Below, in pieces: positions 1 through 60,005 of a DNA stretch of 60,005 nt. The notes beneath the pieces are model-generated. The model was not told the origin of the DNA and did not search any database. It saw only the letters and a program-made list of their open reading frames with translations. Origin of the DNA: Candidatus Poribacteria bacterium (GTDB lineage Bacteria; Poribacteria; WGA-4E; JAJDTR01); the NCBI GenBank assembly GCA_028820655.1, contig JAPPIK010000051.1, positions 1 to 60,005 of the forward strand. The letters are read 5' to 3'. The translations under genes and the position numbers were made by a program. Positions within the stretch are counted from its first letter, which is position 1. The number at the start of each line of letters is the position of its first letter.

Positions 1-62
1 TAAGAAGAGAAAAGCAAACAAATTGACCAGAAAGCAGTGAACTACTAAGTCCCTATTTCTAT

Positions 63-314
63 ATGCTTGACGAGCCGCGATTTGTTCGACGTATTCGATT
101 GCATACCATTGATCCGGTTAGGAACACGGACGTGTATATTAGAGCGGGAGACGGGGATTGGAAGTTGGTTAGCCGCCGGAACAAATCGATCGACGCGAAG
201 ACCGGCATCGGCATTAACATGCGGACCGACACGATTCTTGTCGTCCAGAATACGGACCGTATCCTGAGGCGGGACTTTATCAAGGACATCGATGTATACG
301 TCCAGGGAAAGTAG
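63..314 (+). pseudogene. 83-codon ORF, probable 3' remnant of a secreted-protein gene
   Basis: The frame opens with ATG at 63 and ends in TAG. An in-frame TGA sits at 24-26 and no Shine-Dalgarno (SD) sequence precedes the ATG, so this is probably the tail of a longer, decayed gene. The reading contains beta-strand-like stretches such as RIRLHTIDP, NTDVYIRAGDG and IKDIDVYV. An arginine-rich strand and a closing I-x-V-Y-V strand recall the end of discoidin (F5/8 C) type domains, but the likeness is weak. The complementary strand carries a long frame with no coding character. I do not recognise the protein. Confidence 0.35.
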
Positions 315-376
315 AGCGCGGCGACAGGATCGGTTTTTTCGAGAACGACGTTGAAGATTTGATGATCCGGATGCAA

Positions 377-1192
377 TCAGAATCTAGGATGGTGCTCCGT
401 GGTGTAATTCCTGGCGGCTGGTCTGAGATTTGGGTTGGGTAAATCTTCGGATATGCTTAGAAAGACAAAATTCCCATCGGTGCAGACAGACATGCGATTC
501 CACCACGCTCGTAATTTAATATCGTCGAAGTTGGAGTTCTTCTTCTCGTCCCATTCGCACCACATCCGACCGTAGTATATTTTACCATCGTCCCCTAGCT
601 GACTGTGCCGCAGCGTATATTCTATGCCCCCAATTTTGGATGGCGGCACATTAAGGAACTTGGAGATTGAACCGGTGATATACTCTTTTATAGACGGCGC
701 TGCTCGATTCGGTTTTACTGGAAAAACCAACACACCCAAGTTATTTCCGTCCTCTTGAATTTGAAAATTATAGCCGCCACGGCTAAACTCCAGGATTAAA
801 GCGTCGACGGTGCGGCCAAAGGCGATGCGATCTGGAAAAACACGCCTTTCCCGCCGTATCCAATCTTTCATTACGATAAGATGTGTTTCAATCTCCGTTG
901 GCAGCCATTTGGTCTTTAAAATCCTCCGTACCCAACTCCCGGCGTGTTCAACTATGGCCGGAGGAAGCATCGACAAATCGATTCTGTAGCGAGTCAACTC
1001 TTCTTCGCGGGGCCATATCGTCATTAAATAGACATTGTCGTCATCCGCCAGTTCGTTAAGCCTTGAATTCAGTTCCGGTGTTCGCAGGTTTTTGTTAATA
1101 TCGCACTCGGCGGGTGCCGCCAATACACAGATGAGTGCGACGACACCCGCCAGTATCAGATACCGTTTGGATTCAGATCTCATGATTTCCAT
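377..1192 (-). CDS. Secreted protein, paralogue of the gene at 1273-2124
   Basis: A 271-aa protein of unknown function. The N-terminus has a charged start and a hydrophobic segment (LILAGVVALICVLAAPAEC), an export signal ending near residue 30. The mature part aligns along its length with the next gene: both share NKNLR followed by ELNS-LNEL, a W-P-x-E-E-L motif, 'KDW(I/V)R', 'PVKPN', 'PPSK(I/L)G-IEY', a C-E-W triplet and a WWN-M-VC-DG motif near the C-terminus. Two ATGs are possible (residues 1 and 4); both have only a weak GGA-type SD. The two genes lie in tandem on the same strand, 80 bases apart, and clearly arose by duplication. The paralogue has a true lipobox; here the Cys context PAEC is poorer, so this copy may be a soluble secreted form. 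Confidence 0.75.
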   Translation of the reverse strand: MEIMRSESKRYLILAGVVALICVLAAPAECDINKNLRTPELNSRLNELADDDNVYLMTIWPREEELTRYRIDLSMLPPAIVEHAGSWVRRILKTKWLPTEIETHLIVMKDWIRRERRVFPDRIAFGRTVDALILEFSRGGYNFQIQEDGNNLGVLVFPVKPNRAAPSIKEYITGSISKFLNVPPSKIGGIEYTLRHSQLGDDGKIYYGRMWCEWDEKKNSNFDDIKLRAWWNRMSVCTDGNFVFLSISEDLPNPNLRPAARNYTTEHHPRF

Positions 1193-1272
1193 GATTCCAT
1201 CACATGGGGCGCAGTTTGGAGGTCCGTTCGATTCATCTGCCGCCTACCGAATTGCTCGCTTGAAGGGTACAG

Positions 1273-2124
1273 TCAAAACCTTGACTTATCCGCAAAGTCG
1301 TCTATTCTCGCTGTAGGCGTCGGCTTAACATAGTCTTCAGGAGTCGATGCTCTGATACACAGAAAGACGGAATATCCATCTGAACAGACAGTCATAGAGT
1401 TCCACCATTTTCTGTGTCGATACTGCTCATGACTGGTAAACCCCCGGCCCGTGTCAAGTACCCCGTCCCAATCCAAATTCCATTCACACGTCAATTTGCC
1501 GCAGAATATCTGCCTATCGGTACCATTTTGAGTATGGTTTAACATATATTCTATGTTTCCGAGTTTGGAGGGTGGAAAATTAAGGAAGGTCGAGATTGAA
1601 TTGCCGATATAGTCCTCTATATCCGCGATTTTCTCATTCGGTTTTACGGGGGAAATCAAAACACCTACCCCTGCGTATGGAAAATCTTGAATCCGGACAT
1701 TATATCCCTTTGTGCTGAACTCAGCGATTAGAACGTCCACTTCATATTCAAAATGGATGGGTGTAGGCGTACCGAATCTTTGCGTACGCACCCAATCTTT
1801 CATGGGTATGAGTCGATTTTCAAGGTTGGCCGGCAGCCACTCCTTCTTGATGTACGTTCGAATCTCACTAGATGCGCCCTCAACGACATCCGGAGGAACG
1901 ATTGATAGACTCGCTCTGTAGAGGCTTAACTCTTCGTCACTGGGCCAGAGTGCCGCAAGATAATCCCATTCGGATTCACCGAGTTCATTGAGTATTGAAT
2001 TTAGTTCCAGTGCCCGAAGATTCTTGTTGGTACCGCATCCAACGGGCAGGAGCGCTGAACATGCAAGTGCAATGAGTACCACTTGTAAACAGCGCCGGGA
2101 ACAATCTTTAAGAACATGACTCAT
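1273..2124 (-). CDS. Lipoprotein, paralogue of the gene at 377-1192
   Basis: A 283-aa lipoprotein of unknown function. The longer frame reaches 2169, but ATG at 2124 has GGAGG nine bases upstream and puts a compact signal peptide at the start, with lipobox LLPVGC, so I use that start. The mature domain repeats the signature of its tandem paralogue (NKNLR, LWP-x-DEEL, KDWVR, SPVKPNE, PPSKLGNIEY, CEW, WWNSMTVCSDG). Two cysteines are shared with the paralogue, consistent with a disulphide in the periplasm. No enzymatic motif is visible. Confidence 0.8.
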   Translation of the reverse strand: MSHVLKDCSRRCLQVVLIALACSALLPVGCGTNKNLRALELNSILNELGESEWDYLAALWPSDEELSLYRASLSIVPPDVVEGASSEIRTYIKKEWLPANLENRLIPMKDWVRTQRFGTPTPIHFEYEVDVLIAEFSTKGYNVRIQDFPYAGVGVLISPVKPNEKIADIEDYIGNSISTFLNFPPSKLGNIEYMLNHTQNGTDRQIFCGKLTCEWNLDWDGVLDTGRGFTSHEQYRHRKWWNSMTVCSDGYSVFLCIRASTPEDYVKPTPTARIDDFADKSRF

Positions 2125-2185
2125 CAAATGGTGCCTCCGTTGAAATGGGTTATTCCGCTGAACAAGCAATATGATTTAGGGAATG

Positions 2186-3760
2186 TCAGTCTAGGGTGAA
2201 GGTATCGGAATCGTACAGCCTCATATGACCGGCTGCCAATGTTTCAACGTCGTAACCCGCGCTTTGCACCGCGTCAAACACTCGATCTTGGTCGCCTTCG
2301 TTGACTTTGTGATCCTCCGAAGGAGTGACGGGAAGCCCTTCGGCGGTTTTGCCCTGATAGTGAAGAATCCTACGGTATTGATCGTCCGTAACAAAACGCG
2401 CCAAGATTGTCGCAGCCTCGCGCCTTACGTGCTGAAAATCCGCGTTTCCCCAACTCTCATTTATTGATCTGACGGATACGGCAGGGTTCAATACGAGGTC
2501 GATCATGGGCTGAATGGCTCTTCTGTCACCCGACTTTTGCAGGCTGTGCAGAATCGACTCGATTGCGGCGGGAGCGCCGGTCGGGTTAGTTACTTCATCC
2601 TCAAGCATGTTGATTAGCACCGGGACACCGTCGCCGCCGGCAAAGCCCAAACCGGAAATCACACCGCGAACAAGGCTCGGATCATCCGCAAGCGCGCTTT
2701 GCAATGCAGGAACGGATTGTTCTCCCGCCAAACGCCCCAAACTCTCCGCGGCTTGCAACCGCACTTTCAGCGACGGGTCGTGTTGCAGGCTGTTGTAGAC
2801 AGCCGGTATCGCGCCGAACTGCCTCGAATAGCCGAGCAAGAGAACGGCGCGCCGCCTGATGTTATCGGAGTTGTCACCCAAGACCGATTTCAATGCATTC
2901 ACCGATTCAGTTGCCAGCACCCCGTCAATCAGGTCCAAACGACCGCGAGCGTCGAGAAATGCGTCTCTGTTGTGGATGCTGCGGCTAGCGTCTCGGATGT
3001 AGTAGGTTCGTTTCCATTCGTCCACGCCGTAGGCTTCCGCGTAGATCAATTTGGGGCCGTTCTTGCGGAGCAACTCGATGATGTTTTCAATAGTCGCCAG
3101 TCCTTTCGACGCCATTTCGACCGTTTCCTGTTCCGTCCGAGCCATTTTCGGGTCATTCTTTATCCTCCTCAGGAGGGAAACGACATTCTCGGCGTCGGAC
3201 TCTGTGGGACGTTCGCCTGTGGATGAGAAACCGGCAAACGAACCGCCGCCGCAGAGCACGACACTACCCAGCGTTTGGTCGAGGGGATCGGGAACTGGCA
3301 CGTCAAAGCCCCCCCAAGCTATCGGAATCAAAGCCTCAATGGCGAGATACCGGCAACTCGATATATATTCGACAGGAAAAGAGAGCGAGGATTCTCCACG
3401 ACGATAGGATTCCAATTTTTCTACAAACCCAATGAGGGCGGGTATCACGCTCCTCTCTTGGATACGTCCGAGTGTTTCCAAGATGCAACGCGCCGCTTCA
3501 TAGTTCTCCAAGCCGCGCTCCAGGAGGTTGAGCAGGATTCGCGCGCCCTCGGTTCCATAGTCGCCTAAACAGCGGATCGCCGCCACTCGCTCTGTGTCCG
3601 ATGCGGAAGAATCCTCGGCGACACTCTTCAAACGCGAGATTGGGACTTGTTTGTGGGGCAGGGCGAAAGCGGGTTGATAGTACGCCGAAGCGGGAGGGAA
3701 AAATACGGACATGATTGCGATGATCATTGTGATCAAGATAGCCAAGACCGGTTTTGACAC
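2186..3760 (-). CDS. Secreted HEAT-repeat protein
   Basis: A 524-aa protein beginning at GTG, with AGGAGG eight bases upstream, which fixes the start. A signal peptide (about residues 1-26, ending ASA) is followed by helical HEAT-type repeats: residues about 40-110 (ERVAAIRCLGDYGTEGA; ARCILETLGRI) and about 290-430 (DNIRRRAVLLLGYSR; KVRLQAAESLGRLAGEQS; LVRGVISGLGFAGGDG; a unit ending QKSGDRRAIQPMIDLV). Such repeats form alpha-solenoids that bind other proteins. The middle (about 165-230) is glycine/serine-rich and less regular. No catalytic motif is seen. Export together with neighbouring secreted genes suggests an envelope scaffold or adaptor; the partner is unknown. Confidence 0.85.
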   Translation of the reverse strand: MSKPVLAILITMIIAIMSVFFPPASAYYQPAFALPHKQVPISRLKSVAEDSSASDTERVAAIRCLGDYGTEGARILLNLLERGLENYEAARCILETLGRIQERSVIPALIGFVEKLESYRRGESSLSFPVEYISSCRYLAIEALIPIAWGGFDVPVPDPLDQTLGSVVLCGGGSFAGFSSTGERPTESDAENVVSLLRRIKNDPKMARTEQETVEMASKGLATIENIIELLRKNGPKLIYAEAYGVDEWKRTYYIRDASRSIHNRDAFLDARGRLDLIDGVLATESVNALKSVLGDNSDNIRRRAVLLLGYSRQFGAIPAVYNSLQHDPSLKVRLQAAESLGRLAGEQSVPALQSALADDPSLVRGVISGLGFAGGDGVPVLINMLEDEVTNPTGAPAAIESILHSLQKSGDRRAIQPMIDLVLNPAVSVRSINESWGNADFQHVRREAATILARFVTDDQYRRILHYQGKTAEGLPVTPSEDHKVNEGDQDRVFDAVQSAGYDVETLAAGHMRLYDSDTFTLD

Positions 3761-3825
3761 AACAGAATCCTCCTTGAGAGCGGAGTCCGTCGCGATTCTA
3801 GCCCGAGAATTGCAAATGCTCCTGA
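3761..3825. promoter_or_regulatory. Leader and SD of the HEAT-repeat gene
   Basis: On the minus strand, AGGAGG eight bases before GTG 3760 is one of the best ribosome-binding sites of the window and decides in favour of the GTG start. No clear -10/-35 pair can be named. Confidence 0.55.
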
Positions 3826-4632
3826 TTACTCCCTCGATGTCTCCTCTTGCGCCCTCTCCATCATCCGCGCTCTTACGCGAGCTTGCTCCGTGGGACTGAC
3901 GCGGAGCAGCGTGGTGCCGGCAATTTGAGCGAGTGTCGAGTCGTCCGCGTCGGCCAGTTGTCGAAGACGCTTCTCCTTTTGCTTTTGGTTGGGTATCGAC
4001 AGGGCCTCGGTAAGCGTTTCAACGTAGGGAAGCCATTTCGATTGCCGCTTGTTTTTGAGATTCCGTGTGCTGTCTCTGGTTGGTACGGCAGCTTCAAAAA
4101 AGAGGGGTTCATCCAAACTTGACACGGGTGTCATTCCTTGGGATTCACTTTTTCCGGGATCGTACAGGTAACTATCCGGGTATTTTTCCGGCAAATCTGA
4201 AATCTTGAAAAAGAAAAGATATTCGGTGTCCTGGAAGTAGGTGGGATCGGACATGCTGCTTCCGATTGCGTTTTTCATCGGGCCTCTCATCACCACATGC
4301 AGGGGCAGTCCAAAGACGTAAATGTGTTCAGGCGGTTCGCGCTTCAAGTCGGCATTGATGCGCTTGAGGTCGTTCGCGGCGAAGATGGCTTCGGCAATTT
4401 CCGACTCGATGTAGAGAACTTTGTCAACCTTAACGCGATGGTAGTTCCCAAGAACATCGCTTTCTCCGGTAAACATGATGGTTCTCGTCAATACGGATCC
4501 AATCACGATTAAATCCGACTTCTCCAAAAAGCGATCGATGTCAACGAGCCGAGCGTCAAAGCCCGCATGACTGACCGAATTCATGCAGCACGCCGCGACA
4601 AGAATTGAAGTGACACAGAGTTTGATTTTCAT
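3826..4632 (-). CDS. Secreted protein of unknown function
   Basis: A 268-aa protein. The open frame extends upstream to 4848, but that part reads through repeat-derived sequence; ATG at 4632 has AGGA upstream and begins a classical signal peptide (MKIKLCVTSILVAACCMNSV, cleavage after SHA). The first mature residues, DLIVIGSVLTRTI, then a run of beta strands (HRVKVDKVLYIE) and EYLFFFKISD resemble the small secreted domains that start 'sDlIVvGkV' and whose strands contain 'v.V.evlkG'; this is only a resemblance. The C-terminal 60 residues are charged and helical. The preceding frame contains palindromic repeat DNA (4764 onwards), which probably creates the false extension. Confidence 0.75.
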   Translation of the reverse strand: MKIKLCVTSILVAACCMNSVSHAGFDARLVDIDRFLEKSDLIVIGSVLTRTIMFTGESDVLGNYHRVKVDKVLYIESEIAEAIFAANDLKRINADLKREPPEHIYVFGLPLHVVMRGPMKNAIGSSMSDPTYFQDTEYLFFFKISDLPEKYPDSYLYDPGKSESQGMTPVSSLDEPLFFEAAVPTRDSTRNLKNKRQSKWLPYVETLTEALSIPNQKQKEKRLRQLADADDSTLAQIAGTTLLRVSPTEQARVRARMMERAQEETSRE

Positions 4633-4763
4633 TGGATTTTCCTTTCGACGAACTTGAGACGGGTGTAGTTTAAACCGTGAAGAGTTACGAAGGCAGAGCA
4701 TACGTTTGAACGGGGCGGATACAATGCATGATGCGCAGGAGTGCAAGGATGACCGGTGCGTGT

Positions 4764-5178
4764 TTCTGTTGACATGCCGCTCCTCCGGAGCGCGGGATCG
4801 CGACCTGGAGAAGATTTCTATGGGAGGTCTACCGCCTTCGCTATTCACTCACTTGCTGGATTTCTATCGCGCTCATTATTCAGTCGCTTGATCAGTCATT
4901 ATTCATTCTTTTGATCTCCTACGGATAAAGGGTGAGTAGCGATCTGGAGAAGATTTCTACCGCGCTCGCTATCCGCTCGCTTGATCCTCTGGAGCGGGGG
5001 ATCGCGACCGGGAGGTCGCTCCTACAGGTTGACCCGACAGTTTAAAAATGCTGGTGTGCATAAGATTCCTATTGCACTCGCTATCCACTCGCTTGATTGC
5101 ACCCTACAACTGCCAAATCGCGACCTGGAGATCGCTCCTACAGTCAAAAGGCTGGTGCGTGGTGCGCACCCTACAAAC
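4764..5178. repeat. Mosaic of palindromic repeats A, B, D with nested C
   Basis: From left to right: a D/A fusion (GACATGCCGCTCCTCCGGAG, then a GCGACC arm) whose right arm is separated by a C array (4812-4918) and resumes at TCCTAC; a second split A (GCGATCTGGAGA, then C at 4948-4986); an intact D/A with the perfect hairpin GCGACC-GGGA-GGTCGC at 5004-5019; a B hairpin split by C (5049-5109, GCTGGTGTGC ... GCACCCTAC); an intact A (5118-5141); and an intact B (5149-5175). The B copy supplies the stop codon of the next gene on the minus strand. No gene is visible here. Confidence 0.8.
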
Positions 5179-6287
5179 GCGTTTTTCGCGACCGTCCTCC
5201 CGACGGCAGTCCGACTCCGGCAATCCATCCCTCAAGGGAGTTCGCAAAATGAACGGCAGTGAATAGTCCCGATAACTTTTTCGTCGAGGTGTCGCCGTCG
5301 TCGTCGGTGAACCATACCCCATCGCCAACCGCCCAACCGCGATGCCTATCCACGAATTCGATTGCGTCAGTATCGAGAAATACATCCGGGTCAAATTGGC
5401 CCGGCTGGTCAAGCCAATACCATGTGTTCCCTCCGTCGACGGTACGATACATCCATTTTCCAAACGGTTTAACCCACCCGTAAGAGACTAACGGTGCGGC
5501 AACCCAGCCATCCCGGCCCCCGACGAAATCAATGTCTCTCGGCCTCCAAATCCCCGAGTCAATGAGGGGACTCACGCCGATTGTTTCATAAATATCAACA
5601 TGGCACTTCCATGTCTGTCCGCCGTCACGGGTGGAGTAGATGTAGTTTGCCGTCAGCATAGGCGTCCAATCTTCGCCCGGTTCGTTCTCGTTCCAGCCGC
5701 GGCAATACCCGAGCAACCACCCGGGTCGTTCATCGACAAAGTAGATATGTGTGGTGAGCAATCTGCGAAGCCGCTCAGGCGCCCTACGAGGCGGGAAATC
5801 CAAGTCGGAGATATCAATGAGTTCGGTGACTTTGCCGCGCCGCAAATTCCATGTCAAGCCGCCGTCGGCGGTATGAAAAAATTTTTGGGTCGGCGAGCAG
5901 GCCGGGCGGCGCCGTTTTTTCCGGGTATTTAATCGTTCTCCACCCAACCGTGGGCGAAATGAAGTGAATGCCGAAACCGAAAGCGCCGCCGACCGGCGCA
6001 TCACGCCGCCACGTCTGCCCGCCATCGGTGGCGCGCAGGACAATATTGAACCAATCCTCGGGCCAATGAGAGTGGCGGCCATACACTTCGGCAAACCCGA
6101 TGTCGGCGTCGGCAAAGTGAATCAAGCGTACACTAGTGAAAAACTCTTCAATATCAGGTGGATGCACCTCGACCCAGGGGCTGGAGGCGCGGACCTGCGA
6201 AGCCGTGAAGTTGAGGGAAAGCAGAATGATGATCGCGGCGCCGACCGGTGCGGCAGAATTGGGGAAGCGGGATTCATGAATGCGCAT
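5171..6287 (-). pseudogene. Secreted Asp-box (YCF48/BNR-like) propeller, frameshifted
   Basis: Two overlapping frames together make one protein of about 370 aa. The start ATG at 6287 has GAGGA upstream and a signal segment (PVGAAIIILLSLNFTASQV). Asp-box motifs are RATDGGQTW in the first frame, then HTADGGLTW, STRDGGQTW, TVDGGNTW and FTDDDGDT in the second, with GW-V/A blades between them as in plant YCF48 (photosystem II assembly factor)-like propellers. The frames meet at a run CCCAAAAATTTTTTC near 5880; removing one base restores a continuous reading, so this is a homopolymer indel (genuine or sequencing error). The stop codon TAG comes from repeat B, suggesting the 3' end was trimmed by the repeat. 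Confidence 0.75.
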
Positions 6288-6429
6288 TTCAGGTTTTTCC
6301 TCGCGGACCGCGTCGACTCTAAACATTCGTCCGATAGACGAGAATAGCAGGTTTCGGGTTGAGGGCGATATGTGTCATCGCCGGGAAGCACGGGGCGCGG
6401 ATTGCGTCGGCCCGTTAAGGAAAACTCAC

Positions 6430-6692
6430 ATACGTTTCAGGGGCTCAAGCGCGCTCGCTTTCACTCATTAGATTTTGCTGGATCCGATTATTTGGTCGAT
6501 CGATTGTTATACATTCGTTTGATGGCTATTATCTCTGTCGGGGCAAGAAGATCTCTATGGGATTTCTATCGCACTCGTTATTCACTCGTTTGATCCTAAC
6601 CGGTCACTTGATCACTCACTATCCGTTCGCTTGATTCCATCCTACTAGTGCGAGAAAGAAACCAAGTTTTCAGGAAAACACTCGGTTTCGGC
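6430..6692. repeat. C-type repeats and an AAACCGAG hairpin
   Basis: The intergenic stretch holds a degenerate C (6437-6470), a C with the usual order TCTATCGCACTCG-TTATTCACTCG-TTTGATC (6549-6597) and a second partial C ending CGCTTGATT (6604-6636). Beside them, at 6654-6689, is an imperfect hairpin with arms AACCAAGTTTT and AAAACACTCGGTT. The same hairpin recurs within the small mobile element at 17102-17240. Read as minus-strand RNA the central mismatch becomes G-U, so the structure may act in that orientation. Confidence 0.65.
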
Positions 6693-6728
6693 GGTATCGG
6701 GGCAGATCGTGGCATGGGCAACCTCATT

Positions 6729-7343
6729 TTAGAATCGTAAGGTGAAGCGAGCGCCTATGGCGTTTGGACCGGCGGCGGGGTGTAGGTTCAGCGCAACCCG
6801 CGATTGTTTTTGCTCGTTGATGCGGCTCGCCGCGGAGTAGGCGTCGATCATCGACCATCCCAAACTTGCCCCCCACACGATGAATCCCAAGATCGCGGTG
6901 CCGTCATCATCGTCGACATCGAGATTGCCGGCGAAAGTCTCAATGTTATCCTCGGTACCGGCAATCATCATGACGAGACCGACGATGCTGCCGCCGAACA
7001 TGACGACGCCTTTTTCGGGCTGCTCGTTGTAGAATTGCCCCAATCCCGGGAGGAGGCAGGACAATCCCAGAGCGAGCGGAGGGTTTTTCTGTGCGGTATA
7101 GGAGGATGATCCCGCGACCGGTTCTTTGGTGATAACCGAGACATCGTGCATCGAATACACGAACTGGCTGCCGTCTTTCGTCCGTATGGTGATGGAGCCG
7201 CCCGGTATCTGCTTGATTATTATGCCGCGAATGACGGTACCGTCTTTAAGGTAGACCACGTCTTCCAGAGCTTGTTGGGCAAGGGAGGGTAAGGTTATCA
7301 AAATGGAGAGGGCTATAAGAATCGGAATGTGTGTGAACTTCAT
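6729..7343 (-). CDS. Exported membrane protein, DUF5683-like
   Basis: A 204-aa protein with a clear GGAG SD and a signal peptide ending SLAQQ. After the signal comes an LSm-like beta stretch (VVYLKDGTVIRGIIIKQIPG ... ITIRTKDGSQFVYSM), common at the start of bacterial envelope proteins and often written 'dvvyLKdGsiirG'. Then follows a hydrophobic region, LALGLSCLLPGLGQFYNEQP, whose P-G-L-G-Q-x-Y motif is typical of DUF5683/TM2-like membrane domains, with two further membrane spans (GGSIVGLVMMIAG; AILGFIVWGASLGWSM). The C-terminus ARFTLRF ends in an aromatic residue, as in outer-membrane strands. Function is unknown; an envelope location is likely. Confidence 0.8.
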   Translation of the reverse strand: MKFTHIPILIALSILITLPSLAQQALEDVVYLKDGTVIRGIIIKQIPGGSITIRTKDGSQFVYSMHDVSVITKEPVAGSSSYTAQKNPPLALGLSCLLPGLGQFYNEQPEKGVVMFGGSIVGLVMMIAGTEDNIETFAGNLDVDDDDGTAILGFIVWGASLGWSMIDAYSAASRINEQKQSRVALNLHPAAGPNAIGARFTLRF

Positions 7344-7697
7344 GTGGTCTCCTTGTAATTGCTATAAATCGTATGCGCTAAAGTGGGGTGTTTCCCAGGA
7401 GGCGGTGAGGTTGCCATTGTCGGGAGTCGGATGGCAGACGCCCGTGAAGCGGGGCGCCTCCCGTAGTCGCTGAAGGCACCGGGCTGTCGAAAATGCAAGT
7501 TGTGCGTGAAATTAGCGGTTTTTATTGTATTGATTATCGGTGGAAATGTCAATTGGAAGAGTGGATAAAGGATCTCGTTTGGTCGCTTGTTGTTCAGTGG
7601 ATGGTCCGTATTTTTGACGGATAGGTCGAGGTAGCGGGATTTCAATCGTGGTCGTTGTTCGCTGCGCCGATGGATGTTAATCTCGCGTTTGAATTCA

Positions 7698-7927
7698 CAT
7701 TGCACTCCGCTGGAGTTCGGGATTTGAGGGTTCTGTTTTCTATTGACATGCCGCTCCGCTGGAGCGGGGAATCGCGACCGGGAGGTCGCTCCTACAAAAG
7801 GCTGGTGCGCGGGGGATCTCTATCGCACTCCCTATTCAGTCGTTTGATTGCACCCTACAACTGTCAAATCGCGACCGGGAGAAGATTCCTATCGCAGTCA
7901 ATATCCATTCCTTTGATCTCCTACAGA
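7698..7927. repeat. D, A, split B and split A in series
   Basis: D (CACTCCGCTGGAGTT, 7701), then D/A (GACATGCCGCTCCGCTGGAG followed by the perfect A hairpin, 7744-7794), then B with C inside (7799-7861: GGTGCGC, a C array, GCACC), then A with C inside (7868-7927: GCGACCGGGAGA, C, TCCTACAG). This is the clearest single place to see C occupying the apex of both A and B. The stretch 7344-7697 before it shows no gene and no repeat that I can define. Confidence 0.85.
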
Positions 7928-8030
7928 TGGGACGGGGAGCCGCGGGTCCGTAAAACCGACTGGATTCGGATGAAGGATTACCGGCATTTGGGATATCACC
8001 GAGAATCGTTGGGATTTTACAATTCCCGGG

Positions 8031-8212
8031 AAATGCGCTATACTACTGTTAATGGTTCGCTTCCCATTGCGGTGCGCGCGGAGGTTGAAGAGGCGTACCC
8101 CATCCATGATGCCTCCATGCGCCTTCAAGAGCCACATGGAGGCGCCGAGGGGAATAAAGAATACCCGATAAAGCCCGAATCTTCCGTAACCGAGGAAAAG
8201 GAATGCGAATAA
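8031..8212 (+). pseudogene. 3' remnant of a copy of the 8749-9345 gene
   Basis: The last 50 or so codons before the TAA at 8210 read GSLPIAVRAEVEEAY and, further on, EPHGGAEG. They match the C-terminal part of the gene at 8749-9345 (NSLPAPVRAEIEEAF, EPHGGVNG). The upstream part of the frame is repeat DNA (A/B/C mosaic), so the 5' part of this copy has been lost or replaced. It precedes a membrane gene exactly as its intact relative precedes another, which points to a duplicated two-gene unit. Confidence 0.65.
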
Positions 8213-8327
8213 AGGAAGCGGATCGATGGTTGGGGAGTGTCTCTACCGCATTCGATGGCGCGGAACCGGTGAATCGAGGGCGGTTTGATATGCCGCCGTG
8301 AAAGTCTTATGGAGGGAGAACCGAACA

Positions 8328-8696
8328 ATGTCATTCTTGCAAATTCTCATCGCCGTATGCGGTATCTCGGTGCTCGGATTGTTCTTTACAGCACTAATGG
8401 TTGAAGTCGACAACGAATTTGTAACATTTTCAGCTCCCATGGGTTTTTTGGTCGCCGTAATCTATGCGTCCATCTGTTTTATCGAGAAGCGAAAACATCC
8501 AAGCGAAAAGAAACCGCTGAAAGGTTTCGTGATGGTTACTCACTACCTCCTGCTTGCGTGTTTTGTTCTGGTAATATGCGGTAGTTTAATGCTTGCCGGG
8601 ATTACCGGTAGTTTTCTACCCCTAATTACGGGAGCGACCTTTTTCTTCGCCGCCGCCGTCATGTTTTTCTACTTAGAGGTGATAGGAAAAACCTGA
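8328..8696 (+). CDS. Small four-helix membrane protein (family M)
   Basis: A 122-aa protein. The frame can be extended to GTG at 8298, but GGAGGGAG precedes ATG 8328 and the extension would be hydrophilic, so the ATG is preferred. Four hydrophobic segments are visible: residues about 3-25, 32-52, 72-92 and 96-116. A positively charged loop EKRKHPSEKKPLKG lies between helices 2 and 3. Relatives follow at 9470, 9960, 10679 (tail only) and 10855; all share EKRK-P-x-x-K-P-x-x-G-F and the LPLITGATxFFAAA last helix. No known family name; role unknown. Confidence 0.75.
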   Translation: MSFLQILIAVCGISVLGLFFTALMVEVDNEFVTFSAPMGFLVAVIYASICFIEKRKHPSEKKPLKGFVMVTHYLLLACFVLVICGSLMLAGITGSFLPLITGATFFFAAAVMFFYLEVIGKT

Positions 8697-8748
8697 GCGT
8701 AACCCCAGCCGCATTACCGAACTCCCAAGGAAGGATGGATCGAGAACC

Positions 8749-9345
8749 GTGCGCAGGATAGAGGGTCTGATATTTATTTTCATCGTCGTCTCGCTTGTGG
8801 GAATCTCTATTTTTTGGACGCATACGACTCGACGCAACGGTGTCACCCCCACACTGGAAAGGCTGATTGAGGCAGGCTACACCATAGAAGAGATCCTTCA
8901 GCATCCCGAGGCGGCACGCTTAAACCGCAGGTATCCAGGCTTATTTCCCAAACTGGATGACTGGACGGAAGATGACCTCCGGCACGCAAGGGAGCAAATC
9001 GAAACACGTTCCCCCGAGTCTGCCGCAAAAAATATAGGGATTGAAGCCCTCCGGCGTTTAGAGGATCACTTCAAAAAAAGTAAAGCGGTGAAAAAATTGA
9101 TCTTTGCCGCTCTAGAAACCCACTCTGAAGGATCGGAACCGTTCACGATCGAGAACTCGCTTCCGGCTCCGGTGCGTGCGGAGATTGAGGAGGCGTTCGG
9201 CGATGACGCCAATGCGGTGCTCTCCCGGATTGAAGAGGCGTTCGCCACCCGCGATTCGTCCACGCGTGTTGTAGAGCCGCACGGCGGCGTTAATGGTTAT
9301 TTAGACCACTTGCTGGAGTCCCTATCTGCCCCCGCTGGCGAATAG
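8749..9345 (+). CDS. Single-pass membrane protein with helical soluble domain (family N)
   Basis: A 198-aa protein starting at GTG with AAGGA upstream. Residues about 5-25 (IEGLIFIFIVVSLVGISIFW) form one membrane anchor; the rest is helical and charged, facing the periplasm if the anchor is uncleaved. Segments LERLIEAGYTIEEILQHPE and YPGLFPKLDDWTEDDLR are noticeable but I do not recognise them. A duplicated tail of this gene lies at 8031-8212, and together with the membrane gene 8328-8696 it suggests a repeated N-M gene pair. Confidence 0.7.
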   Translation: MRRIEGLIFIFIVVSLVGISIFWTHTTRRNGVTPTLERLIEAGYTIEEILQHPEAARLNRRYPGLFPKLDDWTEDDLRHAREQIETRSPESAAKNIGIEALRRLEDHFKKSKAVKKLIFAALETHSEGSEPFTIENSLPAPVRAEIEEAFGDDANAVLSRIEEAFATRDSSTRVVEPHGGVNGYLDHLLESLSAPAGE

Positions 9346-9469
9346 AGCCGTACAGAACGCACCGGGTTGATGCTCTCAACGTTTCCACTTCGCGCACGGC
9401 TTAAGAACCTGTTTGCCGAGTTTTGATAGGTCCCCTTAAACGGTGTAAGTTTCCCGGGAGGACGATACG

Positions 9470-9883
9470 ATGTTATTCTAGCACATAATCGGCGCTCTAT
9501 GTTCGATCTTGATTTTCGGTTTGCTCTTCGCATCGATACAGTTTGACGTTGACAACGAATTTGTAACCTTTTGCGCTCCCATGGGTTTCTTGACTGCCAT
9601 AGTTTATGGCTGCCTTTATCTGGTCGAAAAACGAAAACAGCCAAGCGAAAAGACGCCGTCGAAGGGTTTCATGATGGCCCTCGACTATTTCACACTTGTA
9701 GTTAGTATTATAGTAATATGCGAAAGTTTGATTGTGGCCGGGCTCGACGGCAGTATTCTGCCTCTAATCACGGGAGCGACCTACTTCTTCGCCGCTGCCG
9801 CCGTAGTTTTCTACATAGAGGAAAATCGGAAAGCCTCGCCGCTTGAGAAGAGCGAAGAACAATCTTCCGAAATTCATGGTTAG
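9470..9883 (+). pseudogene. Family M membrane gene with TAG at codon 4
   Basis: The ancestral start ATG at 9470 has GGAGG eight bases upstream, and alignment with the gene at 8328 (MSFLQIL against MLF-stop-HII) shows that TTG CAA has become TAG CAC. After the stop the frame stays open to 9883 and keeps the full family pattern: DVDNEFVTFCAPMGF, EKRKQPSEKTPSKGF and LPLITGATYFFAAAA. Translation might restart at TTG 9509, giving 124 aa that lacks most of helix 1. Either a young pseudogene or a poorly translated gene. The 3' end and the following leader are duplicated at 10679-10867. Confidence 0.75.
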
Positions 9884-9959
9884 ATAAGCGTGGAAGTAAA
9901 GTCGCGCCGCTCATGCGTCTCAAGCGAGGAGGCGGTCGATCCATCGAAAGGGAGATGCA

Positions 9960-10365
9960 ATGTCAAAGTTTCTATGGATTATTTTCGTCGTCGCATTCGG
10001 GCTGGTGGTATATTTCATAGTCATCGGCATCAAATCTGACATCGAAAACTATTTCGTTTTATATGGCGTGCCGTCAGGGCTAGCGATTGCCGTGATGTAT
10101 TCTTGTCTATTGCGAATTTACAAGACAACACCGGTGGACAAGAAAGAACCAATCACGCTATTTGAGAAGCTCATTACGATGCTGTTTATAGCAGTTAGTA
10201 TATTGGTATGTATCGTTTAGTGTGATGCGAGCACACGATCACCGCGAGTTGTTGCCATTGACGACAGGATTGTGCTACTTTTTCGCGGCGGCGGCAGCCT
10301 GCGCTAATTTCGAAGAGAGGCTGAAAGCTCCGCGGAACATGAGAGAGGACGATCAACCTTCTTGA
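9960..10365 (+). pseudogene. Family M membrane gene broken by a frameshift
   Basis: ATG 9960 has AAGGGAG upstream and the first 86 codons encode three helices (LWIIFVVAFGLVVYFIVIG first) with the linker YKTTPVDKKEPI. A TAG at 10218-10220 ends the frame, but one base removed from the TTT at 10216-10218 lets it continue as SVMRAHDHRELLPLTTGLCY and FFAAAAA, the family's fourth helix, to TGA at 10363-10365. The downstream part matches the tail of the gene at 9470, so the break is recent. If real, the 86-aa product lacks the last helix. Confidence 0.7.
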
Positions 10366-10582
10366 AGAAACGATAGGATAAAACAAGAACAAACCGCATT
10401 CGTTTGAGCGGCACGAGAGCCGAGGTTTGATAGGTTGCCTTAAGAACCTGTTTGAAGAGTCGGCAGCAAAGCTATTTTTGGTTATCTGACGACAGTTTTT
10501 GAAGTTTGTGTAACTGCCTGCTGTATACCTGTCGCCCCGCTGGGGCATTGGTAGGCAAGGTCTCGGTGTTTCTACACACCTT

Positions 10583-10665
10583 CAAGATCTCTATCGCACT
10601 CGCTATCCGCTCTCTTGATCCCTCCGGGGCTTTTAGATGCTGGTGCGAAGTGCGCACCTTACAAA
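10583..10665. repeat. C element followed by intact B
   Basis: C (AGATCTCTATCGCACTCG-CTATCCGCTCTC-TTGATC) at 10583-10620 is followed by B (GATGCTGGTGCGAAGTGCGCACC) at 10637-10662. Immediately right of B begins the duplicated tail of a family M gene, so the repeats sit exactly at the point where that copy was truncated. Left of them, 10441-10455 carries TTAAGAACCTGTTTG, also found at 9400-9416 and similar to the inverted ends of the element at 17102-17240. Confidence 0.7.
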
Positions 10666-10678
10666 TTGCATTTTCAGT

Positions 10679-10778
10679 CTTCTTCGCCGCTGCCGCCGTA
10701 GTTTTCTACATAGAGGAAAATCGGAAAGCCTCGCCGCTTGAGAAGAGCGAAGAACAATCTTCCGAAATTCATGGTTAG
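10679..10778 (+). pseudogene. Duplicated 3' end of the 9470-9883 gene
   Basis: From 10679 to about 10867 the sequence is nearly identical to 9784-9972: the last 33 codons of the family M gene (FFAAAAVVFYIEENRKASP onwards), its TAG, the intergenic leader and the SD and start of the following gene. Only a few bases differ. Its 5' part is missing and replaced by C and B repeats. The duplicated leader now serves the gene at 10855. Confidence 0.8.
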
Positions 10779-10854
10779 ATAAGCGTGGAAGTAAAGTCGC
10801 GCCGCTCATGCGTCTCAATCGAGGAGGCGGTCGTTCTATCGAAAAGGAGATGCC

Positions 10855-11157
10855 ATGCCGAATATAAGTGATGACCCCCAACTTCTACGGGTTTCGCTCA
10901 TCGGTCTATTGAGCGCCGTCGTCTTCATGTGCCTCTATCTGCAGGAAAAGAGAACGGCGCCGGAGCAGAGAACACCGCCGGGCGGGTTCGTAACTTTTCT
11001 CCTGTACATTTTCCCGATAGCGTTTGTGATTGGCGCGTGCATGGGCGTTGCGGTGACGTTGGACACCGGCGACCCGCGAAATTTGCTGCCCGTGTTCACC
11101 AGCGGATTGACTGTGGCAGCGGTACTGCTGTGGGGGCGGGCAAAGAAAGTGCGGTAG
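10855..11157 (+). CDS. Family M-related membrane protein, three helices
   Basis: A 100-aa protein; AAAAGGAG is six bases before the ATG. It aligns with helices 2-4 of the family M proteins (CLYLQEKRTAPEQRTPPGGF; LLPVFTSGLTVAAVLLW) but starts without helix 1. The leader is a copy of that of the gene at 9960. It ends with a basic tail, GRAKKVR. It is the last gene of the local cluster. Confidence 0.7.
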   Translation: MPNISDDPQLLRVSLIGLLSAVVFMCLYLQEKRTAPEQRTPPGGFVTFLLYIFPIAFVIGACMGVAVTLDTGDPRNLLPVFTSGLTVAAVLLWGRAKKVR

Positions 11158-11194
11158 CGGCTGGCGTTCCGGTGTGCTTAGGAACGTAGGAAAA

Positions 11195-11808
11195 GCAGTG
11201 GATCTCTACGGGACTTCTATCGCACTCCTTATTCAGTCGTTTGATCCTTCGTTATTCGCTCAGTTGCTGGAGAGTGATGAGTGAAGAGTGGATAGCAGGG
11301 GGAAGGGACGGGAAGAGTGGAAGAGTGGAAGGGGGGAATGGCGGGCGGCGGTGACGTGCAGCGGGCGCGGGAACCGCGCCGCTACGGCGGAGGTTTGAGC
11401 GGCCGGTCAGTTGATGGTCGCGATTCGGAGATCGCTCCTACGAGGAGAAGAGAGGATTGTGTGCATTGCAGTTCTATCGACATGGCCGGGATCTCTATCG
11501 CGCTAGGAATCCTATCGCACTCGTTATTCACTCGCTTGATCTATCCACTCCCTTGATCCGCTGGAGTGCAAAGGCGAGCGTCGTTTGTTTCTATTGACAT
11601 GCCACAGCATTTTCTATCGCGTTCCCTATTCAGTCACTTGATCCTCTGGAGCGGGGAATCGCGACCTGGAGATCGCTCCTACAGGGAGAAGAGGGGATTG
11701 TGCGCATTGCAGTCAATTGACATAGCCGGGATCTCTATCGCGCCAGGAATCCTATCGCACTCGTTATTCACTCGCTTGATCTATCCACTCCCTTGATCCG
11801 CTGGAGTG
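11195..11808. repeat. Long mosaic of A, C and D repeats with a local duplication
   Basis: Order: C (11199-11250, with an extra CTTCGTTATTCGCTCAGTTG unit), purine-rich F-type sequence (11275-11340), a block GCGCCGCTACGGCGGAGG followed by GAGCGGCCGGTCAGTTGATGG, A (11419-11442, loop CGGA), D split by C (11480-11568), D split by C joined to A (11583-11683), and a second D split by C (11719-11808). The 120-bp piece at 11440-11560 recurs at about 11688-11800 and 13432-13555, and the GCGCCGCTACGGC block at 13326. No gene is supported; the frames present are repeat-derived. Confidence 0.8.
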
Positions 11809-11985
11809 AAAACCTTACCGCGCAGGAACACTTTTCACGGCTAGTCATTGAGCGAAAACTGAATGTGTCCCGATGATGGATTGTGATCGCAAACTAACGG
11901 TTTGCGGTACGAGAGTGTTACTTGCCGAAAGAATCATTCCGAGAGGAATGTTGGAGTGTTGTCAAGTTACACCGTAAATGCCGAC
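11809..11985. repeat. Diverged long D-type unit
   Basis: Following the D hairpin comes a decayed version of the 187-bp unit seen at 47.4-48.1 kb: GTGTTACTTGCCGAAAGAAT, an inner inverted pair ATTCCGAGAGGAAT, and CAAGTTACACC. The outer arms GTGTTACTTG and CAAGTTACAC are near-perfect inverted repeats, so the whole could fold into one long hairpin. Confidence 0.55.
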
Positions 11986-12114
11986 GCGCGAAAATGCAGC
12001 GATTAGGTTTTGGTACTCCCTTATAAACGTACAGCGGCGGCTGTCACGGGTATCGGCGCCTCCATCTTCGCCAGCCCTCGTCAATTGGCTGTATTAACAC
12101 CGCTTGTGGGAAGA

Positions 12115-12369
12115 ATGGCTTTCATCGAATTCATTGCCTTCTGTATATCCGGTGCGATGATCGGCGTAACTTTGGTGTATCTCCAGCCTCTCTTAGACTC
12201 GTGGACAATCGTCCAAGAGTATATAGCCGCGAGTATCTTGGCAATCGTTGGATGGTTAATAGTGCGGAAATCAAATAAAAATACATCCAAGCACAGACTT
12301 TTCTATCGCCCGGTTGGCGCCGTTCCGTTAACCGTCGGCATCGCGATCTTCGTTATGCCGTTATTATAG
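12115..12369 (+). CDS. Small hydrophobic membrane protein
   Basis: An 84-aa protein from ATG 12115 (weak GGGAAGA upstream); the frame is open back to a TTG at 12010, and that stretch also contains a hydrophobic segment, so the true start is uncertain. Three membrane helices are visible: IEFIAFCISGAMIGVTLVYL, YIAASILAIVGWLIV and VPLTVGIAIFVMPLL. Basic residues RKSNKNTSKHR lie between helices 2 and 3. Function unknown. Confidence 0.45.
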   Translation: MAFIEFIAFCISGAMIGVTLVYLQPLLDSWTIVQEYIAASILAIVGWLIVRKSNKNTSKHRLFYRPVGAVPLTVGIAIFVMPLL

Positions 12370-12429
12370 CGGATAAGAGATAGGATTGTCTTTTGACTTT
12401 GATGCGTCCCTGCCCGTGGTGGTGGGCGA

Positions 12430-12564
12430 ATGCAGCGCAAGATAGAGCGTCGTCAACCACACGCGGAAATGAATGAAACTCCGATAATTGCACCGCCATC
12501 TCAAAGGGGTCAACTTACCCCTGAACGTTCTCCCACCCTTCAGTCAGTATTTGACGAGATTTAA
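12430..12564 (+). CDS. Possible 44-aa leader ORF upstream of the 12568 gene
   Basis: ATG at 12430 begins a 44-codon frame ending in TAA three bases before the next start. The product is polar (ending TPERSPTLQSVFDEI), with no signal or anchor. GGTGGTGGGCGA precedes it. The tight spacing suggests either translational coupling or a remnant of a fused gene. The evidence is positional only. Confidence 0.3.
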   Translation: MQRKIERRQPHAEMNETPIIAPPSQRGQLTPERSPTLQSVFDEI

Positions 12565-12567
12565 GAC

Positions 12568-13242
12568 ATGAAAACGAAATTGTATGTTGCAATTGCATTG
12601 GGCGTCATGCTAGTCGCAATTTCGGGGTTGATACGCTATCGATTGAACAACACGGTTGACGAACCGGTGATAACCTACGTGATGCCGGAACGCACTGGCG
12701 ATGTCGATACCGGTCGTTCTGCGCCGCTCGGAACATCCGTACAATCGGATAAGGGGTTCCATGTTGATGAAAGGGGTCATGAACCTGCCGAACACTTGGT
12801 CGATGAGGTTGCAACGCCAACGGCGGAGGAATCCGTCAAAGACAACCTTGATGTCGAATCACAACAAGATGATATTGGCAAAATTGAAGAATTGCCTGCC
12901 GACTCGGTTGAGCCTGAGTTTTCAATGACTCTTGGCGATCTAATGGAGTCCAATGGCATGACTCAATCGCAAATTGAATTGATGACAAGTGTATTTCCCT
13001 TCTATCCGAACGTTAACATTGCGTCGGTAGAGTTTATCGAGATGGTTGATAGGATTGGCGAATTCATCGATCGACAGATGCGAGAGATTACGGAATCCCT
13101 CACCATCGATGAAGCCAGATTGATGGTTCAATTTATGAAGGAAGATTCTACCATGACTGCCGAAGAATCTCGGATTTTAACTCAAGAATATTTCCCTGTT
13201 CATCTCCAAGATGCGTTAAGGAAGGAAGGGGTGTTACCATGA
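12568..13242 (+). CDS. Signal-anchor protein with acidic linker
   Basis: A 224-aa protein. Residues about 4-22 form a membrane anchor (LYVAIALGVMLVAISGLIRY), followed by about 85 acidic, proline- and serine-containing residues that look disordered, then a helical domain from about residue 120 (MTLGDLMESNGMTQSQIELM; SLTIDEARLMVQFMKED). The C-terminal domain probably sits in the periplasm. The SD is weak. Right after the stop begins an F-type repeat, AGCAGTGGTCAGTGA. I do not recognise the family. Confidence 0.7.
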   Translation: MKTKLYVAIALGVMLVAISGLIRYRLNNTVDEPVITYVMPERTGDVDTGRSAPLGTSVQSDKGFHVDERGHEPAEHLVDEVATPTAEESVKDNLDVESQQDDIGKIEELPADSVEPEFSMTLGDLMESNGMTQSQIELMTSVFPFYPNVNIASVEFIEMVDRIGEFIDRQMREITESLTIDEARLMVQFMKEDSTMTAEESRILTQEYFPVHLQDALRKEGVLP

Positions 13243-13245
13243 AAG

Positions 13246-13690
13246 CAGTGGTCAGTGATCAGTGGGGAAGGGAAGAAGGGGGATGGGAGGAGGGATTATC
13301 TAAATCACGGATTACGGGGATCTCTACCGCGCCGCTACGGCGGAGGCCTGAGCGGCCGGTCAGTTGATGGTCGCGATTCGGAGATCGCTCCTACAGATGG
13401 CGTGGGGAATCGCGACCTGGAGATCGCTCCTACGAGGAGAAGAGAAGATTATGTGCATTGCAGTCTATTGACATGGCCGGGATCTCTATCGCGCTAAGAA
13501 TCCTATCGCACTCGTTATTCACTCGCTTGATCTATCCACTCCCTTGATCCGCTGGAGTGCAGGAATTAGGTTCGTCGCCATCTACAGACATTTCGCTCCT
13601 CTGGAGCGAAAAACCAGAGTTACCTGCTGAAAGGATTATTTCGATAGGGATTATGGCGTGCTATCAAGGGAACTCCGCCGCGAGGTTGCA
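13246..13690. repeat. F, A, A, D-with-C and long D-type repeat block
   Basis: F-type sequence (AGCAGTGGTCAGTGATCAG, purine-rich tract, AATCACGGATTACGG), then GCGCCGCTACGGCGGAGG, two A hairpins in tandem (13373-13396 and 13406-13432), a D split by C (13464-13560) and a decayed long D tail (TACCTGCTGAAAGGATTATT to CTATCAAGGGAACTC). The order closely follows that at 11.3-11.9 kb, so the two blocks are related by duplication. Confidence 0.75.
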
Positions 13691-13709
13691 GCTCATCATG
13701 TAACAGCCA

Positions 13710-14048
13710 TTATCGGAAGTGGTATGTTAGATAAAACCAGAGTTCAATCAAGCGCAAGTGGAGTACTATGGGAATCCAGACCTGCCATAGCCGGTGTTCG
13801 ACTTTAAGGCGCAGAGGCAGGGCATCGATAGCCATATGATATTCGGCCATGTAACGGTCAAAGGCGTCGTCCCATTCCGTGCTTGGGTATTCGAGCCCTT
13901 CTGTCAGTTCGGACAACCTAACTTGAACTAGATCTCGGTGGATACGATTCTCGTATTCGTCATCAATGAAAATCATGAACGCGCTGAAACAACAGAATAG
14001 CAGGAAGCAAGCGACGGGGACGATCCACCACCAGTGCTTTTTATTCAC
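13710..14048 (-). CDS. Small membrane protein, paralogue of 16748-17086
   Basis: A 112-aa protein beginning at GTG with AGGAGGTG upstream. It starts NKKHWWWIVPVACFLLF, one membrane anchor, then a stretch of acidic helix, and ends in a second hydrophobic segment (VWIPIVLHLRLIELWFY). The paralogue at 16748 shares NKKH-WIVPVACFLLF and the DDEYE-R motif. It follows the lipoprotein gene at 14071 with 22 bases between; the junction CGATAATGGCTGTTAAAGGAGG recurs at other gene boundaries in this region. Confidence 0.7.
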   Translation of the reverse strand: MNKKHWWWIVPVACFLLFCCFSAFMIFIDDEYENRIHRDLVQVRLSELTEGLEYPSTEWDDAFDRYMAEYHMAIDALPLRLKVEHRLWQVWIPIVLHLRLIELWFYLTYHFR

Positions 14049-14070
14049 TATGCACCTCCTTTAACAGCCA

Positions 14071-14685
14071 TTATCGGACGTCTTTGGCTTCCGGCAATCT
14101 CTTGAATTCTCGGGCGGTCTCCCACCGGTCCAGATGGTAGACGATGCGACCAACGTAGTCGTCGACGGTCATGTGCAACACCCTCTCCGCAAATTCCAAA
14201 TCCTCGCGGCGTCTTTTGGTCTCTTCGGCGGTCAGTTCGCCGCCCTCTTTCTCCCGTTTCGCGAAGGCGGCGCGCGTTTCGTCCGAGTAGAACGCTTCAA
14301 CGGGGTGGCCCACGTCGTCGAATACGTCGGCAAGAGTGATGCGCAGGTTGAGCGGGTTATTGTGGGAGAGGTGTTCACGCCGCCGGACAGCCTTCCGGTA
14401 CCACGTGTTCAGGCGGTTCTCCAACGCTTTCCGGCGGGCGCGGTGTTTTTTGGCAAAGTCGTACAGTTCTTTGTTGCCGAAGGACTTAGCCTTCTTATTG
14501 CCGATTTTTACGGTATTGTCGCCTAACACGACGAAGGGGGGCGGAACGCAGTCGAGTTTGGGGACGACCTTGGAAGCGACAGCGGGTTGTTCCGCGCCTT
14601 TCTGCCGGGCACAGCCGGTTGCGAGGATTGCCACAGCGAGTATGGGTAGTCCGGCTAAAAGCCGGCGTGCGAGCGGGCTGTTCAC
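14071..14685 (-). CDS. Lipoprotein of a local paralogous family (family L)
   Basis: A 204-aa lipoprotein. The frame is open to 14829, but GTG at 14685 has GGAGG six bases upstream and is followed by NSPLARRLLAGLPILAVAIL and the lipobox ATGC, identical in plan to the gene at 17263-18156. The mature part shares a signature with the genes at 17263, 18325, 36093 and 36622: a short beta part ending in a GN(M/K) motif, L-E-x-R-L-N-x-W-Y-x-K, then R-x-x-L-x-x-N-N-P-L, VG-P-x-x-AFYSDE, and a helix ending DY(V/I). Role unknown; anchored in the envelope. Confidence 0.8.
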   Translation of the reverse strand: MNSPLARRLLAGLPILAVAILATGCARQKGAEQPAVASKVVPKLDCVPPPFVVLGDNTVKIGNKKAKSFGNKELYDFAKKHRARRKALENRLNTWYRKAVRRREHLSHNNPLNLRITLADVFDDVGHPVEAFYSDETRAAFAKREKEGGELTAEETKRRREDLEFAERVLHMTVDDYVGRIVYHLDRWETAREFKRLPEAKDVR

Positions 14686-14758
14686 GTGGGACCTCCATGA
14701 CGCCAATGTACGAGGTTGAGACCCGGGGCCGCGGTGTATCTCCGCATGGTTAAGGGTT

Positions 14759-15067
14759 TCATGGTTGTTTGGCGGCGTGTTTGCGGTTGTTTCCACTCGT
14801 GAATTTTCGGACAAGCCACCGAATTCCATAGAGAATTACGACGACGAGCAGCGTACCAAAGGGAAGATAGCCGGCATAGTAGGCTATGCCCACGGCTAAA
14901 ACCAGCGCAGGCCATTTCAACCACCATCGTCCGGCACATACGAAGATCGACAGAAATAGGATGTGCAAACTTGCGGTTATCGGGCCTACAAACGGGTTTG
15001 GGAACAGATCCACGTTAAACATGAGGTTGCCGACCGTGATCAAGGTTCCCAAGATAATTTCGATCAT
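14759..15067 (-). CDS. Small membrane protein
   Basis: A 102-aa protein with four hydrophobic segments (IILGTLITVGNLMFNV; ITASLHILFLSIFVC; WPALVLAVGIAYYAGYL; GTLLVVVILYGIRWLV) and a basic tail KFTSGNNRKHAAKQ. No good SD precedes the ATG. It lies upstream of, and on the same strand as, the lipoprotein at 14071-14685. Family unknown. Confidence 0.55.
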   Translation of the reverse strand: MIEIILGTLITVGNLMFNVDLFPNPFVGPITASLHILFLSIFVCAGRWWLKWPALVLAVGIAYYAGYLPFGTLLVVVILYGIRWLVRKFTSGNNRKHAAKQP

Positions 15068-15233
15068 CGCACGTTAAGATATTATATTCAAAAGCGGAGG
15101 CAGAAAGACGACGAGCCGCCGAACGGGAATCTATGTATCCATGACGCCGCCGCTCCGCATTTTTTCACAGTGCCCGCTTGTATTCGCGTGACACCGGCAG
15201 TGGCGCACCCAATTGTCCGCCAAGAGATGAAAG

Positions 15234-15500
15234 TCAGGATGGCGCAAGATACGTCCAATGCCACGGGCTAAAAGTGCCAGATGAAGCTGAAATTAAAGTT
15301 GTCGCCAACAGTTTCGAACCGGCGCCGCGTGGTACGCGTCTGATAAAAGACCAATTCAGTTTGAGTATGACAGTGCCGATCGTCATATTGACGTGGATAG
15401 TGATCGCGGTTGCGAGAATCATGACCTCCCATGTGATCGGATAGAACCCTTTGCAGTCAGTGGCGATTTTGAACGCCCACAGCAGTGTTGAGATAATCAA
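15234..15500 (-). pseudogene. Possible membrane-gene remnant
   Basis: A TTG-initiated 88-codon frame with one good hydrophobic stretch (WEVMILATAITIHVNMTIGT) after LLWAFKIATDCKGFYPI. The WAF phrase recalls the DUF805 gene at 16281 (PLWAFNLRAS), but the rest does not follow that family. There is no SD. It may be the degraded product of a duplicated membrane gene. The rest of 15068-15534 shows nothing else I can support. Confidence 0.25.
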
Positions 15501-15534
15501 TATTCAGGCGGTTCTTTTTTTACTTTGGTAAACA

Positions 15535-15978
15535 TCATTCATCGTCATATGGAGCGAACGGAGACCCTGCTCCGTGTTTTGTATGGCTCCTTTGGGGTTT
15601 GGGGGTCGGTGGTTTTGGCGGTTCGCCGAAACGGTTCTCCGCCGGTGTGCCTCGAAAGAATGGGAGCGCTATGACGTTCCAGCCTAAGACGAAGGTGTAC
15701 CAGCCTTCCATATCCAGGTCGTGACATCGTCTGATGCAGGCCGCCATGCCTGCCCAGACCACAACCAAGTATGCGAAGATGCCCGCACCAGCCGCCAGTG
15801 CAAACAGCAAGGTGTCCACAACCACGCCAAACTTGCCCGGGAACGGAATCATCATTGTGGGGATGAACTGCAGCACAAGGATAAGCACACAGATGACGAC
15901 CCCGCGAATCCAGAAGGTTTTGCGGTTAATGCGTCCTTCGAACGATAATAAGTGATGGGAAAATAGGTTGTTGCTCAT
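15535..15978 (-). CDS. DUF805 membrane protein
   Basis: A 147-aa protein with DUF805 hallmarks: the N-terminal GRINRKTFW motif (consensus G-R-x-x-R-x-x-F/Y-W), two or three central hydrophobic helices, and RRCHDLDMEGWYTF (consensus R-R-x-H-D-x-x-x-S/G-G-W), then ENRFGEPP (consensus N-x-Y/F-G-x-x-P). The start ATG overlaps the stop of the upstream gene (ATGA), so translation is probably coupled. The C-terminus is proline-rich and polar. DUF805 proteins are inner-membrane proteins of unknown function. A second member lies at 16281. Confidence 0.9.
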   Translation of the reverse strand: MSNNLFSHHLLSFEGRINRKTFWIRGVVICVLILVLQFIPTMMIPFPGKFGVVVDTLLFALAAGAGIFAYLVVVWAGMAACIRRCHDLDMEGWYTFVLGWNVIALPFFRGTPAENRFGEPPKPPTPKPQRSHTKHGAGSPFAPYDDE

Positions 15979-16178
15979 GGGTTCACGACGTCAAAGCCCC
16001 AGTATCGCGTTGGGTCGTAGTACATGTAGAGGGCGAATACGAAGGCCGTCACGACGACGATTCCCGCGTACACCGTGACGACGACCTGTGACTCGATATT
16101 GGGGGCATCGAGGGCTTTGGGTGCGGCACAGGCGGCGAGGGAGAGAGCGATGGCGAGCGTGGGGATTATAGGTTTCAT
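15975..16178 (-). CDS. Tiny lipoprotein with a transmembrane helix
   Basis: A 67-aa product with GAGGAG upstream of the ATG. It starts MKPIIPTLAIALSLAAC, a lipobox (LAAC), followed by a short linker and a second hydrophobic helix, VVVTVYAGIVVVTAFVFALY. It overlaps the DUF805 gene by ATGA and the two are probably made together, suggesting a small partner of that membrane protein. Confidence 0.7.
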   Translation of the reverse strand: MKPIIPTLAIALSLAACAAPKALDAPNIESQVVVTVYAGIVVVTAFVFALYMYYDPTRYWGFDVVNP

Positions 16179-16280
16179 CGGTCAATCTCCTCAATAAAAC
16201 GATTTCTCCATATCAAGTTGCATGCGCCATGCGGTGCGCTATGTGTTAGGGGGCACCCTCCCCGGCGGTGACTCGGAGGT

Positions 16281-16718
16281 TCATTCGGGGTCGCCGTATT
16301 TGTTGGGACCGGTCGCCCCTTTCCAGATGCACAGAAAAAAGATCACAAAATAGGAAAACGGGATAAGGAGGAGCGCCCACCACCCGGACAAATCTAAGTC
16401 GTGCAGCCGACGTATGACGCGGTCAACCGTAAAGCCGATCTGGAACACGACCGCCGGAACAACGATCACTAGAAAGAAGGGCAGGATCGACGCCCTTAAA
16501 TTGAACGCCCACAAAGGACCTGTCGGTATTAGGTCCGCGATGGCGCCCGCGAACTTTACAGCTTGGCCGATCATAAAAGGGATAGCGGCATTGGTCACCA
16601 GGACGTGCATGTAAAACGTAAGCCGCCCGATTCTTCCGGAGCCTATGTTACCTGTATAAAGGAAAATCCGGGAAAGCGTGTCGCTGCCGATGCCGAAATG
16701 CCGGGAAGAGGCAAACAT
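16281..16718 (-). CDS. DUF805 membrane protein, second copy
   Basis: A 145-aa protein from ATG 16718 (GGAGG lies upstream, with longer than usual spacing). It has the same hallmarks as the 15535 gene: SGRIGRLTFYMHV, helices in the middle, RRLHDLDLSGWWALLLIPF, and a terminal GPNKYGDPE. The longer frame to 16805 would run through the end of the neighbouring gene and is rejected. The gene follows 16748-17086 on the same strand through a TAA-xx-GTTAAAGGAGG junction. Confidence 0.85.
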   Translation of the reverse strand: MFASSRHFGIGSDTLSRIFLYTGNIGSGRIGRLTFYMHVLVTNAAIPFMIGQAVKFAGAIADLIPTGPLWAFNLRASILPFFLVIVVPAVVFQIGFTVDRVIRRLHDLDLSGWWALLLIPFSYFVIFFLCIWKGATGPNKYGDPE

Positions 16719-16747
16719 TATTGTAGGGGTACCTCCTTTAACAGGAT

Positions 16748-17086
16748 TTATCGGACAAAGTAGGGAATTAGAGCGTCGGGAATCAGCGTCCCCCAGAACC
16801 TCCAAACGTGCATCTCTATTTTAAGACGTGGGGGCAGGGAATCAACAAATTCCTCACGTTCGGCTACGAAACGGTTCACTGCGGCCTCAAACTCATCCGT
16901 GTTTTCCCCATTGTCGTCGGTCATGGGGATTTTCCCGCTTGTGAACTCGGAGAAGTAATCTATACCTGGCAATTGGCGGAGACGCGACTCGTATTCGTCG
17001 TCGAGGTACATGATGAAGGCGCTAACACCGCCGAAGAGAAGGAAGCAAGCCACGGGGACGATCCAGAACCGGTGCTTTTTGTTCAC
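16748..17086 (-). CDS. Small membrane protein, paralogue of 13710-14048
   Basis: A 112-aa protein starting at GTG, with AAAGGAGG upstream. The anchor IVPVACFLLFGGVSAFIMYL is followed by DDEYESRLRQLPG and an acidic helical middle. Like its paralogue it ends in an amphipathic, partly hydrophobic stretch. The SD region was separated from the upstream gene by insertion of a small mobile element (17102-17240), but the SD itself is intact. Confidence 0.7.
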   Translation of the reverse strand: MNKKHRFWIVPVACFLLFGGVSAFIMYLDDEYESRLRQLPGIDYFSEFTSGKIPMTDDNGENTDEFEAAVNRFVAEREEFVDSLPPRLKIEMHVWRFWGTLIPDALIPYFVR

Positions 17087-17101
17087 TACGCCCCTCCTTT
17101 A

Positions 17102-17240
17102 GAGCCTGTTTGAAAATTACGATTTGTAAGGCGCGCACTGCGCACCCTGCAGAATTGTGGTAGAAAGAAACCAAGTTTTGAGGAAAAAACTCGGTTTTGA
17201 GACGCATGATTCCACTCGAAATGACTTTTCAAACAGGCTC
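17102..17240. mobile_element. 139-bp MITE-like element with 15-bp inverted ends and TTA duplication
   Basis: The ends GAGCCTGTTTGAAAA (17102-17116) and TTTTCAAACAGGCTC (17226-17240) are perfect inverted repeats, and TTA flanks the element on both sides (17099-17101, 17241-17243). The insertion splits a junction (CGATAATGGxTGTTAA/AGGAGG) that is uninterrupted at two other gene boundaries nearby. Internally it carries a B-type palindrome (GCGCACTGCGCACC) and the AACCAAG/CTCGGTT hairpin also present at 6654-6689. Short GAG-starting ends with a T-N-A target are typical of IS5-family (IS1031-like) elements, so it is probably a non-autonomous derivative. No transposase is present. Confidence 0.8.
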
Positions 17241-17262
17241 TTAACACCCATTATCGGATGTC

Positions 17263-18156
17263 TCACTCGTCCTCGCCGAGGCGTTTGAATTCCTCCGTCT
17301 GCTCCTTCATGTAACGTAGGGCCTCCTTCGCAATGTGGAGTTGGACCTCAAATTCTTCGATTTCGGATTGCGACATGGTGGGCTTCTTCAATTCGAATTC
17401 CTCCTCGACCTGCTTCAATCGGTCCTCCGCGCCCCCTTGGGTCACGTCGAACAAACCGGCTAAAGCATCCGGCCATTCCGACGATTGAGGGTCGGGGGTT
17501 GTGTCGTCAATTATCTCGACGCGATCGGGCTCCCGAATAATCTCAATGCCGTCGGGTTCGCGAATTGTCTCGATGTGGTCGGGTTCCCGGGGTTCGAGGA
17601 AGTACCTAATCCTGTTTTCGAGGTAGCGAGACACGTGCGACCGGAACCGGTCGAGCGACATGCCCAAGGCTCGTTCGCCGAAGTAGAGATCATCGGCGAC
17701 GCGTTCCATGAAATCTTCGCCTCGCTCGGCGGACAGTGTTTCCGCCGAGAGGAAGGGGTTGATGGGTTGACCGATCTCGCCGCGCAAGCCGTCAATCACG
17801 ATCTCCGGGTCGGTCCCGGCGATAAGCGCCTCGACAACGCGGAGGTCGATTTTCTTGAACCAAGCGTTTACGTTAACCGCCAGGGCTTCGCGGCGTTCGC
17901 GGGTCGCGTCGAGGTAGTCGTACATGGCTTGGGTGCCGCAGCTTATCGCGCCCATATTGCCGATTGTTACGGAATCACCACTTTCATTGAACTCAACGAT
18001 ATCGTCCGTGCCCCATGAAATCGGCGGCCGGGTCTCGATGTTTGAATCGGGGGCTTGGGCGTGTCGACGGCTGGAACAGCCGGCGGCGAGGACGATGCTT
18101 ACCACAGCGAGGATAGGCAGTCCGGCTAAAAGCCGGCGCGCGAGCGGGCTATTCAC
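17263..18156 (-). CDS. Lipoprotein of family L with REPD repeats
   Basis: A 297-aa lipoprotein, GTG start, signal peptide NSPLARRLLAGLPILAVVSI and lipobox LAAGC, nearly the same as the gene at 14071. The family L domain spans residues about 60-200 (GNMGAISCG; GQPINPFLSAE; ERALGMSLDRF). It continues with three decapeptide-like repeats of REPDxIEII at about 200-230, then a C-terminal coiled-coil (LKQVEEEFELKKPTMSQSEI and beyond). The REPD repeats are tandem at DNA level and may vary in copy number. The longest member of the family here. Confidence 0.8.
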   Translation of the reverse strand: MNSPLARRLLAGLPILAVVSIVLAAGCSSRRHAQAPDSNIETRPPISWGTDDIVEFNESGDSVTIGNMGAISCGTQAMYDYLDATRERREALAVNVNAWFKKIDLRVVEALIAGTDPEIVIDGLRGEIGQPINPFLSAETLSAERGEDFMERVADDLYFGERALGMSLDRFRSHVSRYLENRIRYFLEPREPDHIETIREPDGIEIIREPDRVEIIDDTTPDPQSSEWPDALAGLFDVTQGGAEDRLKQVEEEFELKKPTMSQSEIEEFEVQLHIAKEALRYMKEQTEEFKRLGEDE

Positions 18157-18190
18157 GTTGGATCTCTTTTTTTGAGGTTCATTGCGGGCA

Positions 18191-18328
18191 CTATGGTTTT
18201 AAGAGTTCTCGCGTCCTTTGAAAGAATACCCAGTCATCGCAAAAATCCGTGGCAAGGTCGATCGCGATGACGGAGCCAATGACGGATAAGCCGATTATCA
18301 GAAGAATTCTCTTGAGCCGGTCATTCAT
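18191..18328 (-). CDS. 45-aa membrane microprotein, translationally coupled
   Basis: ATG at 18328 overlaps the TGA of the upstream lipoprotein gene (ATGA). The product starts MNDRLKRILLIIGLSVIGSV with a strong membrane helix to about residue 24, then a polar tail with DFCDDWVFFQRTRELLKP. Positive residues before the helix predict N-in, C-out. Such ATGA-coupled single-helix peptides are usually real genes. No relative is known to me. Confidence 0.6.
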   Translation of the reverse strand: MNDRLKRILLIIGLSVIGSVIAIDLATDFCDDWVFFQRTRELLKP

Positions 18329-18873
18329 TGGTCCGCGCCCACCTTTTTTTCTTCCGGCCGGAGGCGGAGGCGTTTTTCACCGAGGTAGTGCGCGACATGG
18401 GCGCGAAACTGGCCGAGCGACATGTATAACTCCCTCTCGGCAAAGTAGATGTCGTCGGCGATGCGCTGCATGTAGTCTTCTTCGCCTGCGGCAGCAATGG
18501 TTTCTTCGGAGAGGAAGGGGGTGATGGGTTGGCCGATATCCACCCGGGGCATGCTCCCGACTTCCTGAATCAACTTTAGATCGAACAGGTTGTTTTCCAG
18601 CGTTTCGTACCAGGCGTTCAGTCGATCTTCCAGTTCTTGACGGCGGTCTTCGCTTTCTAGTCTGGATGCGTACCACTCGTCGCCGCTGAAGACCGCGATT
18701 CCCATGTTGCCGAATCTAGCGATGCCGGAGGTTAGCTCGACGAACTTGCCTTCGTCGAGCCAAAAGCGAAACTCTTTCGGGCGGTGAGCGGGTTCGGGCG
18801 CTTCGACGGGTTTATGCCCCGAACAACCGGCGGCAATGAGGGCGATAGCAAAGACGGCGGTTAAGGTTTTCAT
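18325..18873 (-). CDS. Lipoprotein of family L
   Basis: A 182-aa lipoprotein starting at ATG 18873 with GGGAG upstream; the frame to 19020 would run into the neighbouring gene's region and is not used. Signal MKTLTAVFAIALIAAGC with lipobox. Mature signature: GNMGIAVFSG, LEDRLNAWYE, GQPITPFLSEE, AERELYMSLGQFRAHV, close to the 17263 protein. It is followed by the 45-aa microprotein with an ATGA overlap. Confidence 0.8.
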   Translation of the reverse strand: MKTLTAVFAIALIAAGCSGHKPVEAPEPAHRPKEFRFWLDEGKFVELTSGIARFGNMGIAVFSGDEWYASRLESEDRRQELEDRLNAWYETLENNLFDLKLIQEVGSMPRVDIGQPITPFLSEETIAAAGEEDYMQRIADDIYFAERELYMSLGQFRAHVAHYLGEKRLRLRPEEKKVGADQ

Positions 18874-18895
18874 TCGGGCTCCCGGGAGAGTGACA

Positions 18896-18955
18896 GGCTG
18901 CCGGCGCAACCCGTCGGTTGGGGGTTGGCGGCTAGTCTTCGCTACTGGCGCTTTG
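18896..18955. repeat. 60-bp direct repeat, copy 1 (copy 2 at 19348-19407)
   Basis: GGCTGCCGG-GCAACCCGTCGGTTG followed by GGCGGCTAGTC and the codons for a shared C-terminal tail (CACTGGCG-type) occur at both ends of the gene 18932-19330. The repeat covers the 3' end of a gene plus the untranslated stretch after it, so it marks the tandem duplication of a gene of which only the 3' end (19384-19427, reading SGCD-stop) remains upstream. Confidence 0.7.
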
Positions 18956-19330
18956 CCCCTTATCGTCCTCCAACATCTGAAAAAAGGCTTCATTTTCCTC
19001 GTAGATCTGGGCGACGACACCCTTAACGTCGCGAATCTCAGTGTCTACCAGCCCGATCGCGAGTTTGATCGCGTCAAGCTGTACATCAATCGTGTTTGAT
19101 CGCCGGCGAATTTCCGCCTTCCTATCGGGGTGGAGTTTTTTGAATTCGCCCAATGCATCGAGGTTTTTATCGACCCTTTCTTGGAGGCGCCCAATTTTGG
19201 CGAGGCGGTCGTCGATGCGGCGCATCTCGACAAAGGACCCGGGTTCACGATTAATGTAATGAAGAACGATAAATAACCCGGCGAGGAACGCTATAAAAAA
19301 TATGATCGGGATCGTGTATACTCGTCTCAT
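18932..19330 (-). CDS. Single-pass membrane protein with coiled coil
   Basis: A 132-aa protein; GAGG precedes the ATG. Residues 5-25 (YTIPIIFFIAFLAGLFIVLH) are an anchor, and residues about 35-120 form long charged helices with heptad character (RRIDDRLAKIGRLQERVDKN; IEVQLDAIKLAIG-type). The likely topology is anchor plus periplasmic coiled coil. A direct repeat (18896-18955 / 19348-19407) flanks the gene. Function unknown. Confidence 0.7.
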   Translation of the reverse strand: MRRVYTIPIIFFIAFLAGLFIVLHYINREPGSFVEMRRIDDRLAKIGRLQERVDKNLDALGEFKKLHPDRKAEIRRRSNTIDVQLDAIKLAIGLVDTEIRDVKGVVAQIYEENEAFFQMLEDDKGQSASSED

Positions 19331-19383
19331 GATGCCTCATGGCGGCGGGCTGCCGGAGCAACCCGTCGGTTGAGGGGTGGCGG

Positions 19384-19427
19384 CTAGTCGCAGCCACTGG
19401 CGGTGCGCCGGTTATCTTCGGGATACT
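19384..19427 (-). pseudogene. 3' remnant of a duplicate of the 18932-19330 gene
   Basis: Only the last codons remain, reading DNRRTASGCD-stop, which line up with DKGQSASSED-stop of the intact gene, and the following DNA is the second copy of the 60-bp direct repeat. Upstream the sequence changes abruptly to the end of the HTH gene. Confidence 0.5.
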
Positions 19428-19742
19428 TTACGATGAACCCTGATTCGCGCTCAAGGCGATGTTGGCGCTCCCGGCACCCGCCTCATTATCGGGTTTATCA
19501 TGTTTCCGGATGGCCAGTTGCTCGAGCGCCTGTTCGCCGAGTGCGTCACCCACGGTTTCGGCTATCCTTTGAAGCACAATCTTCTTCAAATCTTGTGAGG
19601 TCTCTTTTGCCTCGTAATACTGGATGGTTTGTGTGGATACCCCATACGCTTTCGCGATTTCCGACTGTGATTCCCCAAGCAGCCGTTTCGCGATGATCTC
19701 AACGAGTGTGGCATCCGAGATTTTGCTTGTTCGTTTCGGCAC
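19428..19742 (-). CDS. HTH DNA-binding protein
   Basis: A 104-aa protein from GTG 19742 (AAGGAG upstream). The N-terminal half is a helix-turn-helix: LVEIIAKRLLGESQSEIAKA followed by YGVSTQTIQYYEAKE, with the conserved S-x-x-E-I-A-x-x-Y-G-V-S pattern of Cro/homeodomain-like HTHs. The C-terminal half is helical. Small HTH proteins of this style occur in phage terminase small subunits and in integrated elements; here nothing phage-like is beside it. A second HTH-like frame overlaps its start. Confidence 0.7.
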   Translation of the reverse strand: MPKRTSKISDATLVEIIAKRLLGESQSEIAKAYGVSTQTIQYYEAKETSQDLKKIVLQRIAETVGDALGEQALEQLAIRKHDKPDNEAGAGSANIALSANQGSS

Positions 19743-19900
19743 CGGTGGTTCTCCTTCTCAAAAAAGTGGTGCTCTAGTTTAGCCGATGTGAAAGAGAATT
19801 GCAACTCCTCTTGGTATTTCTTAACTGTTTTTCTGTTGACGGCAGCTTTTGCCATTGCTATGATGCCCGCCAATCGCAATTGGTTGATGCGTTCTCTCAC
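19586..19900 (-). CDS. Overlapping HTH-like ORF, perhaps frameshifted partner
   Basis: The first 50 residues (INQLRLAGIIAMAKAAVNRK and TVKKYQEELQ) look like a short HTH, starting at GTG 19900 with AAAGGATG upstream. The remaining 50 residues run in the wrong frame through the start of the gene at 19428 and have no protein character. Either the real gene ends by a frameshift and once joined the next one into a two-HTH protein, or it is a short, overlapped gene. Confidence 0.35.
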   Translation of the reverse strand: MRERINQLRLAGIIAMAKAAVNRKTVKKYQEELQFSFTSAKLEHHFFEKENHRCRNEQAKSRMPHSLRSSRNGCLGNHSRKSRKRMGYPHKPSSITRQKRPHKI

Positions 19901-20112
19901 CCTGATTCATCCTTTCCCGGCGAAATAGCCCACCCGAATCCACCCTCTCCAGTGCACACAAAGTGAACACCACCGTCCAATTTGTTGTTACCGCCGCCCT
20001 CGCCGCCCCATCAAACCGCGCCCGGGAAGGCGTTTGTGCTAGTGGCACGCTACTTGCTCTCTATTGCCCTTGATTGTCTATCCGGATACCGTCATTCTTA
20101 GAGAGCGCCTAA

Positions 20113-20589
20113 ATGCACAGCTTCGAAGCCTGCGAACGCCTCATGAGTTTTCCTGTGCTCGCCGCCCTATTCATCGCCGCCGCGTTAAGCCTGCTAACCG
20201 GCTGCGGCGAGGAATCCCCGCCGCCGCGCGTCTTGGACATCGAACCGCCCCGCATCATTGCAGTTGATCCGGCGCCCGCATTGGTGTCCGATGACTGGCT
20301 CGACTATCACGGAATGTCAAATGACCATCCGGTGCTATATCTCCCGTTCGACGGCGACCGCAATCTACAAATCGAACTCACCTTTTCTTACCCGCCCGAG
20401 GACTTCTCCGCCAATGAGCTGTTCAGGATCGACGGCAGGAATGTTGAGATATATATCACTCATTGCCATAGCAGCCCGGTAGGCTACGCCTATCCCCATT
20501 TCGAACTCCTTTCCGCTCTTTATGTCACATGGAAAGGCGGCGGTCAGCGGTTCGCTTTGTGGTGCCGGGAGGAGGAGCAAGCGGAATGA
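20113..20589 (+). CDS. Lipoprotein, family R, first of three
   Basis: A 158-aa lipoprotein (148 aa if ATG 20143 is used, which gives the neater signal peptide with lipobox LLTGC). Mature features: I-x-A-V-D-P near the N-terminus, a strand-rich middle IELTFSYPPEDFSANELFRI, and an end ALYVTWKGGGQRFALWC. The next two genes share I-x-x-(V/I)DP/R, (T/L)xVTFSxxPE and GG...(V/L)WC, so this is one family, probably a small beta-sandwich. First gene of an ATGA-overlapping trio. Confidence 0.75.
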   Translation: MHSFEACERLMSFPVLAALFIAAALSLLTGCGEESPPPRVLDIEPPRIIAVDPAPALVSDDWLDYHGMSNDHPVLYLPFDGDRNLQIELTFSYPPEDFSANELFRIDGRNVEIYITHCHSSPVGYAYPHFELLSALYVTWKGGGQRFALWCREEEQAE

Positions 20590-20996
20590 AACCTGCCCTG
20601 CTGCTTATGCTTGCCTTCACCGCCGCCGGCTGCGGGTACGACGCCCCCGAGACGCCGTACATCGTGAGCATCGACCCGCAGCCGCAGCTATACGACCACG
20701 AGACCGTGCGCCACTATAGTTTGGTGCCGTACCTCATTCGGCTGAAGCAGGAGGACGTTCGCACCATCACCGTTACCTTTTCCCGGGCTCCCGAACTCAT
20801 TGCCGTCGGATCTCAAGCGTACTCCCAGTATGTCAACCCCACAAGTTGGGAACTCGTCGGACGCGAACTCAGCATGAAGGTGTACTGCTTCATGAATTAC
20901 TCATCCGACCGCGACTACGAACACCGGATACCGGTTCAATGGGTTGGCGGCGGCACAGTGATTCGACTGTGGTGCGAACCGGAGGAGCGCCAATGA
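20586..20996 (+). CDS. Lipoprotein, family R, second of three
   Basis: A 136-aa lipoprotein; ATG 20586 overlaps the preceding stop (ATGA) and GGAGGAG lies upstream. Lipobox TAAGC. Key stretches: YIVSIDPQPQLYD, RTITVTFSRAPELIA, ELSMKVYC, and IPVQWVGGGTVIRLWC. The two conserved cysteines (KVYC and LWC) could form a disulphide. The longer frame from 20529 is a shadow. Confidence 0.8.
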   Translation: MKPALLLMLAFTAAGCGYDAPETPYIVSIDPQPQLYDHETVRHYSLVPYLIRLKQEDVRTITVTFSRAPELIAVGSQAYSQYVNPTSWELVGRELSMKVYCFMNYSSDRDYEHRIPVQWVGGGTVIRLWCEPEERQ

Positions 20997-21454
20997 ATCC
21001 GAACCGAATTCTCGTTGTGCTTCTTTTCGCCGCGCTCGGATGCGCCGATCGAGAGGAAGAATTCTTGCCCCACGTCGTCAGCATCGACCGCAGTTTCCGG
21101 GAGATAGACCCGGCGCTGTTAGAGAGTAATTGGAGCCGGGAGGAAAGAGACAATAATGTCATTGTGCTTAACCGGGGCGGATTCCAGACCATCACCGTCA
21201 CTTTCTCCTCACCGCCCGACAACCTCGAAATGAAACTCCACGACCGCACCGGGTCGGTGCTGGACGCCCAAGACTATATCCTCCACGGCGCGGCATTGAA
21301 GATTAAGCTCTATTGTACCCTTTACATCCAAGGCACATATAACACGCTGACCATTCGCTGGTCTGGCGGCGAGGGCTTGAACGCCACCGTATCCTTTCCC
21401 GTGTGGTGCCCCTTCGAAGACCCGACAGCCAAGGAGGAAAGCAGTGGTCAGTGA
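20993..21454 (+). CDS. Lipoprotein, family R, third of three
   Basis: A 153-aa lipoprotein; ATGA overlap with the previous gene; lipobox ALGC. It repeats HVVSIDRS, QTITVTFSSPPDNLE, LKIKLYC, LTIRWSGGEG and VWC. The last residues SSGQ-stop are encoded by the start of an F-type repeat (AGCAGTGGTCAGTGA), so the repeat supplied the present 3' end. Confidence 0.8.
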   Translation: MNPNRILVVLLFAALGCADREEEFLPHVVSIDRSFREIDPALLESNWSREERDNNVIVLNRGGFQTITVTFSSPPDNLEMKLHDRTGSVLDAQDYILHGAALKIKLYCTLYIQGTYNTLTIRWSGGEGLNATVSFPVWCPFEDPTAKEESSGQ

Positions 21455-22160
21455 CTAGTGGATAGTGGTCAGTAAGTAAGGGAAGAAGACAGGAAGATTG
21501 GGAAGGGGAAGGATGGAAGGGGCAGGAGTTGTCTGAATCACGGATTACACGGATTAAAGGATTTCACGGATTAGACGCGGGTTGTTGAGCGATTGACGAG
21601 AGTGCGAAAACGGGCATCGTCCGTTTCTATTGACATTCCACTCCTAACGAAGTGGGGAGTCGTGACCGGGAGGAGATTTCTAACGCAGTCATTATTCATT
21701 CATTTGATCTCCTACAGAGGGGAAGGGGGAGGCGCGACCGGGAGATCGCCTCTACAAAAGGCTGGTGCGCGGAAGATCTTTATCGCACTCGCTATCCACC
21801 CGCTTGATTCCACCCGACTACTGCCAAATCGCGACCGGGCGGTCGGTCGATGGGCGGCGGACGGGGAATCGCGGTGTGGAGAAGGTTTCTTCCGCACGCC
21901 AAATCTCACATGGCACTCCGCTGGAGTGCATAGACGAGGCGCGTCCGTTTCTATTGACATTCCACTCCTAACGGAGTGGGGAGTCGTGACCGGGAGAAGA
22001 TTCCTATCGCAGTCATTATTCATTCATTTGATCTCCTACAAAAGGCTGGTGCGCAGTGCGCACTCTGCCAAATCGCGACCGGGAGGTCGCTCCTACACGA
22101 GGTTGGTTGATGGGCGGCGGGCGGGGAGTCGCGACCTGGAGATCGCTCCTACAGACTTCA
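21440..22160. repeat. F repeat and A/B/C/D mosaic
   Basis: F-type sequence (21440-21580: AGCAGTGGTCAGTGACTAG, a G-rich tract, GAATCACGGATTACACGG), then D (CACTCCTAACGAAGTG), split A (21666-21718), A (21735-21755), split B (21756-21826), D, a second near-copy of D plus split A (21950-22039), intact B (22040-22069), A (22072-22098) and A (22126-22153). The 21.6 and 21.95 kb pieces are direct copies of each other. No gene is supported. 22161-22343 shows nothing beyond the leader of the next gene. Confidence 0.8.
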
Positions 22161-22343
22161 ATGTTGCACAGAACATGAACATTGGCGTTCACTTGTTGGT
22201 TACGACGGCACGAAACGCGGCGGCACATCAGGGGTGAGTTTGATGCAATTCGCGGGGCAGCGCGGCATCGGGGCAACTTTCGGGAGCGGCACAAAACTTG
22301 CTCGCGCTGTACTATGGCAATCAAATCTACGGGTGGAAATCCA

Positions 22344-23450
22344 ATGGTGTGGACTCGCTGTTTCATGCGAACCGCTTTCATTTTCTTGGTTACGATGACC
22401 GCGCCAACATACGAATCGGCCGCCGAAATCCGCGTAGAGTGGACTCAACTGACCGCCGCGCAACCCATGGGGCGCGTGAACGCACTTGAATCTGATGGAC
22501 ACCGGCTCTACGCCGGTACGTGGAATGGCGTTTACATCTCCCACGATGACGGCTACACCTGGGGTTCAACCGAGGTAAAACACACCTGTACCTCGATTGC
22601 AATCCATCAAGATATCGTGTATGCGGGAACACATGGCGACGGCGTAGTTCGCTCCGACAATCTCGGGGAGACATGGAAGCCCATAAACAACGGACTGCCC
22701 CGATACGAAGAGGTCGACCAATACGGACGCATAGAGCAAATCCTGGTCACGGGCTCCGGCAGCGTTATCACTGTGACTAGCTTGGGCACGTACAGATCGA
22801 CCGACCGAGGTGAGACATGGCACGGCGTAATAGACGACTGGATAGTGCGCCAAGACGCGTGGGGAGCGCCCGACTTGCCAATCGCCCGCAGCATCTTGTC
22901 GATGACTGAATTCGATGGTTATCTGTGGGGCGAAGCGGATGGAGGCATGTTCCGTTCCCGTGACAACGGCCGTACGTGGGCATCTGTTTCCCGTTTCGGA
23001 CACCACCCGGCACACGACTGGGCGGCGTTCAATGATCAATTATACGTCGCCGGGGGCAGAGGCTTTGCACGATGGAACGAAGAAGGACTCCCTTTCGCTT
23101 GGGATTATCGCATCGCAGGTTTGCCAAGCGATTCCGATGGGTATCTGGAATACGCGCCCAGTTTAACAAGCTTGGCTGTAAACCGCGGTCGTCTGTTTGC
23201 CGGCCTTTACGATCACGGCGTCTACATGTTTGATGCGCGCTCGGACACATGGATTCCCGCAGGTCTGCAGTGGCTTACCGTTAGTGCACTCGTATCTCAT
23301 CGATCCGAGTTGTACGCGGCAACGTATGCGCTCCACGAAAGGCGGGCAGGCACCGTCCACACCCCGCAAGGTATCTACCGCGCCGCGATCCGGAGCGTAC
23401 TTCCCCACGACAAAGCCATCGCCACTTGGGGCGCCATTAAACGACAATGA
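22344..23450 (+). CDS. Secreted seven-bladed Asp-box propeller, copy 1 of the array
   Basis: A 368-aa secreted protein. ATG 22344 is preceded by GGTGGA and followed by a signal peptide (RCFMRTAFIFLVTMTAPTY). Four Asp-boxes are visible: SHDDGYTW, SDNLGETW, STDRGETW, SRDNGRTW. Then come DWAAFNDQLYVAG with GFARWNEE, LAVNRGRLFAGLYDHGVYMFD and LVSHRSELYAAT with GIYRAAI: seven sheet-like units, hence a predicted seven-bladed propeller. The C-terminus KAIATWGAIKRQ contains the motif K-x-x-x-T/A-W-G-x-I-K shared by the array. Asp-box proteins include sialidases, but none of the catalytic sialidase residues is seen, so a binding or scaffold role is more likely. Confidence 0.85.
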   Translation: MVWTRCFMRTAFIFLVTMTAPTYESAAEIRVEWTQLTAAQPMGRVNALESDGHRLYAGTWNGVYISHDDGYTWGSTEVKHTCTSIAIHQDIVYAGTHGDGVVRSDNLGETWKPINNGLPRYEEVDQYGRIEQILVTGSGSVITVTSLGTYRSTDRGETWHGVIDDWIVRQDAWGAPDLPIARSILSMTEFDGYLWGEADGGMFRSRDNGRTWASVSRFGHHPAHDWAAFNDQLYVAGGRGFARWNEEGLPFAWDYRIAGLPSDSDGYLEYAPSLTSLAVNRGRLFAGLYDHGVYMFDARSDTWIPAGLQWLTVSALVSHRSELYAATYALHERRAGTVHTPQGIYRAAIRSVLPHDKAIATWGAIKRQ

Positions 23451-24448
23451 AATACCCAAACCTTCTCGCTATCCCACTGATCTGCTGCTTCCTCTTCGCC
23501 TCGGGCGCCGCTCACGCCGCCGACTGGGAACTCCTGTCCCGCACGGGCCGTTACGGTGTGTACGCGCTTGAATCCGACGGCGAACGCCTTTACGGCGGCG
23601 GAAAGGACGGCGTGTATTTCACCCTTGATGACGGCTTAACCTGGCGCGAGAGCGACCTGAAACGCAGCATTTCGAGCGTGACAGCCGCGCCCGACGCCAT
23701 GTATGCCGTAACCTGGGCGGAAGCCGTCTACCGCTCCGAAACGCGCGGCAACACTTGGCACCGCATAGACAACGGTTTACCCACATTCCGAAACAAGCGC
23801 GGCGCCAACGGTCAGCATATTAAACAGATGCTCGTCACCCGTTCCGGAGTGCTGATCGCCGTTGGATTTCACGACGACAACTATATCTCTCGCGACGGCG
23901 GCGATACGTGGCACCAGGATTACAACATAGGTACCGGCGTCTACTCCATCGCCGAGTTCGACGGCTATATCTGGGCGGCGCACTCCAACTCCCGCGCCAT
24001 GCGCAGCGCGGACGGGGGCGGCACCTGGGAGATTCTCCCCGATTGGAGGGCTGGCAGCTTCGCAGAGTTTCGCCGCATACAGGATTGGGCGGTGTTCGAT
24101 AACAACCTGTACGTCGCCGGCGACTACGGCTTCGGCCGCTGGCGCGAAGAGGAACTCAAATGGGATGTGCTCAACCGCGGGCTTCCGAAGAAACCCTGTA
24201 TAGTGGATCTCGCGATTCACCGCGGGCGTATATTCGCGGTCGTCCACTCGTGGGCCGTGGCATACTTCGATCAGCCGTCCGAAACCTGGGAAGCGGTTGG
24301 CCCGCGGGATCTCAGGGTGACCAGCTTGGCGAGCCACCGGGACGAACTCTACGCCGCCACCGACCATGGGATTTACCGCGCCGTCTTTCCCCGCGTTCAA
24401 CCCTACAACAAAGCCGCCGTCACCTGGGGCGGCATTAAACGACCATGA
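23447..24448 (+). CDS. Secreted Asp-box propeller, copy 2
   Basis: A 333-aa protein coupled to copy 1 by an ATGA overlap. Signal peptide ends SGAAHAAD. Asp-boxes: TLDDGLTW, SETRGNTW, SRDGGDTW, SADGGGTW. Later blades: DWAVFDNNLYVAGDYGFGRW, IFAVVHSWAVAYFDQ, LASHRDELYAATDHGIYRA. Ends KAAVTWGGIKRP. One of the shorter members. It is followed by the lipoprotein at 24445 with another ATGA overlap. Confidence 0.85.
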   Translation: MKYPNLLAIPLICCFLFASGAAHAADWELLSRTGRYGVYALESDGERLYGGGKDGVYFTLDDGLTWRESDLKRSISSVTAAPDAMYAVTWAEAVYRSETRGNTWHRIDNGLPTFRNKRGANGQHIKQMLVTRSGVLIAVGFHDDNYISRDGGDTWHQDYNIGTGVYSIAEFDGYIWAAHSNSRAMRSADGGGTWEILPDWRAGSFAEFRRIQDWAVFDNNLYVAGDYGFGRWREEELKWDVLNRGLPKKPCIVDLAIHRGRIFAVVHSWAVAYFDQPSETWEAVGPRDLRVTSLASHRDELYAATDHGIYRAVFPRVQPYNKAAVTWGGIKRP

Positions 24449-24978
24449 AAATCTATCTACCCCTACTCCTCCTTCTCTTCGGCTGCGGCGAGGGGGAGCC
24501 GGTCGCCCCTGCCCCCGAAGGCCAGGCGCTCAAAGGCACTTTTGTGCTCACCAAAGCGGTCATGCATGAACTCATGGACGTCGGCGGCCCCGATCTCGAC
24601 GATCCGGTAATCATACGGCGTGTGCCGACCACCTATGTCTACCCGGCAGGCACCGGCCGGCTCGAACTGGACGAAGGCACGTTTTATTTGGACGCGCCGC
24701 TGCCGATACGGCCCCTTAAGTACAGAGGCAGATTTAAAGTAGTAGAAGAAGAATGGTCCAGGATTGACCTCCCCAGTCGCTACTACAAAAATGTGGACTA
24801 CCACAAAGTCATCCCCAAACTCGTGATAGACGTCTTTTTTGAAGGTGGAGGTGTAGCGCCCGAATACGGCAGATTCCCTTACGAGTGGATTGGGGACACC
24901 CTAAAACTAGAGTTTTGGCACCCTTTAAACCCGCCGTTCGTTTATGAGTTGTATTGGACTCGCGAAGCTGAACTGTAA
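24445..24978 (+). CDS. Lipoprotein with lipocalin-like strand pattern
   Basis: A 177-aa lipoprotein; ATGA overlap with copy 2; lipobox LLFGC. The body alternates strands and turns: GTFVLTKAV, GRLELDEGTFYLD, YRGRFKVVEEEWSRIDL, LVIDVFFEGGG, YEWIGDTLKLEF, FVYELYW. A G-x-(Y/F) start, a central 'DEGTFYLD' and a closing 'L-x-L/F' strand recall small lipocalin-like barrels, but no family motif is certain. Its place between two propellers suggests that the products act together at the cell surface. Confidence 0.75.
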   Translation: MKIYLPLLLLLFGCGEGEPVAPAPEGQALKGTFVLTKAVMHELMDVGGPDLDDPVIIRRVPTTYVYPAGTGRLELDEGTFYLDAPLPIRPLKYRGRFKVVEEEWSRIDLPSRYYKNVDYHKVIPKLVIDVFFEGGGVAPEYGRFPYEWIGDTLKLEFWHPLNPPFVYELYWTREAEL

Positions 24979-24997
24979 CTATATTAAAGTGAGCACC

Positions 24998-26071
24998 ATG
25001 AAAATCTATCTGCTCCTATTCGCCCTCTTTGCCGCCCATGCCCGCGCCGATTGGGAACATATCCCCGGCACCGAGGTCATCGGGCGCGTCCGTCTGCTAG
25101 AGAGCGACGGTGCCCGTCTCTACGCCGTAGGTAATACGGGCTTTTACCTCTCCTTCGACGACGGCTACACCTGGCGGCGCCGGGTCATTGGCCGCGGCAT
25201 TGAGGGCTTTTATATTACCGCCATCGGCAGCGGAGACGGTGCCGTCTATGTCGGTACGCGAGAACACGGTGTATTCCGCTCCGACAACCGCGGAAATACC
25301 TGGGTGCACATTAACGAAGGGCTTTACATCTTTGACGATCCGACATGGGGGCCCCACCACGGAAAGGTTGAACAAATACTCGTCACCAACTCCGGCATGG
25401 TCATCAACGTAGCATACCACCAGGGCACGCACATATCCCAAAACCGGGGCGATACTTGGCATTCCGTATACGACGAATGGATATACTCGCGGAACAAAGA
25501 GCGCAAAACACGCGACTGGCACATCGGCGGTGGCATCTTCTCGATGACGGAGTTCGACGGCTATCTGTGGGCAGTCTGGTCAAGCACATCCGAAATCATA
25601 TTCCGTTCCCCGGATAAAGGCGAAACGTGGGAAGTTCTTCCCAATCTGAAATACGGCGAGATAGCTGACTGGGCGGTGCTTGACGATAGATTATACGTCG
25701 CCGGAAGTCGAGGCTTTGGGCGGTGGAACGAAGCGGAATTCATGTGGGAACACCTCTTCCGGCGACGTTTTCGTTCCACCAAAAGGCTCTACGGCGACGG
25801 CCTCCCGGAGTCGCTTTGGTTGATCTCTCTCGCCGTGCATCGAAACCGCTTCTTCGCCGGCTCCAGGAGACACGGCGTGTTCATGTTCGATCCTCATGCC
25901 GAGACTTGGCGCCCCGCCGGGCTTCCGGATAAGCCCATCCGCGCCCTCGTGTCCCACCGCGGCGGCCTCTACGTCGCTTCAGAAGGAGGGATATACCGCG
26001 CCAATCTCCAGTTCGTCTCCCTCGAAGGGAAAACCGCCGTCACCTGGGGCGCAATAAAACTGGAGAGATGA
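24998..26071 (+). CDS. Secreted Asp-box propeller, copy 3 (type X)
   Basis: A 357-aa protein from ATG 24998 (the frame to 24944 overlaps the previous gene). Signal MKIYLLLFALFAAHARA. Starts DWEHIPGTEVIGRVRLLESD, almost the same as copies 6 and 8 (type X). Asp-boxes: SFDDGYTW, SDNRGNTW, SQNRGDTW, SPDKGETW. It also has GRGIEGFYITAIGSGDGAVY, shared by type X. Ends KTAVTWGAIKLER. The next copy overlaps by ATGA. Confidence 0.85.
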   Translation: MKIYLLLFALFAAHARADWEHIPGTEVIGRVRLLESDGARLYAVGNTGFYLSFDDGYTWRRRVIGRGIEGFYITAIGSGDGAVYVGTREHGVFRSDNRGNTWVHINEGLYIFDDPTWGPHHGKVEQILVTNSGMVINVAYHQGTHISQNRGDTWHSVYDEWIYSRNKERKTRDWHIGGGIFSMTEFDGYLWAVWSSTSEIIFRSPDKGETWEVLPNLKYGEIADWAVLDDRLYVAGSRGFGRWNEAEFMWEHLFRRRFRSTKRLYGDGLPESLWLISLAVHRNRFFAGSRRHGVFMFDPHAETWRPAGLPDKPIRALVSHRGGLYVASEGGIYRANLQFVSLEGKTAVTWGAIKLER

Positions 26072-27087
26072 CCCACATGAAAATCTATCTGCTGCCACTC
26101 TTCGTCCTCCTCTCCGCCCATGTCCACGCCGAGTGGGAGCTCATCCTCGAAAAAGGCGCCCATTGCATCGCCAGCGACGGCGAGCGCCTCTACGCCGGCA
26201 CCGAAAAAGGCATTCATTATTCGCGCGATGACGGCGACACTTGGCGCCTGAGTGATTTCACGGATCGGATAGCACATCTCGCGGCCTCGCCCCGCCTCGC
26301 TTTCGCCTACAGCGCCGAGCACGGCATCTTGCGCTCCATTACCAAAGGCAATACGTGGCATAGGAAAAACAACGGGTTCGACCGAAAAATGGACGGTAAC
26401 AGGTCCTACTATCCGAATCTGCGTCACTTCCTGATTACCAGTTTTGGCATGGTCGTCGCCGTCGGCCACCAGTCCGGCACATGGATGTCCCGCAACCGCG
26501 GCGATCGTTGGCAAAAGGCAAGCGACGTATGGAAGGGTGTGCCGCTGGGCAACTCTATCTATTCGATGGGCGAGCATGACGGCGATCTCTGGGGGCTTTG
26601 GTCAATCTATAAGGCTTTCCGCTCTCCCGACGAGGGCGCCACCTGGGAGTACATTCCCCACTGGGGAGACGTGCGCCATATCGGACAATTTGCCCTCGTG
26701 GAAGCGTGGGTATCATACAGGGGAGACCTCTACGTTGGCGGTCGCCGCGGGTTTGGGCGGTGGCGCGAAGAGACCCTCGACTGGGAAGATCTCAGCCAAG
26801 GCCTGCCCAAAAGACCTCATCTGTATCATCTCGTTGTGCATCGTGACCGCATTGTCGGCGGATCGCCCTACGGCGTGTTCACGTTCGACCATCATTCCGA
26901 GACTTGGTATCCGGCAGGTCTTTCCGACAAGAACATCCTCGGCCTCGTGTCGCATCGCGGAAATCTCTACGCCGCTGGCACCACGCAAGGGCACAGTGGG
27001 GTATACCGCGCCAAACGCCCCTTCGTGTCCCCCGAAGACAAAACCGCCGTCACCTGGGGCGCAATAAAGCTGGGAAACACCAAATGA
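26068..27087 (+). CDS. Secreted Asp-box propeller, copy 4 (type Y)
   Basis: A 339-aa protein; ATG 26068 overlaps the previous stop, though ATG 26077 is equally possible. Signal peptide IYLLPLFVLLSAHVHA. Asp-boxes: SRDDGDTW, SITKGNTW, SRNRGDRW, SPDEGATW. Bases 26419-26834 appear identical to 31204-31619 in copy 7, while the flanks differ, a sign of gene conversion or recent recombination. Ends KTAVTWGAIKLGNTK. Followed by a lipoprotein with ATGA overlap. Confidence 0.85.
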   Translation: MTHMKIYLLPLFVLLSAHVHAEWELILEKGAHCIASDGERLYAGTEKGIHYSRDDGDTWRLSDFTDRIAHLAASPRLAFAYSAEHGILRSITKGNTWHRKNNGFDRKMDGNRSYYPNLRHFLITSFGMVVAVGHQSGTWMSRNRGDRWQKASDVWKGVPLGNSIYSMGEHDGDLWGLWSIYKAFRSPDEGATWEYIPHWGDVRHIGQFALVEAWVSYRGDLYVGGRRGFGRWREETLDWEDLSQGLPKRPHLYHLVVHRDRIVGGSPYGVFTFDHHSETWYPAGLSDKNILGLVSHRGNLYAAGTTQGHSGVYRAKRPFVSPEDKTAVTWGAIKLGNTK

Positions 27088-27587
27088 CTGTCAGAATATA
27101 TCTGCTCCTACTGTTCACCCTCCTCGGCGGCTGCGGCGCCGAGAACACCATCCGCGAACGGGCGCCCGATCTTCCGGTCATCGACATCGGAGCCCACGAC
27201 ATACACCCCAGCTATTTTGTATTTCGGTTGGCGATTGAACCCGCGACGCAGGGAAAAATTTTCGTCAGCCAATCGGTAACTTACACGGGATACGTCTACG
27301 ACGACTGGAGGAACCAGTTTACGATCCACGTCCCCGACACCATCTTCGGAATAGACGCCGGACAGGAACTGTACACCGGAAGCATATCGAGACGCCTTTA
27401 TGCCGGCGACTTCAACGACCTTGACGTCGACCACCCCTTCGCAGAGGGAGATCACGGCATCGTCACCGCCGCCGCCATAACAATCTCCCCGACGACGAAG
27501 GAGGCCGGATATTACTACGAGAATAGCGCACCTTTTACCGTGGGCGTCTCCACCCAGATTTTCACGACGGACAGAAACGTTCGATAA
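27084..27587 (+). CDS. Lipoprotein of unknown family
   Basis: A 167-aa lipoprotein starting at ATG 27084 within ATGACTG; lipobox LLGGC. The upstream frame to 26904 is a shadow of copy 4. The mature part is strand-rich: PVIDIGAHDIHPSYFVFRL, SQSVTYTGYVYDDWRNQF, GIVTAAAITISPTTKEAGYY. A beta-sandwich is plausible. Not clearly related to the other lipoproteins here. Confidence 0.75.
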   Translation: MTVRIYLLLLFTLLGGCGAENTIRERAPDLPVIDIGAHDIHPSYFVFRLAIEPATQGKIFVSQSVTYTGYVYDDWRNQFTIHVPDTIFGIDAGQELYTGSISRRLYAGDFNDLDVDHPFAEGDHGIVTAAAITISPTTKEAGYYYENSAPFTVGVSTQIFTTDRNVR

Positions 27588-27628
27588 TAACCCCAGACGG
27601 GAATTCCTTAGTGCGGCGGTAAAGCACC

Positions 27629-28693
27629 ATGAAAATCTTCTTGCTCTCATTACTCGCGTCACTCGCCTTCGCCGCGCCGGATGCCAGCCACTCCACCGGC
27701 GCCGGGGCCGACATCCGCGCGGAGTGGGAGCAAATCGCGGACGGCGAGGCTCTGCCGTGGGTGTACGCGCTCGCGGCGGACGATCATACGCTATACGCCG
27801 GGGGCCGGGGCGGACTGTACATCTCCGAAGATGACGGCCATGCGTGGCGGCAAACTATGGAACCCGGTGTGCGCTCTCTCGCAATCAGCGCGAACCACGT
27901 GTATGCGGGTACGGCCAATCACGGTGTATTTCGCTCTACCGACCGCGGCAACACATGGGAGCGCATAAACGTAGGGCTCCCGGCACAACTCAATGGCAAG
28001 CGACCGGCCATTCAACAGATACTCATTACAAACTCGGGCAGTCTCATCGCCCTCACCCACGACAACGGTTCGTTCGTGTCGTATAACCGGGGCGCCGTGT
28101 GGCACGATCAATCCGACGATTGGACGGTTGGAGTACATTACATAAGCCGGGAGATCCGGTCGATGACGGAGTTCGACGGTTACCTGTGGGCGTACCTCTC
28201 AACCGGATGGATCGTCCGTGCCCTTAGCGAGCGCACCATCTGGGGATCCGTTAAGTGGTTTGAGCGCGGCCGGATCACCGACTGGGCGGTGGTTAACGAT
28301 GAATTGTATGCCGCCGGCGTAAGGGGCTTCGGGCGATGGAACGAAGTGGAACTCGGATGGGAGTATTTCGGCGACGGCCTGCCTACGGGCCCCTACTCTC
28401 CGCATGTTACAACCCTGGCCGCCCACCGCGGCCGCATCTTCGCCGGACTGAACGGCGGCGGCGTTTACCTGTTCGATGAACGCGCGGAAAGGTTTATTCC
28501 CGCAGGGCTGCAGGATTATATCATCGGCGCACTCATATCCCATCGATCCCATTTATACGCCTCAACCGAACAATTCGCCAACCGAAAACACACGTTCGAG
28601 GGTATCTACCGCGCCTCCATCCCCGTCGTTCAACCCTACGGCAAAGCCGCCGCCACATGGGGCGCTATAAGGCAAAGACATCCGTTCCCTTGA
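27629..28693 (+). CDS. Secreted Asp-box propeller, copy 5
   Basis: A 354-aa protein; signal peptide KIFLLSLLASLAFAAPDA. Asp-boxes: SEDDGHAW, STDRGNTW, SYNRGAVW; the fourth is worn (ALSERTIW). Later blades: DWAVVNDELYAAGVRGFGRW, IFAGLNGGGVYLFDERAERF, SHRSHLYASTEQ and GIYRASI. Ends KAAATWGAIRQRHPFP, with a few extra residues after the motif. After the stop the sequence turns into repeats. Confidence 0.85.
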   Translation: MKIFLLSLLASLAFAAPDASHSTGAGADIRAEWEQIADGEALPWVYALAADDHTLYAGGRGGLYISEDDGHAWRQTMEPGVRSLAISANHVYAGTANHGVFRSTDRGNTWERINVGLPAQLNGKRPAIQQILITNSGSLIALTHDNGSFVSYNRGAVWHDQSDDWTVGVHYISREIRSMTEFDGYLWAYLSTGWIVRALSERTIWGSVKWFERGRITDWAVVNDELYAAGVRGFGRWNEVELGWEYFGDGLPTGPYSPHVTTLAAHRGRIFAGLNGGGVYLFDERAERFIPAGLQDYIIGALISHRSHLYASTEQFANRKHTFEGIYRASIPVVQPYGKAAATWGAIRQRHPFP

Positions 28694-28734
28694 TATAATA
28701 CAGCGACCGACACATATCAAACGGGTGAGGGCAG

Positions 28735-29102
28735 TTGAGACGGGCAGAAAAACGGAAGACAGGAAGGGGGGAAAAGCAGTAGCCAGTGACCAGTGCCTAG
28801 TGACCAGCGGGAAGGAGGGGAGGGAGAAGGATTGTCTGAATCACGGATTTCGCGGAAGGCGAGGGATGGGCGGTGGTAAGGGAAAGAATCGAGGATTGGA
28901 TGGCGGCTTGTCGTCTTGATTTACCAAACACATGGCACTCCTCCGGAGTGCGAGAATTGAGGTTTCTCGTTTCTATTGACATTGGGGATCTCTATCGCGC
29001 TCCTTATTCAGTCGCTTGATCCCACGGAGCGGGGAATCGCGACCGGGAGATCGCTCCTACAGTCAAAAGGCTGGTGCGCGGTGCACACCCTACAACTGCT
29101 TA
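28735..29102. repeat. F, D, C, A and B repeats replacing a propeller gene
   Basis: F-type sequence (AGCAGTAGCCAGTGACCAG, purine-rich tract, GAATCACGGATTTCGCGG), D (CACTCCTCCGGAGTG, 28934-28948), C inside a D/A unit (28984-29020), an A hairpin GCGACCGGGAGATCGC (29039-29054) and B (GGCTGGTGCGCGGTGCACACC, 29069-29089). The block ends where the last codons of a propeller begin, so it lies in place of most of one member of the array. Confidence 0.8.
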
Positions 29103-29145
29103 CCGCAAAGCCGCCGTTACCTGGGGCGCCCTTAAAACGAAATGA
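29103..29145 (+). pseudogene. C-terminal remnant of a twelfth propeller copy
   Basis: Bases 29103-29145 read KAAVTWGALKTK-stop, the conserved end motif of the array, and match almost base for base the end of copy 7 (31829-31869). The remainder of the gene is gone; repeat B directly abuts it. Confidence 0.8.
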
Positions 29146-29155
29146 GAGACCACTC

Positions 29156-30232
29156 ATGACTAACAATCTCAGCTTAACGTTTATCCTAACTCCACTGCTG
29201 CTCGCGGTCTGGTTCTCCGCCTCCGCCCTAAACGCCCACGCCGATTGGGAACATATCCCCGGCACCGAGGTCATCGGGCGCGTCCGTCTGCTCGAGAGCG
29301 ACGGTCCCCGTCTCTACGCCGTAGGTGACACCGGGTTTTACCTCTCCTTTGACGACGGCTACACCTGGCGCCGCCGCGAAATTGGCCGCGGCTTAGAGGA
29401 ATTTTATATCACCGCCATTGGAAGCGGCGACGGCGCCGTCTATGTCGGTACCACATTTCACGGCGTATTCCGCTCCGACGACGGCGGCAACACCTGGAAG
29501 CACATCAACGAAGGGCTTCAGGTCTTCGACAGCCCGAAATGGGGACCCCGACACGGAATAGTTGAACAATTACTCGTCACCGGTTCCGGCACGGTCATCA
29601 ACGTAGGATACCACTATGGAACGCACATATCCGACAACCGTGGCGAGACTTGGCATTCCGTATTGGACGAATGGATATACCCGGGAAACCCCGACTGGCG
29701 CTTCGGCGATAGTATCTGGTCAATGACGGAGTTCGACAGCTATCTGTGGGCAGTCTATTCAAGCACCTCCGGTACCGTACTCCGTTCCGCTGATAAAGGT
29801 CAAACGTGGGAATCGCTGCCCGTCGTTGTACCGGGCAACGAACACGGGTTCGGCCAGATATCCGACTGGGCGGCGATTGAGGATAAATTGTACGTCGCCG
29901 GATACCTCGGCTTTGGACGCTGGAACGAAGCCGAACGCATGTGGGAAAATCTCAGCCGCGGGTTTCCCGACGTGCCTTACATGAATCAACTGGCTGTCAA
30001 TCGCCGCCGCATTTTCGCCACGTTTTACGGATTGGACCGCGGCGTGTGGCTGTTCGATCACCCGTCCGAAACATGGGTGCCCGTAGGTCCGCCGGACGTT
30101 GACGTTCACCCGCTCGTTTCACACCAATCCGATCTGTATGCCGGCGCCGAAAACGGCATCTACCGCGCCTCGATCCCGATCGTGAGTCTGTACGGAAAAA
30201 CCGCTGTCACCTGGGGCGTGATCAAACAATAA
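29156..30232 (+). CDS. Secreted Asp-box propeller, copy 6 (type X)
   Basis: A 358-aa protein from ATG 29156 (GAGAG upstream); the longer frame is repeat-derived. Signal MTNNLSLTFILTPLLLAVWF, then DWEHIPGTEVIGRVRLLESD as in copy 3. Asp-boxes: SFDDGYTW, SDDGGNTW, SDNRGETW, SADKGQTW. Late blades: DKLYVAGYLGFGRWNEAE, GVWLFDHPSETWVPVG, LVSHQSDLYAGAENGIYRA. Ends KTAVTWGVIKQ. Confidence 0.85.
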   Translation: MTNNLSLTFILTPLLLAVWFSASALNAHADWEHIPGTEVIGRVRLLESDGPRLYAVGDTGFYLSFDDGYTWRRREIGRGLEEFYITAIGSGDGAVYVGTTFHGVFRSDDGGNTWKHINEGLQVFDSPKWGPRHGIVEQLLVTGSGTVINVGYHYGTHISDNRGETWHSVLDEWIYPGNPDWRFGDSIWSMTEFDSYLWAVYSSTSGTVLRSADKGQTWESLPVVVPGNEHGFGQISDWAAIEDKLYVAGYLGFGRWNEAERMWENLSRGFPDVPYMNQLAVNRRRIFATFYGLDRGVWLFDHPSETWVPVGPPDVDVHPLVSHQSDLYAGAENGIYRASIPIVSLYGKTAVTWGVIKQ

Positions 30233-30347
30233 CAAAGCACGATACGTACGATTTTCGGACATAAACCACAATATTCGCCCGCCAATCAGCCTGAAAACGG
30301 GTGTTATAGCTCTAAAACAATTTCCAATAGTCCGCGAGGAGCATATC

Positions 30348-30854
30348 ATGAGCACGCCAACACTAATCATCTTCGTTACGCTCGGCCTCATCGCCTCTGC
30401 CGCCCTCGCCGGCTGCAGCCACGACCATCCGCTGAAAGACCACCACCACGACCATGAACACGATTACACATTGCCCGTGCACAATCACAACAACCTGTTC
30501 ACCCTCGGCCTGCCCTATACCTATATTGTCAGCGTCGATCCGCCGCTCTCCGAATATAACATCGTGCCCACCGGCTATCTGACAAACCGCTTGTACGGTA
30601 AAGAAATCGTCTACATCAGGTTCAATCGTCCCGCAAAAAACCTGATGTTCACCAACGTCGAATATCCACACCTTTACACCACCCGGGTATCGGGAGTCGG
30701 CTATGAAGAAAACCGTATTTACCGCGCCAGCGTCCGAACAGACTGCAGCGATCCGGAACACACCGGGTATATCGCCTTCCGAATCACCTGGGACACCGGA
30801 CCCGAAGACACCGGAACCGCCGATTTCATTTACAAGTGCCCCGAAGAGGAGTAA
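30348..30854 (+). CDS. His-rich lipoprotein related to family R
   Basis: A 168-aa lipoprotein with GAGGAG before the ATG and lipobox ALAGC. Directly after the acylated Cys is a histidine/aspartate cluster (SHDHPLKDHHHDHEHDY), a likely site for Zn, Ni or Cu. The rest follows the family R lipoproteins at 20.1-21.5 kb: YIVSVDPPLSEYN, VYIRFNRPAKNL, and a closing strand-pair ending in a Cys (YKCPEEE). Its role may be metal capture or structural metal binding at the surface; this is inferred from composition. Confidence 0.75.
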   Translation: MSTPTLIIFVTLGLIASAALAGCSHDHPLKDHHHDHEHDYTLPVHNHNNLFTLGLPYTYIVSVDPPLSEYNIVPTGYLTNRLYGKEIVYIRFNRPAKNLMFTNVEYPHLYTTRVSGVGYEENRIYRASVRTDCSDPEHTGYIAFRITWDTGPEDTGTADFIYKCPEEE

Positions 30855-30858
30855 TCAC

Positions 30859-31869
30859 ATGCGACCACCAGTCATCTTTGTTACTCTCGCCCTTATCGCC
30901 TCTGCCGCCCACGCCGACTGGGAACTTATCCTCGAAAAAGGCGCCTATTGCATCGCCAGCGACGGCGAACGCCTCTACGCCGGCACCGAAAAAGGCATCT
31001 ATTATTCGCGCGACGACGGCGACACCTGGCGCCTCAGTGATTTCACGGATCGGATAGGACATCTCGCCGCCTCGCCCCGCCTCGCTTTCGCCTACAGCGC
31101 CGACCACGGCATCTTGCGCTCCGTTACCAAAGGCAATACGTGGCATAGGATAAACAACGGATTCGACCGAAAAATGGACGAAAACAGGCTCTACTATCCG
31201 AAACTGCGTCACTTCCTGATTACCAGTTTTGGCATGGTCGTCGCCGTCGGCCACCAGTCCGGCACATGGATGTCCCGCAACCGCGGCGATCGTTGGCAAA
31301 AGGCAAGCGACGTATGGAAGGGTGTGCCGCTGGGCAACTCTATCTATTCGATGGGCGAGCATGACGGCGATCTCTGGGGGCTTTGGTCAATCTATAAGGC
31401 TTTCCGCTCTCCCGACGAGGGCGCCACCTGGGAGTACATTCCCCACTGGGGAGACGTGCGCCATATCGGACAATTTGCCCTCGTGGAAGCGTGGGTATCA
31501 TACAGGGGAGACCTCTACGTTGGCGGTCGCCGCGGGTTTGGGCGGTGGCGCGAAGAGACCCTCGACTGGGAAGATCTCAGCCAAGGCCTGCCCAAAAGAC
31601 CTCATCTGTATCATCTCGTCGTGCATCGTGACCGCATTGTCGGCGGATCGCCCTACGGCGTGTTCATGTTTGACCATCATGCCGAGACTTGGTACCCGGT
31701 CGGGCTGTCGGACGTGAGCATCTCCGCCGGCGGGCTCGTTTCCCATCGCGGGAATCTCTACGCCGCTGCTGCGTCTCGGGGCCATGATGGGATATACCGC
31801 GCCAAACGCCCCTTCGTGTCCCCCGAAGGCAAAGCCGCCGTCACCTGGGGCGCCCTTAAAACGAAATGA
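30859..31869 (+). CDS. Secreted Asp-box propeller, copy 7 (type Y)
   Basis: A 336-aa protein from ATG 30859, four bases after the lipoprotein stop, with GAGGAG upstream. Signal RPPVIFVTLALIASAAHA. Asp-boxes: SRDDGDTW, SVTKGNTW, SRNRGDRW, SPDEGATW. The middle of the gene matches copy 4 without a mismatch over about 415 bases, while the final 150 differ more and end KAAVTWGALKTK. Confidence 0.85.
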   Translation: MRPPVIFVTLALIASAAHADWELILEKGAYCIASDGERLYAGTEKGIYYSRDDGDTWRLSDFTDRIGHLAASPRLAFAYSADHGILRSVTKGNTWHRINNGFDRKMDENRLYYPKLRHFLITSFGMVVAVGHQSGTWMSRNRGDRWQKASDVWKGVPLGNSIYSMGEHDGDLWGLWSIYKAFRSPDEGATWEYIPHWGDVRHIGQFALVEAWVSYRGDLYVGGRRGFGRWREETLDWEDLSQGLPKRPHLYHLVVHRDRIVGGSPYGVFMFDHHAETWYPVGLSDVSISAGGLVSHRGNLYAAAASRGHDGIYRAKRPFVSPEGKAAVTWGALKTK

Positions 31870-31881
31870 GAGAGATCACTC

Positions 31882-32955
31882 ATGACTAACAAACTCCTCT
31901 TGACGGTTAGCCTAATCCTACTCCTGCTTGCGGTCTGGATCGGCGCATCCGCCCGAGCCGGGTGGGAACATATCCTCGGCACAGAGGTCATCGGGAGCGT
32001 CGGCCTGCTTGAGAGCGACGATCTCCGTCTCTACGCTACAGGCGACACCGGTTTTTACCTCTCCTTTGATGGCGGTTACACCTGGCGCCGCCGCGAAATT
32101 GGCCGCGGCATCGACGACTTTTATATCACCGCTATCGGCAGTGGTGACGGTGCCGTCTATGTCGGTACGGCAGACCACGGCGTAGTCCGCTCCGACGACA
32201 GCGGAAACACTTGGAAACACATTAACGAAGGGCTTCACATCTTCGGCCATCCGCAATGGGGAGCCCACTACGGAAAGGTTGAACAAATTCTCGTCACCAG
32301 TTCCGGCATGGTCATCAACGTAGGGTACCACCGTGGCACGCACATATCCGACAACCGGGGCGAGACATGGCGCGCCGTAACGACGGAATGGAAAGCCCCC
32401 CAAGGACCGGGTCTGGTCGACTGGGCTTTCGGCGACGGCATCTGGTCGATGACCGAGTTCGACGGCTATCTCTGGGCAGTCTATTCGGACGCCCCGGCCT
32501 TCCGATCCCCCGACCAGGGCGGCACTTGGGAGCTTCTTCCCGCCCGCAGCCACGGGGGCATCGGCGACTTTTGGCGCGTCCACGACTGGGCGGCCCTCGG
32601 AGATAAGTTGTACGTCGCCGGAAGCGCCGGCTTCGGACGCTGGAACGAAGTCGAACTCAGGTGGGACTATCTCAGCCGAGGGCTTCCCGACAAGCCCGGC
32701 ATGAAGCAGTTGGCGGTTAATGGCGGCCGAATCTTCGCCGCCTTTTTCCAATCCGAACGCGGCGTGTGGTTGTTCGACCAGCCGTCCGAAACATGGTTCC
32801 CGGCAGGTTTGCAGCACGTTCGCGTTTATTCGGTCGCATCCCACCAATCCGAACTGTACGCCGGCACCGAAAACGGCATCTACCGCGCCTCAATTCGAAC
32901 CGTACTCCCCCAGGGCAAAGCCATCACGGCCTGGGGCGCTGTAAAACAAGAATGA
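31882..32955 (+). CDS. Secreted Asp-box propeller, copy 8 (type X)
   Basis: A 357-aa protein; signal MTNKLLLTVSLILLLLAVWI, then GWEHILGTEVIGSVGLLESD. Asp-boxes: SFDGGYTW, SDDSGNTW, SDNRGETW, SPDQGGTW. Later blades DWAALGDKLYVAGSAGFGRW, GVWLFDQPSETWFPAG, SHQSELYAGTENGIYRASI. End motif KAITAWGAVKQE. The Y-X order of copies 7-8 and the X-Y order of copies 3-4 suggest block duplication. It overlaps copy 9 by ATGA. Confidence 0.85.
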   Translation: MTNKLLLTVSLILLLLAVWIGASARAGWEHILGTEVIGSVGLLESDDLRLYATGDTGFYLSFDGGYTWRRREIGRGIDDFYITAIGSGDGAVYVGTADHGVVRSDDSGNTWKHINEGLHIFGHPQWGAHYGKVEQILVTSSGMVINVGYHRGTHISDNRGETWRAVTTEWKAPQGPGLVDWAFGDGIWSMTEFDGYLWAVYSDAPAFRSPDQGGTWELLPARSHGGIGDFWRVHDWAALGDKLYVAGSAGFGRWNEVELRWDYLSRGLPDKPGMKQLAVNGGRIFAAFFQSERGVWLFDQPSETWFPAGLQHVRVYSVASHQSELYAGTENGIYRASIRTVLPQGKAITAWGAVKQE

Positions 32956-34175
32956 AATACTTAACCCTGATCGCCTCTATGCTCCTTGTCGTCTCCATCG
33001 TCCGCGCCGAGATCGAACTGGTGTGGCGCCCGGTGGCCGACGAAGAGACGATGGGCGATGCGTACGTCCTTGCGAGCGATGGACACAGCCTCTACGCCGG
33101 TGGGGATGGAGTGCACGTCTCCGACGATCACGGTTACACCTGGCGACCGACCGCCGTCACCGACTATACCAGACAGATTAAAATCAGCGAGGATGCCGTG
33201 TATGCCGCGACAGAAACACAGGGCATATTCCGATCGGACGACCGTGGCAACAGCTGGCAGCCGAAAAGTCAAGGCCTTCCGACTTGGGGGGCCGGCGAGT
33301 ACCGCAGCGTCGGCCAAATCTTCATCAGCCGCTCCGGAACAATCGTCTGCGTGACGGTAAGCGGAACCTTCGCATCAACAGACCGCGCCGAGACCTGGCA
33401 CGAGATAACGAAGAAGTGGCGCGTGCGCGGCCATCATACGCTAATAGCCCAGAATACCAATACCATCACCGAATTAGGCGATTCGTGGTGGGCCTCCGGC
33501 TGGCGCACGGCGTACCGATCGCGCGACAACGGCGGCACCTGGGAATTCGCGAGCTCCGACGGAAAGGAGGAATTCGAGTGGATAAGTTCTTGGGTGATGC
33601 TCAACAACCGATTATATGCCGCCGGAGCAATACGCCACGAAGCCCAACACACCGATTATTACGCACCCTATTTTGGACGGTACGAACCCGAACGTCGTTG
33701 GACAAAACTCACACGAGGGCTTCCAGCGCCCGATGCCGCAAGGCGACATAACCTTATAAGCTCCTTAACCCTATACGGCCGCCGCATCTTTACCGCGCAC
33801 TACCTAGACGGAGTGTACCGGTTTAACGCGCGAATCGAAGGGTGGAGACCGGTCGGACTGCAGGGCAAAAGAGTAAGCTCGGTTATCACCCACCAGTCCC
33901 ACCTTTACGCCATGACCTACGACCACGGCATCTTCCGGGCGACGCTCCGGGGCGCCGTACAACCTGATAACAAAGCCCCAGCCATCTGGGGGCGATCAAA
34001 CAGAAATGAAACAGACAACCCTCATCGCCTCTATGTTCTTGGTTATCTCCCTCGCCCGTGCCGAGTGGGAACGCATCCCCGGGGCGGAGGAAATGGGATA
34101 CGTATACGCAATGGCAAGCGATGGAGATCGACTTTACGCCGGCGCCAAACACGGAGTCTTCATCTCGCCGGATGA
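32952..34175 (+). CDS. Secreted Asp-box propeller, copy 9, with frameshifted tail
   Basis: The frame encodes 407 aa. Signal KYLTLIASMLLVVSIVRA. Asp-boxes: SDDHGYTW, SDDRGNSW, STDRAETW, SRDNGGTW. The end should read KAPAIWGAIKQK-stop, and in another frame a TGA at 34007-34009 gives the usual ATGA overlap with copy 10. But the G-run at 33988-33992 has lost one base, so the frame goes on as GRSNRNETD for another 55 residues inside copy 10. Either a natural mutation or a sequencing error; the ancestral protein was about 351 aa. Confidence 0.8.
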   Translation: MKYLTLIASMLLVVSIVRAEIELVWRPVADEETMGDAYVLASDGHSLYAGGDGVHVSDDHGYTWRPTAVTDYTRQIKISEDAVYAATETQGIFRSDDRGNSWQPKSQGLPTWGAGEYRSVGQIFISRSGTIVCVTVSGTFASTDRAETWHEITKKWRVRGHHTLIAQNTNTITELGDSWWASGWRTAYRSRDNGGTWEFASSDGKEEFEWISSWVMLNNRLYAAGAIRHEAQHTDYYAPYFGRYEPERRWTKLTRGLPAPDAARRHNLISSLTLYGRRIFTAHYLDGVYRFNARIEGWRPVGLQGKRVSSVITHQSHLYAMTYDHGIFRATLRGAVQPDNKAPAIWGRSNRNETDNPHRLYVLGYLPRPCRVGTHPRGGGNGIRIRNGKRWRSTLRRRQTRSLHLAG

Positions 34176-35091
34176 CGGCTCCACCTGGAATCCAACCGAT
34201 CTTGACCACGGAATTTACGCAATTGTCGTCGGTTGGGACGGCGCCGTCTATGCAAGCGGAGGATATAAACACGGGCTATACCGGTCCGACACCCACGGGC
34301 ACTCATGGAAGCCAATCAATAACGGTCTTCGTACGTGGGAGCGCGGCGGCGGCCTCCGCTTCCCAAGCATCGAGCAGATACTTCCCACCACCTCACGGAG
34401 CCTCATCGCTGTCCCCGGCTCCGGTCCGTATATTTCCCTCAACCGGGGCGATTCATGGCAGTGGGTCGGCTTCGAATGGGTATACGGGCACCCAGCCTGG
34501 GAGAAGCCCTATGCATTCGGGTATGAGATTACCACAATGACCGAGTTCGATGGCTATCTGTGGGCATACACGAAATTCCGGGAAGTGTATCGTTCTCCGG
34601 ATAACGGCGAAACGTGGGATAAGGTGCCGGAACACGACGAATTGATACCCGTTCTTAAAGACAACATCCGCGAAATAAAGCACTGGGCGGCGCTTGACAA
34701 TCGATTGTATGTTGCCACCACCGACGCCTTTGGGGTATGGAACGAAGGGGAACTCATTTGGGAAAATCGCAACGAAGGGCTACCGGTCGATAACACGGAG
34801 CTCCCCGCGTACCGGGAATACCTCCGCACCATATACGACATATTTACCCTGGCGGTTAACCGCGGGCGTATCTTTGCCGGAGTTCGCGACCGCGGCGTGT
34901 GGGTGTTTGATGAGCGATCACAGACCTGGATTCCCGTAGGCCTGAACGGCCGACACGTTGGCACGCTCGTATCCCATCAATCCTATCTTTACGCCGCGAC
35001 ATCCCCCGACGGCATCTATCGCGCCTCGATCCCGGTCATTAACCCCTATGGAAAAACCGCCGCCACCTGGGGCGCCATCAAACGACCATGA
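34006..35091 (+). CDS. Secreted Asp-box propeller, copy 10
   Basis: A 361-aa protein; signal KQTTLIASMFLVISLARA, close to that of copy 9. Asp-boxes: SPDDGSTW, SDTHGHSW, SLNRGDSW, SPDNGETW. It has an insertion (DNTELPAYREYLRTIYDIF) between blades 5 and 6. Ends KTAATWGAIKRP. ATGA overlap with copy 11. Confidence 0.85.
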   Translation: MKQTTLIASMFLVISLARAEWERIPGAEEMGYVYAMASDGDRLYAGAKHGVFISPDDGSTWNPTDLDHGIYAIVVGWDGAVYASGGYKHGLYRSDTHGHSWKPINNGLRTWERGGGLRFPSIEQILPTTSRSLIAVPGSGPYISLNRGDSWQWVGFEWVYGHPAWEKPYAFGYEITTMTEFDGYLWAYTKFREVYRSPDNGETWDKVPEHDELIPVLKDNIREIKHWAALDNRLYVATTDAFGVWNEGELIWENRNEGLPVDNTELPAYREYLRTIYDIFTLAVNRGRIFAGVRDRGVWVFDERSQTWIPVGLNGRHVGTLVSHQSYLYAATSPDGIYRASIPVINPYGKTAATWGAIKRP

Positions 35092-36080
35092 AATACCTAA
35101 GCCTCCTCGCACTCCCACTGATCTGCCTCCTCCTTCTCTCGGGCCGCGCCCGCGCCGAATTGCAAGCCGACTGGGAGCAACTCGTCGGCGGCGAGTTTAC
35201 CCCGAACGGGACCACGCTAGAAACCGACCAGACCCGTCTCTTCTTGGGGGAGGGGGACGGATTTTACATGTCCCGGGACCACGGTTATACCTGGCGCCTA
35301 ACCCTTCCGGACCGCCAAATTACGGCAATCGCCATCGGTAAGAATGCCCTCTATGCGGGCACATCCAAGCATGGCTTATTCCGCTCCGACAGCCGCGGGG
35401 TCACATGGCAAAAGAAAAGCGGCCGCGCCCCCATAAAACAGATAGTCGTCTTGCGTTCCGGCGCCGTCATCGCCGGCAGGTACCCCGCCGGGGTCTATAT
35501 ATCCTTCAACCGGGGGGATACGTGGGACGATATATACGACCGCTGGCTCGAAAAACTGAGTCATGTTGGCTATAATATTTGGTCTATCACCGAGTTCGAC
35601 GGCTATCTCTGGTCCTCAACCTCGGGCGGAGGTATCATCCGTACCCCCGACATGGGCAAGACTTGGAAATGGGCTACGGAAGATTTTCGACTTGGCCGCG
35701 TATCCGACTGGGCAGTATTTAACGATCGATTATACGCCGCAGCAGGCGGCTTCGGACGATGGAACGAAGCCAAACACACTTGGGAGTATTTCAACGAAGG
35801 CCTTCAACCCGAACGCGGCGCCCAGCGTTTTTCAAGCCTGGCAGTGAATCGCGGACGTCTCTACGCCAGGCTCCTATCCTCCGGCGTTTACCTGTTTGAC
35901 GAGCGTTCGGAAACGTTTGTTCTCGCCGGTCTGCGGGAATCTGTTATCCTCGATCTCGTATCCCATCAAGGCTATCTGTACGCCGCAGCCGAAGACGAAG
36001 GCATCTACCGCGCCAGCATCCCGGCCGTGCAACCCTACAACAGGGCTACCGTCACTTGGGGCGCACTCAAAACAAAATGA
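35088..36080 (+). CDS. Secreted Asp-box propeller, copy 11
   Basis: A 330-aa protein, the shortest intact copy. Signal KYLSLLALPLICLLLLSGRA. Asp-boxes: SRDHGYTW, SDSRGVTW, SFNRGDTW, TPDMGKTW. Later blades: DWAVFNDRLYAAAGGFGRW, GVYLFDERSETFVLAG, SHQGYLYAAAEDEGIYRASI. Ends RATVTWGALKTK. The following lipoprotein gene starts 12 bases after the stop with the same leader (ACCACTCATGACTAAC) as copies 6 and 8. Confidence 0.85.
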   Translation: MKYLSLLALPLICLLLLSGRARAELQADWEQLVGGEFTPNGTTLETDQTRLFLGEGDGFYMSRDHGYTWRLTLPDRQITAIAIGKNALYAGTSKHGLFRSDSRGVTWQKKSGRAPIKQIVVLRSGAVIAGRYPAGVYISFNRGDTWDDIYDRWLEKLSHVGYNIWSITEFDGYLWSSTSGGGIIRTPDMGKTWKWATEDFRLGRVSDWAVFNDRLYAAAGGFGRWNEAKHTWEYFNEGLQPERGAQRFSSLAVNRGRLYARLLSSGVYLFDERSETFVLAGLRESVILDLVSHQGYLYAAAEDEGIYRASIPAVQPYNRATVTWGALKTK

Positions 36081-36092
36081 CGGAGACCACTC

Positions 36093-36647
36093 ATGACTAA
36101 CACACTCGGCTTAACCTTTATCCTAACCCCGCTGCTGGCGATCTACCTAACCGGCTGCGCCGCAAAGCTGGAGGAGCCCGAACTCGACCTCGCGCCCCTC
36201 GTCCGCATTGAGAACTTCGTTTCCTTCGAAGGGAGCACCAGCAAAATAGGAAGCATGACGGTCAACGCCAGCCCGGACGCAGAAAGTATGAAATACCTCG
36301 AAGACAAAAAGCGCCAAATAGCGCGGCTCGAAGACCGTCTCAACGCCTACTATCGCAAAGCGCTGCGCCGGCTGACCTATCTCCGCCTCAACAATCCGCT
36401 CGAGACACCCATCATCATCACCGACATTTTCAAAGAGATCGGAGATCCGATCGACGCCTTCTATAGCGACAGACTGCGCCGTAAGAGCGACCTCGAATTG
36501 GGCGCGGCGGCGCTGCAAATCAGCCTCAACGATTACATCCGGCGACTTATTAGCGCCCTGGAACGGGAAGACGATGAAATTTCCTACAAGATGTGGAAAG
36601 AATCGAAAAAGGATGAAACCGATGAAAACCCTGATTCTGCTAGGTAG
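36093..36647 (+). CDS. Lipoprotein of family L, first of tandem pair
   Basis: A 184-aa lipoprotein; lipobox YLTGC. Signature of family L: IGSMTVNAS, LEDRLNAYYRKALRRL, RLNNPLETPIIITDIF, GDPIDAFYSD, LQISLNDYIRRL. It shares CAAKLEEPEL and LAPLVRxENF with the next gene, so the two are tandem copies. It overlaps the next gene by 26 bases. Confidence 0.85.
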   Translation: MTNTLGLTFILTPLLAIYLTGCAAKLEEPELDLAPLVRIENFVSFEGSTSKIGSMTVNASPDAESMKYLEDKKRQIARLEDRLNAYYRKALRRLTYLRLNNPLETPIIITDIFKEIGDPIDAFYSDRLRRKSDLELGAAALQISLNDYIRRLISALEREDDEISYKMWKESKKDETDENPDSAR

Positions 36648-37134
36648 CACCCTCCTACTCCTCCCGAGTTGCGCCGCAAAGCTGGAGGAGCCCGAACTCA
36701 AACTCGCGCCCCTCGTCCGCCTCGAGAATTTCATCGTGCTCGATATGGGCACGGTCACCATGGGACACATGACGATCAATGCACTGATGACCGTGGAAGG
36801 CGCCAAATATCTCGAAGACAATAAGCGGCAGATCCGGCGGCTCGAGGAGCGGCTCAACGCCTGGTACCATAAAGCGCTGCGCCGGCTGACCTACCTCCGA
36901 CTCAACGATCCGCGCGAGTCTCCCATCATCATCACCGACCTGTTCAAAGAGGTCGGCGACCCGATCAACGCCTTCTATCGGGACGAACGACGCCGTCAGG
37001 AAGACCTCGAATTGGGGCGAAGAGCGATACACATGAGCTTCAACGATTACATCTGCCAAGTCATCCACGCCTTGGACAAGGAAGATGAGAAACTGCGTTT
37101 CAAGTTTTGGCAAGAATCAAAAAAGGACGATTGA
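36622..37134 (+). CDS. Lipoprotein of family L, second of tandem pair
   Basis: A 170-aa lipoprotein from ATG 36622 (AAGGATG upstream), lipobox LLPSC. Mature domain: MGHMTINALM, LEERLNAWYHKALRRL, RLNDPRESPIIITDLF, GDPINAFYRDE, IHMSFNDYICQVI. Last gene of the array; a patch of A repeats follows. Confidence 0.85.
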   Translation: MKTLILLGSTLLLLPSCAAKLEEPELKLAPLVRLENFIVLDMGTVTMGHMTINALMTVEGAKYLEDNKRQIRRLEERLNAWYHKALRRLTYLRLNDPRESPIIITDLFKEVGDPINAFYRDERRRQEDLELGRRAIHMSFNDYICQVIHALDKEDEKLRFKFWQESKKDD

Positions 37135-37244
37135 TGCGGAGCGCGCCGGCGTTCCGATTCCGAGAAGCCATGTTATGGTTGTAGCGGCGACCGCAGCGGC
37201 ACCGCCGGCAAGCTTTTCGGGATGGGATACCGTAACGTGTGATT

Positions 37245-37378
37245 CACATGGCACCCCGCTGGAGCGGGGAATCGCGACCGGGAGGTCGCTCCTACAGGTG
37301 TTGAGGGGAATAGCGACCTGGAGATCGCTCCTACAGATGACGAGGGGAGTCGCGACCTGGAGATCGCTCCTACAGGTG
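37245..37378. repeat. D followed by three A hairpins in tandem
   Basis: GCACCCCGCTGGAGCGGGG (D/A fusion), then hairpins at 37275-37290 (GCGACC-GGGA-GGTCGC), 37314-37329 and 37353-37368 (GCGACC-TGGA-GATCGC), each followed by TCCTACAG. The copies are about 39 bases apart. This patch separates the plus-strand propeller array from the convergent WD40 gene and could end transcription from both sides. No gene lies in 37135-37414. Confidence 0.8.
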
Positions 37379-37414
37379 ATGCAATGCTCGGTCTCCTGTC
37401 CCGCGGGTGCGGCG

Positions 37415-40030
37415 CTACCTGACAATTGCCATGCGGCGGGAGGCGCGGTAACTCTCCGCTCGAAATACGCAGATATACACGCCGTTGGCAAGCAGTTCTC
37501 CGCTTTCGTTGCGCCCATCCCAATACGCCGCATGGTGCTTGTCGGTGTAGTATCCCTCCGCCTGCAGCCCCAAATCCACGTGTCGCACCAAGATTCCCTT
37601 CGCGTTATAAATCGAGATTCGGACAACCGCATCTCTCGCGAGTTGATACGGGATCCAGGTCTCCGGATTGAACGGATTCGGGTAGTTCGGCAGGAGCTTT
37701 GTCCGTTCCGGCGTCAATGCCTCCAACAGATTCTCCAAGTATTCGATACCCCTCGGGATCGCGGGGTCCGCCAGGTCAATCTGCCGCGCTTCTTCCAGCC
37801 ACTTCCTGACTTGGGTTGTCCGAAGCATCTCCGGTCCGCCCGAATCGCTAAGCGGTGCACCTGCCGCGTTATCCATCATCCCCGCAACCAGCACCAGATC
37901 CAGGATGTTCACCGTCCCATCCCCGTTCACGTCTTCACGGTTTTCTCCGGATGTGCCTAAACGCCCCGCGACCAACACCAGGTCCAGAATGTCCACCACC
38001 CCGTCCCCGTTCACATCCGGTTTAACTTGTGGGGGCTCCGCGACTTGCGGTTGCTCATCTTCCGGAGGATCGGGGGACGGGAAGATCTCCCACAGCAGCA
38101 CGGTGCCGTCCCCGCTCCCACTGGCTAGCGTGCTTCCATCCGGACTGAACGCGACACTGGTAACATCACCTATATGGCCTTCGAACGTGCGTATGTTCTC
38201 ACCCGCCGCTGAATCCCACAGACGCACCCTGTTGTCGGTATTGCCGCTCGCGAGCGTGTCATCGACCGGACTGAACGCTACGGATGTATTCCGAGCGTGA
38301 TAACCATGCAGCGAGGATATTTGTTCGCCCGTCGACGCATCCCAAAGATGAATTGCGTCCGGAGCCACCGCGGCAAGCAAATCGCCATCCGGACTGAACG
38401 CGATGTTATCCGGAGATAGATCTTCCGTCGTCACGGTTAGTGTGCGTTTGGGCGTCCTCTTCTCCACATCCCATAGAAGAATCTGACGGGTTGTTGCGCC
38501 GGCAACCGTGCCCCCGTCAGGACTGAACGCCACGCCGATAATATCTGCATCGCTCCCGAACAGTGACCTTCTGTACAGCCCCGTCCCCGTATTCCAGAGG
38601 TTTACATTCCGGTCATATTTGTCGCCCACACTCGCCAGCGTCCCTCCATCCGGACTGAACGCCACGCTATTGACCCCACCCGTATGCCCTGTCAGCGTCG
38701 AAATGGTTTCGCGCGTCGCCGCATCCCACACACGGACGGTTCCGTCCCGGCTCCCGCTTGCAAGCGTGCGTCCAGCCGGGTTGAAAGCAACGCTGGTAAT
38801 GCGGTCTCTATGCCCTTCCAACGCGAATATGTACCCTCCCGTCACCGCATCCCAAAGACGCACCGTACCTGCCCCGACCGAACCCAATCCGGCGACCCGA
38901 TTCGCAGCGGCAACCGTACGGCGGTCGGGACTGAACGCGATTCTGGAGATTGGACCCGAATGGCCTTCTACATGGAGTATAGGAATTCCCGCCGCCGTAT
39001 CCCACAATGAGAGCCTGCCATCCCGACTCGCGACGGCAAGCGTGCCGCCGTCCGGGCTGAGTGCAAGGTGGCCCACCTCCCATACGTAGTCTTCCAGCGT
39101 TCTCAATAGCGCCCCCGTCGCCGCGTCCCAAATACGCACCGTGGTACCCCTGGTGCGGCGCCATGAATCAATAACGCTGCCGCTGGCAAAGGTGCGTCCA
39201 TCGGCGCTGTACGCCAGGCTATAGACAGCGCCGGCATGCCCCTGTAACTCGTGTTTGAGTGCTCCCGTCGCCGCATTCCGCAGCGAGACCCAGCCCCACG
39301 TCCCGGCGCCAAACGCCCAATCCCCATGCCCAACGGCAAGTGTTCGCCCATCCGGACTGAAAGCAAGACGCAGGGGATTACGGATACCGTCACTAAATGA
39401 GGTTTGAAGTTCGCCCGTCGCCGCGTCCCACAGACGGATTATACCGTCCCTCGCACTATGCCCCACAGCAAGCGAAGTGTGACTGCTGGCAACCGTCCGG
39501 CCATCCGGGCTGACGGCGAGGCTGATGACGTTACCGAAGCCCTCCTCATGTTCCGGAATCAGGGTGTGTCTTAACTCACCCGTGTCCGCGTCCCACACAC
39601 GCACCACATCCGCCTCACTGGTGGCGATCGTCAGACCATCCGCGCTGAGGGCATCACGCCACACGGATCCGAATTCTGCGGGCACCGTGCGCCTTGGTTC
39701 CCCCGTCGCAGCGTCCCAAATCTGGATATCTCCGGTCATGATTGTCAGCGTCACCCCATCCGGGTTGAAGGTGACTCTGCGAGGGTAATATATATTCCCG
39801 CGCCTCATCAGGCTTACGGGGTCACCCGTCGCCGAATCGTAGAGCCAAACACCGGCGCCGCCCGTGACCGCCAGTCGTGTACCTTCCGGGGAATACTGAA
39901 GTCCAAGGATTACGCCCCTGCCGAGCCGCACCTTGGCGCCTTCGGGCAACCCCCAACGGGAGGTATTTTGAGCAGTGGTGTTGAGCGAAACGAGGGATAG
40001 GAGAATGAGTGATGCAAGGGTGGTTTTCAT
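37415..40030 (-). CDS. Secreted WD40 protein with dockerin-type repeats and FlgD-like C-terminal domain
   Basis: An 871-aa protein; GAGGAAG precedes the ATG and the signal peptide ends near SLNTTAQ. Residues about 40-660 are WD40 repeats (motifs VAFSPDGxTLASGSxDGTVRxW and LWDxxTGE, at least 13, enough for two propellers). Residues 672-690 and 700-718 are dockerin type I calcium loops (DVNGDGVVDILDLVLVAG and DVNGDGTVNILDLVLVAG). The tail 781-871 holds NYPNPFNPETWIPYQLA, ISIYNAKGILVR, AAYWDGRNESGE and GVYICVFRA, a FlgD-like Ig fold of the kind used as a C-terminal secretion/sorting signal. Role: a surface protein that binds partners. A dockerin might dock to a cohesin encoded elsewhere; none is seen here. 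Confidence 0.92.
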   Translation of the reverse strand: MKTTLASLILLSLVSLNTTAQNTSRWGLPEGAKVRLGRGVILGLQYSPEGTRLAVTGGAGVWLYDSATGDPVSLMRRGNIYYPRRVTFNPDGVTLTIMTGDIQIWDAATGEPRRTVPAEFGSVWRDALSADGLTIATSEADVVRVWDADTGELRHTLIPEHEEGFGNVISLAVSPDGRTVASSHTSLAVGHSARDGIIRLWDAATGELQTSFSDGIRNPLRLAFSPDGRTLAVGHGDWAFGAGTWGWVSLRNAATGALKHELQGHAGAVYSLAYSADGRTFASGSVIDSWRRTRGTTVRIWDAATGALLRTLEDYVWEVGHLALSPDGGTLAVASRDGRLSLWDTAAGIPILHVEGHSGPISRIAFSPDRRTVAAANRVAGLGSVGAGTVRLWDAVTGGYIFALEGHRDRITSVAFNPAGRTLASGSRDGTVRVWDAATRETISTLTGHTGGVNSVAFSPDGGTLASVGDKYDRNVNLWNTGTGLYRRSLFGSDADIIGVAFSPDGGTVAGATTRQILLWDVEKRTPKRTLTVTTEDLSPDNIAFSPDGDLLAAVAPDAIHLWDASTGEQISSLHGYHARNTSVAFSPVDDTLASGNTDNRVRLWDSAAGENIRTFEGHIGDVTSVAFSPDGSTLASGSGDGTVLLWEIFPSPDPPEDEQPQVAEPPQVKPDVNGDGVVDILDLVLVAGRLGTSGENREDVNGDGTVNILDLVLVAGMMDNAAGAPLSDSGGPEMLRTTQVRKWLEEARQIDLADPAIPRGIEYLENLLEALTPERTKLLPNYPNPFNPETWIPYQLARDAVVRISIYNAKGILVRHVDLGLQAEGYYTDKHHAAYWDGRNESGELLANGVYICVFRAESYRASRRMAIVR

Positions 40031-40054
40031 TAGGTGGCTTCCTCTTCCGAACCT

Positions 40055-40465
40055 GTCACATATTCAGTCGCATGATCTCCGTCGGGGCGGGGAATCGCGA
40101 CCTGGAGATTGCACCTGCAGGGGGCCAGTTGTCCGAGGGCGATGAAGCAATCGGGGAACGGCCAGCCGGATTGGACACCGTACCGTGTCATTCACATGGC
40201 ACTCCGCTGGAGTACAGGAATTGAGGCTTCTCCTTTCTATTGACATGCCGCTCCGCTGGAGCGGGGAATCGCGACCTGGAGAAGATTTCTATCGCACTCG
40301 TTATTCACTCGTTTGATCTCCTACAATAAAAAGGCTGGTGCGCATAGGATTTCTATGGGATTTCTATCGCGTTCGCTATTCACTCACTTGATCACTCGCT
40401 ATCCACTCGCTTGATCACACCCTACAACTGCAAAATCGCGACCTGGAGATCGATCCTACAGGGAT
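40055..40465. repeat. A, D and large split-B block
   Basis: C fragment and A (40060-40120), D pair (CACTCCGCTGGAGTAC, 40199; GCCGCTCCGCTGGAGCGGGG, 40246-40265), A split by C (40266-40325), B split by the longest C of the window (40328-40428: two GATC-bounded units in tandem, CTATTCACTCACTTGATC then CTATCCACTCGCTTGATC), and an A (40434-40462). No gene is supported in 40031-40499. Confidence 0.8.
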
Positions 40466-40499
40466 GGGATAAACGCGGCACGTAGGCTGCACGACTCGG

Positions 40500-42002
40500 T
40501 TAAAACGCTATTGAAAACAGTTTGGCGCGCGACATGTGGATTTGCACACAGACCTCGAGTCCTTTCAGCGACGACAAATCGCCGCTCCCGTTCCACGTCA
40601 CCGCTTGCGAGACTTCATCCCCCTCCAGCGGATCGCAGTCATCCATATCGAAACCGTCTAATGCCGTCACCGGCGCCGGAGGCGTGGATGGCGAATGCAC
40701 GAGGGCAACCTTCACCCATCCGCCAATTCGCGTTTGGAAATTCAGGAACAATCCTTTCCCTTCGCAAACCCGATTGATGGTGGTGAATCGACCTTCAGCC
40801 GCCGCCTCCAGCGCCACCAGTCGATCCGGCTTCCAGATCGCCCAACGGTAATCGCGTTGCTTGTAGGGTCCGGCGCCCCAGGTGTCGTGCCGTTGGTCAA
40901 TGCAAAAGCAGGGCAATCCCCAGTTGTCTCCCAGCGCCAACAAATTCGGCCGGGCAAAAACGCAGCCGTACACTTCATCCCCGATTTCGCAGCCAACGAT
41001 AGGCTTCCGCTCCGGGCGGCTCCAGTTCCACCCGTCCCGGCTCGCCGCGAGATGCACGTCAAGCGTCGCCGCCAGACGATGAAAGATCGACGGGAACATC
41101 AAGCGCCTCCCGCTTCCCGGACAGCGGCAGTACGCCGATGTGTAGATGTCCTCGTCCGGTTCATCCTGCGGATCGAGCATCAGCACCATGCGCGGATCAC
41201 CCCAGTCCCCGAAGTTTCTGCCTCCGGTCCGCCGTACGCAGCGGCGGCGTCCGAGGTGTCCGCGGAGATAGGCGACGTACTCGCCTGCATCCTCATCATA
41301 AGCGGCGATGTTCTGGGTGTCTAGCATGGTCTTCCCCACGTCAAGCAGCGGCTCGTCGAGCACGCTCCAGTGCAGTCCGTCCGGGGAGGCCAACCCGCGC
41401 AGCGTGCGACGTATCTCCGCTTCGGCGTCAATCTCCGCCGGGGTATGCCCCTCCAACTCCATCCGCCGCCGGATTTCACGAATTTTCAGTTTGGTCTCTC
41501 CCGTGTCGGGCGCCAACGCGCCGTGCAGATAATACTGCGAATCCGGGTTGATTGCTTTGTAACGCTGCGCGGGCGGTGCGGACGGGTCCACGAACACGGC
41601 GTTCAGCGAGAAGGTGTTCTGGTCGCAGACGATGTTGTTCGCCGCGCTGCCGCGAATTTCGTAAATCCCCAATTCGGGGCGCACCCAATCAAAGCCGTCA
41701 TCGCTCTCCGCGTAGCACACTAGGTTTTCGTGATAATCCGCTGAGGCGGCGACCCCGTACCACATGCGGTATCGGCCTTCGTCGAAAAGTATCACTTTGG
41801 GTCCCAACCCACCCGCTTCCCAAGGACGTTCGGGCTGAAAGAAGGTGTCCGACATCTGAGCGTGCTGCACCCGCAAGCGGACACCTTGCGGCGGGGCTTC
41901 CAGCCAACTCCTGCCGTGTTCGTCGCGTCCGGCTTGTCCGGGCCATATATCGTACCAATCCAGAAACGGTTGAGGTATTGGAGTATTCTCGTCGTTCATC
42001 AT
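40500..42002 (-). CDS. Five-bladed glycosidase-like protein (GH32/GH43 clan)
   Basis: A 500-aa protein with AAGGA nine bases before the ATG and no signal peptide. The motif 'GRYRMWYGV' with CYAESDDGFDWVRPELGIYE and an NNIV triplet is the blade pattern of the GH32/43/68-like five-bladed glycosidase proteins widely seen in planctomycetes and Poribacteria. ASPDGLHWSVL and ASRDGWNWSRPE are two further blades, followed by a C-terminal beta-sandwich. Predicted activity is on glycosides in the cytoplasm, but the exact substrate and the catalytic acids cannot be fixed by eye. It is the last gene of a minus-strand run with the GH32, barrel and dehydrogenase genes. Confidence 0.75.
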   Translation of the reverse strand: MMNDENTPIPQPFLDWYDIWPGQAGRDEHGRSWLEAPPQGVRLRVQHAQMSDTFFQPERPWEAGGLGPKVILFDEGRYRMWYGVAASADYHENLVCYAESDDGFDWVRPELGIYEIRGSAANNIVCDQNTFSLNAVFVDPSAPPAQRYKAINPDSQYYLHGALAPDTGETKLKIREIRRRMELEGHTPAEIDAEAEIRRTLRGLASPDGLHWSVLDEPLLDVGKTMLDTQNIAAYDEDAGEYVAYLRGHLGRRRCVRRTGGRNFGDWGDPRMVLMLDPQDEPDEDIYTSAYCRCPGSGRRLMFPSIFHRLAATLDVHLAASRDGWNWSRPERKPIVGCEIGDEVYGCVFARPNLLALGDNWGLPCFCIDQRHDTWGAGPYKQRDYRWAIWKPDRLVALEAAAEGRFTTINRVCEGKGLFLNFQTRIGGWVKVALVHSPSTPPAPVTALDGFDMDDCDPLEGDEVSQAVTWNGSGDLSSLKGLEVCVQIHMSRAKLFSIAF

Positions 42003-42381
42003 GTTCGTTTTCCTTGAGATTTAGACATGTAGGGTGCGCACTGCGCACCAGCCTTTCCCTGTGTCTACGTCCAACCGCGCGCGTGGACAACCACGCTGGA
42101 TAGCTACCGCACTCACTATTCGTTCGATTGGTGGGTAGTCCCTACCAGAATTGGGGTGCGTACAAGAATGTAATACCATTTCTCTAGAATGCAAGTGCAT
42201 TAATTGCCTGGATTAAGTAAAGAAACTCGCGCAACAAGAACCCTTGTCCTCCGCGCTGAACCGGCGGGGCAAGGGGATCTCTATCGCACTCCCTTTTCGG
42301 TCGTTTGATCCCCGCCTACGGAGAAAGTGAACGGCACAATTGAGACATTATATGCGTTATTATTCGAGCGAAATGGTATAA
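42003..42381. repeat. Intergenic stretch with inverted B and C elements
   Basis: GTAGGGTGCGCACTGCGCACC (42029-42049) is repeat B in reverse orientation, 3-4 bases from the coding leader. C-like pieces occur at 42095-42130 (CTACCGCACTCACTATTCG) and 42273-42312 (CTCTATCGCACTCCC and on to GTTTGATCC). The rest (42135-42265) shows no gene. Confidence 0.65.
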
Positions 42382-43833
42382 CTACCAGACGCTTTTGATC
42401 TCCCAGACCTTCAGGGATTTCACAATTGCGGTGCCGCCCTCGGCGAATAGATGCACCGCCAACCCTCTTTCACCGGGGTAGACCACCCGCGTTACGCTTT
42501 GGATGCCGTCGTTGATGAAGACTTCCAGCACCGACCGGTCAAAGAAGAGGTGGAGTTTTACCGCCCCGTTCTCGCCGAACCGGATTCCCGGCACTTCGGT
42601 GCCGCCGACGTTCAACCGGTCACCCTCCCCGCGAATCGTGAGCGATTCATTGCTACTCGAAGGCGCCGCCAATTTCAATCCCCAAGCGCGCGCGTCCACC
42701 GGCGCAATCTCGGCGAGCACTTCAAGGGCATCGGTCCGGAGAGCGCCGATGCGCTTCGTCTCATCCCGGAGGATTAAGTCTTCAACGGAGATGCCGTCTT
42801 TGACGCGTAGTTTCGCCAGATCGGGCAACGGCGCGCCGACCAACCTGTCCTCATCCGTCAGTGATAGCACGCGCGGCAGGGACATGCACCCGTTCCAGCC
42901 GCGTCCGGTCTTGAAACCGCTCACCCAGCCCAGCAGGATACAGCGTCCATCGGGGTTGTTGAATGTCGTGGTGCCGTATAGCCCCCGGTGGAAATTCATA
43001 GACTGAGGTCTTTGGTGGTTTAGTACCCATTGCCCGGGTTGTTCGCTCCCGTATGCGTAATCCAGAATCTGCGCCTCGCCGTTCTTCACGCGGAACTGCT
43101 TCGTGTCGGGGTCAAAATCGCCAACGTGATAGCTAATGGGATAGGTGGAGCGGATAAGCACGTAGCGATCCTCAAGCGGAAATAGGTTCGGACATTCTCC
43201 GTCGACACCATCGATTCGTCCCACCGCCTTCCACGTGGTGAGTTCTTCATTTTGCGCCTCGCAGAGGAGACCGTCACTTGACTTGAAGACCGCGAAACAC
43301 CGATTTTCTGCGCGAAAGACAAACATGTCGGTCCAGATGGGATCAATCTCCGCAGGCACACCGCTTTTTCCGGGAGCCAAGCCAATGTCAATGCGCCGCC
43401 AGCGAATCAATTCCTTGTCCACCGGCATTGCCGCCCACTGTTCGCGCGGCCGCTCGGGATATTCGACCGGCGTCCATCCAAAGAACAACACGGGCTCGCC
43501 TCGGGCGTTGAAGGCGGCGCTTCCCGAAGCGTTACCCCAGTCTCCGGTGGCTTCCGACGGCAACAGCGCCGGGGGAAGAAATTCCCAGTACACCAAATCC
43601 CTGCTCCGCGCATGTCCCCAACCGCAGCCCCGGCACTCGTCCGACCACGGGTTGAATTGGAAGAAGACGTGATACCATCCTTCGTAGAAAAACGCCCCGC
43701 ACACATCGTTCATCCACTGCGCCGGCGGTCTAAAGTGAAAGGCGGGGCGCGACGGATCTCGCGATACCCTCGGCACTTCGGCTTCGACCGCCGCTAAGGC
43801 TTTTTGGATCAACTCATCCATCATCCACCCCAT
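42382..43833 (-). CDS. GH32-type beta-fructosidase family enzyme
   Basis: A 483-aa protein; ATG 43833 has GGAG close upstream and the previous gene stops at 43844. The GH32 order is clear: QWMNDVCGAFFYEGWYHVFF at about residues 39-58 (the usual W-M-N-D-P-N-G; Asp43 is the nucleophile), FQFNPWSDECRGCGWGHARS (H-F-Y/Q-Q-x-N-P-x..W-G-H-x-x-S), IDPIWTDMF (normally R-D-P) and DGECPNLFPL (the E-C acid/base motif). The C-terminal third is the usual beta-sandwich (LFFDRSVLEVFINDG). GH32 enzymes hydrolyse fructosides such as sucrose, inulin or levan. The changed P-N-G and R-D-P suggest altered specificity. Confidence 0.88.
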   Translation of the reverse strand: MGWMMDELIQKALAAVEAEVPRVSRDPSRPAFHFRPPAQWMNDVCGAFFYEGWYHVFFQFNPWSDECRGCGWGHARSRDLVYWEFLPPALLPSEATGDWGNASGSAAFNARGEPVLFFGWTPVEYPERPREQWAAMPVDKELIRWRRIDIGLAPGKSGVPAEIDPIWTDMFVFRAENRCFAVFKSSDGLLCEAQNEELTTWKAVGRIDGVDGECPNLFPLEDRYVLIRSTYPISYHVGDFDPDTKQFRVKNGEAQILDYAYGSEQPGQWVLNHQRPQSMNFHRGLYGTTTFNNPDGRCILLGWVSGFKTGRGWNGCMSLPRVLSLTDEDRLVGAPLPDLAKLRVKDGISVEDLILRDETKRIGALRTDALEVLAEIAPVDARAWGLKLAAPSSSNESLTIRGEGDRLNVGGTEVPGIRFGENGAVKLHLFFDRSVLEVFINDGIQSVTRVVYPGERGLAVHLFAEGGTAIVKSLKVWEIKSVW

Positions 43834-43843
43834 CCGTCTCCGC

Positions 43844-46165
43844 TCATTCCGGCTCCGCATTTAGGAATTCCGACGGCGGCAACGCCTCGCCGATCGTCAA
43901 ACGCACTTCATCGATGAATCCGTCAAAATTCGTAATGAACGTCCCGTGGGCGCTCGCTTGCCCCGCTCCGATAGTGAACAACTGATTGCTGGAGAGGTTC
44001 CAGTGCGGAGGGATGTGCTCCGTCCCCACCTGAATCCCGTCGATATAGAACTTGACCTCCTCGCCATCGCGAACGCCGGCGATATGGTGCCACTCTTCAT
44101 ACACCAACTCGCGGCTTTCGATGAGGAACGATTTCTCGGATCCGACCCGCGCGGGGTCGCGGCTGTCCCTCCCCGCAAAATGGACTCTGTACGTGGGGTT
44201 GTGGTGTCCGAATTGCGGGGATAGGCCCAACACATAACCGACATCCTGCGGATCGGTTATGCCCGAGATGTATTTTCCGGCGATAGTCATCGTTCCCACG
44301 CCCTTCACGACTCGCGGATAAATCCACGCTTCTAGCGTAAAGTCCTCCACACCGACGTTCAGGTCCGCCTCCCCGCCAATGCGGACATAGGAGCCCTTGA
44401 CGCCGTCGAACTCCATCGACCGTTCGTTGGAGTTCTCAAACTGCGGGACGGACAAAGCGGGGGTCGTTTTAGCCCTGACGACTCCGCCGTCAATGATACC
44501 GTTGATTTGCGGGACACTGCTGTCGAACACTCGCAGTCCGTACGGTTCCTCGAACCGCCAGTACCCGCCCCGGAGCGGCAAATTCGGTACAGCGAAGTCT
44601 TCCGGCTTAAGATGTTTTCCGAGTTCCCGTTCCTCCGCGAGCCGCTGACGCAACGCCCGCGCACGAGCCAGTCTGCGTTCCAGCGCCCCGGTGCGCCGGG
44701 CGAGATCTCCCGCGATTTCCGCTTGGAGCGACGGCGTTAGACGCGCGAAGTAGTGCTCCTGAAAATGCTTTCGTTCGGGGCTGTGCCCGACCAGCAGTCC
44801 GAGCGGCATCGGGTATCGCACATTGGCGCGAAGCGTCAAATCGATCTGTTCAGCCGAGGGGATCTCGTCAGTCCTGTAAAGCGACAAACAGACGCTGTTG
44901 CTCAGGTTGTACGAGGACAGGAAGTAGCGAACATATTCGGGATCCGTCCGTTTCTCCTCGCCCTCGCCGCGCAGTATATAGTCGTAGTAGGCGTTCAGCG
45001 ACGGACAATAAGTCCGACTCCCTCCGATGCTTGGTACGTCGCCGGTCCCGTGGTAAATCAATACGCCGTCACCTCCGACCAGTTCCCGCGCCGCGCGGGT
45101 CAGGTGGTAACTCGCCGCCAGATGTTCGGGAGCGCCGTAAATTCCGTCGAAGTAGAACCCGTCCAGAGACATCTCTTTGAATACACGGGAGATTTGTTGG
45201 AAGAACAGGTCGGCGTTGTCCGGTCTTCCCCAATGCGGCACCGTGCCCATCGGTCCGGGCGTCGGATCTATCTGCCCCTCATGTTCGCGGGGCGTGTTCT
45301 TGAGGAACCATACCGGTGTCGTGTAGACAATCACCTTCATCCCGCGGCGATGAGCGGTCTCGATGACGTGCGCCAACTTCTCAGGATCGCGCGGCGTCAG
45401 ATCCGTCTGCCACGCCTTCCACAACAGCATCTCGGAGTGCAGGAATAGAATGCTCGCCTGTTTGGAGGCTGCCTCGATTTCGCCGTCGGAGGGATAAACG
45501 TACCGCTGATGGCTGGATCCCTGTCCCGCGTAGTGCCGGAAACTGGCGTCCCAGTCGAACGGTTTGGGCGGGCTGACGGCGCTCCAGAAGACGGCTCCGG
45601 CGCGCCAACTCCACGTTACCGCGATGGGTGTGCCGTCCAAATCCACCTGCGGTTCGGGACTGTCGCCGTTGTCAAAAAAGCTGATGCCGCCATTGGGGTC
45701 AAAAAAGTTATGGTTGCCTCCGGCTCCGAAATGGCAGTCCGGCGGAAACGAGAGTTCGGCTCTGATAGCGCCGTCTTGCCCGGGGGCAATCATCAGCGTC
45801 GAATCGCCATTGATTCTCAGCGTTGTGCCCGCGCCCTCAAAAACAACCGCGCCCGAACTGTGATGAGTCAGTTTGATGCCTTGCAAGCTGCCGGCGGGCA
45901 ATTTCAGCGCGGTAACCTGACGCCGTGCGGGAATTCGCTGATCGCATTCGATCGTATCAAGCGCCTTGCGGATACGGAAGACGCCTCCGGTCGTGATGAC
46001 CGTTGCCTCGGCGCCGTCTTCCACGTTCTCAACCGCCATCCCGAAACTCGCGTGGGGGAACATCTCGGGTGCGAGCAAATCCCGCGCTGTAATGTATTCC
46101 TCGGCGGACGCCGCCGCAACAATAAACGTGGTCATTAAGGTTGTAACAAGGCGGTATATGAACAT
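43844..46165 (-). CDS. Secreted barrel glycosidase-like protein with C-terminal LamG domain
   Basis: A 773-aa protein; the frame opens at 46270, but ATG 46165 starts a clean signal peptide (FIYRLVTTLMTTFIVAAASA). N-terminal beta-sandwich about residues 20-230, then an (alpha/beta) barrel with HVIETAHRRGMKVIVYTTPV and FKEMSLDGFYFDGIYG, the pattern of GH31/GH36-like or related barrels, where D-G-x-x-x-D-G carries a catalytic Asp. C-terminal residues about 555-765 form a concanavalin/LamG jelly roll (SMEFDGVKGSYVRIGG, FTLEAWIYPRVVKG, EWHHIAGVRDGEEVKFYIDG). Together: an exported polysaccharide-active enzyme with a binding module. It stops 11 bases before the GH32 start and so shares its operon. 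Confidence 0.8.
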   Translation of the reverse strand: MFIYRLVTTLMTTFIVAAASAEEYITARDLLAPEMFPHASFGMAVENVEDGAEATVITTGGVFRIRKALDTIECDQRIPARRQVTALKLPAGSLQGIKLTHHSSGAVVFEGAGTTLRINGDSTLMIAPGQDGAIRAELSFPPDCHFGAGGNHNFFDPNGGISFFDNGDSPEPQVDLDGTPIAVTWSWRAGAVFWSAVSPPKPFDWDASFRHYAGQGSSHQRYVYPSDGEIEAASKQASILFLHSEMLLWKAWQTDLTPRDPEKLAHVIETAHRRGMKVIVYTTPVWFLKNTPREHEGQIDPTPGPMGTVPHWGRPDNADLFFQQISRVFKEMSLDGFYFDGIYGAPEHLAASYHLTRAARELVGGDGVLIYHGTGDVPSIGGSRTYCPSLNAYYDYILRGEGEEKRTDPEYVRYFLSSYNLSNSVCLSLYRTDEIPSAEQIDLTLRANVRYPMPLGLLVGHSPERKHFQEHYFARLTPSLQAEIAGDLARRTGALERRLARARALRQRLAEERELGKHLKPEDFAVPNLPLRGGYWRFEEPYGLRVFDSSVPQINGIIDGGVVRAKTTPALSVPQFENSNERSMEFDGVKGSYVRIGGEADLNVGVEDFTLEAWIYPRVVKGVGTMTIAGKYISGITDPQDVGYVLGLSPQFGHHNPTYRVHFAGRDSRDPARVGSEKSFLIESRELVYEEWHHIAGVRDGEEVKFYIDGIQVGTEHIPPHWNLSSNQLFTIGAGQASAHGTFITNFDGFIDEVRLTIGEALPPSEFLNAEPE

Positions 46166-46223
46166 CTCGAGAACAACGTGGTAAGAGACCTTACCATCTT
46201 TCCCTTCTTCCAATTTTCCAACC

Positions 46224-47249
46224 CTACCCATCCAACCGACTCCAATCGAATACCGCCGACAGATATTCACCCCGCTTCGCCGTCAAACCGGTATATATCT
46301 CCTGACAATCCGCCGGTGACGCCGTGTGTGTCCGCAACGGGTCCACGATTATCCGGTCGTCGGCAATCCAGTCCACCAGTTGCCGGTAGTTGTCGACGGT
46401 GTTGTATTTAGCGCGTTCCACCTCGTGCGGGGGCCACCGCCATTCCAGCGAGCCGATCATCCGGATAGCTTCAAGGTGAATGCGCAGGAGCATCGGCGTG
46501 GCGTCGAAGACCGCCTTGGCGCGAGGACTGCCGAGAAGAATAGTCTCGCCGTAACGCCGTGTCAACATCACCGCCTCTGCCACGAGTTCGCTGACGCCAA
46601 TGGCTTCCACCGCGGTGTGAACCCCTTGACCGTTCGTCCAATCCATGACGTACTCGTGCAGGTCAACCTCGTTCGGATTCACAACGCGCTTGATGTTGCA
46701 CGCCTTCGCCTTTTCAATGCGGAGCGGGCTAATTTCGGATGCAAGCACCTCCGCCCCCGCCATCTGGAAAAGCTGCGCCGCAAAATTGCCGACCAGGCCC
46801 ATGCCGATCACGAGAACCGTGTCGCCGGGCTGCACCGAAGATGATCGGAGCGCCGTGATGCTGACGCCCGCCATCCGTGCGTAGACAATCTTCTCTCCGG
46901 CGGCGTGCTTCGGCGTCGGCAACGCGAATCGCGCGGCGTCCGCTTTCACGAGGGAAGCGTGGTTGGAGAAACTCAGCACCCGGTCGCCCGGCTTGCACAT
47001 GGTGACGGCGGATCCGACCTCCAGCACCTCGCCGAGATGGCCGTAGCCGGTGGTCATCGGATAGGCGCCTCCGCCGCCGAAGGGCATCTCTTGCACGAGT
47101 CCGGTGTAACCGGCGCCCTCGGTTCCCGCGCTGACGACGGAATGTTCGCCCTTGACCAAGGCTTGGTTCGGCGCGAGTCGGTCGTCTATTTCGGTTTCGA
47201 GCAGTTCGGCTCGATTTTTTGCGGTAAAGGTAATTTGATGTGATTTCAT
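46224..47249 (-). CDS. MDR-family (zinc-type alcohol dehydrogenase-like) oxidoreductase
   Basis: A 341-aa protein with AAGGAG before the ATG. GroES-like N-terminal domain (SVVSAGTEGAGYTG; TTGYGHLGEVLEVG; KPGDRVLSFSNHASLV), then a Rossmann fold with VLVIGMGLVGNFAAQLFQMA (G149-M-G-L-V-G154) for NAD(P). The cysteines usual for catalytic and structural zinc are not in place, as in sugar-related MDR proteins of the L-threonine/sorbitol-like branch that lack zinc. Likely oxidises a sugar or polyol. First gene of the carbohydrate run at 40.5-47.2 kb. Substrate unknown. Confidence 0.85.
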   Translation of the reverse strand: MKSHQITFTAKNRAELLETEIDDRLAPNQALVKGEHSVVSAGTEGAGYTGLVQEMPFGGGGAYPMTTGYGHLGEVLEVGSAVTMCKPGDRVLSFSNHASLVKADAARFALPTPKHAAGEKIVYARMAGVSITALRSSSVQPGDTVLVIGMGLVGNFAAQLFQMAGAEVLASEISPLRIEKAKACNIKRVVNPNEVDLHEYVMDWTNGQGVHTAVEAIGVSELVAEAVMLTRRYGETILLGSPRAKAVFDATPMLLRIHLEAIRMIGSLEWRWPPHEVERAKYNTVDNYRQLVDWIADDRIIVDPLRTHTASPADCQEIYTGLTAKRGEYLSAVFDWSRLDG

Positions 47250-47289
47250 TGATTTCTCCTTCTCAACCGCGATTCAATTCGTGAGAATG

Positions 47290-48140
47290 TCTATTTAGGT
47301 AGGAGCGATCTCCGAATCGCGACGGTCGGGAATCGGTGGGAACTCCTCCTACCACCGGCAAAACTCACGCTCCATTTCTTGACTCTCAAGTAACACTCGA
47401 CATTGTGCTCCGCTGGAGCACGGAGATTAGACGCATCACGGTTCTATTGACATAGCACTCCGCTGGAGTGAAAACGATGCTACGAAGAAACGCTTTTCCA
47501 ATATCTGTCATAGAGCGAAAAACGAGTGTTGCTTGCTGAATGAATTATTCCGACAGGGATAATGGGGCGCTACCAAGTAACACTCGAAATTGCACTCCGC
47601 TGGAGTGCAGACGCAGGGGGGAATCGTTTTCTATTGACATCTCACTCCGCTGGAGTGAAAACCAGACCACGAAGGAACTCTTTTCCAATACCTGTCATAG
47701 CGAGAAAAACAAGTGTTGCTTGCTGAATGAATTATTCCGACAGGGATAATGGCGCGCTATCAAGTAACACTCGACATAGCACTCCGCTGGAGTGCAGACG
47801 CAGGGGGGAATCGTTTTCTATTGACATCTCACTCCGCTGGAGTGAAAACCAGACCACGAAGGAACTCTTTTCCAATACCTGTCATAGCGAGAAAAACAAG
47901 TGTTGCTTGCTGAATGAATTATTCCGACAGGGATAATGGCGTGCTATCAAGTAACACTCGACATAGCACTCCGCTGGAGTGCGGTGATTGGACGGATCGC
48001 CATCTACAGACATTGCGCAGGATTTTCTATCGCACTCACTATTCATTCGTTTGATCCTCTGGAGCGAAAAACCAGTGTTACTCGCGGAATGAATTATTCC
48101 GACAGGAATAATGGCACGCTCTTAAAAAACGCAACTTCCA
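47290..48140. repeat. 187-bp tandem array built on D palindromes
   Basis: Three copies of the unit boundary ATGAATTATTCCGACAGGGA lie at 47540, 47727 and 47914 (spacing 187 each), and a diverged fourth at 48089. Each unit carries two D hairpins (CACTCCGCTGGAGTG), then a 53-base piece whose ends GTGTTGCTTG and CAAGTAACAC are inverted and whose core is ATTATTCC-GACAG-GGATAAT. At 47301-47325 an A repeat lies in reverse orientation. A C element is inserted into the last unit (48013-48058). Identical open frames here (69 codons) are repeat by-products, not genes. Confidence 0.85.
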
Positions 48141-48772
48141 ACAGCGTAGTGTATAGTAACTGTTTAGTCCACCAGTCTGGATTTGCCAATCCAGACCGAG
48201 CGGTTGTAGGGAGTTCTGCGAAGTGGGCAATGGATTTCCGTTCTACCCAACCTACGCGGTGTGGGGTTTTCGAACTTTGGAGGGCGGAAGATTTTCTATG
48301 GGATCGCATGGGACTTCTATCGCGCTCACTAAAGATCTCTATTGGAGTTCTATCGCCTTCCCTGTTCAGTCAGTTGATCGTTCGCTATTCACTCACTTGA
48401 TCCCCTTTTGGGCTTTTAAAGGCTGGTGCGCAGGGGATTTTCTATCGCACTCGCTTTGATTGCACCCTACAAATGTATTATTCAAACAAGCTCTTAAGTT
48501 TACTATCACACTCGCTATCCACTCGCTTGAGGGATCTCTATCGCGGTCATTATCCATTCCCTTGATGGTCTGGATTTGGCAATCCAGACCGAGCGGGCCG
48601 AGAACGCGCCGCGTACGGAAGTACAATGCTAATCTTGGACAATAATTCACTTTGTGCGAATCTTCAATTCGGCGACCAATTTCTGATTTAGCAACTGTGT
48701 AGTCCACGGCTCTGGATTTGGCAATCCAGACCGAGCGGGCAGAGAACGCGCCGCGTACGGAAGCACAATGGT
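48141..48772. repeat. E palindromes with C and split-B elements
   Basis: E hairpins: 48168-48205 (GTCTGGATT-TGCC-AATCCAGAC), 48567-48588 and 48710-48733, the latter two followed by GAGCGGGC/A, GAGAACGCGCCGCGTACGGA. C pieces at 48290-48400 and 48495-48565, and the shortest C (TCTATCGCACTCGCTTTGATT) inside a B at 48416-48475. The last E lies directly at the 3' end of the hydrolase gene and may act as its transcription terminator. No gene is visible. Confidence 0.75.
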
Positions 48773-49753
48773 TTATAGATTCCGGACCAACCACGGCAAC
48801 GACTTTTCGCCCGAGAAAAGGTGGCCGCCTCCAAATTCATGCAGGGCGATGTTTTCCGCTGCGTCCGCCGCCCGATAGATCTTTCGCGCCATCTCGAACG
48901 CGGGGTGTACCGGACGGCTCGTGTCCTCGGTACCCCACTCGGCAAAGATGGGCCTCGGCGCGATCAGACCGGCGATATCCGGCATTTCGCACAGTTCACC
49001 GATGCCCTTTGGATGGTGGCAGATGCAGTGACCGACCCACGATGTTTGCGCGAACGTGGTGAAAAACCCGCTCAGCACAGCCGCCTTGACGCGCTCATCC
49101 AGCGCGGCGTGGACCATACCGAGCCAACAGCCGCCGGACAGTCCGGCGCTACCGATTCGGTCTCCGTCAACCTCCGGTAGGCTGCGAAGATAATCGACAC
49201 CGCGCATCAGGTCGTAGACGCGGTAGCCCGTGAGGTCGTAACCGAGCAGATTGAGACGGCGCCACAGGAAGTCGCAGCCGCCTTTTGGGTGCGCACGCTC
49301 GCCCATTCCGGCGTTGTCCGGGCATAACGTGATTAGGCCGCGTTCTGCCAGCGCCCTGCCATACGAAACGCCGTATTCGCCGGTGCCGAACGCAACATCC
49401 TCTTTGGCTCCCCGCCCGTGGCCATGTATGCAGAGGACGGCGGGGATCTTTCCCGTGACGCCGTGCGGGATTAGCAGGTGCGCCGGAATTTGTACGCCCT
49501 CCCGGGATGAAAAAATCACCTTGTGGTGTGTAAATTTCTCGAATTGGCGTGTTAGAACGATCTGCGGGTTGAGCGGAGCGGCTTTTTCGGGGAAGGGACC
49601 GAAGCGCTCCCATAGTTCGGGGAGTAACCGTTCGCGCCAGATTCGCCACTCATCGGCATCCGTCCCGTCAAATGCGAGACGCGGCTTGTGCGTTTCGAAC
49701 GGTTTCTCAAGTATTGAGGCCGATGAGAATTGGGGATTCGACGATGACGACAT
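48773..49753 (-). CDS. Alpha/beta hydrolase (esterase, acetyl-xylan-esterase/dienelactone-hydrolase type)
   Basis: A 326-aa protein, AGAGAGG upstream of the ATG, no signal peptide. It has IPAVLCIHGHGRG (oxyanion strand), the nucleophile elbow GSAGLSGGCW (Ser206), the acid near 275-278 (WGTEDTS) and the histidine in FGGGHLF (His311). The lid residues include GGCDFLWRRLNLLGYDL. Related enzymes remove acetyl or other ester groups from carbohydrates, which would suit the glycosidase genes next to it. Substrate unproven. Confidence 0.85.
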   Translation of the reverse strand: MSSSSNPQFSSASILEKPFETHKPRLAFDGTDADEWRIWRERLLPELWERFGPFPEKAAPLNPQIVLTRQFEKFTHHKVIFSSREGVQIPAHLLIPHGVTGKIPAVLCIHGHGRGAKEDVAFGTGEYGVSYGRALAERGLITLCPDNAGMGERAHPKGGCDFLWRRLNLLGYDLTGYRVYDLMRGVDYLRSLPEVDGDRIGSAGLSGGCWLGMVHAALDERVKAAVLSGFFTTFAQTSWVGHCICHHPKGIGELCEMPDIAGLIAPRPIFAEWGTEDTSRPVHPAFEMARKIYRAADAAENIALHEFGGGHLFSGEKSLPWLVRNL

Positions 49754-49860
49754 GTGTTGTGTTCCTCTCTGACGTGCAGGTATAGGTTGATTTTGCGGCC
49801 ATCTTTTGATGGTTCTCCGGGTAAGTGAACCTGATTAGGTACTACATTCCGGTTCGGTTA

Positions 49861-50450
49861 GAAGGGATCTCTATCGCGGTCATTATCCATTCCCTTGATC
49901 CCCTACCGGCGTGGTTGAACATCGAATTGATCTTATTGCATAAGCCGAGTCGGGGTTCGGAGACCCCTCCTTCCGGGGAGCGCGGCGGTGGATGAATCGC
50001 GATTCGGGTGCCGCAGTACAACCAATTCAGCCAATTCGGTGAAACAGGATGCTAACGGAGCGCGGATTTTCGCGGCGTGTTAGCATTTTCCGAAATGGAT
50101 GAATCCTTTGGTGGTGCGGGTTCGCGGGAATTTCAATGCTAACACAATGCCAACAGAAAAAAAAGTTGCGCCGCACGCCGATTGACACAATATGCCAAAA
50201 TATACCACACAATTGTTAAGTTTTCAATTCAAAAAAATGGACGTAACATGACGGATGAATTATCCCGACACGGGTATTCTATTGACATGGCCGGGATCTC
50301 TATCGCGGTCGTTATCCACTCCCTTGATCCGCTGGAGTGAAAAGCATTATTGGAAATAACACCGCCTCAATGCCTGTCATAAATCCAAAAACGAGCGTTA
50401 CTTGGAGCATGAATTATACCGCCACGGATAGTGGCGCGTTATCAAGGAAA
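49861..50450. repeat. Intergenic region with C, a GCTAAC stem-loop and D-type units
   Basis: C at 49863-49905, then a stem-loop ATGCTAAC (50049) / GTTAGCAT (50086), both arms 8 bp with an inner CGCG...CGCG pair, and another GCTAACAC at 50133. From 50220 a decayed long D unit starts (ATGACGGATGAATTATCCCG), a D split by C (50284-50342) and a second decayed unit (GTTACTTGGAGCATGAATTA to TATCAAGG). Nothing gene-like is supported in 49754-50772. Confidence 0.6.
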
Positions 50451-50772
50451 ACATTGAGACGATTAGGGCAGCGACGCAGAGTCATTTTGGAAAGATGCCC
50501 GATGTATATACTTTATTTTAACAGACATCCACCAAGCCGACATCAAGAAAGCGACGGCGGTTTTCGGCGTTGCGGTAATCACGTCTGATGGTGGGAATTA
50601 GCCGATTTAAGAGGGTAAGCGATTTGGGTAGGGGAATGGATGTTATGGCTGATTCGGGCGCTGGCGGGGTTGAACAACCGTCCGACCGAACAAGGTTGGC
50701 GTTGGCAGGTGCTGCGCGATAGAGCCCCTACGAGCCTTGCGTCATGTAATGCCGCATCTGCATTTTCGGCGC

Positions 50773-52218
50773 TTACTCAGAAATGTCCTGAAACTGTTCC
50801 AACGCCGCCGTCAGATTCGCCACGATTTCTCCCACCAACTCATCGGGTTCCGGGAGATTCTCGGTATCCTCAAGGCTTTCGTCCCGCAGCCAGAAGATGT
50901 CCAGACTCACCTTGTCACGTTGCATCAGTTCATCGTACGAGAACGACTTGAACCGCTCGGTCTCTCGCCGATCATGGCGGTTATCGGGATTGTAACAAGC
51001 GATGAAATCCCGGAGAGCGTCGTAGCGCATCTGCTTCGTCTTCAGCGTGAACCGCTTATTGGTGCGCAGGTCGTATATCCACAGCTTGTCCGTCCACGGG
51101 GTTTCGCTGGCGGGTTTGCGGTCGAAGAACAGCACGTTCGCCTTGACGCCTTGCGCGTAGAAGATGCCCGTCGGGAGTCGGAGCAGCGTATGAAGATCGC
51201 ATTCGTGCATCAATTTCTTGCGAACCGTCTCCCCCGCGCTGCCTTCAAATAGGACGTTATCCGGCACGACAATCGCCGCCCTGCCGTTGATCTTCAGAAT
51301 CGTCTTGACGTGCTGAAGGAAGTTCAGTTGTTTGTTGGATGTGGTCGCCCAAAAATCCTCCCGCTCATAGATGAGCGAGTCTCTCGCAGCCGCGCCCTTC
51401 TCATCCACAATGGTGATGCTGCTTTTCTTCCCAAAGGGCGGATTTGTTAGTACCATGTCAAAACGCTCTCCCGTATCCGAAATCAGGCTATCCCTCGTCT
51501 CTACGGGACTCTCATCGCCGCCGACCCCGTGCAGGTGCAGGTTCATGACGCATAGCCTCACCACACTGTCCACGATGTCCGTGCCGTGAAACGTTTTGTA
51601 TCGGAGAAACTGCTTCTGTTCCCGGTCAAGCTGATCGCTTTTGGCGGACAGGTAGTCGTGGGCTGCCAGAAAAAATCCGCCGGTGCCGCACGCCGGATCA
51701 CAGATGGTCTGCATCGGTTCCGGTCGCATGACCTCCACGATTGCTTTGATGAGCGGGCGCGGAGTGAAATACTGGCCGGCGCCGCTCTTCGTGTCCTCGG
51801 CGTTTTTCTGCAGCAAGCCCTCGTAGATGTCCCCCTTCACATCGGCATCAAGACCGCTCCAGGTTTCATCGTTGATGAGTTGAATGATTCGCTTGAGTTT
51901 GGCGGGGTCTTGAATCTTGTTTTGGGATTTTCGGAAGATGACCCCCAGTGTGCCGCTTTGCCTGCCCAATTCGTCGAGAATGTGGCGGTAGTGCGTTTCT
52001 AGGGCGTCACCGTCTCTGTCAACCAGACTCTCCCAGTCCAGCCCGGCGGGAACGACGGATTCCTTGTTGAATGGCGGTTTGGTCTGCTCGTCCGCCATTT
52101 TCAGGAACAGCAGATAGGTCAACTGTTCCACATAATCGCCGTAACTGATGCCGTCATCACGGAGGACGTTACAGTAGTTCCACAGTTTTTGGACGATGGC
52201 TAATGAATCGTTTGGCAT
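50773..52218 (-). CDS. hsdM: Type I restriction-modification DNA methyltransferase, M subunit
   Basis: A 481-aa protein that fits HsdM. The N-terminal helical domain (IVQKLWNYCNVLRDDGISYG, YVEQLTYLLFLKMADE) pairs with HsdS, and the methyltransferase core has SGAGQYFTPRPLI, the AdoMet motif I DPACGTGGFFLAA (residues 174-186) and the catalytic motif IV NPPF (259-262), for N6-adenine methylation. The SD is weak. It is the last gene of the locus; no hsdR follows within the window. Length is normal. Confidence 0.95.
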   Translation of the reverse strand: MPNDSLAIVQKLWNYCNVLRDDGISYGDYVEQLTYLLFLKMADEQTKPPFNKESVVPAGLDWESLVDRDGDALETHYRHILDELGRQSGTLGVIFRKSQNKIQDPAKLKRIIQLINDETWSGLDADVKGDIYEGLLQKNAEDTKSGAGQYFTPRPLIKAIVEVMRPEPMQTICDPACGTGGFFLAAHDYLSAKSDQLDREQKQFLRYKTFHGTDIVDSVVRLCVMNLHLHGVGGDESPVETRDSLISDTGERFDMVLTNPPFGKKSSITIVDEKGAAARDSLIYEREDFWATTSNKQLNFLQHVKTILKINGRAAIVVPDNVLFEGSAGETVRKKLMHECDLHTLLRLPTGIFYAQGVKANVLFFDRKPASETPWTDKLWIYDLRTNKRFTLKTKQMRYDALRDFIACYNPDNRHDRRETERFKSFSYDELMQRDKVSLDIFWLRDESLEDTENLPEPDELVGEIVANLTAALEQFQDISE

Positions 52219-52318
52219 TGTCTTAATGGATCTCCCATAACAACATCACGCGGACAGCGCAATTACCAACTCATGAGTGGTTGCCCGACCTCGTTTCCAA
52301 ATAAGTAAAATACACTAT

Positions 52319-55027
52319 CTACACGCCGATCGAGTAGTCTAAGTGCTCCAACTTGTACCATTTTACATCAATTTCGAGCGAGCTAAGTTTTTTTTGAATT
52401 CTCTCAATATTCTCAGTTATGCGCCTTTTCGGTTGCTGTGAATCTATACAAGCAAACAAGACTACGTCGGGCTTTGTTCTTTTAGCAATTTCAGCCATAG
52501 AATCAAAATCCTTCGGTTTAAAAAGGTCCATTGACTGTTTGACTTCACCGATGATGAATTTCCCATCCTGAATGCATGCGATGTCAACTTCTGCGGCTTT
52601 GTCCAACTTTTCGCATGATTCGTCCTGTGGTTCGGTTAGTAAATCTAGATTCGGCGAAAGGAGAAAAGAGGTTCTACTCTCTTCAAGCAATTTCCCTAGG
52701 ACCAGAATTACAGGCGTTGCTCCATGCAGTGCATGAGCCGCGTGGATAAGGCTATTCAACCGATAGTGCCAAGTAAGTTCTGGGTGAAGAGGAAACTGGC
52801 TTCTGCAACCTTGACACGTTAAGTGTTGCCCGATGTCATCTACATGGTACCAGTGTACCATCCCACAAGTGGAACACCGGGGTTTTACGCCAATTTGGAT
52901 GATGTTTTGTTGGGTCAGTTGTCCTAGCTTGTGTTTTACATCTTTCTTTCCGAAACCTAAGTCAACCATGGTCATCTCAGATTCGTCCTCGAACTCCGAC
53001 AGGTGCGCTACTGCCTTTTTCCACCAATACTTCGTCTCCTGCATGAACTTATCGAATGGAAGCTCTTTCTGTTTTAAGTCTAGCTTTTTTGACTCATTTA
53101 TGACAATCTTGGAGAGCGAATTGATTGCGCGCGGATTATCAGCCAGAGGATCCGATTGACCTATCAGTTTCTCCATTTTATTAGCTACTGCCTCGTAAGC
53201 GTACTGTTCGGCTAGGGAGGTCTTAGACAAGGCGTCGAACATTGCTCGCCAGTATGGGTTGCCGAGCACTTCAAACGCAAATGCCAGATTGCCGAACAGT
53301 TCTAACATACCTCGAAGGTATTTCCCTTTGTCGGATGTCTCGGTTGAAGCGTATGGTCTTACCACCAACCTAGTACGCGGATCACGTTTATATACCGGGC
53401 GATTATAACGGCGAAACAGCGATGCTACTACTGAATCCGCATCCGCAAGTTTCAAGCGTAACACGTTCTCGCCTAGTCGCATCATAACGGAGGGAAAGCC
53501 GTTTCGTCGAATTCTACTAGGTTTATTAAACATGTAACGCGCCAAATAGTTTCGGTTTGGAAGCCGCCAGAATGGAGTCGACCTGAGCCTCATTCTTATC
53601 TCTTCTTGATTGCGGTACCCATCAGAAATAAACTCTATGTAGAAATCAGCCATCCAATGACCATTGACATCGTGTGGCGTAAGCTCTTTTGGTTCGACCA
53701 ACTCAAGAACCGCTTCATTGTCTTGAGCTCTGTGAATGTCCATGCCGTCGCCTATATGCCTGAAAGAAGAATCTTCTGGACGGAAATTCGGTATTTGAGG
53801 TTCTCTAAAGCACTTTGCCGCAGTTTTCATGCCTAATTTACCTCGGAACCTGCTTGCGATATCTCCTAGTTCTCGCTCATCGGTACTGAAACTGACGAAT
53901 CGTAATATTTCAGGACTTTCGCTAGTCCAATAATCTATTCCAGGGAACCAGGCGTATAACGCTTCTGCCATATCTGAATCAGTTGCCAAGATTTTAGGAA
54001 GCCACATCTGATCCACACTCGCGCGTTTCCATTTCGGTATCAATAAAGGTCTATTCCAGAAGTAGACAATATCTTGTAAGGTTTCTCCTACAATAACCTC
54101 GAAAAAGACGGACTTTGTGTCTTCTTCAATGTCTCTTTCCGAGTTAGGCGCAGCACACATCTGATCGCGAAATACTATATTGGGAGCGCGAGCAAGTTCT
54201 ATCAGCGTAGTTGCCAAACTTTCCCGATCGGTGGTTATACACACCTTTTTGTTGATTTCGCTAAGTTCACCTAAGAATCTTTGAGTTTGAGGTTGGACAG
54301 ACAAGCTACTGCTCTGAAGATTAACGTAATGTATCTGTTTATTTACCTTGTCTATAATTGCCCAGCTTTCCGCGTTTTGTACCGATTTCTTACTAAACAC
54401 TTCTCTGGAGAGAGGTATACCGGCCTTTTTAAACCCTTCGTGGATTTCTACAGGAACCGTCCCTTGCTCAAGTGCATCCTTAAGGGATTCGGGAACGCTG
54501 AAGGTTTCACGGATGTGTAACCTTGTGTGCGTGGGTTTGTATGTCCCAAAATTGCGGAGAACAAAACGTTTGCCAATATCATCATCCATTTCATCCAGAT
54601 TGAAAATCCCAAGCGTTGGCCCACCATACCACTCCTTAAGTTCGGTGAAATTCACCGAGTTGATATCAATCTCTGCGGGCGTATCATATACGCTTACCTG
54701 CGTTTCTAGGTGTGACTGTTCATTGTTACGGGATGGCTCAATTGCCAGAGGAGACAGAAAATCCTCAATCTTTTCTATGAGTTTGATGTCGAGAGGCACC
54801 AGTGGTTTAATGACATCGGGATCGATATCACGTAGGAATTGCCACCATTTGTCGTCTATGGTTTTCCCGTCGGTCAAAATTATCGGGTTGAAACGCCCTC
54901 CCCATAGCGATCGATTATAGTCAATGATTTGATCGATCTCCTCCAGACTGGTGGACTCCGGATTCACTAGGAATGCAATCCGCATGGGGCGTTTATCTAT
55001 GTAAATGGAATATGGACGGGTGAACAT
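52319..55027 (-). CDS. 902-aa protein with zinc ribbon and PD-(D/E)xK-type nuclease motif
   Basis: A large protein I cannot assign to a named family. Residues about 15-80 form a Rossmann-like alpha/beta part (RIAFLVNPESTSLEEI, NPIILTDGKTIDD), without a true Walker A motif. The bulk is helical. A zinc ribbon follows: CSTC at 718-721 and CQGC at 738-741. Then comes EVDIACIQDGKFIIGEVKQ, with D815, E828 and K830 in the D-(x12)-E-x-K arrangement of PD-(D/E)xK nucleases. No helicase motifs are visible. It lies between HsdM and HsdS in the order of a restriction locus and may supply or replace the nuclease function. Base composition looks more A/T-rich than its neighbours. It may be coupled to the 36-aa gene before it. 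Confidence 0.75.
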   Translation of the reverse strand: MFTRPYSIYIDKRPMRIAFLVNPESTSLEEIDQIIDYNRSLWGGRFNPIILTDGKTIDDKWWQFLRDIDPDVIKPLVPLDIKLIEKIEDFLSPLAIEPSRNNEQSHLETQVSVYDTPAEIDINSVNFTELKEWYGGPTLGIFNLDEMDDDIGKRFVLRNFGTYKPTHTRLHIRETFSVPESLKDALEQGTVPVEIHEGFKKAGIPLSREVFSKKSVQNAESWAIIDKVNKQIHYVNLQSSSLSVQPQTQRFLGELSEINKKVCITTDRESLATTLIELARAPNIVFRDQMCAAPNSERDIEEDTKSVFFEVIVGETLQDIVYFWNRPLLIPKWKRASVDQMWLPKILATDSDMAEALYAWFPGIDYWTSESPEILRFVSFSTDERELGDIASRFRGKLGMKTAAKCFREPQIPNFRPEDSSFRHIGDGMDIHRAQDNEAVLELVEPKELTPHDVNGHWMADFYIEFISDGYRNQEEIRMRLRSTPFWRLPNRNYLARYMFNKPSRIRRNGFPSVMMRLGENVLRLKLADADSVVASLFRRYNRPVYKRDPRTRLVVRPYASTETSDKGKYLRGMLELFGNLAFAFEVLGNPYWRAMFDALSKTSLAEQYAYEAVANKMEKLIGQSDPLADNPRAINSLSKIVINESKKLDLKQKELPFDKFMQETKYWWKKAVAHLSEFEDESEMTMVDLGFGKKDVKHKLGQLTQQNIIQIGVKPRCSTCGMVHWYHVDDIGQHLTCQGCRSQFPLHPELTWHYRLNSLIHAAHALHGATPVILVLGKLLEESRTSFLLSPNLDLLTEPQDESCEKLDKAAEVDIACIQDGKFIIGEVKQSMDLFKPKDFDSMAEIAKRTKPDVVLFACIDSQQPKRRITENIERIQKKLSSLEIDVKWYKLEHLDYSIGV

Positions 55028-55036
55028 GATGAAGTT

Positions 55037-55147
55037 TTAGATGGTTCCAAATGAGGTTTTTTCAATAGCGAAATTGACTGATTCTAAGTCTAACAATTTG
55101 GCGAGACTTGAGCGTCCATTTTCATTAGGTTCACAGATACCCTTCAT
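55037..55147 (-). CDS. 36-aa microprotein between 131-aa and 902-aa genes
   Basis: ATG at 55147 overlaps the stop of the previous gene (ATGA) and the frame ends with TAA nine bases before the ATG of the 902-aa gene. The product begins MKGICEPNENGRSSLAKLLD and ends IEKTSFGTI; it is polar and contains no signal or membrane helix. Close packing on both sides suggests that it is translated, as an antitoxin-like or assembly peptide, or merely as a coupling leader. Confidence 0.5.
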   Translation of the reverse strand: MKGICEPNENGRSSLAKLLDLESVNFAIEKTSFGTI

Positions 55148-55539
55148 TGAAAGAGATTCTTCAATGTTGTAATGAAGCCCTCCAATAAAATGGTGTCCGA
55201 TAGCGAGCAAATCCCGTTTACTTCACGCTTGTCATTAAAAAAAGCGCCATAGATGACAAGATTGTCGCCGTATAAACTCATCGTTGCGATGCCACTTCCC
55301 GGTCGCCATTCTAACCCAATGCCCCCGTCTTCCGCCCACATCATGTCGGGCAATGGAAGGTCGTGTTGTAACTGTTTCAATAAACATAGTGTTTCTTTGT
55401 ACGCCAATTCCGGGACCGCTATGACATTGTCAGCCACTGCACAAGTTTCCTCTACTTCCTCCCGAATATCCTCCAATTCTCGCAGGGCATCTTCCAATGA
55501 GAAGAGGTTAGTGCTCAGCACTTTCTGTGTATGCTCCAT
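55144..55539 (-). CDS. 131-aa protein of unknown function in the RM locus
   Basis: AAAAGG precedes the ATG. The N-terminal helix (LFSLEDALRELEDIREEVE) is followed by a compact alpha/beta part: PDMMWAEDGGIGLEW, GIATMSLYGDNLVIYGAFF, and a C-terminal amphipathic helix ending TTLKNLF. Tryptophan- and glycine-rich strands near the middle resemble small single-domain proteins found in mobile and defence regions, but I recognise no named family. It is translated just ahead of the microprotein and the 902-aa gene. Confidence 0.65.
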   Translation of the reverse strand: MEHTQKVLSTNLFSLEDALRELEDIREEVEETCAVADNVIAVPELAYKETLCLLKQLQHDLPLPDMMWAEDGGIGLEWRPGSGIATMSLYGDNLVIYGAFFNDKREVNGICSLSDTILLEGFITTLKNLFQ

Positions 55540-55609
55540 ATCTTCTTACCTTTTATGTAGGGCGAGTTTGATAGATAAATCCCTCTGTTTATTAGTGTCT
55601 TAAAACGCA

Positions 55610-57049
55610 CTACGATTTCTCCGCCCTAATGCGTTCAAGCAGGACGCTGGCAGGTTCATCATTTGGATCCTGCGGCACCAATTTCCCCGAGAAAGCTTTC
55701 TTGAGAATCGACTGGCGCAACTGCTCGGCGCGTTTCAGTTCTGTCGTGACAGTTTTCTCCGCTTCATCGGCGACAGAGAGGCGCCGCTCAATTTCCTCAA
55801 CAAGCACCCGCTGCTCTTTTTCTGGTGGAATAGGTACGGAGAGGAGTTTGAGTTTAGTGCCATTTACGTTTGCTTGCCCCGCCTGTTGGGACACAACAGA
55901 CAGGATCCAATTTTTGCCGTAAACGGAATTTATATAATGCGCGACAATCAGCGAATCAATACGCGGGTTGAACCGCACCCTAATTAAATACGAAGCGAAA
56001 GAACACGGATTGGGGTTCCCTGTATAAACCGATGTTTTCCCAACCAATTCACGGCTATTGGTGCGGTTGAATAGCAAATCTCCAGTATTCAGCAGCAACT
56101 CTGGAAATTCGTCGTGTTCTTTCGGCAGATACTTCAAATTGTCCCGAACGATTTTACCTTCAACAATATTTCCCATTCTCAGCACGGGTACGCCACTTGC
56201 ATCGTCACTTGTCTTCCTTGATGAGCCGTATTGGATTTTGGTCAAGAGTTGTTCAATAGTTGCCCATATCCACCTTTTTGGCAACTCTGGCAGTTCACTC
56301 GTGTCGGGCACTGCAGGTTCTTTGTACTTCGTCTTCCATTTGTCATCTTTGGGTATTTGCCCCCTCGCCTTCATCTGCTCAAGCTGCTCTGCCTCCCACC
56401 TCCCACGCCGCTCTTTGAGAACACGCTCAAGAAGAACAGAAGTAGGCTCGATCTCGTCCTGGTGCTCCGCCCTCCAGGCTTCCGTCAATTTTCCTTCAAA
56501 AGCAGCTTTTAGGACGGATTGGCGATACCGCTTGAGTTGGGCACCCACCTTGTGGAGCGCGTCAATGCCCGCGTCAAGTTTCGTGAAAAGTTCTTCGATT
56601 TTGGCGACAATACGGTGTTGTTCGGGAAGCGGTGGAAGAGGGATTTGCGCCTTTTCCAAGAATTGAAAGTGTCTCGCATATCCTTTCTCTGGAAGAGAAG
56701 TCGCTTGCGCAAAGTAAAAAAAGAGTTTGGGATAATACATTTCTTGAGGTCTAATTACCTTTATTCCATCAGCACCAGCAACAAAGTCAAAATCCACATA
56801 TTTAAAGACTTTGGTGTGGTCTCCAAAAATTACAACTGGCAATTGACACTCCACTTTCAATTCTTCATCATTTGTATATCCACCGATAAAAGGTAATCCT
56901 TGGTCTATAACCGGAAGTTTTCCTGCCCCTTCATAGTTTTTTTGTTTAAGTTTCTTTCCAGTTAGAGCCACTTTCGTGATGGCGCTTCCAACGGTTAACC
57001 ACGCCCAGCCATCGGGAAGTTCAGACAGACCGGCATCCATTTCGCTCAT
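55610..57049 (-). CDS. hsdS: Type I restriction-modification specificity subunit
   Basis: A 479-aa protein from ATG 57049, where AGG-TAAC precedes and the sequence begins MSEMDAGLSELPDGWAWLTV as in other HsdS proteins; the frame can run up to TTG 57157. Two target recognition domains are followed by conserved helices: first LPPLPEQHRIVAKIEELFTK, then IPPEKEQRVLVEEIERRLSV, each after the L/I-P-x-P motif. 'LLFNRTNSRELVGK' in the second domain is also typical. HsdS sets the DNA sequence that is methylated and cut. Confidence 0.92.
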   Translation of the reverse strand: MSEMDAGLSELPDGWAWLTVGSAITKVALTGKKLKQKNYEGAGKLPVIDQGLPFIGGYTNDEELKVECQLPVVIFGDHTKVFKYVDFDFVAGADGIKVIRPQEMYYPKLFFYFAQATSLPEKGYARHFQFLEKAQIPLPPLPEQHRIVAKIEELFTKLDAGIDALHKVGAQLKRYRQSVLKAAFEGKLTEAWRAEHQDEIEPTSVLLERVLKERRGRWEAEQLEQMKARGQIPKDDKWKTKYKEPAVPDTSELPELPKRWIWATIEQLLTKIQYGSSRKTSDDASGVPVLRMGNIVEGKIVRDNLKYLPKEHDEFPELLLNTGDLLFNRTNSRELVGKTSVYTGNPNPCSFASYLIRVRFNPRIDSLIVAHYINSVYGKNWILSVVSQQAGQANVNGTKLKLLSVPIPPEKEQRVLVEEIERRLSVADEAEKTVTTELKRAEQLRQSILKKAFSGKLVPQDPNDEPASVLLERIRAEKS

Positions 57050-57208
57050 GTTACCTGTTTCCCCGGGTTCATTGATTTTGTTCTTTCCTTGTGCGAGCAG
57101 AAAGTCTCTAATCGCCGTAACCATGTTTCCGAGAAGGTCTCTAAATTCGTCACGCAACCGGGCTGATTTGATTGTTCAAGTAGAACCAAGTTGGTGTACT
57201 CTCCGGTC

Positions 57209-58534
57209 TCACTGACAGCGCTCGGCGCCGTATCTCTCCAAGCGTTCATCAATTCGATTTTGCAGTGTGACGGTAGTATGAGTGTTTGTCTGGTAATACG
57301 GAGCGGGCAATCCGAGTTGTTCCATCTCTTCACGCATACGGCGAGTGCCTTCGCTCAATGCCCGCACGAAAGCTGTTCCCTGCTCGTCTTTCATGATGCG
57401 CATCCATTCGACAATTTTCGGGTTACGCAGTACAGAATCAAGCGATGTCTCATGAAGACTGAAACTGTCCGGAACCTGTTGAGGAATGCTCCCCGGGCTC
57501 TTAACCGCCAAGCTATCCCTATACACCGTACAGCGAATCGGATTCGAGACTCCATAATCTCTATGAACAACTGCGTTTACGAGCGCCTCATCAATAGCTA
57601 TAAAGGGATATTCGGGCTCATCAATGAATCCGCCGTTATGATTCCGTTTTGAGAAGGTGCGGAAGATAGCGGAATCATTCAAAAACGTCCTAAGATTGCG
57701 AATGATGTTCGGAAGGGCGCCGTCAAAATCTTTATCCAGCGTTGTCGCTCCATAGTTCTTCAACTCTTCAGCGGATACATCATAGCGCAACAACCGAACA
57801 AATGCGCCGCCAAAGCGTTTGCGCGGATTTGAGACGAAAAACAGATAGCCCGCATTCGTGAAGGCGTATTTGCCGTTTTCTTTATTGAGCGCGCCCGCTT
57901 GGAACAAAACCTCTTCAGTTGTGTAATCGTATTGTGAATCTCTGGTTTCGAGAAAAGCCTTTTTGAACTCCTCAACGACGCCCGTGTCGAGTTCATCCGC
58001 ATCATAAGGACAACAGTAAGACAACTCAAAGTCAACTATCCCCTTATCTCGTTTAAGCTGGTCGCGATCTTGTTCAGTTAAAGGAAGACATTGGGGACCA
58101 TCTCGCTTCCAAGCCTTGGGAAACGAATCAGTAGTTTCGCATATCGCGTTTGATGTCCAAGGCGTGTATAGCAGGTATATTCTATCATCGTCTCCCTGCA
58201 CGTTTTGGGAATGAAACTCTTTTGTTTGAGTGCTATGGCCTCTTAATTCCCCTTCTTTTGCTTGGAGAATTCCGTTGAGATTTATTTCCTGAACATGATT
58301 CCATCCAATGATTGTTCCATCGTCAGCCATTCCGAGGACGAGCAATCCGCCATCCCAGTTGGAATTTGCAAACCCCGAAATAGTCTGAATAATTTTATCT
58401 TTGATGTTGTCTCTCTGGGTTTTAGAGTCATCCCTAACTTCCTTCCGCTCAAAAAACTGTCCCTCAAAATTGCCCGATTGTAGGTACTTTAAGAATTGTT
58501 TCGGATTGTCAAAAACTTCTCTAGGCGTTGGCAT
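57209..58534 (-). CDS. AlbA_2/Schlafen-type ATP-binding regulator
   Basis: A 441-aa protein from ATG 58534, which has GGAGG upstream (the ATG at 58546 lies before it). N-terminal AlbA_2 (Schlafen AAA_4) domain: FFERKEVRDDSKTQRDNI with IIQTISGFANSNWDGGLLVL and GMADDGTIIGW. A later HATPase_c_4-like segment has FIAIDEALVNAVVHRDY. These proteins are often transcription regulators or RM-locus companions. It probably forms one transcription unit with the Fic and HsdS genes. Its exact role here is unknown. Confidence 0.88.
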   Translation of the reverse strand: MPTPREVFDNPKQFLKYLQSGNFEGQFFERKEVRDDSKTQRDNIKDKIIQTISGFANSNWDGGLLVLGMADDGTIIGWNHVQEINLNGILQAKEGELRGHSTQTKEFHSQNVQGDDDRIYLLYTPWTSNAICETTDSFPKAWKRDGPQCLPLTEQDRDQLKRDKGIVDFELSYCCPYDADELDTGVVEEFKKAFLETRDSQYDYTTEEVLFQAGALNKENGKYAFTNAGYLFFVSNPRKRFGGAFVRLLRYDVSAEELKNYGATTLDKDFDGALPNIIRNLRTFLNDSAIFRTFSKRNHNGGFIDEPEYPFIAIDEALVNAVVHRDYGVSNPIRCTVYRDSLAVKSPGSIPQQVPDSFSLHETSLDSVLRNPKIVEWMRIMKDEQGTAFVRALSEGTRRMREEMEQLGLPAPYYQTNTHTTVTLQNRIDERLERYGAERCQ

Positions 58535-58596
58535 CTTTACCTCCATGAACGCGTAGATTCATGCGACCAGTACCTCTTGTCTCTTCTTCAATATGC

Positions 58597-59841
58597 TCAA
58601 GAATGATGTAACTGATGTCCTTGGGTTGCATTCAGCGGACTTTTTTCTGCCATGGCGCTATGCTTTTGTGTGTTCCTTGATTTTGTTCGTTCTGTCATAA
58701 TTACATTGAATACCTCGTCCGCAACGAACAAACGATTTCGCCGCCCTCCGGTTATTTCCGAAAGTATGCCCTTTTCGACAAGGTAATCCACTCCTCGTTT
58801 AACGGTGGGAAACGGCATCCCCCACGTCTTTGATAACTCCGAGATTGAGATGATGGGACTTGCAAATAGGCAATCTAGCAAGCGGTTTACAGTTTTTGGT
58901 ACTCTTCGGCCTGTTGCAACTTCGCTGTATTGCTTCTGTAGGTCAAGCAATTCTTGAATTGTCGCTAAAACGTCCTCCGACTGTTGACGCACCCCGTTTA
59001 AGAAAAACGTGAGCCACGCTTTCCAGTCCCCTTTTTGGCTTACATTAAGCAACAATCGGTAATAATCGTCTCTATACTCCTCAAAAAAATCTGAAAGATA
59101 AAGCAGGGGTTGGGATAACAGCTTCTTTTCCAATAGCATAAACGTTATCAAAAGCCTGCCAATCCGTCCGTTGCCATCAAGGAACGGGTGAATTGCCTCA
59201 AACTGATAATGAACGAGGGCGCATTGAATCAACGCCGGCTCTCTTGCGTCGGAATGGATGTATTTTTCCAAATCCGAAAAACACGCGTTCATCTCGGGCA
59301 GCGGAGGGGGAACGTAGGTGGCATCCGTCAACGTACACCCGGGGCTGCCAATCCAGTTCTGGCTTTTCCGCATCTCTCCCGGTGTGGCATATTCACCCCG
59401 TACACCCTTCATTAGGATTTCGTGTATTCCACAGATTAGCCGCGAGCTAATCGGCAGAGCCTCCAATTGTTCAATTCCATATTCCATGGCTCTAACATAG
59501 TTGATAACCTCTTGTACATCGGAGACAGGTGAAGGCTCCTCTTTATCCGCTTCAAATAGGAAAAGATCGTCCAAACCGGATTGAGTGTTTTCGATTCTCG
59601 AACTCATTACGGCTTCACGTCGGATAAATGGTCTAATCAACAGATGCGGATTCAGAAGCAGTTGCCCCGCACCCGACAACTCGCCAAGTTTAGTGCCTGC
59701 TGTAGAAAGAAGATTCGCTAGCTCCCAATCCACGTCGATTTTTGGTGGGAGTGCATGTGGCACGTAAGCCCAATAGGTGGGTTCATGTATCGTGCGCATG
59801 CATTGACCAGCAGTTGAACTTCTGAAATCTTCTGGATTCAT
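58597..59841 (-). CDS. Fic-domain protein with inhibitory motif and C-terminal winged helix
   Basis: A 414-aa protein, AAGGA upstream. Inhibitory helix motif SSRIEN (S-x-x-x-E-N, residues 80-85) in the N-terminal part marks a class II, self-inhibited Fic. The catalytic motif is HPFLDGNGRIGR (about 218-229; His218 transfers AMP or a similar group to a target hydroxyl). C-terminal residues about 320-385 are a winged helix (SISELSKTWGMPFPTVKRGV, YLVEKGILSEIT). The gene lies first in the defence locus and is preceded by the 41-bp repeat. Fic proteins modify other proteins; the target is unknown. Confidence 0.92.
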   Translation of the reverse strand: MNPEDFRSSTAGQCMRTIHEPTYWAYVPHALPPKIDVDWELANLLSTAGTKLGELSGAGQLLLNPHLLIRPFIRREAVMSSRIENTQSGLDDLFLFEADKEEPSPVSDVQEVINYVRAMEYGIEQLEALPISSRLICGIHEILMKGVRGEYATPGEMRKSQNWIGSPGCTLTDATYVPPPLPEMNACFSDLEKYIHSDAREPALIQCALVHYQFEAIHPFLDGNGRIGRLLITFMLLEKKLLSQPLLYLSDFFEEYRDDYYRLLLNVSQKGDWKAWLTFFLNGVRQQSEDVLATIQELLDLQKQYSEVATGRRVPKTVNRLLDCLFASPIISISELSKTWGMPFPTVKRGVDYLVEKGILSEITGGRRNRLFVADEVFNVIMTERTKSRNTQKHSAMAEKSPLNATQGHQLHHS

Positions 59842-59875
59842 TTCTATTCATCCTTTTCCGTCAATAAAGTTTTAG

Positions 59876-60005
59876 TGTCATTAACGTATTTACAAGTGTA
59901 CGTTAACAAAAAGAGGTGTCATTAACGTATTTACGAGTTTGCGTTAACAGAAAGAGGTGTCATTAACGTATTTACGAGTTTGCGTTAACAGAAAGAGGTG
60001 TCATT
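59876..60005. repeat. 41-bp direct repeats upstream of fic, possible operators
   Basis: TGTCATTAACGTATTTACGA... starts at 59876, 59917, 59958 and 59999, exactly 41 bases apart; the series runs past the window edge. Each unit contains an inverted pair TTAACG ... CGTTAA separated by 14 bases, the classic layout of a repressor or activator half-site pair. Lying just upstream of the fic gene, the array could be its operator, or a replication iteron set. The last winged helix in Fic is a candidate binder. Confidence 0.75.

Follow-up and report, generated by a model that had tools for sequence, protein, structure and literature searches.

IS5-type DDE transposases bind the ends of an element and insert it at a short staggered cut. 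According to the available text of PMC12016507, the IS5 family includes an IS1031 subgroup whose members insert preferentially at TNA, with 3-bp repeats as the result, and one of these has the ends GAACCTGTCTAG. Among the literature matches listed, with most subscription papers and ISfinder outside their scope, there is no earlier description of the Poribacterial elements reported here, and no Poribacteria paper on a MITE or insertion sequence, or on palindromic or intergenic repeats; the text available for PMC3909097 mentions a transposase once and refers to no insertion and no palindrome.

The window (the whole stretch of DNA analysed, 60,005 nucleotides) is part of a 5.88-Mb draft genome (G000; 61 contigs, 95% complete) of a sponge-associated bacterium of the Candidatus Poribacteria. 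Positions 17102-17240 very probably constitute a complete IS5-family MITE of an IS1031-like subgroup, non-coding and located between two co-directional genes. Although well preserved, it is an ordinary representative of a type of mobile DNA already known, of which it is a new member. The locus offers a MITE defined to the base, together with its empty site and an autonomous partner, for a candidate phylum of which most knowledge comes from environmental DNA.

Boundaries and setting of the 139-bp element

The 139-bp element (Table 1) contains no genes and lies where 176 bp separate two reading frames (17263-18156 and 16748-17086), both on the minus strand and neither with a Pfam match. An earlier note on this DNA had proposed an element with a TTA duplication at 17102-17240, and these bounds are exact to the base, with perfect 15-bp ends, TTA on both sides and an empty site. 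The empty site is a paralogous gene junction elsewhere in the window, so that the comparison with nearby gene junctions put forward in that note is real, one such junction having been found. When the flanks of the element are rejoined keeping one TTA, 81% of the bases are equal to those of this junction and the match is gap-free, and the exact element boundaries therefore stand. A paralogous junction served as the empty site because the genes flanking the window copy have no DNA match in the same-genus genome G001, which thus gives no orthologous empty site. The two paralogous gene pairs (13710-14829 and 16748-18156) encode small membrane-protein-like and lipoprotein-like products without Pfam matches, and belong to a duplicated region that also holds DUF805 genes (15535-15978 and 16281-16805).

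As a single strand, the element has a fold that beats 200 of 200 shuffled sequences, with z-scores of -7.7 as RNA and -4.3 as DNA. Strong hairpins between two genes on the same strand are what would be expected of a host regulatory element, such as a transcription terminator or an RNA processing site at a gene junction. However, a simple scan identifies no terminator-like site at the element, an Rfam scan up to E = 1 is empty, and the paralogous junction does without the element, making this explanation very unlikely; a regulatory role acquired after insertion of the MITE is possible.

Table 1. Coordinates in the window of the element, its parts and related features.
Feature	Position	Strand	Sequence or basis
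MITE-A family non-autonomous element, complete, 139 bp	17102..17240		ends and duplication, genome copies, copy alignment
Terminal inverted repeat, 15 bp	17102..17116	+	GAGCCTGTTTGAAAA; perfect
Terminal inverted repeat, 15 bp	17226..17240	-	exact reverse complement of GAGCCTGTTTGAAAA
TTA target duplication, left copy	17099..17101		single copy at empty site
TTA target duplication, right copy	17241..17243		sequence
B palindrome GGCGCGCACTGCGCACC within 139-bp element	17130..17146		motif search
C hairpin AAACCAAGTTTT..AAAACTCGGTTT within 139-bp element	17167..17198		motif search, folding
Solo C hairpin, no element ends around	6654..6689		94% over 36 bp; motif search places it at 6658-6689
Paralogous gene junction without element (empty site)	13937..14083		119/147 identical, one TTA
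Decayed MITE-B, one intact end, other end lost; P2 palindromes, D1 repeat, B palindrome	10441..10675	+	comparison with other MITE-B
Isolated end fragment TTAAGAACCTGTTTG	9401..9415	+	motif search
MITE-B right-hand fragment, ends TATTCAAACAAGCTC then TTA; start approximate	48406..48493	+	motif search
REP-like palindrome CGCGACCTGGAGATCGCTCCTACA	4985, 7755, 11642, 13393, 29020, 37255 and others		window matches

Copies, target duplications and an autonomous partner

Further copies, which the earlier note expected, are present in the genome. Allowing up to one mismatch, the 15-mer end is found at 90 sites (41 + 49) in the 5.88 Mb, and since a reversed control pattern occurs at 1 + 0, the ends are not a matter of chance; the whole element used as a DNA query has 45 matches, full-length and partial. 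Two element families are found in G000, one with nine catalogued copies of 137-139 bp (MITE-A) and the other consisting of longer relatives, mostly 160-380 bp (MITE-B), and a family of 128-130 bp (MITE-C) is present in G001. Half-copies of the ends had been placed at 9400 and 10441, and TTAAGAACCTGTTTG is exact at 9401 and 10440; the second is a longer relative missing one end and the first an end fragment only. Alignment of 12 MITE-A copies (nine from G000 and three from G001) gives pairwise identities of 76-100% with a median of 86%, the window copy being at most 94% identical to any other. Two of the G001 copies, at separate sites and with unlike duplications (TTA in one, TAA in the other), are 100% identical, which suggests that movement was recent in this genome, which has the transposase.

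Elements were catalogued where both ends lie within 80-450 bp in the fetched loci only (40 in G000, 12 in G001), and the catalogue is incomplete, with a few rows corresponding to nested elements or false pairings (e.g. L041 1389-1672). Identical 3-bp flanks are present in 29 of these 40 elements and 10 of the 12, nearly all of them TTA or TAA, with TGA, TCA and ATA also occurring; the G000 flank pairs include 14 of TTA/TTA, 14 of TAA/TAA and no TTA/TAA mixtures. Allowing for decay, the duplications of the catalogued elements are of the TNA pattern, with ATA the sole exception. The 11 G000 rows without identical flanks include L041 1389-1672, where the ends of two nested elements were wrongly paired; at this locus (L041 1389-1915, contig C28) one element lies within the D1 part of another, and each has its own duplication, TAA for the inner and TGA for the outer. 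The rejoined flanks of elements with identical flanks were also searched against all fetched loci, and further junction-spanning matches were found for L010 in L306, for L023 in L019 and L306, and for L024 in the G001 locus L331; L041 has a short junction-spanning match only, and the L014 row is a trivial self-match.

These observations bear on whether the element is instead a degenerate IS remnant, immobile since its origin, with its copies spread by segmental duplications. The location of the window in a region of duplicated genes, the divergence of its copy from the other aligned copies (identity no higher than 94%) and an assembly without a transposase relative are all consistent with such a remnant. 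However, the copies carry duplications of their own, the element is missing from the paralogous junction, and the two identical G001 copies are at separate sites with different duplications, and we give this explanation hardly any credence relative to a MITE moved by transposition.

The matching autonomous IS5-family element with these ends, sought on the suggestion of the earlier note, is present in relatives as complete copies with TNA duplications. Several G001 contigs break off within an element bearing these ends, where there is a reading frame whose end resembles that of an IS5 transposase. A 39-residue fragment of this transposase has matches in 10 of 39 genomes, with up to 15 in one of them (G018). 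Six complete autonomous copies from five genomes were examined, all with ends of the same kind and a length of 886-888 bp; five have identical duplications (TGA, TAA, TAA, TAA and TTA) and in one they differ (TAA/TTA). The 15-bp end of the window element is the same as that of the autonomous element in G001, and the ends in the other five genomes examined show 0-2 differences. The transposase protein contains Pfam DUF4096 and DDE_Tnp_1, and scores 230.5 and 188 bits against the NCBIfam IS5 family model (IS5_3; cut-off 110). A scan of named genomes produced 80 loci, the closest of which are all Candidatus Poribacteria (76-100% identity in full or nearly full matches), with the remaining loci distant and from many phyla.

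Judged by the features of its ends, duplication and size, the putative partner is a close match to the IS1031 subgroup of the IS5 family, and both the TNA duplications (TAA, TTA and TGA) and the GAG/GAA ends of that subgroup are present in the autonomous copies. The window copy for its part has the features of a MITE, being short and without a transposase gene, sharing its ends and its kind of duplication with the autonomous element, and having an empty site. At its 17226-17240 end, 22 bases (15 + 7) are also found at the right end of the autonomous G001 element, and at the other end only the 15-bp repeat is common to both; because the two thus have only 7 bp in common beyond the 15-bp ends, and at one end, the interior does not derive from a transposase gene by deletion. 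Three G001 loci (L100, L106 and L142) have autonomous IS5 copies apparently within a 128-bp MITE-C at a TGA site, with one junction each. A 2.1-kb pair of ends in G001 contig C135 was considered as an autonomous element and rejected, as it encloses ordinary reading frames with no transposase seen.

The earlier note proposed looking for the autonomous element in the genome, and in the window's own genome it was not found: the assembly has no transposase relative detectable with the 39-residue fragment, with the full protein (E up to 1) or with PF13586, the fragment search having found its target in G001 and the full-protein search having no positive control of its own. Three transposase-like genes matching PF01609 were rejected as helpers, none being flanked by a pair of these ends. 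A multi-copy helper in G000 should have been evident, since in G001 it appears as contig ends in spite of its broken interior. With no transposase relative detectable in their own assembly, the G000 copies look stranded without a helper. An IS5-type DDE transposase would presumably recognise the 15-bp ends, cut out or copy the element, and join it to a staggered cut at TNA, such that a 3-bp repeat results. The helper would have acted in trans on these ends, and may later have been lost from the lineage or lie in the missing few percent of the assembly, where a single copy is possible.

Internal palindromes, D1 and the longer relatives

The element contains a B palindrome and a second hairpin (C), and the C hairpin is also present on its own in the window, all three as described in the earlier note. 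That note had further linked the palindromic repeats to transposition, which holds insofar as the element carries both, but most copies of both lie outside elements and the C hairpin is alone in relatives too, at many places in genomes of family f4. In 460 kb of G000 (the window plus 20 stretches), and with an element end defined laxly, no element end lies near 14 of the 15 B palindromes or near 7 of the 8 C hairpins, and reversed-sequence controls yield 0. The link is at most one-way: the element carries the repeats and does not explain their spread. Because they are far commoner on their own, the palindromes inside the element were probably captured as passengers between a pair of element ends, and the simplest reading is that the elements contain pre-existing repeats. 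The locus is an example of how transposon ends can come to enclose short palindromic repeats.

An element that folds as a whole into a strong cruciform-like structure and holds two palindromes widespread in intergenic regions could also be read as a palindromic repeat of REP/REPIN type that a RAYT (Y1 tyrosine) transposase has spread, the IS-like ends being coincidental. The perfect long terminal repeats argue against this, as do the 3-bp TNA duplication with its empty site and an IS5 element whose ends are of the same kind; target duplications of this sort are not a known feature of REP-type repeats. A REP/REPIN origin is thus extremely improbable, and an IS5-family MITE is the reading we retain. 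The REP-like palindrome CGCGACCTGGAGATCGCTCCTACA itself has 28 copies in the 460 kb and 17 matches in the window. A 187-bp unit has three tandem copies at 47442-48002, 83-91% alike, and a fourth stretch, at 50328, is related to them.

D1 is a 35-bp repeat (GATCTCTATCGCACTCGYTATYCACTCGCTTGATC) with GATC at each end. Counted as a core pattern with at most 3 mismatches, it has 390 copies in G000, 299 in G001, 58 in G004, 9 in G014, 1 in G010 and 0 in the other 34 of 39 genomes, with 0 in controls. It is found at about 24-32 places in the window (e.g. 4863, 7819, 11511, 21779, 28991, 40288 and 48026), and is sometimes in tandem and sometimes inside REP or B palindromes, several window copies being located between the arms of one. 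A general preference for hairpin loops is nonetheless unsupported. When pairing between the two flanks of D1 was compared with flanks dealt at random (two of 74 G000 copies being dropped for N or short flanks), stems of at least 5 did not significantly exceed random in either genome, numbering 8 of 72 in G000 (p 0.15, against a shuffled mean of 5.3) and 4 of 27 in G001 (p 0.46); for mean stem length, p is 0.012 in G000 and 0.50 in G001.

Within MITE-B elements D1 occupies fixed slots, and some MITE-B hold D1 arrays. Slot 1 is filled in 11 of 22 scored places in G000 (25 found), 0 of 9 in G001 and 0 of 7 in other Poribacteria, and slot 2 in 10 of 16 scored, 1 of 9 and 0 of 6 scored, respectively, although these loci were fetched by element similarity, some with an empty query, such that the counts are not genome frequencies. 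The junctions of filled slots are nearly constant, and the filled slots may therefore descend from one insertion each, not many. We can suggest only tentatively, as a rather doubtful reading, that in these sponge Poribacteria non-autonomous IS5 ends repeatedly enclosed ready-made hairpin repeats and that D1 entered the composites as an independent tiny mobile unit; if so, MITEs would be carriers multiplying otherwise immobile palindromic repeats. The origin of composite MITEs becomes testable by copy comparison, and it is the longer composite elements, together with D1, that merit specialist attention.

Comparison with known elements

Very short dispersed repeats, seemingly inserted in other repeats by a mechanism that is not known, were reportedly described in cyanobacteria by Elhai in 2008, and D1 resembles this description in being very short and located within other repeats. 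As far as the available text of PMC4596501 describes it, the BrickBuilt MITE of Porphyromonas gingivalis holds short tandem repeats and is comparable to MITE-B with D1 arrays, although its unit is 23 nt rather than the 35 bp of D1, which is unlike the BrickBuilt unit in being common outside elements as well and in occupying fixed slots next to or inside palindromes. The window element resembles the IS-derived bacterial MITEs in the available portions of the review PMC10969869 and of PMC6382973 (MITEAba12), as these are short, non-coding and multi-copy, with ends shared with an IS and a target duplication, and it differs from them in its Poribacterial host and in that no transposase was detected in the same assembly. 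The Poribacterial partner is similar to ISLrh (IS5 family, IS1031 subgroup), which, in the part of PMC12016507 that was available, has ends starting GA(A/G)CCTGT, an exclusive 3-bp TNA duplication and an IS5-type transposase; its length of 857 bp is likewise comparable to the 886-888 bp of the partner. ISLrh has two reading frames with a frameshift, whereas intact copies of the Poribacterial partner have one.

Follow-up and report, generated by a model that had tools for sequence, protein, structure and literature searches.

Copies 4 and 7 of an array of propeller genes in the genome of a sponge-type Candidatus Poribacteria bacterium share a long internal block of DNA, and the same two genes differ before and after it. 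The locus raises the question of whether this block was exchanged between the two genes, and whether such exchange generates new binding surfaces. The window analyzed here is the whole stretch of 60,005 nucleotides (contig JAPPIK010000051.1, positions 1 to 60,005, forward strand; assembly GCA_028820655.1), which belongs to a 5.88 Mb draft genome in 61 contigs. Poribacteria live as dominant symbionts in marine sponges and are uncultivated (PMC3909097). Comparison across species is with one genome of the same genus (G001), whose orthologous array lies on its contig C123; its copies carry the prefix R below. Very probably, copies 4 and 7 underwent a segmental gene conversion in the recent past, the latest of many events in the array; others swapped gene units as well as signal-peptide and junction segments.

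An array of secreted propellers and small lipoproteins

The window contains an array of 11 genes for secreted seven-bladed propellers of the BNR/Asp-box type, with small lipoprotein genes interleaved. Copies 4 and 7 are numbered correctly if the propeller gene at 22344 is counted as copy 1.

22344–23450, plus strand: copy 1 (W1), propeller; missing from the relative's array
23447–24448, plus strand: copy 2 (W2), propeller; 1:1 orthologue of R1 (89% nucleotide identity) with a replaced signal peptide
24445–24978, plus strand: lipoprotein lipD; body 84–95% identical to the relative, signal peptide exchanged
24998–26071, plus strand: copy 3 (W3), propeller unit flanked by repeats in signal-peptide-coding DNA; the relative lacks it at this place
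26077–27087, plus strand: copy 4 (W4), secreted seven-bladed propeller of the BNR/Asp-box type; open reading frame, sub-threshold Pfam Sortilin-Vps10/BNR matches, AlphaFold, Foldseek
27084–27587, plus strand: lipoprotein lipE; the exchanged block is its tag–stop–start–signal peptide junction
27629–28693, plus strand: copy 5 (W5), propeller; open reading frame, Pfam, comparison within the array
29101–29155, plus strand: orphan propeller 3′ end and junction upstream of copy 6; body missing, matches the 3′ end of R5
29156–30232, plus strand: copy 6 (W6), propeller; open reading frame, Pfam, comparison within the array
30348–30854, plus strand: lipoprotein lipF; signal-peptide DNA (63 nt) shares 83% identity with that of copy 7, an unrelated gene
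30859–31869, plus strand: copy 7 (W7), propeller; open reading frame, Pfam, 91% nucleotide identity to copy 4
31882–32955, plus strand: copy 8 (W8), propeller; open reading frame, comparison within the array
32952–34175, plus strand: copy 9 (W9), propeller; frame overruns the usual end, homology stops near 33998
34006–35091, plus strand: copy 10 (W10), propeller; open reading frame, comparison within the array
35088–36080, plus strand: copy 11 (W11), propeller; matches R5 in its body and 3′ junction
36093–36647, plus strand: lipoprotein lipG; 5′ junction and signal-peptide type as in copies 6 and 8 (repeat family D13)

Every copy has an N-terminal segment resembling a signal peptide, together with Asp-box repeats of the form S-x-D-x-G-x-x-W, and nearly all copies carry the C-terminal tail K-x-x-x-T-W-G-x-[ILV]-K. 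Matches of the array proteins to NCBIfam and Pfam models mostly lie under the curated cut-offs: one Pfam BNR match exceeds its cut-off and most fall below, and the Sortilin-Vps10 and YCF48 families score 22–28 bits against a required 33 (PF15902) and 20–21 against 27 (PSII_BNR). The AlphaFold model of copy 4, for which an alignment of the array's own members served as input, has a pLDDT of 85.3 and a pTM of 0.84. Its DSSP strands read as seven four-stranded blades, and its C-terminal tail (residues 321–336) is of low confidence and probably disordered. Foldseek matches of the model are propellers, including YCF48. The array proteins resemble the YCF48/HCF136, sortilin-Vps10, and BNR/Asp-box xyloglucanase propellers in their Asp-box blades, their modeled seven-bladed fold, and their sequence-profile matches to PDB entries, but they differ from them in having no enzyme domain, in matching mostly below cut-off, and in carrying an apparently phylum-specific C-terminal tag.

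The window also contains a dispersed, partly tandem intergenic repeat, GCGACCGGGAGATCGCTCCTACA, at 21590–22160 and again at 7737, 37256, and 40234; repeats of this type are found in other contigs as well (stretches L001 and L002).

Copies 4 and 7 share an identical tract between diverged flanks

The original prediction reported about 415 bases matching by eye, with divergence on either side, and proposed an exact alignment and a GENECONV-type test as checks. The alignment yields 416 identical bases out of 416 and delimits the following features:

26419–26834, plus strand: identical tract in copy 4, residues 115–253; exact comparison, permutation test, structure model
31204–31619, plus strand: identical tract in copy 7; exact comparison
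26836–26881 (partner 31621–31666), plus strand: 46 extra identical bases past one mismatch; exact comparison

The 5′ edge of the tract is sharp, with mismatches already inside the 23 bases upstream. On the 3′ side, a single mismatch (26835/31620) precedes the 46 further identical bases, which extend to 26881/31666. The divergence around the tract was confirmed for the same gene pair: 21 of 293 sites differ in the mature 5′ flank (7%) and 39 of 241 in the 3′ flank (16%), and identity over the full genes is 91% at the nucleotide level. The contrast between tract and flanks is significant for all sites (Fisher P = 2.7e-16) and for third codon positions alone (P = 8.6e-10), where none of 138 positions is changed in the tract, against 13 of 98 and 21 of 81 in the flanks. 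When columns were permuted 2000 times in a GENECONV-type test, the observed score, a run of 283 consecutive matching columns among 682 polymorphic ones, was never reached. The tract is also the longest exact repeat of the window, the runners-up measuring 163 and 140 bases. Separately, a tandem repeat of 187-base period lies at 47525–47943 and contains identical stretches of 163, 41, and 40 bases.

Synonymous divergence between the two copies falls into three levels: 0.166 for the 5′ part, 0.463 for the 3′ part, and 0 for the tract, which has about 93 synonymous sites and a 95% upper bound of about 0.03. The sole clean orthologous pair between the two species, W2 and R1, has a dS of approximately 0.20–0.25, and three ages are therefore present within one gene pair. 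By this yardstick, the 5′ parts coalesce at about the time of the species split, the tract at less than roughly 15% of that age, and the 3′ parts well before the split.

The model places the tract on blades 3 to 5 and on the first strand (A) of blade 6, which fits the proposal that blades are exchanged between copies. The ends of the tract apparently match blade boundaries; since inter-blade loops make up a large share of the gene, this match was left out of the evidence.

A recent gene conversion probably explains the tract

Gene conversion or recent recombination, as originally proposed, is well supported by the three ages, by a dS of 0 at about 93 sites, by the lack of conservation of this region elsewhere, and by the presence of comparable blocks in other arrays. 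The exchange would be a non-reciprocal homologous recombination between paralogues, in which blades 3–5 of one copy were replaced by those of the other; general knowledge suggests a RecA-type process as the agent. The distances of W4 and W7 to R2–R4 favor neither copy as the donor. Differences between copies 4 and 7 also do not fit a diversity-generating retroelement, as the 60 differences are of all types and 26 involve A.

Purifying selection that holds blades 3–5 identical would account for the identity of the two proteins across the tract, but it is refuted by the silent sites and has a negligible probability. No third position is changed, and the same region differs by 28–30% from R2–R4 of the relative, with a dS of 0.55–0.83; because silent sites are identical in a region that diverges this far elsewhere, the tract does not reflect mere constraint. 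An assembly artefact, in which a short-read assembler merged two similar copies through bulge removal or a wrong path in the repeat, is unlikely. In its favor, the bin yielded no 16S rRNA, a sign of a short-read assembly, and the contigs of the relative bear names in the k141 (MEGAHIT) style, so that short reads are likely; a repeat of 416 bases exceeds a short read, and small differences could have been merged. However, the 5′ flanks were kept apart although they differ by only 7% and contain exact runs of up to 35 bases, as were the single mismatch and the 46 identical bases that follow it, and the distinct flanks of both copies lie in one gap-free contig with no N. As flanks of such low divergence stayed separate, a collapse is quite improbable. 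Moreover, merging requires near-identical input, and even in this case the true tract would be far more alike than its flanks.

The pattern would be the same if the whole gene, or a longer block, had recently been duplicated and both flanks had then been overwritten from other paralogues, with the tract as the remnant. Gene units have clearly been gained and lost in the array, and in their 5′ part copies 4 and 7 are 92.8% identical to each other, compared with 72–80% between either of them and the relative's copies. This history nevertheless requires a minimum of two later replacements, one per side, where a single conversion would do. In addition, no recent duplication connects the neighbors of copy 4 (W3 and lipE) with those of copy 7 (lipF and W8), and no larger duplication is left. 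We consider this origin unlikely and favor segmental conversion between the two existing genes.

Exchange at signal peptides and gene junctions

Beyond the identical tract, the comparison with the relative points to a longer history of exchange, in which the conversion between copies 4 and 7 would be the latest of many events. Across most of its body, W4 is only 71–79% identical to its positional orthologue R4, whereas the following gene, lipE, shows 85–93% and the W2/R1 pair 84–96% identity between the species; the body of W4 was therefore replaced since or around the split. Other events would have moved whole gene units and let propellers and unrelated small lipoproteins trade their signal-peptide and junction segments. 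The anchor would be DNA that recurs at the ends of genes (the C-terminal tag) and at their starts (the signal peptides).

Gains and losses of genes between the two arrays have a breakpoint in signal-peptide-coding DNA in three of three cases. The W3 unit is present in the window and absent in the relative, and the signal peptide of R4 is W3-like in its first half and W4-like in its second. The lipD genes have orthologous bodies with different signal peptides, the switch lying inside the signal peptide, and the relative has R2–lipX–R3 in between. W1 is an extra gene in the window, and the signal peptide of W2 is unlike that of R1, its orthologue in the same place. The relative has a block of 100 identical bases at R2 and again at R4, which leads out of the C-terminal tag, across the stop and start codons, and into the signal peptide of the following gene. 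The two lipoproteins behind this block have bodies with no detectable homology beyond the signal-peptide region. The stretch 29101–30218 of the window matches 9171–10287 of the relative, and the orphan 3′ end at 29101–29155 is a scar of block recombination.

Array shuffling occurs largely at signal-peptide and junction segments, crosses gene boundaries, and links unrelated genes, an aspect that the original prediction overlooked. The identity of the tract, the mosaic of ages in the gene pair, these signal-peptide breakpoints, and the similar blocks in other arrays are direct observations. Breakpoints of this kind offer a simple route for handing export signals to unrelated proteins. Tentatively, and with a much lower probability than the conversion itself, the conserved block of TWGxxK tag, stop, start, and signal peptide in tandem arrays could be the homology anchor of a general diversification system for secreted propellers in Poribacteria, one that swaps entire protein bodies, those of unrelated lipoproteins among them, and groups of blades; new surface-binding proteins would then be assembled behind ready-made export signals.

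Two further observations concern the lipoprotein genes. The signal-peptide DNA of the unrelated genes lipF and copy 7 matches at 30353–30415 and 30858–30920 (repeat family D20). In the relative, the lipE orthologue after R4 is frameshifted (stretch L036, reverse complement, 7631–8170), and a second lipE-like gene is found at 10301.

Identical blocks in other arrays

The genome contains two further arrays, which encode secreted PD40-type propellers with the same C-terminal motif. In these arrays, the identical blocks measure 714, 564, 269, and 245 bases on contig C8 and 246 bases on contig C7, and no such block exceeds 131 bases in ten control stretches of about 20 kb each; as the arrays were picked by motif and the controls arbitrarily, these numbers describe a contrast and not a genome-wide rate. 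The 564-base block comprises an intergenic region and a gene start, and its identity decays inside the signal peptide.

The 714-base block is an exact direct repeat (stretch L152, 14141–14854 and 15993–16706) that takes in the end of one PD40 propeller gene together with the beginning of its successor. Approximately 1.1 kb with small minus-strand open reading frames separates its two copies. This block could have an origin other than array exchange, such as duplication, insertion, or misassembly.

Possible consequences for the propeller surface

The original prediction regarded the exchange of blades as a way to make new binding surfaces. Copies 4 and 7 do not by themselves show this: conversion made them more alike in the tract, and dN/dS carries no diversifying signal. 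The ratio is about 0.3 in the 5′ part and about 0.2 in the 3′ part, and diversifying selection is therefore not indicated between the two. Conversion homogenizes two copies locally, and a novel combination of blades arises only in the recipient. New surfaces made by exchange in the array are nonetheless plausible, the one line of support being that variability sits on a single propeller face.

Amino-acid variability is concentrated on the propeller face where the BC and DA loops lie and is low in the AB and CD loops. This distribution resembles a variable binding face, yet the long DA loops may simply be less constrained. We infer that the array proteins are displayed at the cell surface; if so, active recombination and variability on one face suggest a rapidly evolving surface in contact with hosts, phages, or glycans. 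Mosaicism between strains is predicted at the array loci.

Comparison with known diversification systems

Segmental copying between the members of an array is a well-known bacterial route to surface-protein diversity. Gene conversion of segments among paralogous surface-protein genes is described for vlsE and vmp of Borrelia, msp2/p44 of Anaplasma, and tprK of Treponema (reviewed in PMC4534519). The propeller array is like these systems in that tracts of a few hundred bases, covering part of a gene, are copied within a family, and vlsE conversion tracts reach 423 bases (PMC4534519). In relapsing-fever Borrelia, conserved homology segments up- and downstream anchor the exchange (PMC4534519), which is comparable with the shared junctions of the array. 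In contrast to the systems in these three genera, the array consists of 11 intact, separately secreted genes, each with its own start, and its exchange also takes in the signal peptides of unrelated lipoprotein genes. The array does not fit cassette-type antigenic variation, as in vlsE, msp2, or pilE: all 11 reading frames are intact, and the window contains neither a single expression site nor silent donor cassettes.

The HNWD recognition genes of the fungus Podospora encode WD40 propellers that undergo concerted evolution and have their variable positions on one face (PMC2873952). Both systems have beta-propellers of a recognition type that are diversified by recombination, with variability on one face. 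HNWD genes, however, trade near-identical single repeats within and between genes, whereas the array trades several blades between separate genes. The array likewise does not fit HNWD-type concerted evolution, as the repeat families found in it include no direct repeats within a gene and the blades are not near-identical.

A C-terminal motif of poribacterial secreted proteins

The C-terminal tail of the array proteins recurs throughout the genome. A DNA-level search for T-W-G-x-[LIVMF]-K gives 106 matches, compared with 7 for the reversed control, and in all 29 distinct occurrences that were read out, TWGxxK lies 2–14 residues before a stop. In the window, it is found at 23424, 24422, 26042, 27052, 29119, 30209, and 31843, among other positions. 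Its carriers are secreted and fall into at least three unrelated domain types (LamG, PD40, and BNR). The motif is enriched in 13 of 13 genomes tested from the order and in none of six genomes from other phyla. These distributions make TWGxxK a candidate for a phylum-specific C-terminal targeting tag of Poribacteria.

No NCBIfam model matched TWGxxK in the proteins scanned, and Por (type IX secretion, T9SS) sorting-domain models in NCBIfam had no match to an array protein at E ≤ 1. PF18962 matches 18 places in the genome, in genes other than those of the array. Kamke et al. (2014, PMC3909097) describe abundant secreted, eukaryote-like repeat proteins of the WD40 kind in Poribacteria that have a Por-type C-terminal domain; possible TIGR04183 domains are reported on the WD40 proteins, with the matching secretion genes missing. 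The array proteins are similar in belonging to the same phylum and in being secreted repeat proteins, but they differ in ending in TWGxxK and in matching no T9SS sorting-domain model. The passages of that study consulted here contain no description of recombination of such genes. In two WD40-repeat proteins (L172 and L173), TWGxxK lies about 35 residues ahead of a Por-type tail (NYPNPFNPETWIP...).
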